A stretch of 64,000 bases of DNA from Bacteroidetes bacterium UKL13-3. Lineage in GTDB: Bacteria > Bacteroidota > Bacteroidia > UKL13-3. Below, one piece after another: positions 1 through 64,000 of the stretch (its first letter is position 1; each line of letters begins with the position of its first letter). A program made the position numbers and the translations under genes. Location: NCBI GenBank assembly GCA_001602415.1, contig CP012155.1:1612001-1676000 (forward strand), read 5' to 3'. The notes under the pieces were generated by a model. That model made no database searches, was not told where the DNA came from, and was given only the letters and a program-made list of their open reading frames with translations.

Positions 1-65
1 AGGGTTGCGCTAATAAAATAGTATGTTTTCAGCCAATGATGTACCATCTAAATTTCAAAACAACA

Positions 66-470
66 TTATTGTTCGGAAGGTAAACCTTCGTTTTTCCATC
101 GCATAAATCCACCATCCATATCTATAATTTTTTGGAAACCTTTTTTGCGCATCATATCTGATGCCTCAGAGCTTCTGCCGCCTGATGCGCAGTATACAAA
201 AACAGTAATATTGGTATCTAGCTTGCTGATTTCATCTTCAAAATCATCTCTGAAAATATCAAGGTGACGGGCATCCTTTAAATGTCCTTTTTTCCATTCA
301 CCAGGAGTGCGTACGTCCAATAAAATACCTTTTTCGGTAGTTAGCTGTTTTGCGAAATCTTTTGGAGATAACAATAAAAATTGAGTGTTAGTTGCTGATG
401 GAGAGTTTTTTTGAGAGCATCCTGCAAGTGCCCATAAAAAAGCAAACGAGAATAAAATATTTTTAATCAT
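66..470 (-). CDS. Rhodanese-like domain lipoprotein
   Basis: A 134-residue protein. The N-terminus is a lipoprotein signal peptide with lipobox LAGC (Cys at about residue 18), so it should be anchored in the envelope after lipidation. Residues about 35-130 form a single rhodanese domain. It contains LLDVRTPGEW and the active-site loop YCASGGRSS, with the catalytic Cys followed by Arg, as in single-domain sulfurtransferases such as PspE and GlpE. The family moves sulfane sulfur from thiosulfate or a persulfide to a thiol acceptor. The physiological substrate cannot be read from sequence. It is monocistronic and divergent from the MBL gene at 641. Bases 1-65 before it show no gene. Confidence 0.88.
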   Translation of the reverse strand: MIKNILFSFAFLWALAGCSQKNSPSATNTQFLLLSPKDFAKQLTTEKGILLDVRTPGEWKKGHLKDARHLDIFRDDFEDEISKLDTNITVFVYCASGGRSSEASDMMRKKGFQKIIDMDGGFMRWKNEGLPSEQ

Positions 471-625
471 TTGTATTTATTTGTTAGTTGTACAATACTG
501 TAAGTTGTAAATATAATAACACAATTTTAAATTATAGTTTTTGTTTGTCAAAATATACAAACAGCAGGGAATAAGATATTTTCCACTAGCCAAAGGATAA
601 AGTTACATAATTACAAATCAAACTG

Positions 626-633
626 TATTTTAG
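626..633 (+). promoter_or_regulatory. -7 box close to the start codon of the MBL gene
   Basis: TATTTTAG matches the Bacteroidota -7 consensus TAnnTTTG at 7 of 8 positions. It ends 7 nt before the ATG at 641, so transcription could begin at or very near the start codon. Confidence 0.4.
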
Positions 634-640
634 CACACTC

Positions 641-1405
641 ATGCAAATTACATTTTTAGGAACAGGAACTTCACAAGGTGTGCCGCTTATTGCGTGCGAG
701 TGTTCGGTTTGTTCGTCTGCGAACGAAAAAGATAAGCGCTTGCGTTCTTCTATATTGGTACAATTACAAGGTTTGGATATTGTTGTTGATTCAGGACCAG
801 ATTTTAGGCAACAGATATTACGATCTGGAATTAAAAAGTTGGACGCTCTTTTGTTTACGCATGCTCACAAAGATCATATTGCCGGAATGGATGATATTCG
901 TGGCTTCAATTTTAAAATGAAAACCGCTGTTGATGTTTATTGCACCGAACAAGTGGAAAAGCAAATGCACCAGGAGTTTCATTATATTTTTAGTGAGATT
1001 AAGTATCCAGGAATTCCGGAACTCAACATACATCGAATAGATAAAAACTCACATATTGATGTGAAAGGGATGCATATTCAACCTATTGAAGTGATGCACT
1101 ATAAATTACCAGTATTGGGTTTTAGGTTTCATGATTTTGTGTATATAACCGATGCCAATTTTATTAGTGAAACTGAAAAGCTAAAAATGAAAGGTTGTGA
1201 TACTTTGGTTTTAAACGCACTTAGAAGAGAACAGCATGTTTCGCACTTTAGCTTGCAAGAAGCGCTTGATTTGATTGCTGAACTCAAACCCAAACGCACT
1301 TATCTCACGCATATTAGTCATCAATTGGGTTTGCACGATGAAGTTAGTAACGAGCTCCCTCCAAATGTGTTTTTAGCTTACGATACTTTGCAAATAGAGT
1401 GCTAA
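641..1405 (+). CDS. MBL-fold metal-dependent hydrolase, PhnP-like
   Basis: A 254-residue cytosolic protein of the metallo-beta-lactamase superfamily. It starts MQITFLGTGTSQGVP, the usual opening of the PhnP / RNase Z-like branch. The metal-binding motif is THAHKDHIAG (HxHxDH), followed by further ligand regions near IEVMHYKLPVLGFR, YITDANFI and LTHISHQLG. ACECSVCSS near residues 18-26 resembles the structural zinc site of PhnP. PhnP hydrolyses cyclic phosphate diesters of ribose, but orthologues outside phn operons have no settled substrate. The gene ends 1 nt before the RqcH-like gene begins, so the two are probably co-transcribed. Confidence 0.88.
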   Translation: MQITFLGTGTSQGVPLIACECSVCSSANEKDKRLRSSILVQLQGLDIVVDSGPDFRQQILRSGIKKLDALLFTHAHKDHIAGMDDIRGFNFKMKTAVDVYCTEQVEKQMHQEFHYIFSEIKYPGIPELNIHRIDKNSHIDVKGMHIQPIEVMHYKLPVLGFRFHDFVYITDANFISETEKLKMKGCDTLVLNALRREQHVSHFSLQEALDLIAELKPKRTYLTHISHQLGLHDEVSNELPPNVFLAYDTLQIEC

Positions 1406-1406
1406 C

Positions 1407-2834
1407 ATGAGCATTCCACATTCTCAACACCAACAGTATCCAACAATCATAGCGCTTGCAAAAAAGCTTGAAAAATTATTAAGTGGCGCAATATTGAATG
1501 ATGCTTATACACTAAGCTCTGATGAGTTGGTTTTGGTATTTCAACTGCCTTCTAATATTTTTTTTACCTTTAAAATTGTTCAACAATACCAATCATGTTT
1601 TTTATTTTTTGAAGAAGGTAAACCCGAAAAAATATCAAACGCTCAAGCCTGTTTTGATGCAATCATCGGTAAAGCTATTCAACAAGTTAAACATCATATA
1701 GGCAATAGATCATTTACGTTTATTGTAGATGCAAATGAGCAATTGGTTTTTAAAATGTATGACGGATTGGTAAATGTATTGTTGTTTACAGATGGTAAAG
1801 TTACAGATGTTTTCCGTGAGCGAATCACAAACGATTGGAATCTTTCTCTTGCCGATTTTACGAAGAACCCAGCAGTTGAGGAAGACGACCATGTAGGTAA
1901 ATTCTATCTATACAAACGCAATCATATTCATCCGCTGTATTTTTCGATAACCAAACAACCAGATAACTTATTGTTTGAGTCGGATGATGTTACACAAACA
2001 TTGAATGAGTTTAGCAAAGTATGTTTAAATCATTACCGTTTTGCAAGCACCAAGCAACAATTACTCAGTAAGTACATTGCCGAAGCAAATAAATTAGAGG
2101 TGCTATTACAAAAAACAAAACAAGGATTAGAAAGTAAACAAACAGAAACCAGTTCGGAAGAAATTGCCAATATTATTATGGCAAACATGCACCTCATACC
2201 GTTAAAGGCAAAGCAAGTTGAGTTGTTTGATTTTTACCATCAAAAACAACTTGTAGTAAAACTCAAAGAAGATATGAATCCTCAGCAAAATGCAGCATAC
2301 TATTATCGCAAGCACAAAAATGGAAACCTTGAAGTTAATCTGCTCAAACAAAAATTGCAAAGCAGCGAGGAACGTTTGTTTGTAATACAAAAACTGATTT
2401 CGGATATCGAAAAAGCCTCCACTTACCGTGAACTTAAACCGTTTTTACCCAAAGAAAAAGAAAAGAAGCAAATTGCAATGCCATTTCGCCAATTTGAGTG
2501 TGATGGTTTTTTAATTTGGGTGGGTAAAAGTGCTGCCAATAATGACGAACTCACCTTGAGGCATTCACACAAAAATGATTTGTGGTTGCACGCCAAAGAT
2601 GTTACCGGATCGCATGTATTGGTTAAATGGAAAGCAGGAAAGGAATTCCCTAAAAAGGTTATTGAACGTGCTGCACAATTGGCTGCGTATTATTCAAAAC
2701 TTAAAGGAAGTGGATGGGTTCCCGTGAGTTATACCCTAAAGAAGTTTGTCCGAAAACCCAAAGGTTCCGAACCGGGACAAGTGCTAGTTGATAAAGAAGA
2801 AGTAGTGATGGTGGAGCCCAAAGTTTCTGAGTAA
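1407..2834 (+). CDS. rqcH: NFACT-domain protein, RqcH/Rqc2-like
   Basis: A 475-residue protein with an NFACT-N-like N-terminal domain, a helical/coiled-coil middle (about residues 200-340) and a C-terminal NFACT-R domain from about residue 360. The diagnostic stretch is WVGKSAANNDELT followed by DLWLHAKDVTGSHV. Bacterial RqcH binds split 50S subunits carrying peptidyl-tRNA and adds C-terminal alanine tails that mark the nascent chain for proteolysis. The length is slightly below that of Bacillus RqcH (about 570), as is common in this phylum. It directly follows the MBL gene with 1 nt between them. No mismatch with the family is evident. Confidence 0.85.
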   Translation: MSIPHSQHQQYPTIIALAKKLEKLLSGAILNDAYTLSSDELVLVFQLPSNIFFTFKIVQQYQSCFLFFEEGKPEKISNAQACFDAIIGKAIQQVKHHIGNRSFTFIVDANEQLVFKMYDGLVNVLLFTDGKVTDVFRERITNDWNLSLADFTKNPAVEEDDHVGKFYLYKRNHIHPLYFSITKQPDNLLFESDDVTQTLNEFSKVCLNHYRFASTKQQLLSKYIAEANKLEVLLQKTKQGLESKQTETSSEEIANIIMANMHLIPLKAKQVELFDFYHQKQLVVKLKEDMNPQQNAAYYYRKHKNGNLEVNLLKQKLQSSEERLFVIQKLISDIEKASTYRELKPFLPKEKEKKQIAMPFRQFECDGFLIWVGKSAANNDELTLRHSHKNDLWLHAKDVTGSHVLVKWKAGKEFPKKVIERAAQLAAYYSKLKGSGWVPVSYTLKKFVRKPKGSEPGQVLVDKEEVVMVEPKVSE

Positions 2835-2966
2835 GTAATTGCAAGTTTTGCAAATGGCTCGTTAGCGTGTTGTAATCTTTGCAATATTAATTCCTCCAAT
2901 TGCTGTATTATCGTTGTTGCCAAAAATACCACAAGCTTATTTTTGATTCATTAAATTACCAGTGCA

Positions 2967-4058
2967 ATGAAACACCTTTTACTCAGTTTTACGATTCTGT
3001 TGAGCCTAGTTGTTAGATCCCAAGACACAGCATCTGTTCAGAAAAAATTTCAAATTACGCCCATGCCCATTTTATTGTTTGATCCCTTTACAGGATTTGG
3101 CTATGGGGTTTTGGCTAACTTTAATTATTTACTTGGCGATGCCGCTACAACGCGTTACTCCAATTCCCAGTTTATTGCAATGAATACCACACGCGGGCAA
3201 ACAGCCATTCAAGCTAACCATCAAATATTTTTGCACGATGAAAAGTTTTTGTGGCAAGGAAAACTACAGTTTTTAAATTGGCCCGAATATACTTATGGCT
3301 TAGGAGCCCGAACACCTGACACAGAGCCAACCAAGGAATTGGTTTCGTACAGAGCAATTGAATTAGAAGAACGATTAATGTGGCGATTGGGTAAAAGTAA
3401 AAACTTTATAGGTCCGCAATACCGGTTGTATTCAAGCTGGAATTTAGCATCCAACCAACCCGATAGTGTAAGTTTCTTTAAGCAAGAGGCCATTGGTAAC
3501 CAATCATACATTGCTTCTGGTATTGGTTTGCATTTTGTACACGATAGCCGAGATAATGTGCAAAATGCATACACCGGAAAATACCTTGAATTGGCCATTA
3601 ATCCTTTTGTAAAAGTGTTGGGAAGTACCCAAAACTGGACTAATTTGCGCGTTGATGCCAGAACATATACATCATTTAAGGGTAGGCATAAACAAGTTGT
3701 GGCAACCCGATTTTTAGGCGAACAAGCTATTGGCGAAGTTCCCTATATGCTAACTCCTATGCCAGGTAGGTACTTTGCCACCAGAGGGTTTGTTCAGGGA
3801 CGTTATCGCGGTAAAACCTTTTTAAGTGCCGAAGTGGAATACCGCAGAAATATTTGGAAAATACTTGGCGGTGTGTTGTTTGCAAACGTACATACGGTTA
3901 GCCAACCCAATGGTTCTATTCAATACTTCAATCCGGCTTTAGGTGGTGGTTTAAGGGTAACTATGAGCGAAGCACAACGCATTAATTTTAGGTTGGATTA
4001 TGCCCGTGGAATAATTGATAATGGAGGTTTGTATTTTCATGTAACGGAAGCATTTTAG
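2967..4058 (+). CDS. BamA/TamA-type outer membrane beta-barrel protein
   Basis: A 363-residue protein with a Sec signal peptide (MKHLLLSFTILLSLVVRS). The remainder alternates aromatic and hydrophobic residues as expected for a barrel. The stretch ATRGFVQGRYRGK matches the conserved RGF-x-G-R-Y motif of the bacterial surface antigen (D15/BamA) barrel, and the chain ends in an aromatic residue (EAF). No POTRA domains are present, so this is a barrel-only member, a common form in Bacteroidota whose cargo is unknown. It is probably monocistronic, with no gene between it and the tracrRNA region downstream. Confidence 0.8.
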   Translation: MKHLLLSFTILLSLVVRSQDTASVQKKFQITPMPILLFDPFTGFGYGVLANFNYLLGDAATTRYSNSQFIAMNTTRGQTAIQANHQIFLHDEKFLWQGKLQFLNWPEYTYGLGARTPDTEPTKELVSYRAIELEERLMWRLGKSKNFIGPQYRLYSSWNLASNQPDSVSFFKQEAIGNQSYIASGIGLHFVHDSRDNVQNAYTGKYLELAINPFVKVLGSTQNWTNLRVDARTYTSFKGRHKQVVATRFLGEQAIGEVPYMLTPMPGRYFATRGFVQGRYRGKTFLSAEVEYRRNIWKILGGVLFANVHTVSQPNGSIQYFNPALGGGLRVTMSEAQRINFRLDYARGIIDNGGLYFHVTEAF

Positions 4059-4357
4059 GGTTTAACATCTTTCGGCTTCAATGTTTGTTCAAGGCAACAA
4101 CTAATATAATTGTTGGACTAGTTCTATTTGTTTGCACTTTGGTCAAAAAATTGTTTACCAGCTAATATGCCAGCGTTACTATTCCGTTATGCTAATTTGT
4201 ATTTTAATACGAAAAGGCTATGTTTGATAGGTAAATTGATATTCAAACCCATGTACCCCTTTTTAAGTAATCTTTCCAATCTACATGTTCTTGTACTGCA
4301 AAACCTTGGTATCTTAAACGGTGAGGCTTCATGCTTGGAATTCGTATATTTTTTAAG

Positions 4358-4389
4358 AAAAAAAAATGCCCCCGTTAAAGTCGAGGGCA
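4358..4389 (-). terminator. Rho-independent terminator of the tracrRNA
   Basis: On the minus strand the 8-bp stem TGCCCTCG / CGGGGGCA (one T.G) closes a 7-nt loop and is followed directly by a run of at least 8 T (plus-strand A run 4358-4366). Confidence 0.85.
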
Positions 4390-4452
4390 ACTTAATGTTT
4401 TACTACAGAGCTGCAAAGGAGCATGTTGCTTGTTATGAACTTCCTTTAAAAG
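4358..4452 (-). ncRNA. Candidate tracrRNA for the type II-C Cas9
   Basis: On the minus strand the anti-repeat occupies 4452 down to 4432. Three blocks pair with the CRISPR repeat in order. UCAUAAC pairs with repeat nt 1-7 (one G.U), GGAAGU with nt 11-16 (two wobbles), and UUUUAAA with nt 21-27. The unpaired bases (UUU, AGAU) all lie on the crRNA side. Downstream come a body with short hairpin potential (GCAA / UUGC) and a strong rho-independent terminator. The RNA would be read away from cas9. The 5' end is not fixed: AATCTTTT near 4492-4499 on the minus strand could be a weak -7 box, giving a start near 4485. Confidence 0.72.
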
Positions 4453-4611
4453 TGATTATAATTCATCCAATCTTTATATATCGATACTTAGAAAAGATTA
4501 TATACTATAATTATTTCGAAATGCAAACAGCTCTATTTAACATATTCATTCTGCATAAAAAAGCTCCACGGAGTACGCAGAGCTTAAGAGTTATCTTCGG
4601 CTTATAGCCTT

Positions 4612-4635
4612 ATTGTGATAAGCTTTCAAAAACGA
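4612..4635 (+). repeat. Degenerate CRISPR repeat upstream of cas9
   Basis: TTGTGATAAGCTTTCA followed by AAAACGA matches nt 2-17 of the array repeat at 14 of 16 positions, then resumes at the repeat's AAAACGA after a 7-nt deletion. It lies 30 nt upstream of the cas9 ATG in the array's orientation. The TTTG -33 box of the intact repeat is lost (TAAG), so it is unlikely to act as a promoter. It keeps the segment that pairs with the tracrRNA. Confidence 0.65.
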
Positions 4636-4664
4636 AAATAGAATAAAAATTAACATAAACAAAT

Positions 4665-7600
4665 ATGGAAAAAATATTAGGACTTGATTTAGGAACAAAC
4701 TCCGTTGGATGGGCTATTAGAGAGGTTAATAATGAATTAGAGAATCAAATTATTGAGAAAGGAGTTTTAACATTCGATAAGGGAGTAGCCGAAGATAAAT
4801 CAGGCGAACACCCAATGGTTCAAAAACGAACAGAGGCAAGAGGTAAAAGACGAAACTATCAGGCAGAGAAATATAGAAAGTGGGTGCTTTTGGAATGTCT
4901 AATCAATGAAGGTATGTGTCCCTTGTCCATAGATGAACTTAATCAATGGCGTCATTATTCGAAAGGTTCAGGAAGAAGATATCCTCAATCAGAAAAATTT
5001 ATTAGTTGGTTACGATTTGATTTTGATGGCGATGGAAAACCTGATTTTGAAAGGCTTGGTCATAATAAACATGAGAGCTTCTATTTGTTTAGGAAACTCA
5101 TAGTTGATTCAAGTAAGGTTGAAATATTTAAGAGAGAACCTCAAATTATTGGTAGAGTCCTATATCAATTAGTGCAAAGGCGAGGATATAACGATGGACA
5201 AAATATTGATGAAAACGAAAAAGATGAACTAAGTAAAACGATAATGAAAGGAGGAGGAGACGCTGGAGCGGTTGGTGTTAATGACATTCTGCCTTACCTA
5301 GAAAAATATAGAACGCTAGGTGCAGCGCTTTATCACATTCAACAAGATAAAAATTTACGTATCAGGAAACGCTATAATTTAAGAAGTCATTACGCTAAAG
5401 AGTTAAACGAAATCTGTAATGTTCAAGGATTAGAACATTTATATAAGGAATTATGGTCAGCAATAATCTGGCAAAGACCTTTACGCAGTCAAAAAGGGTT
5501 AGTAGGAGTGTGTACATTTGAGAAAAATAAAAGAAGATGCCCAATAAGTCATCCATTATATGAAGAATTTAGGACTTGGGTATTCATTAATAATTTAAAA
5601 ATTAAACCTGTAGTTAAGAACGATATTTCGATTAATTCAATTGACATTAAGGAAGCTCTACATAAGATTGTTTATCCTCAGTTTTTTAAAGCTGCTCCAA
5701 ATTTCATGCTTTCATCTATTAAAAAGGTCTTAGACAAGGTGGGTTTTGAAATTACTGCCAAGTTACCTGAGGATACCAAAGTAACTAGTTTGTCTTTTTT
5801 ATATAAAATGAAGGAAGTGTTTGGTGATGAATGGGAACTAATCGGAGATTGGGATAATGTATTAACAGATAAGGATAAAACACATCAATACAATATAGAA
5901 GATTTATGGCATTTACATTTTACCAAAACTACTAATAAAAAAACAGGTGAGGAACCATTTGATTTTTTGAAAAGGTTTGCTAAAGAAAAATTAGTTATTA
6001 ATGACGAACAAAAGGCAGAAATATTTGCTAAAATTAGATTGCAACAAGGTTATGCAACCCTAAGTATTAGTGCAATACGAAAGATATTGCCTTTTTTGCA
6101 CCAAGGATTTATTTATAGTGAGGCAGTATATTTGGCTAATTTGCCAAAAGTATTAGGCTTAAAAAGTTTAAGTGATAACGAAATAGAATCGTACTCGCAA
6201 TTTATCCGAAAAATAATTGCTGATTATAAATACGATCAAAAGAAGGTTGCAATTATCAATTCATTAATTGCAATTTATTTTGAGGATATCCTAAATTTTG
6301 AAGCCAATAAAAAGGATTTAATTAGTCGTACCATCTCAGAAAATTATGGTGAGTTTTACTGGAACTTATTACCAACGCAAAAAGCTGTTAATGTTTTAAA
6401 TGATATTACGGATGAAATAAATAAATTTTTAAGTAAGCCAAAATGGAAAGCCGAAAACCATTTTATAAAAACGGGTCGGTTACATGAAAAAATATTTACA
6501 GCTTTATTAAATGAAAAAGGAGTAGCCGCAAATAATATTAAATACTTATGGCATCCATCTGAACAAGAGACCTATTTGCCAGCCTTAGCAAAAGATGGCA
6601 AGTATTATTTGGGTAGTCCAGAACCTATTAGTAAGGGGTTTAAAAATCCCATGGCTTTAAAAACCATGCATAAACTTAAAAAATTAATTAATTATTTGAT
6701 ACAAACAGGTAAAATTGACAAAGACACACGAATCGTAATAGAAATAGCCAGAGAGTTAAATGATGCTAACAAACGAAAGGCAATTGAACGCTGGCAAAGG
6801 GATAGAGAGAAAGAAAACGATAAATATAAAGTCCAAATAGTGGAGATTAACAAAGAGTGCAAAACTAATTTTAATGAAAATGATAAAAATCTCATAGATA
6901 AAATTAGACTTTGGGAGGAGCAAAAAAGGCAATGTATTTATACTGGTAAAACTATTGGACTTTGTGATATATTGGATGGTTCAAAGTACGATTTTGAGCA
7001 CAGTATACCTTCAAGTATGAGTTTTGACAACGAGTTAAAAAACTTAACCATTGCAGATAAAACTTATAATCAACAAATAAAGGGCAAGAAGTTGCCATCA
7101 GAATGTCCAAATTACGAAAGCGACTACACATTTAACGGGGTTGTCTATCCTTCAATACTGTTAACCATGCAAATCATGTTTGGGAAAATGACCGAAACCG
7201 AAAAGAAAGTCAAAGGAAAAACTATTAAGAAAAGAAGTTTTGAGAAAATAGAACATTTGGAAAATTTGTTGGAAGAATGGAGAGCAAAAAAATCTGATGA
7301 TAAGGGTATAAAGGATAATATAATACAAAAACGACATTTGATAAGAATAGAGCTTGATTATTGGAGAAAAAAGCTACAAACATTTACTGCAACTGTATAT
7401 AAAGCAGGTTGGCGTAACAGTCAGTTACGAGATACCCAAACCATAACTAAATATGCTTTACCTTATTTAAAAACTGTATTTGATAAGGTAGAAGTTCAAA
7501 AGGGTAACATCACATCTGATTTTAGAAAAATATATAAAATACAACCAAAATTTGAAAAGAAAGAGAGAACTAAACACAGTCATCATGCTATTGATGCCGC

Positions 7601-8744
7601 AGTATTAACATTAATTCCTTCGTCTGCTATACGTGATAAAATATTACTTAATTATAATGAAGCAAAAGAAAACAAACAAGATTATCACGAAGTACCCAAA
7701 CAATGGAAAAACTTTAAAGCAAAATTCATCCTAGACATAGAAGATAATGTTTTGATAAATTACCAAGCTCAACATAGAACACTAACTTCAACTTATAAAA
7801 CAGTTAGGAAACGAGGTAAAGTTGAGTTTGTATTCGACAAAGAAGGTAATAAGATTCCAAAGGTAGCAAAAGGTGATAGCATTAGAGGGCAGTTACATAA
7901 GGAGAGTTTTTTTGGAGCAATTAAAAACAAGGGTGAATTAAATCTTGTAGAGCGTTATCCAATATCATCGTTTACAAGTATTAATGATTGTAAACATATT
8001 GTTGATGACAAAGTAAAGGAATTGGTGCAAAATGAATTGCAAAAGCGAATGGAAGAAGGATTAAGTTTTGATAAAGCCAAATTGGAACCAATACCTTTCC
8101 ATAAAGGAAATGAAGTAATTAAGAAGGTTAGATGTAAAGTTGCGGCTGGTAGGGGTTATCTAACTCCTGCAAAAGCCCTTGAAATTCATAAACACGATTC
8201 TAAATCTAAACACCATTATAAAGAATTTATTTATGCTCAAAATGATCAAAATACTTATTGTCTTTACTATGAATTGTTAAATGACAAGAAAATTGAAAGA
8301 GCATTTAGAATAGTTGGACTTTTCGAGCTATCAAAATTGGGGTTAAAAACTGAAAATGATTTATTCAATGATACATACTATAATAATTTAGAAGTTGGAA
8401 AAGGAAAGAATATACAAAATGCCTTTTTACATTCAATTATTAAAGTGGGTTTGAAAGTGATTTTCTATAAAGAGTCTATCGATGAGTTGAAAGAACTTTC
8501 AAATGAATTATTAATAAGACGTATCTTCAGAGTTTATAAATTTAATGAGATGGGCACCCCAAATTTATTTTTACAAAATCACATTGAAGCAAGGCGAAAT
8601 GAATTATTAGATGATGGTGATACAGAGTTTAATCAGGATAAGTATCAATACCGTTTAAAGATTAAGGCAGATAAATTCAAGTGTGCAATTGAACACAAGG
8701 ATTTCGAAGTGAAATTGGATGGGCAAATTGTTTGGTTAGAGTGA
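4665..8744 (+). CDS. cas9: CRISPR-associated endonuclease Cas9, type II-C
   Basis: A 1359-residue RNA-guided DNA endonuclease. RuvC-I is LGLDLGTNSVGW (Asp8), followed by an Arg-rich bridge helix (KRTEARGKRRNY, about 52-63). RuvC-II is RIVIEIARELND (Glu693). The HNH domain has DFEHSIP (His779) and the downstream Asn802 in TYNQQIKG. RuvC-III is HSHHAIDAAV (His974, Asp977). All catalytic residues are present, so both nuclease centres should work. In the HNH motif a Glu precedes the His, as in other Bacteroidota Cas9s. Only cas1 and cas2 accompany it, with no csn2 or cas4, which defines subtype II-C. The stop codon is 1 nt before the first repeat. Confidence 0.97.
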   Translation: MEKILGLDLGTNSVGWAIREVNNELENQIIEKGVLTFDKGVAEDKSGEHPMVQKRTEARGKRRNYQAEKYRKWVLLECLINEGMCPLSIDELNQWRHYSKGSGRRYPQSEKFISWLRFDFDGDGKPDFERLGHNKHESFYLFRKLIVDSSKVEIFKREPQIIGRVLYQLVQRRGYNDGQNIDENEKDELSKTIMKGGGDAGAVGVNDILPYLEKYRTLGAALYHIQQDKNLRIRKRYNLRSHYAKELNEICNVQGLEHLYKELWSAIIWQRPLRSQKGLVGVCTFEKNKRRCPISHPLYEEFRTWVFINNLKIKPVVKNDISINSIDIKEALHKIVYPQFFKAAPNFMLSSIKKVLDKVGFEITAKLPEDTKVTSLSFLYKMKEVFGDEWELIGDWDNVLTDKDKTHQYNIEDLWHLHFTKTTNKKTGEEPFDFLKRFAKEKLVINDEQKAEIFAKIRLQQGYATLSISAIRKILPFLHQGFIYSEAVYLANLPKVLGLKSLSDNEIESYSQFIRKIIADYKYDQKKVAIINSLIAIYFEDILNFEANKKDLISRTISENYGEFYWNLLPTQKAVNVLNDITDEINKFLSKPKWKAENHFIKTGRLHEKIFTALLNEKGVAANNIKYLWHPSEQETYLPALAKDGKYYLGSPEPISKGFKNPMALKTMHKLKKLINYLIQTGKIDKDTRIVIEIARELNDANKRKAIERWQRDREKENDKYKVQIVEINKECKTNFNENDKNLIDKIRLWEEQKRQCIYTGKTIGLCDILDGSKYDFEHSIPSSMSFDNELKNLTIADKTYNQQIKGKKLPSECPNYESDYTFNGVVYPSILLTMQIMFGKMTETEKKVKGKTIKKRSFEKIEHLENLLEEWRAKKSDDKGIKDNIIQKRHLIRIELDYWRKKLQTFTATVYKAGWRNSQLRDTQTITKYALPYLKTVFDKVEVQKGNITSDFRKIYKIQPKFEKKERTKHSHHAIDAAVLTLIPSSAIRDKILLNYNEAKENKQDYHEVPKQWKNFKAKFILDIEDNVLINYQAQHRTLTSTYKTVRKRGKVEFVFDKEGNKIPKVAKGDSIRGQLHKESFFGAIKNKGELNLVERYPISSFTSINDCKHIVDDKVKELVQNELQKRMEEGLSFDKAKLEPIPFHKGNEVIKKVRCKVAAGRGYLTPAKALEIHKHDSKSKHHYKEFIYAQNDQNTYCLYYELLNDKKIERAFRIVGLFELSKLGLKTENDLFNDTYYNNLEVGKGKNIQNAFLHSIIKVGLKVIFYKESIDELKELSNELLIRRIFRVYKFNEMGTPNLFLQNHIEARRNELLDDGDTEFNQDKYQYRLKIKADKFKCAIEHKDFEVKLDGQIVWLE

Positions 8745-8745
8745 G

Positions 8746-11700
8746 GTTGTGATTTGCTTTCAGATTTTAAAAACGATCTTTGATATACACTTTACGCAAG
8801 TTTGGAGTACCAAACCATCGTGTTGTGATTTGCTTTCAGATTTTAAAAACGATCTTTGATATACACTCCGCAAGCCTTAACGCGCTTTCTTCACTTAGTT
8901 GTGATTTGCTTTCAGATTTTAAAAACGATCTTTGATATACACTTTAAAGCGAGCAAAACGCCCATAAAGCCAAGTTGTGATTTGCTTTCAGATTTTAAAA
9001 ACGATCTTTGATATACACTGGCAAGCGGAAACGGTGCAACTAGTGGCGTTGTTGTGATTTGCTTTCAGATTTTAAAAACGATCTTTGATATACACTGAGC
9101 GATTCCGCCAAGTCCTGCGAGGATTGGTTGTGATTTGCTTTCAGATTTTAAAAACGATCTTTGATATACACTGAGCGATTCCGCCAAGTCCTGCGAGGAT
9201 TGGTTGTGATTTGCTTTCAGATTTTAAAAACGATCTTTGATATACACTCTAGCCCATTCGTACTCCCATTGGCGTTGAGTTGTGATTTGCTTTCAGATTT
9301 TAAAAACGATCTTTGATATACACTAAAGTCATTTTCTAAGCACTTTTAATAAAAGTTGTGATTTGCTTTCAGATTTTAAAAACGATCTTTGATATACACT
9401 TATTTAAACCTAAATAGGTTGTATTTCAGTGTTGTGATTTGCTTTCAGATTTTAAAAACGATCTTTGATATACACTTTTGCAATGATGCAAGCGCATAAC
9501 TTTTTAGTTGTGATTTGCTTTCAGATTTTAAAAACGATCTTTGATATACACTCACAAGAAAAAAACACGTTCACACCAGCAGTTGTGATTTGCTTTCAGA
9601 TTTTAAAAACGATCTTTGATATACACTTTCGCCAACTTTTATCTCTAAAATGACAATGTTGTGATTTGCTTTCAGATTTTAAAAACGATCTTTGATATAC
9701 ACTATTTTCTATCAACGTTTATTGTTGATTCTGGTTGTGATTTGCTTTCAGATTTTAAAAACGATCTTTGATATACACTTAGCTAATGCTAATGTGTTTA
9801 AAGAAAATGGTTGTGATTTGCTTTCAGATTTTAAAAACGATCTTTGATATACACTACTTGTTGGTTTGATTGTTATCATGTTTTAGTTGTGATTTGCTTT
9901 CAGATTTTAAAAACGATCTTTGATATACACTCCCATGTTTAAGCAGACGTGCAAGCGGTTGGTTGTGATTTGCTTTCAGATTTTAAAAACGATCTTTGAT
10001 ATACACTTACGGCTTTTGCTCCTTGAGCTTCGGCTGCGTTGTGATTTGCTTTCAGATTTTAAAAACGATCTTTGATATACACTCTAGCCCATTCGTACTC
10101 CCAGTTTCTTTGAGTTGTGATTTGCTTTCAGATTTTAAAAACGATCTTTGATATACACTTAATATGTTACCTGAAGCGACAAAATATTGTTGTGATTTGC
10201 TTTCAGATTTTAAAAACGATCTTTGATATACACTCTTCTTTATTTTCAAAAACTTTATACTCAAGTTGTGATTTGCTTTCAGATTTTAAAAACGATCTTT
10301 GATATACACTAAGTGATTCATATACTTGTTGAACATACTGTTGTGATTTGCTTTCAGATTTTAAAAACGATCTTTGATATACACTACTGTTGTAAATGAA
10401 GTGTCTGAAATTATGGTTGTGATTTGCTTTCAGATTTTAAAAACGATCTTTGATATACACTGGATTTTCATTCAATACCGAAACTTGTAAAGTTGTGATT
10501 TGCTTTCAGATTTTAAAAACGATCTTTGATATACACTTTAATAAACCTTTGATTGCCACCTTCTACAGTTGTGATTTGCTTTCAGATTTTAAAAACGATC
10601 TTTGATATACACTAAATTATGGTTCCCGTTTTGGTGTCAAATGTTGTGATTTGCTTTCAGATTTTAAAAACGATCTTTGATATACACTTTTTTTCTTAGG
10701 CTCTGCCATTAATCTGTGTTGTGATTTGCTTTCAGATTTTAAAAACGATCTTTGATATACACTCCGCAAGCCTTAATGCGCTTTCTTCATTAAGTTGTGA
10801 TTTGCTTTCAGATTTTAAAAACGATCTTTGATATACACTAATTAAAACACGTTTATTCAGAACGTCAAGGTTGTGATTTGCTTTCAGATTTTAAAAACGA
10901 TCTTTGATATACACTTAACGATGTTAACGGGCGGCAATATTACAAGTTGTGATTTGCTTTCAGATTTTAAAAACGATCTTTGATATACACTGCAATGCTT
11001 CATCAAACGCCCCCGGCATAAGTTGTGATTTGCTTTCAGATTTTAAAAACGATCTTTGATATACACTACTACCTATGATTGATGTTGGGGCAAGTCGTTG
11101 TGATTTGCTTTCAGATTTTAAAAACGATCTTTGATATACACTTCTAAACTACTATACCTTAGTGATTGATATGTTGTGATTTGCTTTCAGATTTTAAAAA
11201 CGATCTTTGATATACACTTTTTTTTCATTGATTAACAGGTAGGCTAAAGTTGTGATTTGCTTTCAGATTTTAAAAACGATCTTTGATATACACTTATTTA
11301 TGTCGAAAACCTTGTTTTGGGTTGGTTGTGATTTGCTTTCAGATTTTAAAAACGATCTTTGATATACACTTTGATTCTGATATTTCAAATTCGTTATAAT
11401 GTTGTGATTTGCTTTCAGATTTTAAAAACGATCTTTGATATACACTGTACCAATCTTGATATTTTGATGAATTAAGGTTGTGATTTGCTTTCAGATTTTA
11501 AAAACGATCTTTGATATACACTTGACCTTATTGCAGCTATCCAATCTTTATAGTTGTGATTTGCTTTCAGATTTTAAAAACGATCTTTGATATACACTTT
11601 CGATTTAACATTTCGTTTAGCAGCTTTAGTTGTGATTTGCTTTCAGATTTTAAAAACGATCTTTGATATACACTGGCACGGATGGCATTTACCGCAGGGT

Positions 11701-11750
11701 AGCGGTTGTGATTTGCTTTCAGATTTTAAAAACGATCTTTGATATACACT
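8746..11750 (+). CRISPR. Type II-C CRISPR array, 40 repeats and 39 spacers
   Basis: Forty copies of a 46-bp repeat that begins GTTGTGATTTGCTTTCAG and ends ATCTTTGATATACACT. All 40 look identical by eye, including both terminal copies. Spacers are 29-31 bp, mostly 30. Spacers 5 and 6 (9097-9126 and 9173-9202) are identical. Spacers 2 and 27 (8868-8897, 10764-10793) and spacers 7 and 18 (9249-9278, 10084-10113) are near-duplicates differing at 3 and 4 positions. Repeat orientation, from the GTTGTG end pairing with the tracrRNA, gives transcription on the plus strand. Inside each repeat, TTTG (nt 8-11) and GATCTTTG (nt 30-37) are 18 nt apart, like a Bacteroidota promoter. There is no separate leader on the cas9 side. 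Confidence 0.99.
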
Positions 11751-11823
11751 ATACCGCATCGTTTATGTCAACTAATCAAACAGTTAAGTGTAAAAGTGGA
11801 TGAAAAAAAAGTGTAGTCATTGA

Positions 11824-11857
11824 AGCCATTTCGACAACCTCGGAATGGCTTTTTTTG
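11824..11857 (+). terminator. Terminator downstream of the CRISPR array
   Basis: Stem AGCCATT / AATGGCT with a 13-nt interior (allowing two more C-G pairs), followed by seven to eight T. It would end array transcripts before the toxin-antitoxin genes. The 73 bp between the last repeat and this stem show no gene. Confidence 0.8.
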
Positions 11858-11896
11858 TTTCTACGGGTTAATTATTGCTTGTTTTTAAAATTAGTT

Positions 11897-11917
11897 GTAT
11901 TTTCGTTTTGTAAATAC
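11897..11917 (+). promoter_or_regulatory. Candidate autoregulatory operator/promoter of the toxin-antitoxin pair
   Basis: Inverted repeat GTATTT-N9-AAATAC lies 12 nt upstream of the antitoxin start. It overlaps TATTTTCG, a near match to the -7 box. Ribbon-helix-helix antitoxins usually repress at such palindromes. Binding here is inferred. Confidence 0.4.
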
Positions 11918-11928
11918 GAATCATAAAT

Positions 11929-12168
11929 ATGTCAACGTTCACAAGTACTTTACCCGATGACTTGTTAAGCAAACTTTCGGATGCTGCAAAGTCGCTTTCA
12001 TTGCCTAAAAATAAGGTGATAGAGCATGCCCTGCGTTTATATTTGGAGCAATTAAACAAGGCTGAGTATATCAAGTCGTACCGCAAGATGAGTGAGGATG
12101 AAGATGTGTTGTTGATGGTGGAGGAAGGAATGGCTGCTTACGCTAAACAGTTAGCTGACGAGGAATGA
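11929..12168 (+). CDS. Ribbon-helix-helix antitoxin
   Basis: A 79-residue protein. Residues about 4-45 (STLPDDLLSKLSDAAKSL, then KNKVIEHALRLYLEQL) have the strand-helix-helix pattern of CopG/MetJ-type DNA-binding proteins. The acidic C-terminal tail (EDEDVLLMVEEGMAAYA) is the usual toxin-binding region. It overlaps the following MazF-like toxin gene by 4 nt (ATGA), a standard translationally coupled antitoxin-toxin pair. It probably binds its own promoter at 11897-11917. The pair sits between the CRISPR array and cas2-cas1 and reads toward cas2. Confidence 0.85.
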   Translation: MSTFTSTLPDDLLSKLSDAAKSLSLPKNKVIEHALRLYLEQLNKAEYIKSYRKMSEDEDVLLMVEEGMAAYAKQLADEE

Positions 12169-12497
12169 AGCAAGGCGAAATTTGGTATGCTAACCTAAAC
12201 CCTACAGAAGGAAGTGAGCAAGCGGGTTTTAGGCCTGTGCTGATTGTGAGTGGTAACTTGGTAAATGAATACGCACCTTTAGTGGTGTGTTGCCCCATAA
12301 CAACCAAACTCAAACACTACAAAGGAAATTTGATTCTTTTACCTGATGCGCACAATGGGCTTAAACAACAATCGGAAGTAATGGCTATTCATATTAGGAG
12401 TTTATCTAAATCACGATTAAAACAATGTATTGGATATGTTTCAATGGCTGACGTGAATATGTTGAAAGCAACGATTAATGACTTGTTACGTTTGTAA
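12165..12497 (+). CDS. MazF/PemK-family mRNA interferase toxin
   Basis: A 110-residue protein with MKQGEIWYANLNPTEGSEQ followed by RPVLIVSG at the start, and CCPITTKLK in the core. These are the hallmark motifs of the MazF/PemK/Kid fold (GEIWxxxLxP, RPxLIVS, xPITT). MazF toxins are ribosome-independent RNases that cut single-stranded RNA at short motifs. The sequence specificity cannot be read here. Full length, with no disrupted motif. Translation should be coupled to the antitoxin through the ATGA overlap. The stop codon is only 7 nt from the cas2 stop codon on the other strand. Confidence 0.9.
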   Translation: MKQGEIWYANLNPTEGSEQAGFRPVLIVSGNLVNEYAPLVVCCPITTKLKHYKGNLILLPDAHNGLKQQSEVMAIHIRSLSKSRLKQCIGYVSMADVNMLKATINDLLRL

Positions 12498-12504
12498 ACA
12501 TGCT

Positions 12505-13742
<1,238 letters not shown>

Positions 13743-13847
13743 AGGCTTTAAGTTTAAGAACTAGCATGTTACCTATAATCGTGCCAAAACTATTTTTGTA
13801 TTATGGATAACATACCAAACATTTCCATCTTTCCTCATTCCTTTTCT

Positions 13848-13855
13848 TACTTTCG
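13848..13855 (+). promoter_or_regulatory. -7 box immediately upstream of ribD
   Basis: TACTTTCG differs from TAnnTTTG at one position and lies 4 nt before the preferred ribD ATG. This supports that start and suggests a leaderless or near-leaderless mRNA. Confidence 0.4.
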
Positions 13856-13859
13856 CAGC

Positions 13860-14915
13860 ATGACCGTTGACGAAAAATACATGCAACGTTGCCTTGAGCT
13901 TGCCCAATTGGGAGCAGGAAGTGTTTCGCCCAATCCTTTGGTGGGATGCGTAATTGTGCACAACGGTAAAATTATAGGTGAAGGCTGGCACAAACAATAT
14001 GGTGGCGCTCACGCTGAAGTAAATGCTATTGCATCTGTTGCCGATAAAAGTTTATTAAAGGATGCAACTGTTTATGTTAATTTGGAGCCTTGCAGTCATT
14101 TTGGAAAAACACCACCTTGTGCCGATTTATTGGTGAAACATCAAGTGAAGGAGGTTGTAGTTGGAATGATAGACCCTTTTGCTGCAGTATCAGGATCGGG
14201 AATTCAAAAGTTGAAATCCGCAAATATTGTTGTTCGGATAGGCGTATTGGAAAATGATTGCAAAGAACTCAATAAACGATTCGTTACCTTTCATAACCAA
14301 AAACGCCCCTATGTTATCTTAAAATGGGCACAAACTGCCGATGGTAAAATAGCCCCTGATGCAGCAATACTCAATGCAGAAACCTTTGAACAAAAGCGAA
14401 ACATAACAGGTGCTATTGTTCAAACACTTGTTCATAAATGGAGGGGTGAAGAAGATGCTATTTTAGTGGGAACCCATACCGTTGAAACAGATAATCCCTA
14501 TTTAAACACACGTGCTTATACGGGTAAGAATCCAGTGCGTATTACGTTTGATCAAAATGGCAGATTACCTTTATCTTCAAATTTTTTTGATGGAACCCAG
14601 CCAACATTAGTTTTTACATTGAATGAAATACAACAACTACATGCTCAAATGGAATATTCTGTAATTGATTTTACCAAACCCATTTGGCCCCAAGTATTTG
14701 ATGAATTGTACAACCGAAACATTCAATCTTTGATTATAGAGGGAGGCGCATTTACCTTACAATCGGTTTTAAAAGCTGGGTTGTGGGATGAGGCACAAGT
14801 GTTTAAAACTTCATCCATAATGGGCGAAGGTGTTTCGGCACCTGCTATTTCGGGTGTGCTCAAACATTCTTATAAAATCGACAACAGTGAATTAACCATT
14901 TATACACAAGCATGA
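13860..14915 (+). CDS. ribD: Bifunctional riboflavin biosynthesis deaminase/reductase RibD
   Basis: Two domains. The N-terminal cytidine-deaminase-like domain (about 1-145) has the zinc site HAEVNAI and PCSHFGKTPPCADLL. The C-terminal reductase domain (about 150-351) has YVILKWAQTADGKIA. It carries out the second and third steps of riboflavin synthesis: deamination of the pyrimidine from GTP cyclohydrolase II, then reduction of the ribosyl side chain. The ATG at 13860 is chosen (351 residues) because MTVDEKYMQRCLELA is the family start. A longer frame from 13803 adds only non-conserved residues. No FMN riboswitch was seen upstream. The stop overlaps the next ATG by 4 nt. Confidence 0.93.
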   Translation: MTVDEKYMQRCLELAQLGAGSVSPNPLVGCVIVHNGKIIGEGWHKQYGGAHAEVNAIASVADKSLLKDATVYVNLEPCSHFGKTPPCADLLVKHQVKEVVVGMIDPFAAVSGSGIQKLKSANIVVRIGVLENDCKELNKRFVTFHNQKRPYVILKWAQTADGKIAPDAAILNAETFEQKRNITGAIVQTLVHKWRGEEDAILVGTHTVETDNPYLNTRAYTGKNPVRITFDQNGRLPLSSNFFDGTQPTLVFTLNEIQQLHAQMEYSVIDFTKPIWPQVFDELYNRNIQSLIIEGGAFTLQSVLKAGLWDEAQVFKTSSIMGEGVSAPAISGVLKHSYKIDNSELTIYTQA

Positions 14916-15763
14916 TATTTTTACTCTTAAGCATTTTTTTATCGGTACTCACTGTATCTTTTTTCAAGTTGTTCGAAACTTATGGTGTCAATACCTTTCA
15001 AGCCATATTCATCAATTATATCACTTGTATTTTAGTGGGTAATTTACTATCAACAGATGCTATTATCCTACATTCTTTTTGGCTCGAACCTTGGTTTATC
15101 TATGCATTTCTACTTGGATTTGTGTTTATTTCGGTGTTTTATGCTATTGGACTCACTTCCCAAAAAATGGGGGTTTCGGTTAGTATGGTTGCTGCCAAGC
15201 TATCTGTTGTGATTCCGGTTGCTATGGCGTTTTTCTTGCATGGAGAGGTTTTGGGCGTGTTTAAGATAGTAGGTATCATACTGTCGCTGGTTGCAGTTTT
15301 TTTAATTAGCAAAAAAGAAACAACACAGCAGGCAACAAATGGTAAATGGATTTGGCTGCTGCCAGTATTTGTTTTTATGGGAAGTGGATTGATTGATGCA
15401 ACACTCAAGTATATGCAACAACAGTTTATTCCACCTGCAAATGCGGGCGATATGGTAAGCACTATTTTTTTGGTTGCCTTTGTTGTGGGTTTAGTGGTTA
15501 TCATTGTTAAAAAAGAATCTATTCAGCTCAAAAGCGTTGGGTGGGGAATTGCACTGGGTGTGCCGAATTATTTTTGCATGTATTTTCTGGTAAAAACGTT
15601 AGAACAGTTTGAGGCATCCTTTATTTTTCCCATTAACAATATCGCTATTGTAGTATGTTCTACCCTTATTTCATTGGTTTTTTTCAAAGAAAAAATGAAT
15701 GCTGTTAATTGGAGTGGTTTCGTACTAGCCATTCTTTCTATCCTAATTATTTCGCTTGCCTAA
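14912..15763 (+). CDS. EamA/DMT-family membrane transporter
   Basis: A 283-residue, very hydrophobic protein with about ten predicted membrane segments in two similar halves, the usual form of the drug/metabolite transporter superfamily. Features are an N-terminal helix without a cleavable signal, a conserved Gly/Pro-rich helix GVSVSMVAAKLSVVIPV, and a terminal pair of helices after VFFKEKMNAVNWSG. The substrate cannot be predicted. The start overlaps the ribD stop (ATGA) and the stop shares bases with the next start (TAATG), so ribD, this gene and the YigZ gene form one tightly packed operon. Confidence 0.85.
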   Translation: MIFLLLSIFLSVLTVSFFKLFETYGVNTFQAIFINYITCILVGNLLSTDAIILHSFWLEPWFIYAFLLGFVFISVFYAIGLTSQKMGVSVSMVAAKLSVVIPVAMAFFLHGEVLGVFKIVGIILSLVAVFLISKKETTQQATNGKWIWLLPVFVFMGSGLIDATLKYMQQQFIPPANAGDMVSTIFLVAFVVGLVVIIVKKESIQLKSVGWGIALGVPNYFCMYFLVKTLEQFEASFIFPINNIAIVVCSTLISLVFFKEKMNAVNWSGFVLAILSILIISLA

Positions 15764-16377
15764 TGCTGTTTACCGATACCTATAAAGTGCCCGGAAAAAA
15801 AGCTGAGGGTTCATTTAAAGATAAAGGGAGTAAATTTTTATCTTTCATTTATCCAGTCAAAACTGAGGAAGATGTAAAAGGATATTTGCAACAATTAAAA
15901 AAAGAACATTTTGCAGCTGCGCATCATTGTTATGCCTATGTGTTAGGTTTTGATAAGTTAATACAAAAATCGAATGACGATAGGGAGCCATCCAACACTG
16001 CAGGAAAACCAATACTTCGCTGTATTTTGGCTAACGATTTAACCAATACATTGGTTGTAGTGGTGCGTTACTTTGGAGGGAAATTATTAGGTGTTCCTGG
16101 ATTAATTCAAGCTTATGGCGAGTCCGCAAATGATGCTATAAATAACGTTTCAATTGTAGAAAAAATCATCACCGAAAAACACGAATTGAGTTTTGATTAC
16201 GCGCACGAAAACGAAGCTTTCAAAATTATTAAGCAGTTTGGGTTGAAAATTTTACAACATCATCATGCCTCGCAAATATCCATTATATTTGAGGTAAGAA
16301 AGTCGCAGGCTATGGCTGTGCTAAACACTGTTCACGACAAACGAATATTTGAAACAACCTTTTTAAGTGAGGAGTAA
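15763..16377 (+). CDS. YigZ/IMPACT-family protein
   Basis: A 204-residue protein with the signature of the UPF0029/IMPACT family: REPSNTAGKP, then VVVVRYFGGKLLGVPGLIQAYG in the N-terminal domain, plus a small C-terminal ferredoxin-like domain. The eukaryotic relative IMPACT modulates the eIF2-alpha kinase GCN2. The role of the bacterial protein is unsettled. The start at 15763 (MLFTDTYKVPGKK) is preferred because it overlaps the upstream stop as TAATG and matches the family N-terminus. A longer in-frame extension would be transporter sequence read in another frame. Confidence 0.88.
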   Translation: MLFTDTYKVPGKKAEGSFKDKGSKFLSFIYPVKTEEDVKGYLQQLKKEHFAAAHHCYAYVLGFDKLIQKSNDDREPSNTAGKPILRCILANDLTNTLVVVVRYFGGKLLGVPGLIQAYGESANDAINNVSIVEKIITEKHELSFDYAHENEAFKIIKQFGLKILQHHHASQISIIFEVRKSQAMAVLNTVHDKRIFETTFLSEE

Positions 16378-16399
16378 TCTATCATACGATATACCTTTT

Positions 16400-18187
16400 A
16401 TGCATAAATTTATTTTATTTCTTCTGTTACTGCCATTCACGGTTTTTGCGCAATCGCCTCAACCATTAACTGAGGCCTTATCCAACGCAGTTAAGCAAAT
16501 TGAAAATGCACCGGCTATTGCCAAATTTGAGCAATTAGCTATTCCAATAAAAGGAACACAATCAATAGCAGATGCGGTAAGGAATTATTATCAAAAGCAG
16601 CATCCATTTTTACAACAACAAGCAACAGATATTAACCTGTTACATGCCAAGCATACAGTAATTGGATGGCATTTATATTTTCAGCAAATCTACAATGGAT
16701 TTCCTGTTTTGGGAGCCACATTAAAAGTTAATTTGAATGACCAAGGTGTTACGCTTTCGGTATTTGATAAATTAGCCAATACCCAATATTGGAATGTGCA
16801 AGGTTCATTAAATGCTGCAGTAGAAAATAGAGTATGGCTTATTGTAAATGATGAGCCCATCATAGCATACCAGCAGTCAGTTTCAGGTTATCAGCGTTTG
16901 TATGATGCGCAAGGCAATTTGATCATAGAAAAAGATACACGCTTATATTTTTTGCATGATGATACCATAGTAAGTGCCAAGGTTTTTCGGCCCGATCCAT
17001 TAACACCCATTGGGGTAATTGCCGGATTAAACGGAACTTACCAACATTTTAAAGATAGCGATTATGCTTTGATTAATAATCAACGAGTGGATGTAAAATT
17101 ACCGGTAACATTTAATGGCTCTGTGTTTCAACTCAAAAATAAATACGCTCGTATTTACGATACATCATTTAAGGCACCCAATATTGATCCTGCAACATCA
17201 TTAACTCCAACGTTTAACTTTACCCGCCAACAAAACGGATTTAAAGATGTGATGGCGTTGTATCACGTTACCAATACTCAGGAATATTTACATTCATTGG
17301 GAATTGATGAAGTGAAATATCAATTAAAAATAGATGCACATTCGAGAACAAGCGATCAGTCTTATTTTGAGTATGATGGCGATACCTCACTTAATTTTGG
17401 AACAGGTGGAGTGCCCGATGCCGAAGATGCTGATGTGATTGTACATGAATTTACCCATGCTGTTTCGTTTAGCATCAATCCAAGTATAAATATGAGCAGT
17501 GAGCGAAGGGCCATTGAAGAAGCTACTTGCGATATAATGGCTGCTATCTATTCAAAAAGATATGCTCCCTTTAATTGGCGCAGATTGTTTAATTGGGACG
17601 CGCCCAATCCGTTTGCTACTGGTGTAAATCCTTTTTGGAATGGTAGAAATGGAAATTCCACCAAAACGTATGCTAATTTAACTTCCGATCCTTATGGTAG
17701 CTCTGAGATTTGGACAAGTACATTGTTGGATATTGAAGAGCAAATTGGGAGCGATAGCACAATCATGTTGATGTTTGCATCGCTTGCATCCTATACTGAT
17801 AACACAACCATGCCTCAAGCGGCACAACTGTTTATGCAAGCCGACAGTGTGCTGATCAATAAACATTTTGGTTGGAAAATTGGTCCCGTTTTTAATGCCC
17901 GTTTATTGGGTAATTTCCCAACAAGTATTAATGAGCAACTTAACCTAACAAATGGCCTAACCATTCTTAATACTCAGTCTTTTGCTAGTGGTGAGGGTAA
18001 TGCAATCGTAAACATCCCGCTGCTAGCTAATGTGGTGGTGTATGATATTCAAGGAAAAAAACTGATGGAGTACACCAAGCAACAAGGAGCGTTGGTGCTG
18101 AATCCTGCTGATTTTACCTCAGGAATATATATTGTAAGGATAACTGCAGAAAACGCACAGTTGAGTTTAAAAATTCTTAAATACTAA
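16400..18187 (+). CDS. Secreted thermolysin-like (M4/M36) metalloprotease with T9SS tail
   Basis: A 595-residue protein with a Sec signal peptide (FLLLLPFTVFAQ). An N-terminal propeptide (about 20-270) resembles the FTP/PepSY type. The catalytic domain has HEFTH (His349, Glu350, His353) and, 20-21 residues on, EEATCD (Glu373 or Glu374 as third zinc ligand), the spacing of gluzincins. The C-terminal 80 residues (VVVYDIQGKKLME, then GIYIVRI near the end) are a type IX secretion sorting domain. The protein should be exported to the surface or medium and degrade extracellular protein. It starts 20 nt after the YigZ gene, and its stop overlaps the queE stop region on the other strand. Confidence 0.85.
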   Translation: MHKFILFLLLLPFTVFAQSPQPLTEALSNAVKQIENAPAIAKFEQLAIPIKGTQSIADAVRNYYQKQHPFLQQQATDINLLHAKHTVIGWHLYFQQIYNGFPVLGATLKVNLNDQGVTLSVFDKLANTQYWNVQGSLNAAVENRVWLIVNDEPIIAYQQSVSGYQRLYDAQGNLIIEKDTRLYFLHDDTIVSAKVFRPDPLTPIGVIAGLNGTYQHFKDSDYALINNQRVDVKLPVTFNGSVFQLKNKYARIYDTSFKAPNIDPATSLTPTFNFTRQQNGFKDVMALYHVTNTQEYLHSLGIDEVKYQLKIDAHSRTSDQSYFEYDGDTSLNFGTGGVPDAEDADVIVHEFTHAVSFSINPSINMSSERRAIEEATCDIMAAIYSKRYAPFNWRRLFNWDAPNPFATGVNPFWNGRNGNSTKTYANLTSDPYGSSEIWTSTLLDIEEQIGSDSTIMLMFASLASYTDNTTMPQAAQLFMQADSVLINKHFGWKIGPVFNARLLGNFPTSINEQLNLTNGLTILNTQSFASGEGNAIVNIPLLANVVVYDIQGKKLMEYTKQQGALVLNPADFTSGIYIVRITAENAQLSLKILKY

Positions 18188-18828
18188 GGAATATTCATAT
18201 ACTTGTGTACCTGCAAACTTATTTCCCATTGGGGGTTTGCTTTTACGTAATCAATAATTAGCGGCAGCATTTGTGCCGATTTATCCCACTCAGGTTGAAG
18301 GAATAGTTTACAATCGGAATGGCAAAGTGCTGCATGTTGTTCGGCCCATTCAAAATCTGATTTGTTAAAAATCACAACTTTCAGCTCGTGCGCCAGGACA
18401 ACAACCTCAGGAAGTGGGGCTTTAAATTTTTTGGGAGAAACGCATATCCAATCCCATGAACCAGATAGAGGCGAGGATCCTGATGTTTCAATATTTGTTT
18501 GAATTCCTTTTAATTGAAGTGCAGTTGTTAACTCATCTAAATTGTGTAGCAAGGGTTCTCCTCCAGTAATCACGGCAAGTTTGGCATTTGCATTTGTTAC
18601 AAAAGAAACAATATCGTTAACAGCATATTGAGGATGTTTACTCGCATCCCAACTTTCTTTTACATCGCACCAAACACATCCCACATCGCATCCACCCAAA
18701 CGGATGAAATAAGCAGCACGCCCCTGATAGAAACCCTCACCTTGAATGGTATAGAAGTGTTCCATCATTGGTAATTGAGATTTAAGATTTGAGTCCCGAT
18801 AGCTATCGGGAGAGTTATCGTTTGCCAT
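18184..18828 (-). CDS. queE: 7-carboxy-7-deazaguanine synthase QueE (radical SAM)
   Basis: A radical SAM enzyme of queuosine/7-deazapurine synthesis that converts 6-carboxytetrahydropterin to 7-carboxy-7-deazaguanine. EHFYTIQGEGFYQGRAAYF and the cluster motif GGCDVGCVWC (Cys-x3-Cys-x2-Cys) identify it, with VITGGEPLL as the SAM-binding GGE motif. The first 20 residues of the long frame are read through the palindrome CCCGATAGCTATCGGG (18795-18810) and are not conserved. Translation may really begin at the Met pair at 18768 or 18765 (MMEHFYTIQ). No other que gene is adjacent. It reads out of the four-helix-bundle gene with overlapping ends. Confidence 0.9.
   Translation of the reverse strand: MANDNSPDSYRDSNLKSQLPMMEHFYTIQGEGFYQGRAAYFIRLGGCDVGCVWCDVKESWDASKHPQYAVNDIVSFVTNANAKLAVITGGEPLLHNLDELTTALQLKGIQTNIETSGSSPLSGSWDWICVSPKKFKAPLPEVVVLAHELKVVIFNKSDFEWAEQHAALCHSDCKLFLQPEWDKSAQMLPLIIDYVKANPQWEISLQVHKYMNIP
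18795..18810. repeat. 16-bp palindrome, copy 1
   Basis: Perfect palindrome CCCGATAGCTATCGGG. With its flanks (ATTTGAGT on the outside, AGAG on the inside) it is an inverted copy of the element at 19245-19260. It lies 4 nt beyond the stop of the four-helix-bundle gene and inside the N-terminal codons of queE. Confidence 0.85.
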
Positions 18829-19174
18829 TCTCTTTTGTCGTTTTTCTAATTGAGGTAAATATAGCCGTCAGCTGATTTGCCTCGTCAATGAGTTTTTTTG
18901 TTTTATCTAATGATAGAATTTCACTTTCTGTAACCATCTCTAACCAAAATAATGATTCATCAGCTTCTTCCTCAAAAGTTCCAATTTTATGAATGAAGTC
19001 TGCTCTTGATTTTGCTCTACATGCGGCTCTATAATTTGCGGCAACCGAAGTGGAAGATCTTAATAATTGTTTGAAAAGTACTTCAGAAATAAAATCCTTT
19101 GGAACATTTTTAAGTAACTTGATAATTGAAAGAGCAAATAATTTTGTTCGGTTTTTGAGGTCTATTGAATTCAT
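18815..19174 (-). CDS. Four-helix-bundle protein (23S rRNA intervening-sequence type)
   Basis: A 119-residue all-helical protein with the family pattern LLRSSTSVAANYRAACRAKS followed by FIHKIGTFEEEADESLFWLE. These residues mark the small four-helix-bundle family first found in 23S rRNA intervening sequences and related to the Avd proteins of diversity-generating retroelements. The molecular function is unknown. The start at 19174 (MNSIDLKNRTKLFALSI) is preferred over one 19 codons upstream. It is flanked by inverted copies of a palindromic repeat (18795-18810 and 19245-19260) and wedged between folD and queE on the same strand, which suggests a small inserted unit. Confidence 0.88.
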   Translation of the reverse strand: MNSIDLKNRTKLFALSIIKLLKNVPKDFISEVLFKQLLRSSTSVAANYRAACRAKSRADFIHKIGTFEEEADESLFWLEMVTESEILSLDKTKKLIDEANQLTAIFTSIRKTTKENGKR

Positions 19175-19244
19175 AAGGTTAAAATTAAATGGTAAATATA
19201 CTAAACCAAATATTTTAAATCCCCATCCCAAATCTCAAATCTCT

Positions 19245-19260
19245 CCCGATAGCTATCGGG
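19245..19260. repeat. 16-bp palindrome, copy 2
   Basis: The same palindrome as at 18795-18810, with flanks inverted relative to that copy (TCTC inside, ACTCAAATCTCAAAT outside). The folD stop codon (TAG) lies at its centre, so the element supplies the last residues (RFESR) and the stop of FolD. Confidence 0.85.
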
Positions 19261-20131
19261 ACTCAAATCTCAAATGGTTCTTAACTGCATTTAAAGTATT
19301 CAACAACAATCCAACCCTTGTCATTGGGCCAACACCACCAGGTACTGGGGTTATCCAGCTTGCTTTTTCCGATACTTCATCAAACTTCACATCTCCTTTT
19401 AATCGGTAACCACTTTTGGCTGTTGGGTCTTCTACTCGGGTAATTCCTACATCAACAACAACTGCGCCTTGTTTTACCATTTTAGCGGTAACAAAATTTG
19501 GAATGCCCAATGCTGCAATAACAATATCCGCACCTTTAATTACATTTTCAATGTCTTGTGTTTTGCTATGACAAACCGTTACCGTGCAATTTTTTTGCAA
19601 CATCAACGCGCTCATCGGTTTGCCAACAATATCGCTTCTGCCAATAACCACACAATGTTTTCCGGTTGTTTCAATTTGGTAGTGCTCTAACAACTTGATT
19701 ACACCCATAGGCGTTGCTGGTAAATAACAAGGCAATCCTTTAAACATCAGTCCAACATTCATTGGGTGAAATCCATCAACATCCTTACGCCAATCAATGG
19801 TTTGGGTAACTTTGTTTGTGTCAATATGTTTGGGTAAAGGAAGTTGCACAATCAATCCATCGATATCAGGATTGTTGTTAATTTTTATCACTTCATTTAA
19901 CAAATCGGCCTCGGAGATAGTAGCATCAAAACGTAAAACGGTAGAATCAAAACCAACTTCTTCGCAGTCTTTGGCCTTAGCAGCAACGTAAGTTTGGCTT
20001 GCACCATCCGTTCCAACCAAGATAGCAGCTAGATGGGGTGTTTTTTTTCCTGCTGCTTTTAGTTGTTCAACTTCAGCTTTTATTTGTGTGCGAATGTGTT
20101 TAGATACTTCGTTTCCGTTTAGTAATTGCAT
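19253..20131 (-). CDS. folD: Bifunctional methylenetetrahydrofolate dehydrogenase/cyclohydrolase FolD
   Basis: A 292-residue enzyme that interconverts 5,10-methylene- and 10-formyl-tetrahydrofolate with NADP. TYVAAKAKDCEEVG holds the catalytic Lys region. VQLPLPKHI, the Rossmann stretch VVIGRSDIVGKPMSALML, and PGGVGPMTR are family signatures. The length is normal. The last few residues (LRFESR) come from the palindromic repeat at 19245-19260, in which the stop codon lies. It follows ppa on the same strand with 6 nt between them, so ppa-folD is probably one transcript. Confidence 0.95.
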   Translation of the reverse strand: MQLLNGNEVSKHIRTQIKAEVEQLKAAGKKTPHLAAILVGTDGASQTYVAAKAKDCEEVGFDSTVLRFDATISEADLLNEVIKINNNPDIDGLIVQLPLPKHIDTNKVTQTIDWRKDVDGFHPMNVGLMFKGLPCYLPATPMGVIKLLEHYQIETTGKHCVVIGRSDIVGKPMSALMLQKNCTVTVCHSKTQDIENVIKGADIVIAALGIPNFVTAKMVKQGAVVVDVGITRVEDPTAKSGYRLKGDVKFDEVSEKASWITPVPGGVGPMTRVGLLLNTLNAVKNHLRFESR

Positions 20132-20137
20132 ACTATG

Positions 20138-20689
20138 TTAAAATATTTTTCCTCTCCAGGCTTTGTTATATAATTCGATACTCTCTCTGATAATCTCTAA
20201 TGCTTCTTTTTTGCCGAAGAATTTCTCAACTACCACTTCTTTGTTTTCTAATTTTTTGTAGTCTTCAAAAAAGCGTTGCATTTCAATGGTTGTATGCGGA
20301 GGTAAATCTTCAATGTTTTGAATATGGCTTACGCTCATATCATTATTGGCAACAGCAATAATTTTATCATCTGCTTCGCCTTGGTCAATCATTCGCATTA
20401 CACCAATTACACGCGCATCAATCAAGCACAATGGAGGGAGTTCAATGGATGTAATAACTAAAATATCCAACGGATCTTTGTCTTCGCAATATGTTTGCGG
20501 AATAAAACCATAATTAGCAGGGTAGTGCACAGATGAAAACAATACGCGGTCTAATTTTAGTAATCCGCTGCTTTTATCAAGTTCAAATTTTCCTTTACTG
20601 TTTTGAGGAATCTCTATAACGGCTGTAACAATCTCGGGAGCTTCTGCTCCATAATTGACGTTATGCCATGGGTTAAAATTATTGTTCAT
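20138..20689 (-). CDS. ppa: Inorganic pyrophosphatase (family I)
   Basis: A 183-residue soluble pyrophosphatase that hydrolyses PPi from biosynthesis. Visible signatures are [38 protein letters not shown] (the metal-binding Asp cluster D-x-D-P-x-D) and DNDMSVSH-like residues near the centre. The length is typical of bacterial family I enzymes. It lies between lepA, 22 nt upstream, and folD, 6 nt downstream, all on the minus strand. Confidence 0.95.
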
Positions 20690-20711
20690 TTGTTCGTTTA
20701 AGAGGTATGGG

Positions 20712-22499
20712 TTAATCGAGTTTCAACACGGCCATAAATGCGCTTTGTGGTATTTCCACTGATCCAACTTGGCGCATACGTTTTTTTCCTTCTTTTTGTT
20801 TTTCGAGGAGTTTACGTTTACGCGAAATATCACCACCGTAACATTTTGCTGTAACATCTTTTCGCAATGCTTTAATGGTTTCGCGGGCAATTACTTTGGC
20901 ACCAATACTTGCTTGCACCGGAATTTCAAATTGGTGACGTGGAATGAGTTCTCGTAATTTTTCGCAAATGCGCTTGCCCCAATCGTAGGCTCTGTCGCGG
21001 TGAATAATGGCCGAAAGTGCGTCAACGTTATCTTTGTTCAATAAAATGTCGAGTTTAACCAGCTCTGATTGTACATATCCAATTGGGTGGTAATCAAACG
21101 AAGCGTATCCTTTTGAAATCGTTTTTAAGGTATCAAAAAATCCGAATACAACTTCAGCCAAAGGCATGTCGAATTTCATTTCTACACGCTCAGCTGTTAA
21201 ATAAACCTGACTTTTTAGCATCCCTCTTTTACCTAAACACAATCCCATAATTGGTCCCACAAAATCGGAACTGGTAATAATGGTTGCCGAAATAAATGGC
21301 TCTTCAACGTAGTCAATATAATTTGCTTCGGGCAAATCGCTTGGGTTGTTTACTACAATTAATTCACCTTTGTTGGTGTGGCAATGGTAACTCACGTTGG
21401 GAACAGTAGTAATAACTGTCATTTTAAATTCACGTTCCAAGCGCTCTTGGATAATTTCCATGTGCAACATTCCTAAAAATCCACAACGGAAACCAAATCC
21501 CAAAGCAGCCGAACTTTCAGGTTCAAATGTTAATGAAGCATCATTCAATTGAAGCTTGTACATGCTTTCGCGTAGCTCTTCAAAATCATCTGTATCAACG
21601 GGGTAAATACCGGCAAATACCATTGGTTTCACATTTTCAAAACCATCTATATGAGTAGATGTTGGGTTCAAAACAGTTGTAATGGTGTCACCAACTTTTA
21701 CTTCGCGAGCTTCTTTAATACCCGAAATGATATACCCAACATCGCCTGCTCTCACTTCAGCTTTGGGTTCCATCGTCATGCGCAATACACCCACTTCATC
21801 GGCAAGGTATTCTTTACCGGTTGCCATAAATTTTACTTTATCGCCTTTGCGAATCACACCATCCAATACACGGAAATAAGCAATAATTCCACGGAACGAG
21901 TTAAATACCGAGTCGAAAATCAACGCTTTTAGCGGCTCTTCCTCAGAACCTTTAGGTGCAGGAACACGCTCAACAACGGCATGTAAAATTTCATGCACAC
22001 CTTGTCCGGTTTTGCCACTTGCACGCAAAATATCTTCGTATTTGCAACCAATCAAATCAATAATCTGGTCGCTTACTTCCTCGGGCATGCTATGCGGTAA
22101 ATCTATTTTATTGAGGATGGGAATAATCTCCAGTCCTTGCTCAATAGCTAAGTACAAGTTAGAAATGGTTTGAGCTTGAATTCCTTGCGAGGAATCAACA
22201 ATTAACAACGCACCGTCACAAGCAGCAATAGAACGAGATACCTCGTAGCTAAAATCCACGTGGCCCGGAGTGTCGATAAGGTTCAATACATATTTTTCAC
22301 CTTTGTAGGTGTAATCCATTTGGATGGCGTGGCTCTTAATGGTAATTCCACGTTCCTTTTCCAAATCCATATCATCCAATACTTGCGCTTCCATATCGCG
22401 CTTGCTGATGGTTTGAGTGTATTCCAATAAACGGTCGGCCAGGGTGCTCTTGCCGTGATCAATATGAGCGATGATACAAAAGTTGCGTATATTCTTCAT
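20712..22499 (-). CDS. lepA: Translation elongation factor 4 (LepA)
   Basis: A 595-residue ribosomal GTPase. It starts [24 protein letters not shown] (G1 is AHIDHGKST), with G3 DTPGHVDF and G4 NKIDLP. It has the EF-G-like domains III and V and the LepA-specific C-terminal domain ending in [20 protein letters not shown]. The usual length is about 600. LepA binds ribosomes and is implicated in back-translocation, stalled-ribosome rescue and subunit biogenesis. A possible -7 box (TATTTTCG on the minus strand) lies about 35 nt upstream. The 212 bp between it and rarA show no gene. Confidence 0.96.
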
Positions 22500-22711
22500 C
22501 TAAACTGTGTTCTCTCTTTAAAACTAAGGCGCGAAAATAAGCTTTTGAGAGGGTATTTGTGAAGAAATATTTACGTGTATGATAATCGTTATTTTCAAAG
22601 CAAAGGTTAACACTTATAAATACCCTAACAACTCGTAAACAGGCTATTGAACAGCTTTTTCATTCTGTTAGATCAACTTTGTGTAGGAAATTGTTCCCCC
22701 TCCAAATCATC

Positions 22712-23974
22712 TTAATAACCATACTTTTCCTTCCAGCGACTTTTTAAAAAGGAGCGAATCTCTTTTTCGCGGGCATTCTCACCCGGTTCGTAAAATTTTT
22801 GTCCCTTTATGTTGTCTGGTAAGAATTCAAGCTCCACAAAGTTGTTTTCGTATTGATGTGCATATTGATAGTCTTTACCGTAATCCATTTGCTTCATTAA
22901 TTTGGTTGGCGCATTTCTGAGGTGAAGTGGAACGGGAAGCGGGCCCGTTTTACCAACGGTTGCCATGGCATCGTTAATGGCTACATAAGAGGCATTGCTT
23001 TTTGGCGATGTTGCCAAGTATGTTGCACATTGAGCTAAAATAATTCTACTCTCTGGCATTCCAATCACTTGAATAGCCTGAAAAGTGCTAGTTGCCAATA
23101 GTAGTGCATTGGGGTTGGCATTGCCAATATCTTCGCTGGCTAAAATCAACATTCTGCGGGCAATAAATTCTATATTTTCACCACCATCCAACATCCGCGC
23201 TAACCAATAAACGGCTCCATTAGGATCAGAACCGCGCAGTGATTTGATAAAGGCTGAAATAACATCATAATGCGTTTCGCCATTTTTATCATACAACGCT
23301 ACTTTTTGCTGCAACATTTTTGTAACCAACTCATTGGTGATGGTGATGCTATCTGATGTTTGATTGCAAATAATTTCAAGCATGTTGAGCAATTTTCGGG
23401 CATCGCCATTGCTAAATAAAAACAATGCTTCAGTTTCCTCAATATGAATTGTTTTGTGTTTGAGGATTTCGTCAGTTGCAATGGCATGATCTACAATTTT
23501 CCTCAATGTTTCGGGTCCAAGTTCTTTTAAAACATATACCTGACAGCGCGAAAGCAATGCATTGTTTACCTCAAAAGAAGGGTTTTCGGTTGTAGCTCCA
23601 ATTAAAATAATGCTACCATTTTCAACCGCACCCAATAAAGCATCTTGCTGACTTTTATTAAATCGATGAATCTCATCTAAAAACAGAATAACTTTACCAA
23701 ACATGCGCGAGTCATCAATCACTTTCCGCACTTCGCCAACCCCTGCACTCACCGCACTCAATTGGTAAAACTGCATGTTTAATTCATTGCAAATAATACG
23801 GGCAAGTGTTGTTTTACCAACTCCCGGTGGTCCCCACAAAATCATGCTTGGAATAGTTTTATGCTCGATAGATTGGTATAAAATTTCACCCGGTGCAGTT
23901 AAGTGTTCTTGACCTAAATACTCGGTTAAGTGTTGCGGACGAACGCGTTCGGCTAATGGTTTAAGTGCTGCCAT
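22712..23974 (-). CDS. rarA: Replication-associated recombination protein A (RarA/MgsA)
   Basis: A 420-residue AAA+ ATPase of the clamp-loader-like RarA/WRNIP1 family. The Walker A motif is ILWGPPGVGKTTLARI and Walker B is ILFLDEIHRFN, with sensor 1 GATTENPSF. The C-terminal tetramerisation domain includes SLRGSDPNGAVYWLARML. RarA acts at stalled replication forks, where it can open double-stranded ends. The start at 23974 (MAALKPLAERVRPQHL) matches the family. A longer frame adds a non-conserved 21-residue leader. It is divergent from the RlpA-like gene. Confidence 0.93.
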   Translation of the reverse strand: MAALKPLAERVRPQHLTEYLGQEHLTAPGEILYQSIEHKTIPSMILWGPPGVGKTTLARIICNELNMQFYQLSAVSAGVGEVRKVIDDSRMFGKVILFLDEIHRFNKSQQDALLGAVENGSIILIGATTENPSFEVNNALLSRCQVYVLKELGPETLRKIVDHAIATDEILKHKTIHIEETEALFLFSNGDARKLLNMLEIICNQTSDSITITNELVTKMLQQKVALYDKNGETHYDVISAFIKSLRGSDPNGAVYWLARMLDGGENIEFIARRMLILASEDIGNANPNALLLATSTFQAIQVIGMPESRIILAQCATYLATSPKSNASYVAINDAMATVGKTGPLPVPLHLRNAPTKLMKQMDYGKDYQYAHQYENNFVELEFLPDNIKGQKFYEPGENAREKEIRSFLKSRWKEKYGY

Positions 23975-24110
23975 AATTGGTGAACAAAGTAAATGTAAAT
24001 GCAGTTTACTTTCATGATAAAATTGACTCGAGGACAAAACAATTATCCGTAAAATTTGAAGGTTGAAAACTTGCCCAAAGGCTTCTGTTTTTTTATGCTA
24101 TATTGCGGTA

Positions 24111-24539
24111 ATGGGTAATCGTTTTGTATACGGTAAATGGCTGGTAACAATGGTTCTACTATGTGTGTGTGTAGGTTTGCATGCACAAGAATCAGTTGTG
24201 GATAGTGTTTGGAAACCTGTATACTGCGATACCGGATATGCTTCCTTTTATGCCAATAAATTTGAAGGTAGAAGAACTGCAAATGGTGAGCGTTACCGAA
24301 AAAAGTATTTTACCGCTGCCCATAAAACATTGCCTTTTGGTACATTTTTAAAAGTAACAAATCCCAAAAATTATAAGTGGGTAATTGTTAGGGTAAACGA
24401 TAGGGGGCCACACCACAAAAAAAGGATTATCGACTTATCTTTCAAAGCAGCTAAGCATTTAGGAATTATGAGAAGCAGTGGCATAGCCAAAGTGTATATT
24501 GAAGAAGTTCCTAAAATTTCCCCGCAGCAAAAAGAATGA
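24111..24539 (+). CDS. Septal ring lytic transglycosylase RlpA-like (DPBB) protein
   Basis: A 142-residue exported protein with a signal peptide (LVTMVLLCVCVGLHAQ) and one double-psi beta-barrel domain. GYASFYANKFEGRRTANGERY, then AAHKTLPFGTFLKVTNP and VRVNDRGPHHKKRIIDLS, are the RlpA/expansin-like core, with the catalytic Asp in NDRGP. RlpA of Pseudomonas cleaves denuded peptidoglycan at the septum. This short form lacks a SPOR domain, so peptidoglycan targeting may differ. The ATG at 24111 is preferred because it gives a clean signal peptide. It is followed 21 nt later by pabB. Confidence 0.85.
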   Translation: MGNRFVYGKWLVTMVLLCVCVGLHAQESVVDSVWKPVYCDTGYASFYANKFEGRRTANGERYRKKYFTAAHKTLPFGTFLKVTNPKNYKWVIVRVNDRGPHHKKRIIDLSFKAAKHLGIMRSSGIAKVYIEEVPKISPQQKE

Positions 24540-24546
24540 TTCTGTT

Positions 24547-24554
24547 TATTTTTG
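24547..24554 (+). promoter_or_regulatory. Perfect -7 box 6 nt upstream of the pabB ATG
   Basis: TATTTTTG is an exact TAnnTTTG match. Transcription started here would begin at or next to the ATG at 24561. Confidence 0.45.
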
Positions 24555-24560
24555 CCTTTC

Positions 24561-25859
24561 ATGGTTAACTTACAAACGCTTCTTTCACTTAAAGAACACG
24601 CAGCTTCTTGGGTTGAACAATACCCTGTTGGTATGGTACTCGATTCCAATGAATGCCACTCAGCATTCGGACTTAAAAACTATGAGTTACTTATTGCTGC
24701 TGGTATAAAAGAAGAGGTACGATCAGGGGAGAAGGCTTTCGAAAAATTGAACGAATTTATTGCGCATCATAACGGAGAGTGGCTGTTTGGTTTTCTTACC
24801 TACGATTTAAAGAATCAATTAGAAGTTTTAGCCTCCAATCATCGCGATGGAATTGGTTTTCCTGAGCTTTGTTTTTTCGTTCCCCAAAAATTAATTGTGA
24901 TTGATAAAAATGGAGAGTGTATTGTTGGCAATGAGTGGATTGATGAAGTGTTGCAACAACAATTACCTGACAATGCACATAAGCCTGTAAGCCTGCAACA
25001 GCGAGTTTCAAAAGAGCAATACATTGAAGATATTGAAAGCATTAAACAACATATTATTGAAGGCGATGTTTACGAATTAAATTACTGTGTTGAGTTTTAT
25101 GCCGAGCATACAAGCATTACGCCCGACCTCATATACAATAAGTTAAGAAGCAAATCGGCTGTGCCTTTTGGAAGTTTTGTTAAATACCATCATCATTATT
25201 TGATGGGTGCAAGTCCTGAGCGTTTTTTGATGAAACAAGATAATGTGGTTTACTCCCAACCCATCAAAGGAACCATCAAGAGAGGATGTTCACCTGAAGA
25301 AGATGAGGCGCTGAAATTAGCATTGTTGCACTCAGAAAAAGAACGAGCCGAAAACCTGATGATTGTTGATTTGGTTCGAAACGATTTAGCTCGATCAGCA
25401 CAAACAGGTAGTGTGAAAGTGGAAGAACTTTTTGGGGTTTATTCTTTTCCTCAGGTCCATCAAATGATTTCAACGGTTTCGGCAAACATAAAAGAAGGCA
25501 TTAGCATATCGGAAGCAATACAGCTTGCTTTTCCAATGGGTAGCATGACGGGTGCACCCAAAATTATGTCAATGAAGTTGATTGAACAATATGAACGCAC
25601 CAAACGCGGATTGTATTCGGGAGCTATCGGTTTTATAACACCCGATGGGGATTTTGATTTGAATGTTGTGATTCGAAGTATTCAATACAATGCGCAATCA
25701 CAATACCTAAATTTCGAGGTAGGTGGAGCTATTACCTATGATTCGGTTGCCGAATTAGAATACCAAGAATGTTTACTGAAAGCCAAAGCAATGTTTGAGG
25801 TGTTGGGGGAAATGTGCAGATGTGCAGATGTGCAGATGTGCAGATGTGCAGATGTGTAG
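24561..25859 (+). CDS. pabB: Chorismate-binding aminodeoxychorismate synthase component I
   Basis: A protein of about 430 residues in the TrpE/PabB family. Motifs are QPIKGTIKRG, MIVDLVRNDLAR, PMGSMTGAPK and GLYSGAIGFITPDGDFDLNV. It aminates chorismate toward 4-aminobenzoate for folate. PabB is preferred over TrpE because it stands alone without other trp genes and has the PIKGT motif, but the assignment is by eye. The start is the ATG at 24561. The C-terminus is odd: after VLGEM the frame runs into an octamer minisatellite and encodes Cys-Arg-Cys-Ala-Asp-Val-type repeats before stopping at 25859, so the natural stop seems lost or displaced. Confidence 0.85.
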   Translation: MVNLQTLLSLKEHAASWVEQYPVGMVLDSNECHSAFGLKNYELLIAAGIKEEVRSGEKAFEKLNEFIAHHNGEWLFGFLTYDLKNQLEVLASNHRDGIGFPELCFFVPQKLIVIDKNGECIVGNEWIDEVLQQQLPDNAHKPVSLQQRVSKEQYIEDIESIKQHIIEGDVYELNYCVEFYAEHTSITPDLIYNKLRSKSAVPFGSFVKYHHHYLMGASPERFLMKQDNVVYSQPIKGTIKRGCSPEEDEALKLALLHSEKERAENLMIVDLVRNDLARSAQTGSVKVEELFGVYSFPQVHQMISTVSANIKEGISISEAIQLAFPMGSMTGAPKIMSMKLIEQYERTKRGLYSGAIGFITPDGDFDLNVVIRSIQYNAQSQYLNFEVGGAITYDSVAELEYQECLLKAKAMFEVLGEMCRCADVQMCRCADV

Positions 25860-26310
25860 ATGTGCAGATGTGTAGATGTGCAGATGTGCAGATGTGCAGA
25901 TGTGCAGATGTGATGATGTGAAAATGTGAGGGTGTGCAGATGTGCAGATGTGATGATGTGAAAATGTGACTATGTGACGATTTGCAGATGTGAAAATGTA
26001 AGGATGTGACGATTTGCAGATGTGAAAATGTGAGGGTGTGCAGATGTGCAGATGTGTAGATGTGATGATGTGAAAATGTGACTATGTGACGATTTGCAGA
26101 TGTGAAAATGTAAGGATGTGACGATTTGCAGATGTGAAAATGTGAGGGTGTGCAGATGTGCAGATGTGCAGATGTGATGATGTGAAAATGTGACGATGTG
26201 CAGATGTGAAAATGTAAGGATGTGACGATTTGCAGATGTGAAAATGTGAGGGTGTGCAGATGTGCAGATGTGCAGATGTGCAGATGTGAAAATGTGAGGA
26301 TGAGTAAATG
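25812..26310. repeat. Octamer minisatellite of about 62 units
   Basis: Tandem 8-bp units of form NTGNNNAT. Variants include GTGCAGAT (most common), GTGTAGAT, GTGATGAT, GTGAAAAT, GTGAGGGT, GTGACTAT, GTGACGAT, TTGCAGAT and GTAAGGAT. Blocks of about ten to fifteen units are themselves repeated in the same variant order, for example GTGATGAT-GTGAAAAT-GTGACTAT-GTGACGAT-TTGCAGAT, so there is higher-order duplication. The first 48 bp are inside the pabB frame. Open frames here on either strand are low-complexity products of the repeat. The rest of 25860-26406 shows nothing else. Confidence 0.93.
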
Positions 26311-26406
26311 AGTTGGGGGCTTGTTTATTCGTGATTTTTAACAATTATTTTGTGTTTTCGTGTACTAAAAACGGCTAAAAGAAAAGGTGTCCCCCCTAAA
26401 AAAGAT

Positions 26407-26811
26407 TTACAATACTTCAATTCCTTGTTGTCCCATGAAGGTAATTAACACTGTTTTTTTAACGCTGATGCTGTAACTTTCAAAAATGAATTTTCGTTCA
26501 TAAATAGTATTTCCTACATAATAGGTAACAAAATACTCGCTGATTAACGAAAAAATTTCTTCCTGTAACGGTTCAATTCTGGCTACACTTTGTGCCGGAA
26601 TTTCTTTCACAAAATGACGCAAGGTAGTTGTGCTTACGTCTTCACCATCTTTTTGTCCATAGCCTTTACTTGTTACCAAAACACTGTCAATGGTTGTGTT
26701 TTTATAATTAAGCAAATACATGTTCCAAACCATTTCCTTTTCGGCATTCAATTCATACACTGCTGCCATTGTTACACCTTCGGAAATGGGATCTTCAATA
26801 TCTTTAAGCAT
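26407..26811 (-). CDS. Hypothetical protein downstream of the TonB receptor
   Basis: A 134-residue protein of unknown function with no signal peptide, membrane segment or recognised motif. It is a mixed alpha/beta sequence (VWNMYLLNYKNTTIDSVLVTSKGYG, later YYVGNTIYERKFIFES) that looks like a compact globular domain. The start at 26811 (MLKDIEDPIS) is chosen over one 7 codons upstream because the upstream residues look random. It begins 45 nt after the receptor stop on the same strand and may share its transcript. That position alone does not define a function. Confidence 0.6.
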   Translation of the reverse strand: MLKDIEDPISEGVTMAAVYELNAEKEMVWNMYLLNYKNTTIDSVLVTSKGYGQKDGEDVSTTTLRHFVKEIPAQSVARIEPLQEEIFSLISEYFVTYYVGNTIYERKFIFESYSISVKKTVLITFMGQQGIEVL

Positions 26812-26856
26812 GGTACAAATATAAACTACCAAACTGTTCCATGCACCAACTTCTTT

Positions 26857-29217
26857 TTAGAATTTTACTGTGAGTTGCAGCATAAACAAACGAGGTGGTC
26901 GCATATCTGCCGGGCGGGTCATTTGTTCGTGGTTGGTTAAATTGTTTACCACGGCATTCAGTTTGAAGTTTGAAGTTAGTTGGCATGAAACGCGCATATC
27001 CATTAACCAATCGCCATCTTTGTTTATGGCTCTTCCATCGGCAATACCCGGAACAGCAAAACGAATAGGTGGTGTTTCAAAAACCCGGTCACTGTTTTTG
27101 TAATAGCTGTTGTATCGAATGCTGTATCCAACGCTCCACATTTTGTAGCTGGCTTCTATATCCGCTTTAAACAAGTGATTGTATCTGTATTTTAGTGTAT
27201 TGGTTGATGTATCACTCCCGGTATTTCTGTAAGTATATTGTCCTTGTTTGGGAGCAGCACCCGGCAAGTTAGCTGATGAGTCGGTTACAAAAACGCGATC
27301 GGGTGTAAGCGAAACAGGATTGATATAAGTATAACCTACCAATGAGCGAATACCAATTTCGCTAATTGCACCGCTTCCGGTTAATGCGGCATCTATTCCA
27401 GTTATGCGGGCATCGCCAATGTTCAAAGATGTGAAGCCAAAACTTTTGAGGAATGCAGATGGATTGTTAAAATCGAGGGCTTTCCATTGTCCAAAATTAA
27501 ATTCCACCATGTTTTGGTATTCGGTGTGAAAATACGCAACATCTGCAAACCCTTGCCAGTTGCTAATTTTAAACCCTTGTTTAATACCCACCTCTGCGTT
27601 CCAACCTGTTTCGCTTCTGAGCTGCGGATTGGGAAAAACATTAATGGCTCCGGCTGATGTTGAAATATACCTTTCTGCAATAGAGGGAAAACGATAACCA
27701 TGTCCGTATGAAGCCCTCAAAAAGGTTGATTTTGTGGCTTCAAAACTTGAACCTGCCCTAAAAATTGTTTTACTTTCACGATTCCCATCCATACTAAATA
27801 TTTCGTGTCGTGCTCCCGAGCTAAAACTCCATCTTTTATAACGAATATCTGCTTGAACATATGGAGCTGTGTTGTGTGATGTGTGCAAGCCATTGTATAG
27901 CGGAGAATTGCTGCTCACATTGCTCATAGCCAAACCACCTGTGATCACCCCTAACTGACGAGGTAATTCTTTTTGCAGCTGGTATTCACCATATACCATC
28001 CAAGAGGCATTATCTTGGTTAACAGATGGGTCTATTGTTTCGATATCATTGATGTTGCGCAATATGCGCGAGCGTATGCGGTGTTTCAATCCCCACACAA
28101 AAAAATCGGCATGTGGATCAATGGAAAATATAGTGGTTTTTGAATTTGTCGTTTGCGAATCGAGCGATGTGTATGCTTGCTGCCAACTTTCCCATAATAA
28201 AAAACTTTGTGCATTGGTGCTCATGATGCTTGCATTTAAACCGTATTGAAGTCCGGCAACTTTCGCATTTCGATAATTGGTGTTAACCGAAAAGCGTATG
28301 CGTTCATCTCGTTCACCCATTCGGTATCCTTCATCTTTTAATCCGTTTAATGCAACAGTTAAATCGAGCCGTTTAATACGTTGCGATTCAAAAAAATTAA
28401 ACCCGTATTGCATGCGGTTGGTATTGCTCCAACGGCTGCTATCTCTCTTGAGCTTATCATATATTCCGGCAAAAGAGGTGAACTGTAACTGTGGTTTATC
28501 TTTGGGCTTTGCAGTGCGAATATTGATTACGCCATTCAAAGCAGATGATCCATATAACACAGATGAAGCGCCTTTAATTACCTCCAGTTGTTCAATATTT
28601 TCGGTGGGTAAAAATTTCCATTGCACTTGGTTGGCATCTCCGGTTATGTATGGCATATCATCCAACATCACCAATACTCTTGATCCCGCTCCGTATGACC
28701 ATCCGCTACCTCCTCTAATATTTGCTTGTCCATCCACAACGTTAACACCGGGTAATTGATTCATAATGTTTTCCATGTTAACCGTAACTTTATTTTCAAT
28801 TAAATACGGTTTAATAATATCGGTTGAAACAGTAACACGTTTAATTTCTTGGTTGTATTTTCCTGCCGATACAACAATTTGATTAAGCTGACTTCCGGAT
28901 GGTTTGAGTGTGATGAGGATGTTTTGAGCGTAAGGAGCCACACGTTGTTTGTGGCTTTCGTAACCCAAATACGTGATGTAAAGATCTACGGAATCGTTGT
29001 AGGAGTGAGGTATGGTAAATTTTCCATTGATATCACTTACTGTTCCCGTTTGAGGATTAATAGAAACACTTGCACCAATTAATGGTTTATGCGTTTCGTC
29101 CTCAATCATACCCGAAAGCGAAAATGCCTGCTGAGCATGGAGTGCTTTCCAACAAAATAGGTTAGTGGCAATAATGATAGTTGCGAGAAAAAATTTAAAC
29201 CAGTAACTTGCTCTCAT
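26857..29217 (-). CDS. TonB-dependent outer membrane receptor
   Basis: About 786 residues. A signal peptide (FFLATIIIATNLFC, then HAQ) is followed by a carboxypeptidase-regulatory-like beta-sandwich (about 30-105, FSLSGMIEDETHKPLIGASV). Next come the plug domain (NIMNQLPGVNVVDGQANIRGG and RVLVMLDDMPY) and a 22-strand barrel ending in aromatic KF. Such receptors import siderophores, vitamins or oligomers using TonB energy. No SusD partner is adjacent, so a metal or vitamin substrate is as likely as glycan. The start at 29217 gives a clean signal peptide. It is divergent from the secreted protein at 29234 with only 16 bp between starts. Confidence 0.9.
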   Translation of the reverse strand: MRASYWFKFFLATIIIATNLFCWKALHAQQAFSLSGMIEDETHKPLIGASVSINPQTGTVSDINGKFTIPHSYNDSVDLYITYLGYESHKQRVAPYAQNILITLKPSGSQLNQIVVSAGKYNQEIKRVTVSTDIIKPYLIENKVTVNMENIMNQLPGVNVVDGQANIRGGSGWSYGAGSRVLVMLDDMPYITGDANQVQWKFLPTENIEQLEVIKGASSVLYGSSALNGVINIRTAKPKDKPQLQFTSFAGIYDKLKRDSSRWSNTNRMQYGFNFFESQRIKRLDLTVALNGLKDEGYRMGERDERIRFSVNTNYRNAKVAGLQYGLNASIMSTNAQSFLLWESWQQAYTSLDSQTTNSKTTIFSIDPHADFFVWGLKHRIRSRILRNINDIETIDPSVNQDNASWMVYGEYQLQKELPRQLGVITGGLAMSNVSSNSPLYNGLHTSHNTAPYVQADIRYKRWSFSSGARHEIFSMDGNRESKTIFRAGSSFEATKSTFLRASYGHGYRFPSIAERYISTSAGAINVFPNPQLRSETGWNAEVGIKQGFKISNWQGFADVAYFHTEYQNMVEFNFGQWKALDFNNPSAFLKSFGFTSLNIGDARITGIDAALTGSGAISEIGIRSLVGYTYINPVSLTPDRVFVTDSSANLPGAAPKQGQYTYRNTGSDTSTNTLKYRYNHLFKADIEASYKMWSVGYSIRYNSYYKNSDRVFETPPIRFAVPGIADGRAINKDGDWLMDMRVSCQLTSNFKLNAVVNNLTNHEQMTRPADMRPPRLFMLQLTVKF

Positions 29218-29233
29218 AAAAAAATTAGATAAT

Positions 29234-29992
29234 ATGAAATCCCTGACCAAAATACTCTTTTTTGCGATTCCTTTATTGGTTTGCATTAATGTGATTGCAC
29301 AACCTTGTACTCCCGATGTAAATTTACCTTACACCCAAGGAACCTTTCCCGAATCTATTCCCGAAGCCAATAGAAATGTAGCTTATAGCCAGGTTATTCA
29401 GTTTAAAGCACCGCTTGATACCAATATTTTTTACAGACCTTTAAACACAACGGTTGCGGTTAAAATTGATTCGTTACGTATTACCGATGTGTTGGGTTTA
29501 CCTCCGGGAATGACGTACAAATGCCACAATAATGCATGTATGGTAAATGGTGGACAAGTTGGTTGTATTGTGTTAGAAGGCATACCCACTCAAGCGGGTG
29601 GATATCCATTGTTGGTGCTAACGCGTACTTCGGGTAAGTTAAAAGGTACACCGCCTTTTCCAGATATTCCGCAAGTACAAAATGATACCAATACGCGGTA
29701 CAATTTATTTGTAAATTGGCCAACAGGTATTGTCCAAATTGTAGAGGCCGGCTCTATTCAAGTATACCCTAATCCGGCTCAATCGTATGTAACGGTTGAA
29801 GGTGATTTTTCAGGAGGTTCGCAAGCCATTTTAGGGGTGTATGATATTGCAGGAAAGAGTGTAAAACAGATTCCATTATCAAAAAATACGTATAAGCAGG
29901 ATATTGCTATTGCCGATTTGCCTGCGGGTTTGTATTCCTTCACCATTCAGTCTGAATTGGGATTGATTTCGAAGCGAATTTTGGTTCGTTAG
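29234..29992 (+). CDS. Secreted protein with T9SS type A sorting domain
   Basis: A 252-residue exported protein. It has a signal peptide (ILFFAIPLLVCINVIAQ), a beta-rich middle (about 25-165) with two Cys near residues 97-111, and a C-terminal type IX secretion sorting domain beginning IQVYPNPAQSYVTVEG and ending KRILVR. The middle domain resembles those in many Bacteroidota cell-surface proteins, with no enzymatic motif visible. It is divergent from the TonB receptor and marks the last core gene before the accessory region that begins near 30039. Confidence 0.75.
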   Translation: MKSLTKILFFAIPLLVCINVIAQPCTPDVNLPYTQGTFPESIPEANRNVAYSQVIQFKAPLDTNIFYRPLNTTVAVKIDSLRITDVLGLPPGMTYKCHNNACMVNGGQVGCIVLEGIPTQAGGYPLLVLTRTSGKLKGTPPFPDIPQVQNDTNTRYNLFVNWPTGIVQIVEAGSIQVYPNPAQSYVTVEGDFSGGSQAILGVYDIAGKSVKQIPLSKNTYKQDIAIADLPAGLYSFTIQSELGLISKRILVR

Positions 29993-30038
29993 AATGAGCA
30001 TGTACCTAGTCACTTTAAACATAAAATAAGAAGGCATC

Positions 30039-30109
30039 TTTGCATCCTTTAATCGTTAATTTTCCGGTTAAAGGATGCAAAATGATCTTCTATAACGTAG
30101 TTATAGCCA
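30039..30109 (+). other. attI-like site, copy 1: inverted repeat plus GTTATAGCCA cassette start
   Basis: Inverted repeat TTTGCATCCTTTAA / TTAAAGGATGCAAA (30039-30081), then CTATAACGTA and GTTATAGCCA (30100-30109). The whole arrangement, including the following AATGGTAGG, recurs at 40221-40300 right after the tyrosine recombinase gene. GTTATAGCCA is the exact reverse complement of TGGCTATAAC at 34803-34812, the other end of this cassette. The site assignment is inferred. Confidence 0.55.
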
Positions 30110-30310
30110 ATGGTAGGGCGACCGTTCAAAAGACAACTGACCAACCAAAATATAAACATTAAAACAAAGACAAACCATTTTGACAGGTGACCAACATACA
30201 GACCATATTTCAACTGGACAGCAACTGAGCCAACACTCATTGCCGACCATTCTGTATTTTTTATTTTTCTCACCACACATTTTTTTAAATTCAATTTTTG
30301 CCAGCCGCAT

Positions 30311-30374
30311 AAATGCCACATTTGGTTTTGCCCGACACACAAGCCGACTCTTCGCAAAACCAAAAGAGCCATTT
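30311..30374 (+). repeat. Covarying hairpin P1 (CACATTT / AAAAGAG family)
   Basis: Outer stem AAATG / CATTT, constant arms CACATTT (30317-30323) and AAAAGAG (30362-30368), inner stem GGTTTTGC / GCAAAACC, and a loop containing CACAAGCCGAC. It lies about 90 nt upstream of the three-gene operon. The rest of 29993-30466 shows no gene. Confidence 0.7.
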
Positions 30375-30466
30375 TACCTCTTACAAATTACTATCTTTGA
30401 CATAGGCTTTAAAAACGAAATTATTTTTAGACTATTGAACGCTATTACTCATAATAACAATATTTA

Positions 30467-31720
30467 ATGAATTCATCTATAATTCCATTAATCGAAAACA
30501 ATGTCACTTTTTCGCCCTACTATTTTTATAATGATTTTATAAAAAAAGTGGCTGATTTCTATCAAAATCACGAAAAAGAAGAAAAAATTCAATTTCGATT
30601 AGCATTAGATTCTGATTTTGATTTTATAGGAAAGAATTTCTTTATAGACCCAATTAGCTTGCCTCTATTGTTAAGCTTGAGTCTACAATTAAAAAACTAT
30701 CACAAATCCCCTTTATCCCTTTTTCTTTCTAATAATTATGGCACTGTAAATATCATAGAATTTCTTTATCGTTCAGATTTTTTTCATTTAGTAGGTGATA
30801 ATAAAAATCCAACATTTCCATTAGGGAAAAACATATTTGATTATAATGAAGCATACCTAGGTGGATTTAAAGGGCAAGGTCAAAGAATTGAACATAAGAT
30901 AAGATGTTATTCCATTCTAGACGATAACCTACAATTAAAATTAAATAACATATTGGACGAAGAAGCTCAAAGAGACTTTTTAGTTGAACATTATACTTAC
31001 AAGGTTAAAGAACATTATGGTATACTTTTGAATGAGAATGATAATACAGGAAATTATACAAATGATTTCGTAGAAATTTTAGCCGAGTTAATTACAAATG
31101 GTGTTTTACATTCAAAGTCGGATACATTTTCCCTAATGTTTTCAGACAAATACAAAACTAAGTTCTCAATCTCTGACAGTGGTATTGGATTATATGATTC
31201 ATTAGATAAAAAAAACAACAATCATTTTTACAAAAAATTTATCTTGTTAAATAGTTTGTCCCAAACATTCAATTTAAAAGTTTCGGAACATATAAAATTA
31301 TCGCTTCTAGCAATATTTGAAACACTTTTCTATTCTATGTTAAAGGATAGAAAAGGCCTCTTTGATTTAATGTGTAATGTGGTAATAAATTGTGGTGGTT
31401 ATTTTAGACTTCATAATAACAATGCACAAGTAATAATTTCATCGAGAATGCTGAATGATATTCAGGTTTTGTACGAAACACGTGCATTAATTTTAAACAC
31501 ACACAATGCTATACTTTTTGGTCAAATACCTGAAAAGGATTTTATAATAAAAATGCAAGAACTGGAAGCAAAAAGTAGGCAGCAGATTATACAATTAGCC
31601 ACATCTATCTTTAAAAAATTCTCACAAGACGTCAAGTTTTCTTCTATTAGATTATTCGAAGTGAAGTTTAGAGGCGTCCATATTGAAGTTGAAATACCTA
31701 ATTCAAATAATACCAAATGA
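30467..31720 (+). CDS. GHKL-type ATPase protein, first gene of a three-gene cassette operon
   Basis: A 417-residue cytosolic protein. Residues about 195-250 carry the GHKL (HATPase) signature: N-box AELITNGVLHS (Glu207, Asn211, His215) and G1 box ISDSGIGL (Asp237, Gly239, Gly241). There is no phosphoacceptor His domain, no receiver and no membrane segment, so this is not an ordinary sensor kinase. It may be a stand-alone ATPase or an anti-sigma-like kinase. The N-terminal 150 residues (IDPISLPLLLSLSLQL) suggest an alpha/beta STAS-like domain, but weakly. It overlaps the next gene by 4 nt (ATGA). Composition is AT-richer than the flanking core genes, consistent with transfer. Confidence 0.75.
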   Translation: MNSSIIPLIENNVTFSPYYFYNDFIKKVADFYQNHEKEEKIQFRLALDSDFDFIGKNFFIDPISLPLLLSLSLQLKNYHKSPLSLFLSNNYGTVNIIEFLYRSDFFHLVGDNKNPTFPLGKNIFDYNEAYLGGFKGQGQRIEHKIRCYSILDDNLQLKLNNILDEEAQRDFLVEHYTYKVKEHYGILLNENDNTGNYTNDFVEILAELITNGVLHSKSDTFSLMFSDKYKTKFSISDSGIGLYDSLDKKNNNHFYKKFILLNSLSQTFNLKVSEHIKLSLLAIFETLFYSMLKDRKGLFDLMCNVVINCGGYFRLHNNNAQVIISSRMLNDIQVLYETRALILNTHNAILFGQIPEKDFIIKMQELEAKSRQQIIQLATSIFKKFSQDVKFSSIRLFEVKFRGVHIEVEIPNSNNTK

Positions 31721-32739
31721 TTATTTCCAAAATTGTAAAAAAAAATATCATTTATTATAAGTTACACGCTGAACAAACAGTCACAGGTACATTTTTAGAT
31801 GAACCGGGTAGTGGGATTTTTGAGGAGATACTAACTCATACAACAATTGACAAACTAGTTAGTGACTCAGAAACAATGTCCCCAAAAGAATTTATACTAG
31901 TTCTCGATTTTAGTAACATTAAGGGATGCCAAAATAACATCAAAAAGAAAATTATTCAACTAATACATAAATTTAAATATGTCGTATTAACAAACATCAC
32001 TAAAAAAATAATTGAAGATATTGAAGTTGGAATTTTTCAAAATCCGAACAACATCGAATCAGATGACTGTTTTCTCAAATTCATTTTATCTAATGAAACT
32101 ATTGAAGAAATTGATTTAGATATTGAAAGTATTTTCATTGATGAATTCTTAGTAAGACTAAAAAAGCATGTTGAGCCGAGCGTTGAAGGAAAGGATATTG
32201 TTCACGACTCCTCCTCTGTATATCTCACATCTTATATAAATATCAAAAGCTTTATTTCTTTGGAAAAAAGTTTCTTCATTTATTCAATTTATCATTTGGC
32301 AATAAAGATTAGAGACCATTGGAAAATTGAATTGAAATCAGAAATTATAAATCAAAAACCTATTTTAATTTGCCAAAACTTGAATAGTTCATACATAACT
32401 TCAGTACTTTCTAGTTTGTTGAAATTAGACATTTTGATACTTGACAAAATAGGTCCCATAAATAAAATTTACAGTACACTTGATAGAAAAATAGAAGAAA
32501 GTAGAAATTACATTGTAGTTTCTGATCTTGTTTGCCTTGGCACTGAAATAAAAATTGCTAAAAGTATAATTGAATTTTTAGGGGGTATATATTTAGGTAA
32601 TGTTTCTATTATTAGAGTTGAAACTATCCTAAAAAAGGATAAATCATACCTTGATACAGAATGTGTATTCAACATTACAAATGAGAATAATAAAGAAATT
32701 GAATATGAAATTAAGACGGCATTAAATATTGTAAGTTAA
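31717..32739 (+). CDS. STAS/PRTase-like protein, second gene of the cassette operon
   Basis: A 340-residue cytosolic protein. Residues about 60-115 (EFILVLDFSNIKGC) look like a STAS or other Rossmann-like strand-helix unit. Residues about 225-310 resemble a type I phosphoribosyltransferase core. The PRPP-loop region is IVVSDLVCLGTE (Asp270, Gly275, Thr276), in which one acidic residue and the TG pair of the classical DDxxTTG motif are replaced. It may therefore bind nucleotide or PRPP without full catalysis. The fold call is by pattern only. The start overlaps the upstream stop by 4 nt and the stop overlaps the next ATG by 1 nt (TAATG), so the three proteins are translationally coupled. Confidence 0.7.
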   Translation: MIISKIVKKNIIYYKLHAEQTVTGTFLDEPGSGIFEEILTHTTIDKLVSDSETMSPKEFILVLDFSNIKGCQNNIKKKIIQLIHKFKYVVLTNITKKIIEDIEVGIFQNPNNIESDDCFLKFILSNETIEEIDLDIESIFIDEFLVRLKKHVEPSVEGKDIVHDSSSVYLTSYINIKSFISLEKSFFIYSIYHLAIKIRDHWKIELKSEIINQKPILICQNLNSSYITSVLSSLLKLDILILDKIGPINKIYSTLDRKIEESRNYIVVSDLVCLGTEIKIAKSIIEFLGGIYLGNVSIIRVETILKKDKSYLDTECVFNITNENNKEIEYEIKTALNIVS

Positions 32740-34586
32740 TGAAAAAAGCAATTATACATATATCCGACTTACACGTAAGCCTTCATGAGGATTTAAAAGG
32801 TAATCCACCTAAAAAAGGTATAAATTCTTGGCTTACAACAAAGCCCAATGATAATATATCCTTAGAATTTGTAAATGCCTTTATAAATTATATCAAAGTC
32901 AAATTTTCAGCTGATTATGAATTTACATTATTAGTTACCGGAGACATTACAAATGAAGCCGATGAAAAAGAGTTTGAATATGCTATAGAGTACTTAAAAA
33001 AAATAACAGCTGAATTAGATATTAAAAAATCGAATATAATGTTATTGCCAGGTGACCATGATGTAAATCAAACTGACAATAAAGAGGCCTTTAAAATTGG
33101 TAAAACAAAAGGTGATTTAAGAAATTCTTATGAGTACTATGAAAAGTATGACAAGTTTTCTTCATTCTATTATAAATTTTTTGAAAGTAATTTCAATAAA
33201 GAAAAAGCAATAATCAATTTACTTGAATATGAAGAAGAAAAACTTCTATTAATGGGTTTAAACTCAAATTATTTAATTGATTATGAAGGAGGCAATGGAT
33301 TTATTGAAACAGAAAAACTCCGTATCGAGTTAAAAGAACTTAATTCAAAATATTCCGATTATTCTAAAATAGTTTCATTTCATCATAATATTTATTCATC
33401 ATATGAAAATAAAGGAACTGGTCAATGGGATTTAAATAATAGAAAAGATATACTTGCAATATTTAATCAATTTGGTATTAAATGTATTCTTTATGGAAAC
33501 GAACACACCAGAGATTCGAAATTTTTCGGTTCAAAAAAAGAAGACTTAATGTATAGATGCGATAGTGGTTGCTTTGCATCGAAAGGTGCAATTCAGCCCT
33601 CTTTTAAAGTCTATGAACTTGAACATAGTAAAGAACAATTTAAAATTAAAAACTCTCTAATACTTTTACAAAATGCTAATAAACTTGATGAGCAAGATTT
33701 TGGCAAATGGGGTATTCAAGATAACTATGATTTAAATGAGCTAGAAGAAATAATTTTAATCGAATCACCATCCAAAGCTTTATTAGAAATAAACCTTTTA
33801 GATAAGTTAATTGAAGAAAAAGTAATTGAAAACAGCCCCGTCTTTATAGAAGATACTAACGTCTATACTAACAATTATTATAAAGAAAAACTGTTTAACA
33901 TTGTAAAAAACAAAAAAATATTTCATTCTGGTCACTTTCATTGGAGTGAAACATCAAGGGCTCATAATTGGATTGATATATCAAAAATATTGAATGATAA
34001 GGATGATCTTTATGATGCTAAAAATGCAATAATAGATGTGATTGAAATATGTAAATTATACAATAAATTCGATTTTATAATAGGTTTAGGGATTGAGGGA
34101 AATATTCTTTCAACAAGGGCATCGATCAAGTATGATAAACCATATTCTTTTCTACCATACTCATATCGTTATGATGAACATAATAAATACGAAAAAGTAT
34201 TAAACTTTAAAAATGATAATATATCTAAATCAGTACTAATCATTACAGATGTCGTAAATGATGGAAGAACACTTAGAAAGTTAATTAATAAGAGAGAACC
34301 AGAATTCTTTAAAAATGTAAATAAAATTATTGTTGTTTCTCTCTTTTATACAGGTAGTGACAACTCAAATTCAACACAAATATTAAACACGGTTGAGGGT
34401 AATTATGACGACCAAAATGACCATTTAGAACACAGAATTGAATATTATTATGTTTTGAATATGAAAGTTGAGAAATGCCCTTATGGAGCAAATTATGAAA
34501 CAGAATGCATTATAGTTAGAGATGGATTAGGTTGTGTACATAATTTTTACGACAAAGCTAAAGCGAATGAAAAAAAATCAAAATAG
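32739..34586 (+). CDS. Metallophosphoesterase-phosphoribosyltransferase fusion, third gene of the cassette operon
   Basis: A 615-residue protein. The N-terminal half (1-290) is a calcineurin-like phosphoesterase with HISDLH (Asp10, His12), LVTGDIT, LLPGDHD, SFHHN and YGNEH. The last replaces the first His of the usual GHxH. The C-terminal half (about 390-600) is a type I phosphoribosyltransferase. Its PRPP loop is IITDVVNDGRT (Asp504 to Thr511), close to the DDVxxTGRT form, with Thr in place of the first Asp. The fusion suggests a pathway that makes or breaks a phosphorylated nucleotide or sugar signal. It is the last gene of the operon and is followed 10 nt later by hairpin P2 and then the cassette end. 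Confidence 0.78.
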   Translation: MKKAIIHISDLHVSLHEDLKGNPPKKGINSWLTTKPNDNISLEFVNAFINYIKVKFSADYEFTLLVTGDITNEADEKEFEYAIEYLKKITAELDIKKSNIMLLPGDHDVNQTDNKEAFKIGKTKGDLRNSYEYYEKYDKFSSFYYKFFESNFNKEKAIINLLEYEEEKLLLMGLNSNYLIDYEGGNGFIETEKLRIELKELNSKYSDYSKIVSFHHNIYSSYENKGTGQWDLNNRKDILAIFNQFGIKCILYGNEHTRDSKFFGSKKEDLMYRCDSGCFASKGAIQPSFKVYELEHSKEQFKIKNSLILLQNANKLDEQDFGKWGIQDNYDLNELEEIILIESPSKALLEINLLDKLIEEKVIENSPVFIEDTNVYTNNYYKEKLFNIVKNKKIFHSGHFHWSETSRAHNWIDISKILNDKDDLYDAKNAIIDVIEICKLYNKFDFIIGLGIEGNILSTRASIKYDKPYSFLPYSYRYDEHNKYEKVLNFKNDNISKSVLIITDVVNDGRTLRKLINKREPEFFKNVNKIIVVSLFYTGSDNSNSTQILNTVEGNYDDQNDHLEHRIEYYYVLNMKVEKCPYGANYETECIIVRDGLGCVHNFYDKAKANEKKSK

Positions 34587-34596
34587 TATACACACA

Positions 34597-34663
34597 GTTG
34601 TAAGCACATTTGCAAGCCGCACAAGCCCAAGCACAGACCAAAGCTTGCAAAAGAGCTTGCAAC
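34597..34663 (+). repeat. Covarying hairpin P2
   Basis: Outer stem GTTGTAAG / CTTGCAAC (one T.G), constant arms CACATTT (34605-34611) and AAAAGAG (34649-34655), inner stem GCAAGC / GCTTGC, and a loop containing CACAAGCCC. It lies immediately after the three-gene operon. Confidence 0.7.
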
Positions 34664-34802
34664 TCTCCAGCCTAGACAAAATTGAATTAAAAAAAATCTC
34701 CTCCCCTTCAAAAAATAAAAAATACCCAACACACAGCCGTCACTCAATGACGCAGAAACTCAATATTGACAATGGTTTGCAAGGACGGACAACAAGAGCC
34801 AC

Positions 34803-34940
34803 TGGCTATAACAGCGGTCTTGCTCTATAGCCGTTAACGTACTAAAATGAGCAGTTTTCTTCGCATTTATTTTTATCTTGGCAGGACAAATTAACCTTCC
34901 GTAGCCGGCACCTGCGTCAGGCCGCGAAACGTTAGCGGTC
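34803..34940 (+). other. attC-like recombination site 1
   Basis: It starts TGGCTATAAC, complementary to the cassette start at 30100, and ends AAACGTTAGCGGTC. Between them is an imperfect inverted repeat with GCGGTCT (34814-34820) pairing AGGCCGC (34919-34925). The length of about 130 bp and the AAC / GTT ends resemble the large attC sites of chromosomal integrons. Confidence 0.6.
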
Positions 34941-35005
34941 ATTTTAAAAGACGACCGAGTAATGACAAACAGACAGAAAAAATGAAAAGAAAAGCCCACG
35001 CTTCT

Positions 35006-35071
35006 GCAAAATTAAAAGAGCTGCAATGCAACCGCACAAGCCGACACAAATTGCAGCACATTTGCTTTTGC
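35006..35071 (+). repeat. Covarying hairpin Q1 (arms swapped)
   Basis: Outer stem GCAAAA / TTTTGC, arms AAAAGAG (35014-35020) and CACATTT (35057-35063) in the opposite order to the P type, inner stem CTGCAAT / ATTGCAG, and a loop containing CACAAGCCGACAC. It lies upstream of the nuclease-helicase gene. With P2 and attC site 1 it accounts for most of 34587-35105. Confidence 0.72.
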
Positions 35072-35105
35072 CCTCCCCACATCCTACGTTTTAATCCGAC
35101 AGATT

Positions 35106-38100
35106 ATGAAATTTAGTGCAGGATATGCAAATACTAACAATAATTTCAGCATTCTAAACCTTTCAAGACAGAAAGAGTTAAGTGTAGAGCATTTACAAAT
35201 AATTTGCGTATTACAAAATATACTCCACAGAGGAACACCGACAATACCTTCCGACTACATAATTAAAAGTCTACAAATTGACAAATTTGAAATCAATGAC
35301 AGCTTTCTACCTTTAATTTCAAGACAAAATCCTAATTGGAATTCTTCAATAAAAGGCTCGTCAGACGGATATAATCCAGCGTTAGAATTTTATGAAAAGT
35401 TAGACCACTTTTTTGCTGACTACCCTTTCATCAAACAGCTAATATTACCCGAAGCATTCATTACTGAAATTCTACCCGATGTTTCTGTGGAGTTCGTTGC
35501 TCAACAAGTAGACTTCTATTTGCCACAAGCTAATTTAGTTATTGAGATAGATGGTTCTCAACATCAACAAGAAGGTGCCAAAGACGCAAAAAGGGATTTG
35601 CATTTCAAACAAAATGGAATCTCGACCGTAAGAATTCCGACAGTTGATTTGAGAAAGGAAACACCTTTACTAAAACAAAAAATAGAAGAAATAAAAACCT
35701 ATCTTGATAAATCAAAAGCTTTTCTCAAATATACTGTTGTTGATTATCAAAAACATCAAACGGAGTTACAACTAACAAGTATTTGTCGATTCCAGACTTT
35801 AACCCTTCAATTACTCAAATTCGGTTATTTATCTTTATCAGATTCTGAATGGCGATTCAATATTTTAAATGAGCACAAAAGTGACCTGACCATTGCCGTT
35901 GAAGATTTACAATTGTGGTTGGAAAATTTGCACTCACTTCAAAACATTTCTTTTATAAAACCAAAAATTGTTTTTTCCACCGCTAACGCGGTGAACATAG
36001 ACTTTGATATTTTAAAACGCTATGATGACAGTTGCAAAAATAGTAACTCAATTTTTGTAAGAACTGATTATCAAGATGGAAACAATTATTTTATTGTCAG
36101 CACAGCCACTCCAATAGACTATCAGTTAAAAGAAAAAGAAGCCGAAAAGACATTAGAATTTTTCCTAAAGAACATATTTAATAAAAATAGTTTCAGACAA
36201 GGACAAATAGCAATTATAACAAACTCCCTAAACAGAATCGATACGATAGGATTATTGCCAACCGGATCTGGTAAATCTATATGCTACCAATTGACAACTC
36301 TTTTGCAACCGGGTGTTTGTTTTGTTATATCGCCACTTAAATCTTTAATGCTTGACCAAAAACAAAACTTGGATAAGATATTTATTAAAAACACTGCATT
36401 TATATCAGGAGAAATATCGGCAAGCGAGAAAGAAACTATACAATTAAATTATGCAAAAGGAAAATACTTGATTGTTTGGATTTCGCCAGAGCGACTTCAA
36501 ATACAAACATTTCGCAAACATCTGAGCAATGTAAATGCCAACTTTAAAATTAACTATGCAGTAATAGACGAGGTTCATTGCCTTTCTGAATGGGGACACG
36601 ATTTCAGAACATCGTATTTAAACTTAGCTAAGACTGTAAAAGAATATTGTCCAAACACCAAATTTTTAGGATTGACAGCCACCGCATCAAGCCGAGTTCA
36701 CAAAGACATAAAGGCTGAGTTTGGTGTAAAAGATGAAAACATAAAATCTCAAATTGATTTTAATCGCCCCGAACTAACTTTTAAGGTTGTAAAATGTGCA
36801 TCAAAGAAAAAATATGATGCAACAAAAGTAATTTTAGAAAATTTCAATGCTAAATCAAATTTTCTTGAAACTAAAAAGGATACTTCAAAATCTGCAATCA
36901 TATTTACACCAAATGTAACTTGGGATTTTGGTTGTTTCGATTTGAGCAATAAGCTAAATGGTATTTATCCAGCAAAGGCAAATTTTTATTCGGGAGAAGT
37001 TCCTAAAATAAAAGATGATAACGGGAACAAAGTTGATTGGGTTCCTCCAAAGGAATTTAAGGATTACGAAGAATATAAAAAGCAAGTTCAGACCGATTTC
37101 AAAGCTGACGTTTTTCCGATTTTAACCTCGACTAAAGCTTTTGGAATGGGTATCGACAAGCCTAATATTAATCTAACGATACATTACGGCATATCTGCTT
37201 CGATAGAATCAACCTACCAAGAGGCAGGCAGAGCAGGTAGAGATGAAGATAAAAAAATTAAAGCAAAATCTGATTGTTATATTCTCTTTTCAGATGAAGC
37301 GGAAGATTTCCCAATTCACGTTTTGGAGAACAAAGACACAACGGTTGAAGAAATCGTAAAAATACTTGCAGATAAAGGGTTTAACGGAAATGACATTTGC
37401 AGAATGTTGTATTTCTATAAAACAAATTTTAAAGGATTAGATGCGGAGTACAAATCAATAGTAGAAGTTTCTAAGCACTATAAAGAGAATGAAAGCGTAG
37501 AAATAATTTGGAATTTTAGCACAAAACCACAAATTGAAAATGCTATTTACCGTCTTTCGCTACTTGGCGTTATTAAAGATTACACAGTTGACTTTGCAGA
37601 TAAAAAGTTTGTAGTTCACTTCGGCAAAGTAGACGATAATTCAATTAAAGCCAATCTTGAAAACTACATTAAAAAATATAACGACAAGTTTGATATAAAT
37701 ACTGAACTGGATAAAATAGAAGAAGATACTATTTCAAAAAAATGTATTCGCTTCTTATTAAAATGGATTTATGAGAACATTGCGTATGAGAGACGACAGG
37801 CTTTAAAAGGCATTGCAGAGCTATGCAGAAATTACGATGAGAATGACCACGAGCAAAGTTCAAAAATCTTCAAGAAAAATCTAGTTGCTTATTTTGAAAT
37901 AAATGACATAACAATCATTTTACAGCACATTGCAGATAATCCCGATGATTTTCCTCGATGGTTTGAAGTCTTCTATAAAAAGATGCGAAAGGCAGATAAT
38001 ACCGTTCAAGATTTAGGCAGAATTGACAAAGAAGGATATACAGAACTAAAATTTAAACTTCAACGCTTCTTAGAAAGTTACAGAGATAATCCTGGACTAA

Positions 38101-38417
38101 ACTTAATAAGTGGTTTCATTCGTTTGGTACTTAATGAGTTTAACGACCAAGACGGAAGGCCAAGATTTGAAAGTGCTTTAAAACAAATAAATTTGTTTGA
38201 GCAATCCCAACAACTGGAGATACTTAAAAAACTTTTTGATGCAAGAAAATTGGATAAAGGACAAAGAACAGAACTAAGTAAATCTCTTTTGAAATATTTA
38301 TCAGAAGACTTTGCCGAATTAATTTATGAGCAACTTCAAGACGAAAGCAGTCTGACAGTTTTGCTTCAAAAACCATTAAAAAAATTGAAACAACTAAACG
38401 AAGATATTTATGGATAA
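35106..38417 (+). CDS. RecQ-family helicase with N-terminal DUF559/Vsr-like nuclease domain
   Basis: A 1103-residue protein. Residues about 130-185 form a PD-(D/E)XK-type endonuclease like DUF559/Vsr: VDFYLPQANLVIEIDGSQH (Asp136, Glu147, Asp149, His153). The helicase follows. Walker A is LLPTGSGKSICYQL (Lys390), the DEVH box is VIDEVHCLSEWGHDF (488-491), motif III is GLTATAS, and motif VI is YQEAGRAGRDEDKK. The C-terminal 350 residues are helical with no HRDC domain recognised. QINLF near residue 1030 resembles a sliding-clamp-binding peptide. Nuclease-helicase fusions in accessory DNA are often antiphage effectors. That role is inferred. It overlaps its partner gene by 8 nt. Confidence 0.82.
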   Translation: MKFSAGYANTNNNFSILNLSRQKELSVEHLQIICVLQNILHRGTPTIPSDYIIKSLQIDKFEINDSFLPLISRQNPNWNSSIKGSSDGYNPALEFYEKLDHFFADYPFIKQLILPEAFITEILPDVSVEFVAQQVDFYLPQANLVIEIDGSQHQQEGAKDAKRDLHFKQNGISTVRIPTVDLRKETPLLKQKIEEIKTYLDKSKAFLKYTVVDYQKHQTELQLTSICRFQTLTLQLLKFGYLSLSDSEWRFNILNEHKSDLTIAVEDLQLWLENLHSLQNISFIKPKIVFSTANAVNIDFDILKRYDDSCKNSNSIFVRTDYQDGNNYFIVSTATPIDYQLKEKEAEKTLEFFLKNIFNKNSFRQGQIAIITNSLNRIDTIGLLPTGSGKSICYQLTTLLQPGVCFVISPLKSLMLDQKQNLDKIFIKNTAFISGEISASEKETIQLNYAKGKYLIVWISPERLQIQTFRKHLSNVNANFKINYAVIDEVHCLSEWGHDFRTSYLNLAKTVKEYCPNTKFLGLTATASSRVHKDIKAEFGVKDENIKSQIDFNRPELTFKVVKCASKKKYDATKVILENFNAKSNFLETKKDTSKSAIIFTPNVTWDFGCFDLSNKLNGIYPAKANFYSGEVPKIKDDNGNKVDWVPPKEFKDYEEYKKQVQTDFKADVFPILTSTKAFGMGIDKPNINLTIHYGISASIESTYQEAGRAGRDEDKKIKAKSDCYILFSDEAEDFPIHVLENKDTTVEEIVKILADKGFNGNDICRMLYFYKTNFKGLDAEYKSIVEVSKHYKENESVEIIWNFSTKPQIENAIYRLSLLGVIKDYTVDFADKKFVVHFGKVDDNSIKANLENYIKKYNDKFDINTELDKIEEDTISKKCIRFLLKWIYENIAYERRQALKGIAELCRNYDENDHEQSSKIFKKNLVAYFEINDITIILQHIADNPDDFPRWFEVFYKKMRKADNTVQDLGRIDKEGYTELKFKLQRFLESYRDNPGLNLISGFIRLVLNEFNDQDGRPRFESALKQINLFEQSQQLEILKKLFDARKLDKGQRTELSKSLLKYLSEDFAELIYEQLQDESSLTVLLQKPLKKLKQLNEDIYG

Positions 38418-39099
38418 TATAAACGCTAAGCAACTAAACAATACTATTGATGATATTGTGAAAGAAGCAAAGACTCTAAAAAATGTTGTGGAAATGCAAA
38501 AAGAAATTGTATCCACCAAAAGCGATATTCAAAAATCTTCAGCTAATATCGAAAAATTGCTCGCAGAAGAAGCGAAAAACACAAAGATGCTTGGCGACCT
38601 GATAATGGAGAATAATTCATTTATTCAATCAGTTAATGTATACAATGAAAAAATAAGACAGCAAAACGAGTTGTTTCAAAAAGAATTGAGTGCATTAATT
38701 GAAAAGCAACGTAATGACTTGAAGGAAGAACACAATAAATTCAATGCTTCCAACAATGAACTTCACAAAAAACTTTTGACCGCATTAGAAACTAAGTTTG
38801 ACGAATTTCACAAACAGAATAAAGAATTTCAAAAAGAGCTTGACGGTTCAATTTTCACTCGATTAGAAAAACATAAATCGGACATTCAAATCGAAATCCG
38901 AAATGAAGGCACACAAATTCAAAGAGCATTTGAAAATACAATCACGAACCAGTTTAATAACTTTGAAAATAAGCAAAATGAAAAATTTGCGACCATAACA
39001 AAGAATCAAGAAAAGAATAAAACTATTTCAATAATCAGTTTAACAACTTTGATAGCGACATTAATTCTATTGATAATTAAATTCTTTGTGCTTCAATGA
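38410..39099 (+). CDS. Coiled-coil protein with C-terminal membrane anchor
   Basis: A 229-residue protein. Residues about 1-200 are almost wholly charged heptad-like helix rich in Lys, Glu, Gln and Asn (for example FQKELSALIEKQRND), and a single C-terminal membrane segment (about 205-227, SIISLTTLIATLILLIIKFF) ends the chain. There is no signal peptide, so the coiled coil should stay in the cytosol, tail-anchored in the inner membrane. It overlaps the nuclease-helicase gene by 8 nt and is co-transcribed with it. It may tether or sense for the helicase. No family was recognised. Confidence 0.75.
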   Translation: MDNINAKQLNNTIDDIVKEAKTLKNVVEMQKEIVSTKSDIQKSSANIEKLLAEEAKNTKMLGDLIMENNSFIQSVNVYNEKIRQQNELFQKELSALIEKQRNDLKEEHNKFNASNNELHKKLLTALETKFDEFHKQNKEFQKELDGSIFTRLEKHKSDIQIEIRNEGTQIQRAFENTITNQFNNFENKQNEKFATITKNQEKNKTISIISLTTLIATLILLIIKFFVLQ

Positions 39100-39126
39100 A
39101 AACTGCTTCAAGAAACGCCAACGCAT

Positions 39127-39194
39127 TTGCAGGCACATTTGCTTTTTTTTACAGCACACAAAACCAACGCTAAAAAAATCAAAAGAGCCAGCAA
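39127..39194 (+). repeat. Covarying hairpin P3
   Basis: Outer stem TTGCAGG / CCAGCAA (one mismatch), arms CACATTT (39134-39140) and AAAAGAG (39181-39187), an A/T-rich inner stem with one mismatch, and a loop with CACACAAAACC. It follows the coiled-coil gene by 27 nt. Confidence 0.6.
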
Positions 39195-39255
39195 GCCAAC
39201 GCACCAATACACCGACACAATGGACCGACATAACCAGACCGAAAAAAAACAACGA

Positions 39256-39317
39256 ACCGCTACAACAGAGCCAACCGCGATTGGTTTGGTATAAATAGTA
39301 TTGCACAATACTACACC
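39256..39317 (+). other. Possible degraded attC-like site 2
   Basis: ACCGCTACAAC (39256-39266) equals the reverse complement of the cassette start GTTAGCGGT at 34931 apart from a 2-nt insertion. A bulged stem CCAACC / GGTTTGG and a perfect palindrome AGTATTGCACAATACT follow. Boundaries are uncertain. Confidence 0.35.
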
Positions 39318-39371
39318 CCGAAAAGCAGTGATGACTATCCGAAACACGCAACAGATAAAATAGAATCGTTT

Positions 39372-40184
39372 GTGCGGTGGATGCGCTCGAAACGGTACAG
39401 CGAAAACACGATTAAAACATATTGTGATGCGCTTAAAACATTTTTAAAATATTACAGTGCGAAAGATATTGAAGATATTACCAATAAGGATGTAATTGAT
39501 TACAATAACGACTACATCCGCAAACACAATTATTCTGCCTCGTTTCAAAACCAAACGGTAAATGCCATTAAGCTTTTTTTTAAAACGGTACTCAACTCCA
39601 AGATGGAAACAGAAACCATTCACAGACCAAAATCGGGAAAACAGCTACCTAATGTTTTGAGCAAAGAAGAAGTAAAGAAAATACTGGAAGCCTGCGCCAA
39701 TTTAAAACATAGAGCAATGCTTACACTTATCTATTCATGTGGACTTAGGCGAAGCGAATTGCTAAATTTAACCTTTGAACATGTTGACGCCAACCGTAAA
39801 CTACTCATCATAAAAAGCGCTAAAGGAAATAAAGACCGTATCACTCCGCTATCCGAAAAAGTGTTGGCACTGTTACGCGACTATTATAAAGCCTACAAAC
39901 CCCAAAAGTACCTATTTGAAGGTATGTATGGAGGGCAATATGATGAACGAAGTTTAGCGAGCGTACTTAAACGAGCTGTAACAATGGCTAATATAAAAAA
40001 ACCGGTTACACTTCACTGGTTGAGGCACAGCTATGCTACACACTTATTGGAAGCCGGAACTGATTTGAGGTATATTCAAGAATTATTGGGTCATAGCAGA
40101 AGTGAAACAACGGAAATATATACTCATGTTAGTACTAAGAATATCCAAAATATTAAAAGCCCATTTGATGATTTGGATATGTAA
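39372..40184 (+). CDS. Tyrosine recombinase/integrase, integron-integrase-like tail
   Basis: About 270 residues with a SAM-like N-terminal domain and a complete catalytic set: Arg in SCGLRRSELLNL, Lys in SAKGNKDR, HWLRHSYATHLLEAG (His, Arg), and LGHSRSETTEIYTHV (His, Tyr nucleophile). The C-terminus IKSPFDDLDM resembles the KSPLD tail of integron integrases, but the roughly 20-residue IntI-specific insertion before the HxxR box is absent. No good ATG is in frame further upstream. GTG at 39372 or ATG at 39381 must serve, so the N-terminus may be slightly truncated. It is followed 36 nt later by an attI-like site and then a cassette read in the same direction, as in 'reverse' integrons. Confidence 0.85.
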   Translation: MRWMRSKRYSENTIKTYCDALKTFLKYYSAKDIEDITNKDVIDYNNDYIRKHNYSASFQNQTVNAIKLFFKTVLNSKMETETIHRPKSGKQLPNVLSKEEVKKILEACANLKHRAMLTLIYSCGLRRSELLNLTFEHVDANRKLLIIKSAKGNKDRITPLSEKVLALLRDYYKAYKPQKYLFEGMYGGQYDERSLASVLKRAVTMANIKKPVTLHWLRHSYATHLLEAGTDLRYIQELLGHSRSETTEIYTHVSTKNIQNIKSPFDDLDM

Positions 40185-40220
40185 AATCGAAAGAATAGCT
40201 TTGATAGATAAAGATGCACT

Positions 40221-40290
40221 TTTGCATCCTTTAACCGGGATATTTCCGGTTAAAGGATGCAAATATTGCTTCTATAACTTAGTTAGTGGC
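40221..40290 (+). other. attI-like site, copy 2
   Basis: Perfect 18-bp inverted repeat TTTGCATCCTTTAACCGG / CCGGTTAAAGGATGCAAA with a 7-nt loop (40221-40263), then CTATAACTTA and GTTAGTGGC (40282-40290). It matches the copy at 30039-30109 in order and spacing. It lies between the recombinase gene and the MGMT-like cassette. Confidence 0.6.
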
Positions 40291-40340
40291 AAATGGTAGG
40301 ACGACCCTTCAAAACTTAAAACAAAAATTAGGTGAATAAA

Positions 40341-40757
40341 ATGGCAACAAAAAAAACTTGGTCTGAAAAATTGCATTGTGATAAAGAGCCAAAAATCAAA
40401 CGAATAGATTTTGATTTTGCAGATATTCCAGCAAATAGCAATATGTTTATTGCGACACCGCAAATAATCGACAATTACATCAAGCAAATACCCAAAGGTA
40501 TAAAAGTAACAGTTCAAACAATGAGAAAAGACCTTGCTATTGAAAACAGGGCAGACTATACTTGCCCAGTTACGACCGGCATATTTTTAAGAATAGTCGC
40601 AGAAGCCAATTTTGAAAAATACCAACAAACTAAATCACTCAAAGGCATCACACCATTTTGGAGAGTGGTAGAACCGAACTCGACTTTATCTAAAAAACTT
40701 ACATTTGGACAAGACTTTATTACTAACCAAAGACAAGCTGAAAAGATAAATGACTAA
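40341..40757 (+). CDS. MGMT-like (alkylguanine-DNA methyltransferase-related) protein
   Basis: A 138-residue protein starting MATKKTWSEKL. The central motif CPVTTGIFLRIVAEA and the later ITPFWRVVEP fit the small 'MGMT family' proteins, which share the helix-turn-helix fold of O6-alkylguanine-DNA alkyltransferases. The canonical PCHR active-site motif is absent, and the Cys of CPVTTG does not align with it by eye, so enzymatic repair is doubtful and a DNA-lesion-binding role (as in ATL proteins) is possible. It is the single gene of a cassette that starts at GTTAGTGGC (40282) and ends near CACCTAAC (40782-40789), where an IS91-like element is inserted. Confidence 0.6.
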   Translation: MATKKTWSEKLHCDKEPKIKRIDFDFADIPANSNMFIATPQIIDNYIKQIPKGIKVTVQTMRKDLAIENRADYTCPVTTGIFLRIVAEANFEKYQQTKSLKGITPFWRVVEPNSTLSKKLTFGQDFITNQRQAEKIND

Positions 40758-40789
40758 ATTAGCGGACGAAAGAACCACAGCACCTAACA

Positions 40790-42340
40790 AATAGCGCTTA
40801 AACGAAGTGTACCCACTTCGATTTAAGCGTGTGTTGACTGAAGCGTGACGGTTTTTTTTGCGAGTTATGTGTTTTGAATGTTTGGGATTATTTTTGGCTG
40901 CTTGGTGGGTGTATTTTTAGTTGGTGCAGCTTTACTTTTTTAGCGCTTTAATGCGCTTTTTTTGTGCTTTTTGTTTTGCAGGCTGGTAACTTTTGTGTGT
41001 TGTTTTAGGTTTTGGGCAATGCGCGGCCTAGTTGCCTGTTTTAGGCAATTAAGGTTATGCAATATTTAACGCTTGCTGGCGGGCTTGGTGTAGCAATGCC
41101 AATGGTGGTGCATTGGCTTCAAAACTCATTAAGCGTATCATTACTCCGGTTTTACAGCATGGGCATTTTTCTATGTCTATTCCATGCTTTTGCAACAGCA
41201 TTTGTTGCCACGTTATTAATGCTTGTTGTCGTTTGGGTATTATACCCATTTGCATTTGTTGGGTGCGCAACTTGGGTTTGTTACGGCTGGCCAATATGCC
41301 GTAATGCCGTATTTTTCTGACCCCTGCTGGTAGTATATGCATACTAAACCTGCGCAAAAACTCTACCCCGTTTAACTCCATTACTTTTTGCTGCCCTCCA
41401 CTGCGGTAATCTTTGTAAGTAAACTTTACCGTTTGGTTATTTACATCTAACAAGCGATGATTGCTTATGGCTATTTTATGGCTGTAGCGTCCTAAGTATT
41501 CTATTACTTGCTTTGGGCCGGCAAAGGGTTGTTTGGCATACACTACCCAACTTTTTTGATACAAAATTTCGCGCAAGGTTTTGTTTAGCTCTTGCTTTTG
41601 CGAGGTGAGCAGTTGCCTAAATCCTTCCATAAATTTTGCCCGATAAACTTTGCTTAATGCTTTTACCGGAAACAAAAAATCGCGTTTGTATTTACTCGGT
41701 TTCCAAAAACCTGCACGGCTTACTCCTCCTGATGGTACTATCATGTGTACGTGCGGGTGTAAACTTAAGTTTTGCTCCCAAGTGTGTAACACACTTATCA
41801 TACCTACTTGTGCGCCTAAGTGTTTTTCGTCTGCTGCAAATGTTTTTATGGTATCGCTGCTGGCTTTAAACAATTGTTTGCACTCTTGCTTTGATAATAC
41901 TACTGGTAAGGTTTGGTTTTTTTTGATACTGGGTAGTTTAATGGCTGCATCTTCCATACCAAATATTCTGAACCAAAAACGTAATGCAAAAACTGCATGC
42001 TTAAAGTAGCTGATGGATTTTCCTTCTACCTCGGTGCTTCTGTAAAAATAAGCGTTTAACTCATCAATACTTATGTGATGAGGCAACCTATTAAAGTGCA
42101 AGGCTACGTAAGCCAACGAGCGACCATAGTTGGTTAACAATCCTTTGCTTAATTGTTTTACCATTACCTGCTCTAAAAAATAATCGTAAGCTTGGCTAAA
42201 GCCTATTACCGATAACTTTGCTTGATGTACAATTGTTGATGTTGTGTTTTTTTTAATGTCATAACTTTATTGTTTTGATTTTATTTTTTACAAAGTTTAT
42301 CCTATTTTGCAATGAAATGCTACCGCAGGTTTAGTTCAAC
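40790..42340 (-). mobile_element. IS91-like (HUH/Y2) insertion sequence, copy A, internally deleted
   Basis: Bounded on the left by AAATAGCGC after CACCTAAC, and on the right by TTTAGTTCAAC before an attC-like arm. The left end, downstream of the transposase 3' end, has a subterminal hairpin: CGCTTAAA and CGAAGTG pairing CACTTCG and TTTAAGCG. This is the form expected of the origin end of rolling-circle elements. In transposase orientation every copy abuts GTTA. One fused coding frame lies inside (41055-42164). Related fragments are at 43089, 46727, 49596 and 50215. Confidence 0.75.
41055..42164 (-). pseudogene. In-frame fusion of a tyrosine recombinase N-terminus to an IS91-family transposase
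   Basis: A 369-residue open frame. Residues 1 to about 100 (MVKQLSKGLLTNYGRSLAYV up to LPVVLSKQECKQLFKA) are the SAM-like N-terminal part of a tyrosine recombinase. From about residue 110 the sequence is an IS91-type Y2 transposase with the HUH motif LHPHVHMIVPSGG and a Tyr region YLGRYSHKIAI, ending with a CxxC pair (CPCCKTG). The C-terminal catalytic half of the recombinase and the N-terminal zinc region of the transposase are missing, so an internal deletion joined two neighbouring genes. It is probably inactive, although the reading frame is intact. Confidence 0.75.
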
Positions 42341-42468
42341 AGCACCTACAAGAAATTGGCGGTACAGTGGTTAAATGAAGTTTTGTGCTTCGTATCAAGT
42401 TCTGTGGTGGCAGACAGTTTTCGTCTCCGAAATCGCCAACTTCTTGTAGCTGCGAAACGTTAGCGGTA
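42341..42468 (+). other. attC-like site 3, right part
   Basis: CTACAAGAA-A-TTGGCG (42346-42361) pairs with CGCCAA-C-TTCTTGTAG (42434-42449), giving 15 of 16 positions with one A.C mismatch. It ends GCGAAACGTTAGCGGTA. GTTAGCGGTA (42459-42468) is the exact reverse complement of TACCGCTAAC at 43079-43088, the other end of the cupin cassette. It is separated from its left core CACCTAAC by the IS91-like copy A. Confidence 0.65.
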
Positions 42469-42519
42469 ATTATAAAGACGACACAAAGACACGAACATTT
42501 AATTTAAAAATAAATAAAC

Positions 42520-43077
42520 ATGCCAACAAAAGGACAAATTTTAACCAATCCAGACTCTGGAGACATTTATGAGTTTTTAGAAACAGCTAAAGACACCAAT
42601 GGACAAAGAGTTACCATGAAAATGACTCTTAAATCAAAAGGTAAACTGGTGCCTAATCATTTCCATGCATTACAAGACGAACATTTTGAAGTTGTTTCAG
42701 GTAATTTGACAATATTGCTTGACGGCAAGAATCAAGTTTTGGCGCAAGGAGAAAAAATGACGCTACCGAAAAACAAACCACACAATCATTACAATGCTAG
42801 CAATGAAACTGTTATTTTAATTCAATCTGTTACACCTGCCTTAGACTTTGACTATCTATTAGAAAATATTATAGGACTTACCATTGACGGAAAAATGCCG
42901 AATGGAAAAGCAGGATTAATTCAGGAATTGGTAACGTTAAAATACTTGGACAGCAAAAGTTACCTTGCCGATATTCCGCAAGGACTGCAGAAATTGCTAA
43001 TGAATGTCGTAGGGCCTATTGGACGTATATTTGGGTATAGAGCAATTTACAAGAAATATTCGGACATAGAAAAATAA
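42520..43077 (+). CDS. Cupin-domain protein
   Basis: A 185-residue protein. Residues about 30-115 form one cupin barrel: MKMTLKSKGKLVPNHFHALQDEHFEVVSGNLTILL has the metal-binding pattern HxH-x(4)-E with a conserved Gly, and KNKPHNHYNAS supplies the second motif His. Cupins include dioxygenases, isomerases and sugar- or oxalate-binding proteins, and the substrate is not readable. The C-terminal 70 residues are helical with a hydrophobic segment around MNVVGPIGRIFGY. It is the single gene of a cassette bounded by exactly complementary 10-bp ends. Confidence 0.8.
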   Translation: MPTKGQILTNPDSGDIYEFLETAKDTNGQRVTMKMTLKSKGKLVPNHFHALQDEHFEVVSGNLTILLDGKNQVLAQGEKMTLPKNKPHNHYNASNETVILIQSVTPALDFDYLLENIIGLTIDGKMPNGKAGLIQELVTLKYLDSKSYLADIPQGLQKLLMNVVGPIGRIFGYRAIYKKYSDIEK

Positions 43078-43088
43078 CTACCGCTAAC

Positions 43089-43293
43089 AAATAGCGCTTA
43101 AACGAAGTGTACCCACTTCGTTTTAAGCGTGTGTTGACTGAAGCGTGACGGTTTTTTTTGCGAGTTATGTGTTTTGAATGTTTGGGATTATTTTTGGCTG
43201 CATGGTGGGTGTATTTTTAGTTGGTGCAGCTTTACTTTTTTAGCGCTTTAATGCGCTTTTTTTGTGCTTTTTGTTTTGCAGGCTGGTAACTTT
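43089..43293 (-). mobile_element. IS91-like element, copy C, origin-end fragment
   Basis: About 205 bp nearly identical to the left end of copy A, inserted directly after TACCGCTAAC. It is truncated where an IS3-like end (TGTAGGCATCCCC) begins. The transposase part is absent. Confidence 0.8.
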
Positions 43294-43356
43294 TGTAGGC
43301 ATCCCCAAAAATAGTACGATTTAAAAGTAGAAAATAATTCTAACTTTAAATTGTAA
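43294..43356 (+). mobile_element. IS3-family left-end fragment
   Basis: TGTAGGCATCCCC and the following 50 bp are identical to 49922-49986, where the same sequence continues into an IS3-type orfA start. Only the terminal 63 bp remain here. Confidence 0.65.
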
Positions 43357-43416
43357 GGGCGACCGTTTAACCATCAACATTTGTGCTCACAATGCACGAC
43401 AAAAGCCAACCCTCTC

Positions 43417-43477
43417 AAAATTAAAAGAGCTGTTTTATCATCACACATGCCGACCCAAAAACAGCACATTTAATTTT
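43417..43477 (+). repeat. Covarying hairpin Q2 (arms swapped)
   Basis: Outer stem AAAATT / AATTTT, arms AAAAGAG (43423-43429) and CACATTT (43465-43471), inner stem CTGTTTT / AAAACAG, and a loop containing CACACATGCCGACCC. Every stem differs from Q1 yet pairs perfectly. It lies just beyond the stop of the Fur-family gene. Confidence 0.72.
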
Positions 43478-43488
43478 ACCCAACCGCA

Positions 43489-43866
43489 CTACAAACATTC
43501 CGGACAAAGACCAGAAAGGGTAAAGTTCATTTCGCTGACTTTATAATTCTTAGGCAACTTAAATGTCGGTTCAACATCGTCAATACAAGTAACAGCTTTA
43601 CATTTTTGACAACTGAAATGAATATGGTGGTGGTGGTGCTTTTCTGAACAAGAATGACAACTGGCATATTTAACCACGCCATCTACATTAATAATTTTGT
43701 GAATTACACCTTCGTCTAGCAATCTTTCTAATACACGATAAATCGTAACCCTATCGCACAATCCTAACAAAGACTTTTGAATTTCAGAATGCGACAACGC
43801 TATTGGAGAACCAGTTATCAATTCTTGAATTTCAGTTTTTGCGGCAGTATTTCTTACTAACTTCAT
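43489..43866 (-). CDS. Fur-family metalloregulator, probably Zur-like
   Basis: A 125-residue regulator with an N-terminal winged helix (SHSEIQKSLLGLCDRVTIYRVLERLLDEGVIHKI) and a C-terminal dimerisation/metal domain. The latter has a His run (CSEKHHHHHIHF) and two CxxC pairs (CQKC, CPEC) that bind structural zinc. Fur-family proteins repress on binding Fe, Zn or other metals. Zinc is favoured here because the divergent genes encode a zinc-chaperone-like lipoprotein and a COG0523 GTPase. A palindrome at 43883-43901 lies about 17-36 nt upstream of its start, so it probably regulates itself as well as the divergent operon. Confidence 0.85.
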   Translation of the reverse strand: MKLVRNTAAKTEIQELITGSPIALSHSEIQKSLLGLCDRVTIYRVLERLLDEGVIHKIINVDGVVKYASCHSCSEKHHHHHIHFSCQKCKAVTCIDDVEPTFKLPKNYKVSEMNFTLSGLCPECL

Positions 43867-43882
43867 TATTTTTTTAAGTTTT

Positions 43883-43937
43883 AACGCAATAATGTTGCGT
43901 TTTTAAATGTAATAATTATATTTGCAGCATTGTTGCA
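43883..43937. promoter_or_regulatory. Divergent promoter with two metalloregulator operators
   Basis: Operator 1 is AACGCAATAATGTTGCGTT (43883-43901), a perfect 7-5-7 palindrome. Operator 2 is TGCAGCATTGTTGCA (43923-43937), whose reverse strand GCAACAATGCTGC matches operator 1 GCAATAATGTTGC at 11 of 13 positions. Between and overlapping them is a plus-strand promoter: TTG (43895-43897), 19 nt, then a perfect -7 box TATATTTG (43917-43924). Both operators cover promoter elements, which fits repression. Confidence 0.7.
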
Positions 43938-44073
43938 TTAAGCTAATTATTCTTTAATGATATATTATAAAAAACAAAAAAGACTTTAACTAATAGAATG
44001 CGTTGGTCAATCTCACGCTTAAAAGTAAATCAGTATTGCATTCAATATTAAAACTTTAATCAAATAAAAAAAA

Positions 44074-45267
44074 ATGAAAAAATTATTTTACTTTATGGTT
44101 ATTGCTGTTTCAATTACAGCTTGTAAAAAGGATGATGAACAAACAGAGCCTCAAGCTTTATTAAAAGAATATAGGTTTCTTAGGATGATAGTTTCTGATG
44201 AGCAAACGAATCAAATCACTTACCTTAACTTATATGACGATACCAAAATTAACTTTGAGACAAAATTTCCTAAATCGGCTGTTTACACCTCTGGATCAGG
44301 AAGATTTGCCGCCATTGCACATACAAATAATAATTTAGCAGAAACGTTTGACTCAGGCTTAGAATTTCACGGTAACCATGTAGATACGAAAGGTACTCCA
44401 AAATTTGGATTGATGGTAAGTGAATCTCTTAAGCCCACCCATTTTAAAGCAAAAAATAATGAACTTTTATTCTTTAATGATGGGGATGCATCACTTTCGT
44501 ATGGTTCAGAATCAAGCATTCACACACAAGCTAAAATGACAACTATTAATACTGGGTTAATTGCTCATCATGGAGCTATGGCACATTTTTCGAATGGAAC
44601 TTATGCAGTTACATCAAAAGATAATTCAGTTAAGGGGCCACTTCCTGAAAGAGTAATTATAATTGATAAAACAGGCAAAGAATTACATAAATCAACAATT
44701 GCAACCACTGGTATTCATGGTAGTGCCACCGATGGGGAAAATGCTCTTTTTGGATCTGCTAGTGGGATTTTAGTTATTTCGTCTGCTGGAGCCCAACGAT
44801 TAATTCCTTATCCAAATGATTTTGGTACCGCTTGGTTTGGCACTATATTAGAAACTTCTATAGGCAATAAATTCATCGGTTATACTGCTGCTAAAGGAGC
44901 TTATTTGATCGATATTTCTGCAAATACTATATCCCCATTGATGGTGAATACCGATATCATGCAGATTAAAACCAGTTACGATTTATCAAAACTTGGTGTT
45001 TTATTACATTCAGGTTTAATGAAAATTATTGATTTAAGAACAAATAAAACTGATTTTGAACAAAACATTACAGAGGCAACAGATAAATCATCAACTCAAA
45101 AACCACAAATGGTGATGAGCAATAGGTATATCTATATAGCTTTACCTAAATCGGGTGAAATTCAAAAAACACGAATTGCTCAGCCTAGTACAGCTACTAA
45201 AATAAAAGTAAGTGCAAATCCCTATCGCATAGCAATTATAGGACACGAATCTGACGAATCTCATTAA
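44074..45267 (+). CDS. Beta-propeller lipoprotein, AztD-like zinc chaperone candidate
   Basis: A 397-residue lipoprotein (signal with lipobox ITAC, Cys about 17). The rest is a repetitive all-beta sequence consistent with a seven- or eight-bladed propeller, for example SGRFAAIAHTNNN, HHGAMAHFSNGTYAV and IHGSATDGENALFGSASG. His and Asp residues in blade loops (LEFHGNHVD, AHHGAMAHF) could bind metal. This layout resembles AztD, a periplasmic zinc chaperone, but identity is by pattern only. The gene lies downstream of the two-operator promoter and 111 nt upstream of the CobW GTPase, forming a zinc-starvation-type operon. Confidence 0.6.
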   Translation: MKKLFYFMVIAVSITACKKDDEQTEPQALLKEYRFLRMIVSDEQTNQITYLNLYDDTKINFETKFPKSAVYTSGSGRFAAIAHTNNNLAETFDSGLEFHGNHVDTKGTPKFGLMVSESLKPTHFKAKNNELLFFNDGDASLSYGSESSIHTQAKMTTINTGLIAHHGAMAHFSNGTYAVTSKDNSVKGPLPERVIIIDKTGKELHKSTIATTGIHGSATDGENALFGSASGILVISSAGAQRLIPYPNDFGTAWFGTILETSIGNKFIGYTAAKGAYLIDISANTISPLMVNTDIMQIKTSYDLSKLGVLLHSGLMKIIDLRTNKTDFEQNITEATDKSSTQKPQMVMSNRYIYIALPKSGEIQKTRIAQPSTATKIKVSANPYRIAIIGHESDESH

Positions 45268-45378
45268 GTTGTTTTGCTAATAATTAATCTGTGTTGTTCA
45301 GATAATACTCAATATTAAAGTTTTTTTTAACTGTAATTTTTCATTAAACCCTATTTCACTGCTTAAACATTTTATGTT

Positions 45379-46593
45379 ATGCAAAATTACTTAATAAAAA
45401 AAATACCAGTAACAGTATTAAGCGGTTTCTTGGGAGCAGGAAAAACAACTTTGCTCAACCACATTTTGCATAACAAAGACGGCTTAAAAGTAGCCGTAAT
45501 TGTAAACGATATGAGTGAAGTAAATGTAGATGCAAGACTTGTGAATGAGCAAAATGTGCTATCACGAACCGAAGAAAAATTAGTGGAAATGAGCAACGGT
45601 TGTATCTGTTGCACTCTTCGGGAAGACTTGATGATAGAAGTGGAGAAATTGGCTAATGAAGGACGATTTGATTACTTGCTTATTGAAAGCACAGGCATTA
45701 GCGAACCAGTTCCTGTAGCCCAAACATTTAGTTTTGTGGACGAAGAAAAAGGAATTGACCTTTCAAAATTTAGCTATATTGACACAATGGTTACAGTGGT
45801 GGACTGCTTCAATTTCTTCAACGACTTTGGAACAAACGAATTGTTGATTGACCGAAAACTAACCGATATGGAAGGCGATTATAGAACCATTGTAAACCTA
45901 TTGACCGACCAAATAGAATTTGCCAATGTTATCATTCTAAACAAAACGGATTTAGTGGACGATAAAACGGTAGGACTTTTGAAAGCATCAATTCAAAAAC
46001 TAAATCCGGGTGCAAAAATTATTTCTTCAAATTTCAGTAAAGTAGCACCAAACGAAATTTTAAACACCAAACTTTTTGACTTTGAAGAGGCGCAATCTTC
46101 GGCAGGTTGGCAAAAGGAACTAGAAGGTGGAACACATACACCCGAAACAGAAGAATACGGAATTTCATCTTTCGTATTTAGAAGCCAAAAACCTTTTCAC
46201 CCAGAACGATTTTGGAAATACATCAATGAAGAATATCCAAGTGGAATTATTAGAGCCAAAGGACTTTTTTGGTTAGCATCAAGACCAGACGATGCAATAA
46301 ATTTTAGCCAAGCAGGTGGTTCATCACGTCTTGAAAAAGCAGGCGTTTGGTGGGCAAGTATGACTTTTAATGAGCGATTAAAATACCAATCGTTTGCCGA
46401 CAACCGAGAATATATTGAAAGTAAATGGAGTAAGCAATGGGGTGATAGAATGAACGAGTTGGTATTTATTGGACAAGACATTGAAAAAGAAAAAATGATA
46501 GCTGACCTTGAAAAATGTTTGTTGCAGGACAGCGAACAAATACAATTTGAAAGTAAAAAGGCATTTGCCGACCCCTTCCCGAAAGACATTTAA
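45379..46593 (+). CDS. CobW/COG0523-family GTPase metallochaperone
   Basis: A 404-residue GTPase. The P-loop is [15 protein letters not shown], the metal site is GCICC (CxCC), ESTGISEP is the switch region, and NKTDLV gives guanine specificity. The C-terminal CobW domain (about 265-375) includes [19 protein letters not shown] and the SRPDD segment. COG0523 proteins such as ZigA, YciC and ZNG1 deliver Zn to client enzymes when zinc is scarce. Their presence in a Fur/Zur-controlled unit is typical. It is followed 23 nt later by hairpin P4 and the cassette end. Confidence 0.9.
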
Positions 46594-46616
46594 CTTGAAA
46601 ATGTGCCACCGCTTTT

Positions 46617-46677
46617 GGTGGCACATTTGCTTTTTTGCAAACGCAAAAAGCCAAACAAAAAAAGCAAAAGAGCCACC
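46617..46677 (+). repeat. Covarying hairpin P4
   Basis: Outer stem GGTGG / CCACC, arms CACATTT (46622-46628) and AAAAGAG (46666-46672), inner stem GCTTTTTT / AAAAAAGC. GTGCCACC at 46603-46610 can alternatively pair with GGTGGCAC, so two exclusive hairpins are possible. Confidence 0.65.
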
Positions 46678-46726
46678 AAGCCAACGCACTGGGACAACAG
46701 TGGACAAGAAACAACGAAGGCATAAC

Positions 46727-47524
46727 AAATAGCGCTTAAACGAAGTGTACCCACTTCGATTTAAGCGTGTGTTGACTGAAGCGTGACGTTTTTTTTCGCG
46801 AGTTATGTGTTTTGAATGTTTGGGATTATTTTTGGCTGCTTGGTGGGTGTATTTTTAGTTGGTGCAGCTTTACTTTTTTAGCGCTTTAATGCGCTTTTTT
46901 GTGCTTTTTGTTTTGCAGGCTGGTAACTTTTGTGTGTTGTTTTAGGTTTTGGGCAATGCGCGGCCTAGTTGCCTGTTTTAGGCAATTAAGGTTATGCAAT
47001 ATTTAACGCTTGCTGGCGGGCTTGGTGTAGCAATGCCAATGGTGGTGCTTTAAACAATTGTTTGCACTCTTGCTTTGATAATACTACTGGTAAGGTTTGG
47101 TTTTTTTTGATACTGGGTAGTTTAATGGCTGCATCTTCCATACCAAATATTCTGAACCAAAAACGTAATGCAAAAACTGCATGCTTAAAGTAGCTGATGG
47201 ATTTTCCTTCTACCTCGGTGCTTCTGTAAAAATAAGCGTTTAACTCATCAATACTTATGTGATGAGGCAACCTATTAAAGTGCAAGGCTACGTAAGCCAA
47301 CGAGCGACCATAGTTGGTTAACAATCCTTTGCTTAATTGTTTTACCATTACCTGCTCTAAAAAATAATCGTAAGCTTGGCTAAAGCCTATTACCGATAAC
47401 TTTGCTTGATGTACAATTGTTGATGTTGTGTTTTTTTTAATGTCATAACTTTATTGTTTTGATTTTATTTCTTACAAAGTTTATCCTATTTTGCAATGAA
47501 ATGCTACCGCAGGTTTAGTTCAAC
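46727..47524 (-). mobile_element. IS91-like element, copy B, heavily deleted
   Basis: Both ends match copy A, inserted directly after GGCATAAC. The interior from the transposase C-terminus to the recombinase N-terminus is deleted at a short shared GGC/TGC junction (about 47047), leaving only 118 codons of fused frame. The right end TTTAGTTCAAC abuts an attC-like arm. Confidence 0.8.
46992..47348 (-). pseudogene. Recombinase N-terminus fused to the last residues of the IS91 transposase
   Basis: A 118-residue open frame in which KQECKQLFKA is joined to PPLALLHQARQQALNIA. It keeps the same N-terminal 100 residues as the frame in copy A and only the last 17 of the transposase, so no catalytic residue survives. 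Confidence 0.8.
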
Positions 47525-47652
47525 ACGGGTTTGGCAAAAGTGGCGGTTCAGTGCTCAGCAGACATATTTGTGGTAAATCAAATTTTGGTTCTCCGCATCA
47601 ACATTTGTGGTAAAAATCGCCACCTTCGCCAAGGCCAAAAACGTTATGGCTA
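47525..47652 (+). other. attC-like site 5, right part
   Basis: TTGGC-AAAA-GTGGCG (47531-47545) pairs with CGCCAC-CTTC-GCCAA (47617-47631), with A.C mismatches at two positions. It ends AAAAACGTTATGGCTA. GTTATGGCTA (47643-47652) is the exact reverse complement of TAGCCATAAC at 49586-49595. Its left core GGCATAAC (46719) is separated from it by IS91-like copy B. Confidence 0.65.
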
Positions 47653-47702
47653 ATTGTATATAGACGGCAGAATTGAATAACATAGATAAACAATAAAAAA
47701 TA

Positions 47703-47915
47703 ATGTTACTCGCTAAACGAATAAAGGCAATAAGGAAGATGAAAAAAATATCGCAAGCTGATGTAGCTGACAAGTGTGATATAAGCACTTCTGCATACGG
47801 ACAAATAGAAAGAAGAGCAGGTAAATGTACTTTTGAAACATTACATAAAATTGCGAATGCTCTTGGAGTAAGTGTTTCTTATTTAGTTGATATTGATAAT
47901 GAGATAAAATGCTGA
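47703..47915 (+). CDS. XRE-family helix-turn-helix regulator
   Basis: A 70-residue protein that is essentially one Cro/C1-type helix-turn-helix: RIKAIRKMKKISQADVADKC, then STSAYGQIERRAGKCTFETL and ALGVSVSYLVDID. It should bind DNA as a dimer and probably controls this small cassette. It is the first of three genes between complementary ends GTTATGGCTA and TAGCCATAAC. The following lipoprotein gene begins 79 nt downstream. Confidence 0.88.
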   Translation: MLLAKRIKAIRKMKKISQADVADKCDISTSAYGQIERRAGKCTFETLHKIANALGVSVSYLVDIDNEIKC

Positions 47916-47994
47916 TTGAGAATGCAAGTTATAACTTGTTTTTTGTAACTCTGTTAACATTTTATTTTGTATAAAAATCTAATTAACAAATCAA

Positions 47995-48897
47995 ATGAAG
48001 CTAAAATATTCAATTCATCTCGTCATCTTAACTATTTCCACTTGCATCATTAATTCTTGCAAAAAAGAAAATAATCACCAAGAAACTCCATTCGTAAAAA
48101 CTTTAAAAGAAGAGTTCAATAATAACTTTCAAACCTATTCCGAATCTGACTGTCAAGCCATTATTTACTCTGACGCTGGAAATTTCCACAATACAGGTCT
48201 TGATTTTTACAGTCAAGACTTCTCAGATAATATTCTACACCAGATTAATTATATAAACAATAGAGAGGAAAATTTACAGTACACCAAGGCAAGATTAGTG
48301 GCTTTTTTCAACTCACCATTAATGCATCGTGACTACACTATTTTGACAAATGAAATGTTAGACTCAATCATTAATAACTCTCTGGAAATAGATGAAGATA
48401 TTATTTATAACAATAGCTATTTTTCAGTTAAACAGAATGAGTATCTCCAGATGGTCGAAAACGTTTTGTCTAATGAAAATAATATTTCATATGATGGCGA
48501 GAAGTTTTCTAATCAGAATATGATAATTAATCTCAATATTATAGAAAATAAAATTTTAAATGATGACTCTTTTAGTGCATGTCAAAAACTAGTTATTTTA
48601 GTTCCTATTTCTGTCGCAAAGTCAAGTTCAATGTATTGGATAGAAGTTGTAAATAAAGATAATACCATAGGCAAAAACTGGTTTAAAAAATCATGGAATA
48701 AGGTCAAGAACTATTTTAAACCTAATCCAAATAATCCAATAAATAACACTAGGATTGTGCGAGTAATTTCCATGGATTATTTAGGAGCATTGAATGGTGC
48801 TGTGATAGGTACTTACTTTGCCGGGCCAAAAGGAACACTAATTGGTGGTATAGTCGGAGGAATTGGCCGTTCAGCATGGACAGTTATTAGTGATTAG
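47995..48897 (+). CDS. Hypothetical lipoprotein with C-terminal glycine-zipper segment
   Basis: A 300-residue lipoprotein (hydrophobic signal ending INSC, lipobox Cys about 21). Most of the chain is helical and rich in Asn and Ile, with no known domain. The last 45 residues are quite different: GALNGAVIGTYFAGPKG and TLIGGIVGGIGRSAW form a glycine-zipper membrane segment like those of pore-forming peptides and some secretion-system proteins. A toxin or surface antagonist is conceivable, but nothing else supports it. Composition is clearly AT-rich. It is the middle gene of the XRE cassette. Confidence 0.65.
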   Translation: MKLKYSIHLVILTISTCIINSCKKENNHQETPFVKTLKEEFNNNFQTYSESDCQAIIYSDAGNFHNTGLDFYSQDFSDNILHQINYINNREENLQYTKARLVAFFNSPLMHRDYTILTNEMLDSIINNSLEIDEDIIYNNSYFSVKQNEYLQMVENVLSNENNISYDGEKFSNQNMIINLNIIENKILNDDSFSACQKLVILVPISVAKSSSMYWIEVVNKDNTIGKNWFKKSWNKVKNYFKPNPNNPINNTRIVRVISMDYLGALNGAVIGTYFAGPKGTLIGGIVGGIGRSAWTVISD

Positions 48898-48955
48898 TTT
48901 GTAAGAACTAACACTCAATGAAATATGATTTTTTTTTAATTCCACTTATTCTAAA

Positions 48956-49555
48956 ATGAAATTAAATATTCTTGCATTATTCATAGTATTATTTGTAAAA
49001 AATGTCGCATGCCAATCAAACCATTGCTTATCAATAGGCTTTAATGAGACCGTAAGTTTGAACAGACAATATTCTTTTTTCAACCTATTTAATGAACGAC
49101 CATCAAACAATCTTTCACTGTTTAGTTTAGGTTATATTTTCAACAACAATAGAAGTTTTATTAATGCAAATATTAACAGCACTTTGTCCAGTGAAGACCA
49201 GTATAGTCAGAACAGTGTCAATATTAAATATGGCTACTCCATATATAATAAAGAAAGAAATGAAATTAATTTACATTTGATACCAACTATTGGCACTGGC
49301 TATTCATCAGATTATGTTAAAGGTAAAGGCCTAAATAATAATTTTGTAGCGATAAGTACAAATATGTTCATATATAGATATGGTATGGATGCTATTTTCG
49401 TAAATAAAAACGGAATTTTTGCAATTGTCGGTATATATCATGCCTATAGTAACGTAACAAATTGGAGGAATACAGAAACCAATAAAAAGCTAGATGGATC
49501 TTATCGGTTAAACAAATTAGAAATTGAGTTTGGACTTGGGTTTCGCTTTAAATGA
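48956..49555 (+). CDS. Hypothetical exported beta-barrel-like protein
   Basis: A 199-residue protein with a short signal peptide (LALFIVLFVKNVACQ). The remainder is Tyr- and Asn-rich with alternating hydrophobicity (NINSTLSSEDQYSQ, SVNIKYGYSIYN), ending in FGLGFRFK with a Phe near the end, as in small outer membrane barrels. No family was recognised. It is the last gene of the XRE cassette, with its stop 30 nt before the cassette end TAGCCATAAC. It may act with the preceding lipoprotein. Confidence 0.6.
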   Translation: MKLNILALFIVLFVKNVACQSNHCLSIGFNETVSLNRQYSFFNLFNERPSNNLSLFSLGYIFNNNRSFINANINSTLSSEDQYSQNSVNIKYGYSIYNKERNEINLHLIPTIGTGYSSDYVKGKGLNNNFVAISTNMFIYRYGMDAIFVNKNGIFAIVGIYHAYSNVTNWRNTETNKKLDGSYRLNKLEIEFGLGFRFK

Positions 49556-49595
49556 TCGCTCAATATTTAAATCGTAAATAACAACTAGCCATAAC

Positions 49596-49920
49596 AAATA
49601 GCGCTTAAACGAAGTGTACCCACTTCGATTTAAGCGTGTGTTGACTGAAGCGTGACGGTTTTTTTTGCGAGTTATGTGTTTTGAATGTTTGGGATTATTT
49701 TTGGCTGCTTGGTGGGTGTATTTTTAGTTGGTGCAGCTTTACTTTTTTAGCGCTTTAATGCGCTTTTTTTGTGCTTTTTGTTTTGCAGGCTGGTAACTTT
49801 TGTGTGTTGTTTTAGGTTTTGGGCAATGCGCGGCCTAGTTGCCTGTTTTAGGCAATTAAGGTTATGCAATATTTAACGCTTGCTGGCGGGCTTGGTGTAG
49901 CAATGCCAATGGTGGTGCAT
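49596..49920 (-). mobile_element. IS91-like element, copy D, origin-end fragment
   Basis: About 325 bp nearly identical to the left end of copies A and B, inserted directly after TAGCCATAAC and interrupted at GGTGGTGCAT by an IS3-like end. A further piece of the same transposase region is at 50215-50294. Confidence 0.8.
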
Positions 49921-49921
49921 T

Positions 49922-50026
49922 TGTAGGCATCCCCAAAAATAGTACGATTTAAAAGTAGAAAATAATTCTAACTTTAAATTGTAAAATATGAAAAAGAGTA
50001 AATTCAGTCCAACACAAATTGCTGGC
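49922..50026 (+). mobile_element. IS3-family remnant: left end and orfA start
   Basis: TGTAGGCATCCCC terminal sequence followed by ATG at 49988 encoding MKKSKFSPTQIAGI, the usual N-terminus of an IS3-family orfA helix-turn-helix protein, then an abrupt break into REP-containing sequence. Confidence 0.65.
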
Positions 50027-50037
50027 ATTCCCCCATG

Positions 50038-50326
50038 TTCGCGCTAACGTCCCGTTAGTGCGAAAGAAGAATTCCCCATGCTAATCCTATCTTAACTGTT
50101 TTAAATAACCTCACAATTATGCCTCATTTGGTGTGTGCTGCGCTTAAGCATTCCGATGCATTCAACGTTTGCCGTTCTGAATTCACACTAACAAGATGTT
50201 AGCGTGAACGGGGGATTTTTCTATGTCTATTCCATGCTTTTGCAACAGCATTTGTTGCCACGTTATTAATGCTTGTTGTCGTTTGGGTATTATATCCTGT
50301 TCGCGCTAACGTCACGTTAGTGCGAA
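50038..50326. repeat. Three REP palindromes and an IS91 fragment upstream of the RAYT gene
   Basis: REP-like imperfect palindromes with arms TTCGCGCTAACG / CGTTAGTGCGAA lie at 50038-50064 and 50300-50326. A variant (TTCACACTAAC / GTTAGCGTGAA) is at 50182-50208. Between the last two, 50215-50294 is a fragment of the IS91-like transposase region (matching about 41164-41254). No intact gene is present in 49556-50431. Confidence 0.75.
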
Positions 50327-50431
50327 TTTAGAACGACAAAACTTCTCTATACATTAATTCTCAAACGGACCACTTCAATAACATGGATTTATAATGTATG
50401 AATAGTTAAGCTAAAAAATTATATTAGCTTC

Positions 50432-50965
50432 ATGTCCGAATACCTTAAAACCCAAGAAGGAAAAACCTATTTTATTACGTTTACCGTTGTTGATTGGATT
50501 GATGTTTTTACCCGTGACTGTTACGTAAACATTTTATTGGAAAGCATTCGGTATTGTCAACAGAAGAAAGGGTTGTTGCTTTATACCTATTGCATACTAC
50601 CAAGCCATATTCACATGATAGCTGGATCTGATGAAGGAACGTTGGGCGAACTATTGAGGGACTTAAAAGGATTTACCGCACGGAAAATCTTAACGGAAAT
50701 AAAGGAAAATCCCCATGAGAGCAGACGCGAATGGTTATTGGAAGCATTCAAAAAAGCAGGGTCATTATCGAGTCAAAAGCAAGCGTATCAGTTTTGGCAA
50801 CACAGTAATCATCCAGAAGAATTATATTCCGTCAAATTCATCTATCAAAAAGAGTTATATATATTGATGAATCCTGTTGAAATGGGATTAGTGAGCCGCC
50901 CGGAACATTATCTGCTCAGTTCAGCATCTGAAGAGAGTCCTTTAAAAGTTTTACCGTTGAAGTAA
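50432..50965 (+). CDS. REP-associated tyrosine transposase (RAYT, Y1 HUH family)
   Basis: A 177-residue protein. YFITFTVVDWIDVFT opens the domain, LPSHIHMIAGS holds the HUH metal-binding pair (His-x-His), and the conserved Tyr/Gln region follows in YQFWQHSNHPEELYS. This is the single-domain Y1 transposase family (TnpA_REP) that mobilises or maintains REP palindromes. REPs of matching sequence flank it on both sides (50300-50326 and the six copies to 51415). The last codons (EESPLKVLPLK) are part of an 81-bp unit that is tandemly repeated downstream. Confidence 0.9.
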   Translation: MSEYLKTQEGKTYFITFTVVDWIDVFTRDCYVNILLESIRYCQQKKGLLLYTYCILPSHIHMIAGSDEGTLGELLRDLKGFTARKILTEIKENPHESRREWLLEAFKKAGSLSSQKQAYQFWQHSNHPEELYSVKFIYQKELYILMNPVEMGLVSRPEHYLLSSASEESPLKVLPLK

Positions 50966-51415
50966 CCAATTGGAATGCTAAATCGCACTAACGTGACGTT
51001 AGCGCGAACTGAAGAGAGTCCTTTAAAAGTTTTACCGTTGAAGTAACCAATTGGAATGCTAAATCGCACTAACGTGACGTTAGCGCGAACTGAAGAGAGT
51101 CCTTTAAAAGTTTTACCGTTGAAGTAACCAATTGGAATGCTAAATCGCACTAACGTGACGTTAGCGCGAACTGAAGAGAGTCCTTTAAAAGTTTTACCGT
51201 TGAAGTAACCAATTGGAATGCTAAATCGCACTAACGTGACGTTAGCGCGAACTGAGGAGAGTCCTTTAAAAGTTTTACCGTTGAAGTAACCAATTGGAAT
51301 GCTAAATCGCACTAAAGTGACGTTAGCGCGAACTGAGGAGAGTCCTTTAAAAGTTTTACCGTTGAAGTAACCAATTGGAATGCTAAATCGCACTAACGTG
51401 ACGTTAGCGCGAACT
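50930..51415. repeat. Six tandem copies of an 81-bp unit: RAYT 3' end plus REP
   Basis: Units start at 50930, 51011, 51092, 51173, 51254 and 51335. Each has the last codons of the transposase (GAAGAGAGTCC onward), a short linker, and a REP (CGCACTAACG / CGTTAGCGCG). Units 5 and 6 carry GAGGAGAG instead of GAAGAGAG, and unit 5 has one base change in the REP. Because 81 is divisible by 3, long open frames cross the block on both strands. These are not genes. 51416-51543 shows nothing. Confidence 0.95.
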
Positions 51416-51543
51416 GATAACAGTTAATTGGATTTCACCCATTGATAAGCAGGAAAGCCTTTCCTAACAGGGTTTCCCAATAGTTTTCTTGGTAGAATAA
51501 AGCATCAACAATAAAAGTTGTGACTGCGTTCCCATTCAATTTT

Positions 51544-52482
51544 TTACATAGCAGCAATCATCATTTCGTTGCTCTTAAGTTGAGTGGTTTGCAAGAGTGG
51601 TGAAATAATATGTTTAATCTCCTTGGTTAGCGCATCAATAAGCCTCGATTTGGCATACGGCCTGTGGTACACCATACTGATTTCGCGAACAGGGTATGGA
51701 GCTTCAAAATTGCGAACATTCTTTTTTCTATTAGCCGGTAAATCTTTGTAATACAATTCAGGAATGAGCGTTAATCCTTGCATCGAATCAACGATGTTTA
51801 ACAAGCTATCAAACGTGCTCGGACTAAAATGCAAATTGGCATTGAGTTGCTTGGAATGAAGTGAACACACATTGATAATTTGATCGGTGAGGCAATTTCC
51901 GGGTTCCAATAGCCAAACCTTTTCGTTTACCAAGTCTTTCGGACTTTCATATTGGGTATTGCGCTGTTTTATTTGTCCGTACACCATTAACTTTTCGTAG
52001 TATAAAATTTCTTCTTCAAGTTCCTTGGTTGGCAATGGTGTTGATAAGATGCCTACATCTAACTCTCCACGTTTTAATTGCGCAACAATATTGTTGGTTG
52101 TAATTTCATGAATAGATAGTTTAAGATGAGGATGTTTTTTGAGCAATTGGGGTAAAATGCGGTATAATAGGTTTCCGGCTACTGTTGGTATTACGCCAAC
52201 TCGAAGCTCGCCTTCTATTTTACCACTTAGTTGTGACGACAAACCTTTGAGCGTATGGCTGTGGTAAAGCACTTTCTTTGCTTCTTCAATAACACTTTTA
52301 CCCAAATCGGTGGTGATGATGGGATTTGTTTTTCGGTCGAAAATCACCAGATTCAATTCCTCCTCTAGTTTTTTTACCATGGTGCTCAAAGTGGCTTGGG
52401 TGATAAAACAGGTTTCGGCTGCTCGGCTAAAACTCTTGTATTTATCTACTGCAACAATGTATTCAAGTTGTTGTAAGTTCAT
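51544..52482 (-). CDS. oxyR: OxyR-type LysR-family peroxide sensor
   Basis: A 312-residue LysR-type regulator with an N-terminal winged helix (MNLQQLEYIVAVDKYKSFSR, then AAETCFITQATLSTMVKKLE) and a periplasmic-binding-like effector domain. The redox switch is visible as GNCLTDQIINVC. Two Cys nine positions apart with a C-L-x-D-Q pattern correspond to Cys199 and Cys208 of E. coli OxyR. Peroxide forms the disulfide and activates transcription. It is divergent from katG, its classical target, across a 117-bp intergenic region containing a palindrome. Confidence 0.9.
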   Translation of the reverse strand: MNLQQLEYIVAVDKYKSFSRAAETCFITQATLSTMVKKLEEELNLVIFDRKTNPIITTDLGKSVIEEAKKVLYHSHTLKGLSSQLSGKIEGELRVGVIPTVAGNLLYRILPQLLKKHPHLKLSIHEITTNNIVAQLKRGELDVGILSTPLPTKELEEEILYYEKLMVYGQIKQRNTQYESPKDLVNEKVWLLEPGNCLTDQIINVCSLHSKQLNANLHFSPSTFDSLLNIVDSMQGLTLIPELYYKDLPANRKKNVRNFEAPYPVREISMVYHRPYAKSRLIDALTKEIKHIISPLLQTTQLKSNEMMIAAM

Positions 52483-52489
52483 TTTGTGT

Positions 52490-52506
52490 TATTGATATTG
52501 TCAATA
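52490..52506. promoter_or_regulatory. Palindrome between oxyR and katG, candidate OxyR site
   Basis: TATTGATATTGTCAATA is a perfect 6-5-6 palindrome 7 nt upstream of the oxyR start. A half-site (TTTGTCAATA) follows about 25 nt nearer katG. The position suits autoregulation and katG activation. Binding is inferred. Confidence 0.45.
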
Positions 52507-52587
52507 GCAAATATAGATATTATTTTCTTTGTCAATACATAAAGTAATTGCACCTTCGTATGTGTTCTACAAAACAAACGACACTAA

Positions 52588-54867
<2,280 letters not shown>

Positions 54868-54886
54868 CATAAACACGTTTTTACCT

Positions 54887-54930
54887 AAAACCGAATTCAA
54901 TGCACACACACACATTGGGTTCGGTTTTTT
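54887..54930 (+). terminator. Rho-independent terminator of katG
   Basis: Stem AAACCGAA and CAATG pairing CATTG and TTCGGTTT, with a CA-repeat loop, followed by a T run. Confidence 0.85.
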
Positions 54931-55045
54931 TATTGCGTTAACCGATTCTGAACTGTTCAAAGTAATGACGATGGTTTGTCATCTTTTTTGTTGATTTCAA
55001 TATCTTTGATGAGGGTTACTTATCTTGCACACTATTTAATAAATC

Positions 55046-56158
55046 ATGCAGCTCAAAGGTCAAATAAAATTTATCGATAAACACAAAACTGGTTTTTATT
55101 CAGACTTGAAAAAGAGGGTAGAAACTTATTTTGAGGAACACAATCTCTCGAAGTATGCGAACGGACAAATGATTTGGAAAACCATCATTTTACTATCTGC
55201 TTACCTTGGTTCTTTTATTTTGATACTCACTTTGCCGGTTAGTTATGGCTGGATTTTGGTATTGTGGAGTTTTATGGGCGTTGCCCTTGCTGGCATAGGA
55301 ATGAGTGTAATGCATGATGCCAATCATGGAGCATATTCCGCCAACAAACGCGTAAACTATTGGGTAGGTCATTCCCTAAATTTAATTGGTGGTTCGGTGT
55401 TTAACTGGAAACTACAGCATAATATTTTACATCATACCTATACCAATATTACCTATATGGATGATGATATTTCGGATCGTTTGGTATTGAAGTTTTCTCC
55501 TGATACACCGCAAAAAAAGTTTCATCAATTTCAATGGATGTATGCATTTTTCTTCTACGGACTGCTCACGTTGTACTGGGCAGTTGCAAAAGATTTTATT
55601 CAGTTTGCACAATTTGCAAATAATGGGGTAAATCCTCATTCACGCAGGGAAAATGTGGCCATTTTATTAAAGATTGTTGCCATAAAAGTGTTTTATTTCA
55701 TGATGATGTTGGTAATGCCTGTAGTGGTGTTTAATATACCTTTTATGCAATTGATAACCGGTTTTTTGGTGATGCATTTTTTTGCAGGATTAATTCTTAC
55801 AACCGTTTTTCAACTAGCACATACGTTGGAACATACGGCTCATCCAATACCCAATGAGCATGGCGTGATTGAAAATGATTGGGCCATTCATCAGCTCAAT
55901 ACAACGGTTAATTTCGCCCCCAACAATCGTTTGCTTTCATGGTATGTGGGAGGATTAAATTACCAAGTTGAACACCATCTGTTTCAAAAAATCTCTCATG
56001 TACACTATCCTGCAATTTCGGCAATAGTCAAACAAACCGCTAAAGAGTATGGTATTCCATATTTGGAAAACAGAACAGTAGGAAAGGCTTTAAAATCACA
56101 CATAGCTTATTTAAAGCAATTGGGCAAGTTGCCTGATTTGAATGAGGCTATTGGATAG
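55046..56158 (+). CDS. Membrane fatty-acid desaturase (front-end/acyl-lipid type)
   Basis: A 370-residue integral membrane di-iron enzyme. The three histidine boxes are MHDANHGAYS (HxxxH), LQHNILHHTYTN (HxxxHH) and YQVEHHLFQ (QxxHH). The Gln in the third box is typical of front-end and delta-6-like desaturases. Hydrophobic stretches around residues 45-90 and 200-250 give four membrane helices. It introduces a double bond into acyl chains of lipids or acyl-CoA, using electrons from ferredoxin or cytochrome b5-like partners not seen nearby. It is monocistronic. Confidence 0.9.
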   Translation: MQLKGQIKFIDKHKTGFYSDLKKRVETYFEEHNLSKYANGQMIWKTIILLSAYLGSFILILTLPVSYGWILVLWSFMGVALAGIGMSVMHDANHGAYSANKRVNYWVGHSLNLIGGSVFNWKLQHNILHHTYTNITYMDDDISDRLVLKFSPDTPQKKFHQFQWMYAFFFYGLLTLYWAVAKDFIQFAQFANNGVNPHSRRENVAILLKIVAIKVFYFMMMLVMPVVVFNIPFMQLITGFLVMHFFAGLILTTVFQLAHTLEHTAHPIPNEHGVIENDWAIHQLNTTVNFAPNNRLLSWYVGGLNYQVEHHLFQKISHVHYPAISAIVKQTAKEYGIPYLENRTVGKALKSHIAYLKQLGKLPDLNEAIG

Positions 56159-56263
56159 TGTTTTAAGATAAAAAGCTATTTGTTTTGTTTCAACATTTTA
56201 ATATCTTGTGATTATAAAAATCATTTGAATTTCGTATCTATGTACCTTCAAAAGTGCTCTTTA

Positions 56264-56821
56264 ATGAAACAGTATTATTTTTTAATCGCAGCATACTTTC
56301 TTCTTTCCCCCCAACTTTTCGCTCAAAATGAAGCAGAACGAAAAAGTTGTATCAAGCTTAATATGTTAAGCCCCGTAATGAGTACCCTGAATATAGCAAT
56401 TGAAACTCAAACGGCTGACGATTACACAGTGCAACTAGGATTTGCGTATATGAATCATCCAACATACGCAAACACGGATGGGTTAACAAAAGCGTTTTTC
56501 CTTACACCTGAGTTGCGTTACCAACTTGGTGAAACTAAAAATGGATATGCTTTTATTGGTGTTTTTGGAAGGTATAACAATATGGAATATACCGAATCGG
56601 AACGTAAGTTTTTGGTTACCCGAAAAGCAACTAGTAACTATCAAAGCATAGGAGGAGGCATCGTCATCGGTCAAAAGTTAATGTATAAAAACCGTGTTGC
56701 CATTGAGCTTTTTGCAGGTCCAGTATACTTTGGTATCATCAACAGTAAAAATGATTTTTTCAATAAGTCAGATTATGATATCATTATCGATCAGGATATA
56801 CCATTTGCATTGCTTTTTTAA
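56264..56821 (+). CDS. Small outer membrane beta-barrel protein, paralogue 1, possibly truncated
   Basis: A 185-residue exported protein with a signal peptide (YYFLIAAYFLLSPQLFAQ). CIKLNMLSPVMSTLNIAIE matches the opening strands of the next two genes (IKVNLFSPLIGTVNV and LKINLLSPFYGTVNL), so the three are tandem paralogues of a DUF3575-like barrel family. This copy ends early (DIPFALLF) without the Gly-rich last strand seen in the others (LRFGGTLGFLF, IRAGFSVGFLF). It may therefore have lost about 16 residues near its end, or be a divergent form. The start at 56264 gives the signal peptide. One base separates it from the next gene. Confidence 0.7.
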   Translation: MKQYYFLIAAYFLLSPQLFAQNEAERKSCIKLNMLSPVMSTLNIAIETQTADDYTVQLGFAYMNHPTYANTDGLTKAFFLTPELRYQLGETKNGYAFIGVFGRYNNMEYTESERKFLVTRKATSNYQSIGGGIVIGQKLMYKNRVAIELFAGPVYFGIINSKNDFFNKSDYDIIIDQDIPFALLF

Positions 56822-56822
56822 G

Positions 56823-57389
56823 ATGAGAAGTCTCGCTTTTGTAATAATGATGTTCTTGGTTGGCATATCCTCTGCTCAACAGAGAAAGGCTCTGCGTGCC
56901 GAAACCGAACCGGATTATCCGCATATCATAAAAGTAAACTTATTTAGTCCACTAATAGGCACCGTTAACGTGCATTACGAAAAAGCGTTATCCGAAAACA
57001 GCTCTTTTCAGTTGGAAGGCTTTTATTTTACCGGTCAGTTTATGGGGCAGCAATTAGATATAAGAGGTATTGGTTTAACTGCAAATTATAGATACTACTT
57101 GTCAAAATCCTTTCCATCAGGTTGGTTTGCGCAGCCATTTATTCGGTACCAAAAATATTGGCCACTTATTGCGTTCACTGCTCGAACAAATGATGATATT
57201 CAAGTGGGAACATTGGGGATGGTTTTTGGGTATCAGGTATTAGCTGCCAAACGATTGAGTTTAGATATATTTGCCGGACCAATGTACAGTAAGTTATTTG
57301 CAAATGATAGACGCGTTTCCAATGATTTTATTCCGGTGTTTAATGGCCCCTGGCTCCGCTTTGGCGGTACATTGGGTTTTTTGTTTTAA
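56823..57389 (+). CDS. Small outer membrane beta-barrel protein, paralogue 2
   Basis: A 188-residue exported protein. It has a short signal peptide (LAFVIMMFLVGISSAQQ), then amphipathic strands (IIKVNLFSPLIGTVNVHYEK, FGYQVLAAKRLSLDIFAGPMYS) and a terminal strand ending LGFLF, as in outer membrane barrels. The start at 56823 is preferred because it follows the upstream stop by one base and provides the signal peptide. A longer frame reads through the previous gene. Function unknown. Confidence 0.72.
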   Translation: MRSLAFVIMMFLVGISSAQQRKALRAETEPDYPHIIKVNLFSPLIGTVNVHYEKALSENSSFQLEGFYFTGQFMGQQLDIRGIGLTANYRYYLSKSFPSGWFAQPFIRYQKYWPLIAFTARTNDDIQVGTLGMVFGYQVLAAKRLSLDIFAGPMYSKLFANDRRVSNDFIPVFNGPWLRFGGTLGFLF

Positions 57390-57413
57390 CTTCACCTTTT
57401 CACATCTAAAACT

Positions 57414-58166
57414 ATGTATAAGTACTTACTATTTGGAGTTATCATACTGAGTTTGGCAACAAACCTTATGGCTCAGCAACAAGAGACCAAATCCTTGCAA
57501 CAGCTCAACACAAATGATAGAGTAGATGCACTTAAAATTAATTTACTCAGTCCTTTTTATGGAACAGTAAATCTTGCATGGCAGCATAAATTGAGCAATG
57601 ATGCAAGTTTTCAGTTAACCGCTACTTACATGGATTTTGATTCTTATGGTAGTACAAATGATGGGGCATTTTCCAGTCAAAACACCTATGGATTAACTAA
57701 TATTGTTAAATCATATGTTACTGTTGAAAGTCAACTCACCAAAGGTGTTACTATTACCCCCGAATATCGATTTATACTTAACGGAAGAGGTTTTTCAGGA
57801 ATCTATATTGCTCCTTTTGCCAGGTATATGTACTATGAGTATAATCGCGATGTTACGGTTCTAATTGATACCGGTACATATAGTTCTTTTCCCAATACCA
57901 GATCAAATATTAAGTCATTTTCATTTAAGGAAAAAGAACTATACACTTATCACTCGCTAGGATTTGGAGTTATTGCAGGAAAACAATTCGTATTTAAAAA
58001 CAGGGTGTTGTTTGATGTTTTTGGAGGACCGGTATATTCTATGCTAATGGAATCAAATAAATCAATAAACTCAACCAGAGATATAGTAATAGGAGCAGGT
58101 ATTCCGAATACGTATATCCGCGGTTATGGTATCAGAGCCGGATTTAGTGTAGGTTTCTTGTTTTAA
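57414..58166 (+). CDS. Small outer membrane beta-barrel protein, paralogue 3
   Basis: A 250-residue exported protein of the same tandem family. It has a signal peptide (YLLFGVIILSLATNLMAQQ), the family opening LKINLLSPFYGTVNLAWQHK, the FDVFGGPVYSML segment, and a final strand ending SVGFLF. It is longer than the other two by an insertion in the middle (about 75-110). It is the last gene of the three, with its stop one base from the end of a convergent thioredoxin-fold gene. Function unknown; its relatives are often annotated DUF3575. Confidence 0.72.
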   Translation: MYKYLLFGVIILSLATNLMAQQQETKSLQQLNTNDRVDALKINLLSPFYGTVNLAWQHKLSNDASFQLTATYMDFDSYGSTNDGAFSSQNTYGLTNIVKSYVTVESQLTKGVTITPEYRFILNGRGFSGIYIAPFARYMYYEYNRDVTVLIDTGTYSSFPNTRSNIKSFSFKEKELYTYHSLGFGVIAGKQFVFKNRVLFDVFGGPVYSMLMESNKSINSTRDIVIGAGIPNTYIRGYGIRAGFSVGFLF

Positions 58167-58781
58167 CTACTTTTTCCACTTAATAGTGCAGCCAATAGCC
58201 TTTGTATTGGTTTTAGCAATAGGCTTTTTTGCTAGGAGTGCGTTAAGCACATTTTCTACATATTTTTCGGTAACATCTTTAGGTTCTTCACTGTTATCGT
58301 CAATGGCTCCAATGTATTCAACTTTATTTTTACCCTTTATTTTGCTTAAAATAAAAACATGCGGTGTACGTGTGGCCCCATAAATTTTTGCAATAGCTTG
58401 GCTTTCGTCATACAAATAGGCAAAGGGATATTTCTTATCTTTTGCACGAATTACCATGTTTTCATACGAATCCTCGGGTGAGCGGTTTTTATCATTTGGA
58501 TTAATAGCCACCACAGGGTAACCTTTTGCCGCATATTTTTGATGAAGATCAATGATACGCTGCTCATAAGCTTGCGAAAAAGGGCAATGATTGCAAGTAA
58601 ATACCACAATAAATCCTTTTGCCTTTTTGTAATTGGCTAGGCTTACCATTTTACCATCTATATTTTTGAGTGTAAAATCGGTAACCACATCCCCAACTTT
58701 GTAACCTTCGTTTTCGGCTGTCTTAAATGCAGAAGCCATCATCAAAATGGCCGCTAGTAATGATAAAAATAGTTTATTCAT
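58167..58781 (-). CDS. Exported thioredoxin-fold (redoxin/AhpC-TSA-like) protein
   Basis: A 204-residue protein with a signal peptide (FLSLLAAILMMASAF). DFTLKNIDGKMVSLANYKKAKGFIVVFTCNHCPFSQAYEQR is the redoxin pattern, with Cys-Asn-His-Cys at the position of the active site. TRTPHVFIL supplies the cis-Pro loop. It is probably a periplasmic thiol oxidoreductase or peroxiredoxin-like protein. It follows the TlpA-like gene with 2 nt between them, so the two act in one transcript and probably in one disulfide pathway. Confidence 0.85.
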   Translation of the reverse strand: MNKLFLSLLAAILMMASAFKTAENEGYKVGDVVTDFTLKNIDGKMVSLANYKKAKGFIVVFTCNHCPFSQAYEQRIIDLHQKYAAKGYPVVAINPNDKNRSPEDSYENMVIRAKDKKYPFAYLYDESQAIAKIYGATRTPHVFILSKIKGKNKVEYIGAIDDNSEEPKDVTEKYVENVLNALLAKKPIAKTNTKAIGCTIKWKK

Positions 58782-58783
58782 GT

Positions 58784-59275
58784 TTAGTTAATTAAGGGTT
58801 TGATAACTTGTTCTAATCTTTCGTATGTTGTTTCTCCTTCGCTAAAATAGCGAAAATTGCTGCTGCCATTAATAATTAAAGTAGCAGGAATGGCCCCTGT
58901 AAATTTTTCGTCAACCTTGTCAATCCAGTTGTTGGGGTTGGGTTCATTCATAAACACAACGATAGTTTCCATTTTTTTGTTTTGAACAAAAGGAATAACC
59001 CTTGTTTCCAGCTGTTTTTTAAAATCGCAGCTTACCATTATAACTTTAACTTTTTGGTTTTTGTAGGTGGCATATAATTTTTCAAAATGAGGAATTTCTT
59101 CTACACACGGTTTGCACCATGTTGCCCAAAAGTTGATTACGTAAGTTGTATCACTCTTATTTTGGCTCATTTGTGTAATCCAATCACGGTTAACCAACTC
59201 AATCTTTTGTGCCCATAAATATTGACTAAGTCCGATGAGTAAGGTTATTATTACTGCTTTTTTTTTCATTTTCAT
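58784..59275 (-). CDS. TlpA-like thioredoxin-family protein
   Basis: A 163-residue exported protein with a signal peptide (AVIITLLIGLSQYLWAQ) and one thioredoxin domain. YVINFWATWCKPCVEEIPHF carries the WCKPC active site of TlpA/ResA proteins, and GAIPATLII holds the cis-Pro. Such proteins keep periplasmic Cys reduced, for example for cytochrome c maturation. The next gene on the strand is another thioredoxin-fold protein, consistent with a small redox operon. The start at 59275 is supported by the signal peptide. An alternative Met lies two codons inside. Confidence 0.87.
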   Translation of the reverse strand: MKMKKKAVIITLLIGLSQYLWAQKIELVNRDWITQMSQNKSDTTYVINFWATWCKPCVEEIPHFEKLYATYKNQKVKVIMVSCDFKKQLETRVIPFVQNKKMETIVVFMNEPNPNNWIDKVDEKFTGAIPATLIINGSSNFRYFSEGETTYERLEQVIKPLIN

Positions 59276-59361
59276 TCGTGTTTGTTAACATCCTTTGAGT
59301 TCAAATTTTAACATTCAAACTTACATATCAATAGCTATCTTAAATGAACTCTCAATTCCCT

Positions 59362-59377
59362 CCCGATAGCTATCGGA
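59362..59377. repeat. 16-bp palindrome, copy 3 (one mismatch)
   Basis: CCCGATAGCTATCGGA with flanks TCAATTCCCT and ACTCAAATC, the same element as at 18795 and 19245, in the orientation of the 19245 copy. It lies between the tlpA-like gene and upp. Confidence 0.8.
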
Positions 59378-59397
59378 ACTCAAATCGTTATTTAACG

Positions 59398-60048
59398 TTA
59401 GATTTTTTCACCAAAACTCAAATCGCCTGCATCTCCCAATCCCGGTATGATATAACCATCTTCATTAAGAGTATCGTCCATATCGGCCAGCCACAAGGTT
59501 GCGTGTGGTAATTTCTCTTTTAAATAATTCACGCCTTCAGCACTTCCAATTAAACTTACAATATGCAAATGTTTGGGGGTTCCTCGCTGTAAAATAGCCT
59601 TATACGTAAGTTCGATAGATTGCCCGGTGGCCAACATCGGATCAATTAACAACAGGGTTTTTCCTTCAATATTGGGACAAGCAAGGTACTCAACAACAAT
59701 ATCAAAATCATGAGTGTTGTGATGATGTTTGCGATAGGCAGAAATAAATGCGCAATCGGCATGGTCAAAAAACTCAAGCAATCCTTGATGCATGGAAAGT
59801 CCAGCCCTTAAAATAGTCGCCAAAACGGGTTGCTCGGCCAATTGTTTAGATTGGTGTGTGCCAAGTGGAGTGGTAATTTCAACTGTTTTCCATTCCAGTT
59901 GTTTACTTATTTCGTAGGCCATTATTTGCCCAATACGCTCAATGTTTTTGCGAAAACGTGCACGGTCGCTTTGAATGTGAATATCTCTTAACTCAGCTAC
60001 AAACTGCATGAGTATAGAATTGTTAGTATTCAATAGATGAATCTGCAT
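59398..60048 (-). CDS. upp: Uracil phosphoribosyltransferase
   Basis: A 216-residue pyrimidine-salvage enzyme that makes UMP from uracil and PRPP. The PRPP-binding loop is LLIDPMLATGQSIEL, and GLGDAGDLSFG at the C-terminus is the uracil-binding signature. ILRAGLSMHQGLLEFF is the second conserved block. The length is typical. On the minus strand the -7-like box TAATTTCG (60060-60053) ends 4 nt before the ATG, so the mRNA may be leaderless. It is divergent from the beta-CASP gene. Confidence 0.95.
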   Translation of the reverse strand: MQIHLLNTNNSILMQFVAELRDIHIQSDRARFRKNIERIGQIMAYEISKQLEWKTVEITTPLGTHQSKQLAEQPVLATILRAGLSMHQGLLEFFDHADCAFISAYRKHHHNTHDFDIVVEYLACPNIEGKTLLLIDPMLATGQSIELTYKAILQRGTPKHLHIVSLIGSAEGVNYLKEKLPHATLWLADMDDTLNEDGYIIPGLGDAGDLSFGEKI

Positions 60049-60125
60049 GAGGCGAAATTATGAATATTGTGTTTAATAACTGACTTTTGCGAGAATAAAT
60101 AACGATTAACGAGAAACAACTACGG

Positions 60126-61532
60126 ATGAAATTAACATTTTGGGGAGCAGCGAAGCAGGTTACAGGAAGTATGCACATGCTTACCTTAAACAACGGATAT
60201 ACGATTTTGGTGGATTGTGGAATGAATTATGAACAGAAGCGCGAACTAAATGAAGCCGCTTTTGAGTTTCCCTTTCGTCCACAGGATATAGATTTGGTTA
60301 TATTAACACATGCTCATATTGATCACTCGGGAAATTTGCCTGCATTGGTTGACAGAGGTTTTCAAGGGAAGATTTTATGCACACCCGCAACTTCGGAGCT
60401 AACCAAATTTTTGTTGTTTGATAGTGCCAATATTCAGTTACAAGAGTATAAAAGCAAATTAAGCAGAGCCAAAATTCAAAAACGACACCTCATTCCCAAA
60501 CCTATTTATTTTGATAGGCAAGTGGAGTTGATGTTGGATCGAATGGTTACCCTGCATTTTAATCAACCTTTTTCGGTAAATGAAAACCTCAGTATTGAAC
60601 TAACGGAGGCAGGGCATTTACTCGGAGCAGCAAGTGTTGTTATAAATGTAACCGAGAATGGAGAAACCAAGCGTATTGGATTTACAGGGGATTTAGGACG
60701 ATACAATGCAGAGTTAATTAGAGTTCCTATGCCTTTTAACGATATTGATTATTTGGTAACAGAAACAACCTACGGTGGAAGGGTTCATACTGCAACCTTG
60801 CCGGCTGAAGAAGAGTTGATGAAGTTTATAGAGGATACCGTAGTGAAACATCGCGGTCGATTGATTATTCCCGCTTTTAGCGTAGGCAGAACCCAATCCA
60901 TTGTGCATGTACTAAACAGGTTATCAAAGCGTGGATTATTGCCAGATGTGAAGGTCTTTGTGGATAGTCCGCTTGCCATACGAACAACACATGTATATGA
61001 GCATCATCCTGAATTATTGAATGCTGAGGCTACCCAATTTTTAAAAGAACATAAAAGTTTATTTGATTTTGAAGGCTTGCATTGGATTGATGATTACAGC
61101 GAGCATGAGCAAATTATGGCCTATTCCGATTCCTGTATTATTGTTTCGGCAGCGGGTATGGTAGAGGGTGGACGTATACAAGAGCATGTAAAGAATAATA
61201 TTCAAAATCCGTTTAGTACCATTTTAATTGCAGGATATTGTGCCGAAGGAACACTCGGATACCGTTTGTTACAAGGACAACGCAGCATTAGTATTAAAGG
61301 AAAAGAGTATTCTATCTACGCTAAAATAGCATCAACCGATGTGTTTAGTTCCCATCCAGGAAAAGAGGAAATTTTGAATTACATTAAAGCCTGTGAGCCT
61401 CAAAAAATCAAGCAAATATTTTTGGTGCATGGCGATGAAAAAAATCTTGTTGCCATGAAAGGTTCATTAGAGGAAATGGGACTTAACAATATTGAAGTCC
61501 CGGATATGATGGATGAATACCGTTTGAGATGA
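60126..61532 (+). CDS. MBL-fold beta-CASP RNA-processing exonuclease-like protein
   Basis: A 468-residue protein. The metallo-beta-lactamase domain has LTHAHIDHSGNLPALV (HxHxDH) and TGDLGR. The inserted beta-CASP domain (about 200-380) has RLIIPAFSVGRTQSIVHVL, DSPLAIRTT and IIVSAAGMVEGGRI. The last domain has SSHPGKEEIL and VHGDEKN, the final His motif. This architecture matches archaeal and bacterial CPSF73-like RNases that trim or cut RNA. The family is well assigned, but the specific RNA target is not. It overlaps the following transporter gene by 4 nt. Confidence 0.9.
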   Translation: MKLTFWGAAKQVTGSMHMLTLNNGYTILVDCGMNYEQKRELNEAAFEFPFRPQDIDLVILTHAHIDHSGNLPALVDRGFQGKILCTPATSELTKFLLFDSANIQLQEYKSKLSRAKIQKRHLIPKPIYFDRQVELMLDRMVTLHFNQPFSVNENLSIELTEAGHLLGAASVVINVTENGETKRIGFTGDLGRYNAELIRVPMPFNDIDYLVTETTYGGRVHTATLPAEEELMKFIEDTVVKHRGRLIIPAFSVGRTQSIVHVLNRLSKRGLLPDVKVFVDSPLAIRTTHVYEHHPELLNAEATQFLKEHKSLFDFEGLHWIDDYSEHEQIMAYSDSCIIVSAAGMVEGGRIQEHVKNNIQNPFSTILIAGYCAEGTLGYRLLQGQRSISIKGKEYSIYAKIASTDVFSSHPGKEEILNYIKACEPQKIKQIFLVHGDEKNLVAMKGSLEEMGLNNIEVPDMMDEYRLR

Positions 61533-62482
61533 GTTCAACCTTTGGTTATGCAGCAGCTTTTATTACCCTCATTTGTTGGACAGTAGGAACATTTTCCTTC
61601 GCCAAAGCATCTCAGTTATATCCTCCTAAATCGATAAACCGTATTCGGTTATTGTATGCGGCAGTTTTACTTTCTGTTATTACTTTTTTTGCAGGCGATG
61701 TTTCGGTTGCAACACTCTTTTCAAAACCCTTACCTGAGCATTGGTTGTGGTTAGGAGTTTCGGGTGTATTAGGACTTAGTATTGGTGATCATTTTGCTTT
61801 TACCGCCTATAAATTAATGGGAAGCAGCCGTACCAGTTTGTTTAATACGTTTGCTCCTGGAGCTGCTTTGTTCGGTGGCTATTTTTTATTGGGTGAAGCA
61901 GTGAATATGATTGGCATTTTTGGTATTGTAGTCTCGGTATCAGGTATTGTATGGTTTCTACAATCTAACAGAAAACAAACCGAAACCACCGTAAAAAACG
62001 AACAGTTAACCAAAGGTATTATTTATGCTACACTCGGGGCGCTTTGCCAAGGACTTGGATTGGTGTTTGCTAAAAAAGGATTGATGTTAGATGCCGAATA
62101 TGGTAAGCTCATGCCATTACACGCAACATGGATACGCATGGTTTCGGCAACAGTTGTTATTTATGTTGTTGGTGTTTTTAAAACAAATTTACTTACGGAA
62201 TTTAAGGCAATAACATTTTCAAAAACAATTCTCAAGCCAGTGTTTATCGGAACATTATTTGGTCCTGTAATTGGCGTGAGCATGTCGTTGTATGCTGCAT
62301 CGTATATTGAGGTTTCTTTGGCACAAACGATATTTTCACTGCTTCCCATTTCGGTAATTATTACCGCAGTTGTATTGGAAAAAGATCGGATAGAACCTAA
62401 GTCTTTAGTTGCTGCATTAATAAGTGTAGTGGGTGTTTTTGTGTTGGTTTGGCGAGATGAATTGCTCAATCTTTTTCGTTGA
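61529..62482 (+). CDS. EamA/DMT-family transporter
   Basis: A 317-residue membrane protein with ten predicted helices in two EamA repeats. The first (SIGDHFAFTAYKLMGSSRTSL) and second (VIGVSMSLYAASYIEVSLAQTIFSLLP) carry the family pattern at equivalent places. The loop about residues 145-165 (QSNRKQTETTVKNEQ) joins the halves. The substrate is unknown. It overlaps the beta-CASP gene by 4 nt (ATGA), so the two are co-transcribed, although no functional link is evident. It is convergent with the CorA-like gene. Confidence 0.87.
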   Translation: MSSTFGYAAAFITLICWTVGTFSFAKASQLYPPKSINRIRLLYAAVLLSVITFFAGDVSVATLFSKPLPEHWLWLGVSGVLGLSIGDHFAFTAYKLMGSSRTSLFNTFAPGAALFGGYFLLGEAVNMIGIFGIVVSVSGIVWFLQSNRKQTETTVKNEQLTKGIIYATLGALCQGLGLVFAKKGLMLDAEYGKLMPLHATWIRMVSATVVIYVVGVFKTNLLTEFKAITFSKTILKPVFIGTLFGPVIGVSMSLYAASYIEVSLAQTIFSLLPISVIITAVVLEKDRIEPKSLVAALISVVGVFVLVWRDELLNLFR

Positions 62483-62492
62483 AGATATGTTA

Positions 62493-63428
62493 CTAAAACA
62501 AATTCTTCTTACGGAAATAAAACACACCAATAACTGATAAACCAACTGCAATGCTCATCACAATCCAAAAGGCATGAGGATGGTGTTCAAAAGGTAATTC
62601 CACGTTCATTCCATATAAACTAGCCACCAAAATTGGGAGCGACAAAATGATGGTAACCGATGTTAGAAAACGAATGGTAATATTGAGATTATTGGAAATA
62701 ATAGAGGAGTGCGCGCCCATCATATTCCCCAAAATATTGCTGTAAATATTGGCCATCTCAATTGCTTGTTTGGTTTCTGTTGTTACATCTTCCATCAAGT
62801 CTTCGTCCAATTCCGTTTTGAGTGCCGGCAGGGATAGTCGTTGTAACCTAAACATCATCAGCTCATTTGATTTAAGTGAAGTAGTGAAATAAACCAAACT
62901 CTTTTCGAAATTGAGTAATTGCAGCAATTCGCGGTTACGTGTGGATTTATGCAGTGTAAGCTGAATTTCGTCAGCCTTATTGTTGATATTTTTAAGATAC
63001 CTTAGGTATAAAATGGATGAGCGAAGAAAAATCTGCATCACCATGCGTTCTCTTTTTTCGGTATAAAAATTACGAATACGACTTTCTATAAAAGTTTGCA
63101 TAACTTCGGTTGATTTGCTGCAAACTGTAATGATTAAATCACGCTTTAAAATAATACCCACAGGAATGGTAATAAAGGGAAGTTCAACCTCCCAGCCCAA
63201 ATCAATTGGGACACGAAGTACAATTAACATGCAGTTTTTATGTTGCTCGGTACGTGCACTCTCATCAACATCTAGTGGGTCAATTAAAAAATCAGCAGGC
63301 ACCAACAACTTTTGCGATAAGTATTCAATTTCCTTCGAACTCGGGTTGGTTACGTTAATCCAGCAGTCTTTTTCTACTGCTTCCACTTCTACGAGTTTAT
63401 TTTTGATGGATTTGAAATACTGAATCAT
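62493..63428 (-). CDS. corA: CorA-family divalent cation transporter
   Basis: A 311-residue protein. The long N-terminal cytosolic alpha/beta funnel domain (1-240) ends in a helix leading to two C-terminal membrane segments (about 250-275 and 283-303). Between them is YGMNVELPF, the GMN selectivity motif that defines the CorA/MIT family. It mediates Mg2+ (or Co2+/Ni2+) transport as a homopentamer. The C-terminus after TM2 is short and basic (FRKKNLF), as usual. Monocistronic. Whether Mg2+ or another cation is preferred cannot be read. Confidence 0.9.
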   Translation of the reverse strand: MIQYFKSIKNKLVEVEAVEKDCWINVTNPSSKEIEYLSQKLLVPADFLIDPLDVDESARTEQHKNCMLIVLRVPIDLGWEVELPFITIPVGIILKRDLIITVCSKSTEVMQTFIESRIRNFYTEKRERMVMQIFLRSSILYLRYLKNINNKADEIQLTLHKSTRNRELLQLLNFEKSLVYFTTSLKSNELMMFRLQRLSLPALKTELDEDLMEDVTTETKQAIEMANIYSNILGNMMGAHSSIISNNLNITIRFLTSVTIILSLPILVASLYGMNVELPFEHHPHAFWIVMSIAVGLSVIGVFYFRKKNLF

Positions 63429-63525
63429 GTTAATTACTATCGATGTTGCAAATTCGTGTTTAGTAACCGTATTACAACATATATGGTGCAGGTTTAAAGT
63501 TGATTTAATAATTTAGTCATATTGA

Positions 63526-64000
63526 CTATTTGAGCAAATTAAAGTCTTTTAAAATCCCTTGTTGCTTTACCCAAATCCCTATTTTTTTGTTAAACAACAA
63601 ATAATCGTAACTACCATCTGGTAAATAAGTTTCTGGATGGCCTTGATCTTGTGGCCTTGTTGGAACTACACTTTCATAAATGAGGTATCCTTTTTTTTCG
63701 GAGTAACGAAGAGTCATCGTTGCGTTGTTGGCAAATTCAAACACCATACGTTTAATCGGTTTTTTATAGTGTAAGTCAAAAATAGGTGCACCAAAAAGCG
63801 GTTTATTGTTTTCAAAATACAATGATTCAACCACTTTTTTATTGCTTTTAGCCGTATGTCCGTTCCAACCCAATAGAGTATAATAGGTTTGCTTTTTATA
63901 TTTAACAGGAATAATTTTATAATAAGTAGCTCCCCACCAATAATTTTGGTCAACAGTGGTATCAAGAACATTTTTTATTTGTTCCGATCTATCGATTAAA
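63526..64000 (-). CDS. Conserved hypothetical protein, 5' part beyond the window
   Basis: At least 157 residues remain open up to the window end (codon register from 63999), so the start lies outside. The visible part is a beta-rich, aromatic sequence (WWGATYYKIIPVKYKKQTYY, then LLGWNGHTAKSNKKVVESLY and MVFEFANNATMTLRYSEKKG) ending KDFNLLK. This resembles conserved proteins of unknown function found as exported or lipoproteins in Bacteroidota, but no family name is certain. A separate start inside the visible part would need TTG at 63873, which is unlikely. The 97 bp between it and corA show no gene. Confidence 0.65.
   Translation of the reverse strand, partial: LIDRSEQIKNVLDTTVDQNYWWGATYYKIIPVKYKKQTYYTLLGWNGHTAKSNKKVVESLYFENNKPLFGAPIFDLHYKKPIKRMVFEFANNATMTLRYSEKKGYLIYESVVPTRPQDQGHPETYLPDGSYDYLLFNKKIGIWVKQQGILKDFNLLK

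What the first reader, a model, noticed from the sequence alone, without database searches (positions are those of the whole stretch)
30467..34586. Unrecognised three-gene system: GHKL ATPase, PRTase-like protein, phosphoesterase-PRTase fusion
Three overlapping genes (ATGA and TAATG junctions) encode a stand-alone GHKL ATPase (N-box Glu207/Asn211, G1 DSGIG), a protein with a degenerate PRPP loop (SDLVCLGTE), and a calcineurin-like phosphoesterase fused to a PRTase with a near-intact PRPP loop (TDVVNDGRT). The set forms one cassette bounded by complementary 10-bp ends and hairpins. Motifs are seen directly. That the three form a nucleotide-signalling or antiphage module is inferred from operon coupling and the accessory setting. 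I know no named system with this composition.
Basis: partly seen in the sequence, partly recalled or inferred. Interest (0 to 1): 0.85.

Follow-up and report, generated by a model that had tools for sequence, protein, structure and literature searches.

The report
Mobile three-gene probable antiphage operon
Three interlocked genes (a GHKL-type ATPase, a protein resembling a phosphoribosyltransferase, and a phosphoesterase-phosphoribosyltransferase fusion) travel together as one mobile gene cassette and recur beside known antiphage genes in unrelated bacteria, so they probably form an undescribed immune system, although no activity has been tested.

Summary
Three overlapping genes at 30467-34586 encode P1 (417 aa, intact GHKL ATP-site motifs), P2 (340 aa, C-terminal PRTase fold with an altered PRPP loop) and P3 (615 aa, calcineurin-like phosphoesterase plus orotate-PRTase-like domain). 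The same ordered, tightly coupled triple occurs in four other genomes of the phylum, down to ~20% identity. In ~396-genome samples of the phylum, P1, P2 and full-length P3 each hit only the same two other genomes. Neighbours are defence genes (Septu/PtuA-like and HamA; type I-B cas; TIR-NTPase) or a mobile element. A lone P3 sits in a Mu-like phage contig. No Pfam, PADLOC or NCBIfam model covers the triple; the only link to a tested system is P3's phosphoesterase domain, which resembles that of antiphage DS-9A well below the family cut-off. The "10-bp complementary ends" are the start and R'' box of an integron-like gene cassette, 30100-34930, following a hairpin that looks like an attI site. 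Other arrays in the genome follow the same rule beside XerA-like integrases that lack the IntI-specific domain. Most likely a rare, undescribed nucleotide-chemistry immune module with P3 as effector. Defence is inferred from context; mechanism and substrate are unproven.

The parts
30467..31720 (+). P1: stand-alone GHKL-type ATPase (417 aa); N-box E207/N211, G1 box D237-x-G-I-G, G297; no histidine-kinase H-box domain
   Evidence: Pfam HATPase_c sub-threshold in 4 of 5 family members, best 0.011; motif residues invariant in 5 homologues; AlphaFold2 model pLDDT 78.7 but no confident PDB fold match
31717..32739 (+). P2: N-terminal alpha/beta domain plus C-terminal PRTase-like domain with altered PRPP loop SDLVCLGTE (E277 where PRTases have Thr)
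   Evidence: No Pfam/NCBIfam/PADLOC hit for the window protein; top Foldseek PDB matches nearly all PRTases, best E 1.3e-3, prob about 1, from a low-confidence model (pLDDT 59); loop invariant D270, G275, T276, E277
32739..34586 (+). P3: calcineurin-like phosphoesterase (about 1-300) fused to orotate-PRTase-like domain (about 385-560) and a C-terminal CPYGx2Yx3C tail
   Evidence: NCBIfam DS9_1_antiphage phosphoesterase 8.6e-23, below cut-off; Pfam Pribosyltran 4.7e-4; profile hits PDB 2xmo 2.1e-11 and orotate PRTases 0.002
30100..34930 (+). Gene cassette that carries the triple: starts GTTATAGCCA, R'' box TGGCTATAAC about 128 nt before the next junction CGTTAGCGG
   Evidence: Exact 10/10 complementarity at 127-128 nt, the same rule as other cassettes in this chromosome; near zero in shuffled loci
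30042..30078 (.). attI-like hairpin GCATCCTTTAA-N15-TTAAAGGATGC immediately before the cassette start
   Evidence: Same hairpin found next to XerA-like integrases and first cassettes elsewhere in the genome
34803..34935 (+). attC-like site at the cassette end (R'' to R'); its single-strand fold is not better than shuffled sequence (z = -0.02)
39327..40184 (+). XerA-like tyrosine recombinase / integron integrase lacking the IntI-specific insertion, followed by a second attI-like hairpin (40224-40260); possible mobiliser
   Evidence: NF040815 233.8 bits (cut-off 220); TIGR02249 212 bits (cut-off 265), own-genome hits skip model positions 179-237
35106..39099 (+). Neighbouring cassette: RecQ/DpdF-like helicase with DUF559 plus a 229-aa ORF; defence-like, separate from the triple
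   Evidence: PADLOC DpdF 8.5e-107, PsyrT 3.9e-62; Pfam DEAD and DUF559

Best explanation
A rare, undescribed three-component immune (antiphage) module, carried here as a single gene cassette. P1 binds and probably hydrolyses ATP and acts as the sensor or switch. P2, a PRTase-fold protein whose PRPP loop has an invariant Glu where Thr normally holds the 5'-phosphate, is probably non-catalytic and serves as a ligand-binding or scaffold subunit. P3 is the effector: on infection P1-P2 release or activate it, and its orotate-PRTase-like and phosphoesterase domains carry out nucleotide or PRPP chemistry that stops phage growth. Shown: the domains, the conserved residues, the conserved coupled triple, the strict co-occurrence and the mobile or defence settings. 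Inferred: complex formation, phage trigger, P3 as effector, and its substrate. I put defence at about 0.6, P3 as effector given defence at about 0.65, and PRPP/nucleotide chemistry as the harmful step at about 0.35.
For: The same ordered triple, with gaps of -4 to +10 nt, occurs in the window and in L031, L033, L048 and L032. In the phylum samples of about 396 genomes, P1 hits the own genome, G372 and G079 only; P2 hits G372 and G079 only (own genome not listed in that sample); full-length P3 hits the own genome, G372 and G079 (chance about 1e-5). Neighbours: PDC-M01A/PtuA 2e-194 and HamA 2e-142 (L031), Cas8b 2.8e-101 (L032), TIR-STAND PDC-S60 7e-61 (L033); integrase and SNF2/N6-methylase protein of an ICE-like element (L048). 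Lone P3 in a contig with phage transposition protein and repressor (L041). Phosphoesterase related to DS-9A, all six members hit, best 2.7e-24; DS-9A needs its catalytic residues for defence (PMC13092281). Catalytic residues invariant.
Against: No phage challenge or biochemistry exists. Only five triples were found, so neighbourhood statistics are thin. P1 has only sub-threshold Pfam support and no confident structural match. The P2 model is poor and a P2-P3 profile comparison is not significant. Two metal ligands of the phosphoesterase are replaced in four of six P3s. One triple (L048) has an in-frame stop in P3. PADLOC holds no model for any of the three.
Confidence: 0.5

Rival explanations
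1. Partner-switch regulator: P1 is an RsbW-like GHKL kinase, P2's N-terminal domain is its STAS-like partner, and P3 a signal-metabolising enzyme; the set controls a stress response rather than phage defence.
For: A stand-alone GHKL protein without an H-box domain, next to a protein whose N-terminal secondary structure looks STAS-like by eye.
Against: No Pfam STAS hit in any P2 member; Foldseek of P1 and P2 gave no STAS match among listed hits; no sigma factor or regulator gene seen nearby in the loci read; defence and mobile settings.
Confidence: 0.15
2. Toxin-antitoxin or addiction module stabilising the cassette or element that carries it, with P3 as toxin and P1/P2 as antidote.
For: Gene cassettes and ICE-like elements often carry such modules; RqlH shows that a PRTase domain can be genotoxic and held in check by a partner (PMC4670107).
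Against: P3 is found alone in a Mu-like phage contig (L041), so no antidote is obligatory there; three components with an ATPase are large for an addiction module; not mutually exclusive with defence.
Confidence: 0.15
3. Nucleotide-salvage or nucleobase-derivative metabolism acquired as an accessory trait, with no role in conflict.
For: P3's second domain resembles orotate PRTases.
Against: Very patchy distribution (1 of 64 genomes of the own family), mobile context, adjacency to defence genes, a partner PRTase-like protein with an altered loop, and no metabolic neighbours in the loci read.
Confidence: 0.08

Closest known systems
DS-9 (DefensePredictor system; NCBIfam NF053862 DS9_1_antiphage)
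   Same: P3's phosphoesterase domain aligns to the DS-9A metallophosphatase domain (8.6e-23); DS-9A needs its catalytic residues for defence (PMC13092281).
   Different: DS-9 pairs it with a HAD phosphatase; here it is fused to a PRTase and coupled to a GHKL ATPase and a PRTase-like protein. The score of 81 is far below the 420-bit cut-off.
DS-8 (NF053861)
   Same: Related metallophosphatase domain (6e-10).
   Different: DS-8 is a single protein with a NACHT NTPase; no NACHT here.
RqlHI / PsyrTA (RecQ-like helicase with PRTase domain and DprA-like partner)
   Same: A PRTase-fold domain in a conflict-type operon with regulated toxicity.
   Different: RqlH fuses the PRTase to a helicase; P1-P3 contain no helicase. 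The RecQ-like gene at 35106 lies in a different cassette and gave no PRTase domain hit.
Orotate phosphoribosyltransferase (PyrE)
   Same: P3 residues about 390-515 match PyrE profiles weakly; D504/G509/T511 of the PRPP loop kept.
   Different: First Asp of the DD pair lost; fused to a phosphoesterase; far below PyrE cut-off.
IntI-type integrons (carrier, not the system)
   Same: Cassette start complementary to R'' about 128 nt before the next junction; contiguous arrays next to an integrase.
   Different: Integrase is XerA-like without the IntI-specific domain; hairpin attI-like site lies 3' of the integrase; R boxes do not fit GTTRRRY; attC fold of this cassette not significant.

Membership tests
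DS-9 antiphage system | DS-9A phosphoesterase at or above the NF053862 cut-off (420 bits) | tested here: not met
   80.9 bits
DS-9 antiphage system | Adjacent HAD phosphatase gene | tested here: not met
   P1 and P2 match no HAD family in Pfam or NCBIfam
DS-9 antiphage system | Protection against phage | not testable with these tools
   needs plaque assays
RqlHI / PsyrTA | RecQ-like helicase fused to a PRTase domain, in the same operon as the partner | tested here: not met
   No helicase in P1-P3; adjacent RecQ-like protein shows no PRTase hit and is in another cassette
GHKL ATPase superfamily (P1) | N-box E..N, G1 DxGxG, second glycine motif | tested here: met
   E207, N211, D237, G239, G241 and G297 invariant in 5 homologues
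GHKL ATPase superfamily (P1) | Profile match above curated cut-off or fold match | tested here: not met
   HATPase_c 0.011-0.037, sub-threshold; no Foldseek hit at E<=0.001
Type I PRTase (P3 C-terminal domain) | PRPP loop D-x4-G-x-T and PRTase profile match | tested here: met
   D504/G509/T511 invariant in 6; Pribosyltran 4.7e-4 (sub-cut-off) and orotate PRTase structures 0.002
Type I PRTase (P2 C-terminal domain) | PRTase fold | tested here: inconclusive
   Top PDB matches nearly all PRTases, best E 1.3e-3, but model pLDDT 59
Type I PRTase (P2 C-terminal domain) | Intact PRPP 5'-phosphate loop ending in Thr | tested here: not met
   Glu277 in all 5 homologues
Calcineurin-like phosphoesterase (P3) | DxH, GD, GNHD/E, H, GHxH metal ligands | tested here: inconclusive
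   D10, H12, D69, H107, D108, H216, H256 invariant; N106 to D and H254 to N in 4 of 6
IntI-type integron (carrier) | attC-type cassettes: R'' complementary to own cassette start | tested here: met
   11 contiguous cassettes in three other arrays plus this one, near zero in shuffles
IntI-type integron (carrier) | Integrase with IntI-specific additional domain | tested here: not met
   model positions 179-237 of TIGR02249 unmatched, score below cut-off

The most novel reading that the evidence does not exclude
A categorically new antiphage system in which a GHKL ATPase and a PRTase-derived ligand-binding subunit gate a phosphoesterase-PRTase effector that consumes PRPP or makes or destroys an unknown nucleotide, spread as a gene cassette by an integron-like platform that uses XerA-type integrases in Bacteroidota.
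Probability: 0.3. Interest if true: 0.88.

Novelty: new variant of a known kind. Interest (0 to 1): 0.68.

Why it matters
If it protects against phages, it would add a defence architecture built on phosphoribosyl chemistry under control of a GHKL ATPase, with a possible new signal or a PRPP-depletion mechanism. It would also give the metallophosphatase of DS-8/DS-9, whose substrate is unknown, a second context to study. Separately, the cassette suggests that a Bacteroidota genome uses integron-like gene cassettes with an unconventional integrase to carry multi-gene, probably defensive operons of nearly 5 kb, in a phylum where the 2022 IntegronFinder survey reported one complete integron in Bacteroidetes proper.

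Tried and rejected
Named defence families: PADLOC gave nothing for P1-P3. P3 or P1 on plasmids or phage records: no match. First genome-contig scan with P3 alone found nothing; the alignment scan found one. Viral scans with P2 and P1 alignments found nothing. Widespread phosphoesterase-only hits (most of L003-L030) were set aside because they cover the phosphoesterase domain only. RecQ gene at 35106 as a fourth component: rejected, because it lies beyond the cassette junction at 34931 and is not seen next to any other triple. STAS domains in P1/P2: suggested by eye, not supported by Pfam or Foldseek. P2-P3 homology by profile: right register but P = 0.05. G952 P2 hit: frame with five stops, judged spurious. 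attC folding: z = -0.02 for this cassette, -2.1 for L052.
Full report
Observation. P1 and P2 share ATGA (4 nt) and P2 and P3 share one base, TAATG. The operon is 27% G+C against 36% for the window.

What the proteins are. P1 has all GHKL ATP-site residues (E207, N211, D237-x-G-I-G, G297), invariant in five homologues, but Pfam HATPase_c scores only 0.011-0.037, below the curated cut-off, and its fair AlphaFold2 model (pLDDT 78.7) has no confident PDB match. I therefore call it GHKL on motifs. P2 has no family match. Its model is weak (pLDDT 59), yet the Foldseek list against PDB is dominated by PRTases of several kinds (HPRT, OPRT, APRT, PurR) with probability near 1 and best E 1.3e-3. The loop that binds the PRPP 5'-phosphate reads SDLVCLGTE, with D270, G275, T276 and E277 invariant in five homologues. 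An acidic residue in that place makes ordinary PRPP catalysis unlikely (inference). P3 residues 2-257 match the DS-9A antiphage phosphoesterase (8.6e-23) and residues about 390-520 match orotate-PRTase-like models. The loop TDVVNDGRT keeps D504, G509 and T511 in all six homologues. Metal ligands D10, H12, D69, H107, D108 and H256 are invariant, but N106 is D and H254 is N in four of six, so the second metal site may work differently.

Homologues. A full-length P3 at 44% identity in G372 led to the whole triple there (L031: 7753-8991, 8993-9991, 9991-11808). The same order was found in L033, a Flavobacteriales MAG, in L048/G868 and, at about 20% identity, in L032/G079, another class of the same phylum. 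Gaps between genes are -4 to +10 nt in all five. In L048, P3 carries an in-frame stop near residue 534. In about 396 sampled genomes of the phylum, P1 (E<=1e-6) hit only the own genome, G372 and G079. P2 (E<=1e-3) hit only G372 and G079 in a sample that did not list the own genome. Full-length P3 hit the own genome and G372, and G079 hit through both of its domains. The chance of two such coinciding pairs is about 1e-5. The system is rare: 1 of 64 genomes of the own family.

Setting. L031: tyrosine integrase directly upstream, then PDC-M01A/B (PtuA-like, 2e-194) and HamA (2e-142). L032: type I-B cas genes (Cas8b 2.8e-101) on one side, an E1-like ThiF protein on the other. L033: a TIR-NTPase (PDC-S60 7e-61) upstream and a second GHKL ATPase downstream. 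L048: an integrase and a SNF2/N6-methylase protein typical of conjugative elements. Window: a RecQ/DpdF-like helicase in the next cassette and, about 20 kb away, a Cas9 gene with a CRISPR array. L041: P3 without P1 or P2, next to a phage repressor and transposition proteins. This pattern is what a defence system shows; it is not proof.

The cassette. The complementary ends are the start (GTTATAGCCA, 30100) and the R'' box (TGGCTATAAC) of a 4831-bp cassette, with R'' 127-128 nt before the next junction at 34931. Five contiguous cassettes at L061, four at L062 and two at L063 obey the same rule (at least 9 matching bases at 125-130 nt), while shuffled loci give 0 or 1. A hairpin GCATCCTTTAA-N15-TTAAAGGATGC lies just before the first cassette and, in several places, just after a XerA-like integrase; it looks like attI. 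The integrase scores above the XerA cut-off (NF040815) and below the IntI cut-off, and hits to the IntI model skip positions 179-237, the region where, by position, IntI carries its specific domain. IntegronFinder requires that domain (PMC9668308), and the IntegronFinder 2.0 survey reports one complete integron in Bacteroidetes proper, in Salinibacter (PMC9024848). A review lists Bacteroidota among integron-bearing phyla (PMC8618304), so integrons there are rare rather than unknown. Cassettes with phage-resistance functions are known in general.

Mechanism. Most likely P1 and P2 form the sensing and gating part and P3 the effector. The lone P3 in a phage contig suggests that P3 can act alone. 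Two catalytic domains on P3, one of a class that handles PRPP and one of a class that cleaves phosphoesters, suggest depletion or conversion of PRPP or a nucleotide, or production and removal of a signal. I cannot choose the substrate from sequence. DS-9A is the closest tested relative, and there the phosphoesterase residues are needed for defence (PMC13092281).

Verdict. Function is inferred.

Noticed in passing
window 39327-40290; L061, L062, L063: Integron-like platform in a Bacteroidota chromosome: XerA-like integrase without the IntI-specific domain, attI-like hairpin 3' of the integrase, contiguous cassette arrays with exact start/R'' complementarity. Possibly a finding in its own right.
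   Followed up: partly
window 4665-12100: Type II CRISPR-Cas: Cas9 (1359 aa) followed by an array of about 40 repeats with a 75-77-nt period.
   Followed up: no
window 35106-39099: RecQ/DpdF-like helicase with N-terminal DUF559 plus a 229-aa ORF of unknown function, in the cassette next to the triple; DpdF normally belongs to Dpd DNA-modification systems, but no other Dpd genes were checked for.
   Followed up: partly
L041 7194-9773: A P3 homologue alone in a Mu-like phage contig, next to a bacterial PH-domain protein and the repressor.
   Followed up: partly
L054 about 2200-4100 (-): A gene resembling an IS110-type transposase (by eye) appears inserted at the palindrome of a cassette site.
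   Followed up: no
window 40769-50000: Repeated 300-nt units and IS91-family transposase copies (41058-42164; 47047-47346 repeats part of it exactly) interrupt the cassette region.
   Followed up: no
window 50847-51494: 81-bp tandem repeat units containing an inverted repeat TTCGCGCTAACGT..ACGTTAGTGCGAA.
   Followed up: no
window 25740-26400: Long array of 8-bp tandem units.
   Followed up: no
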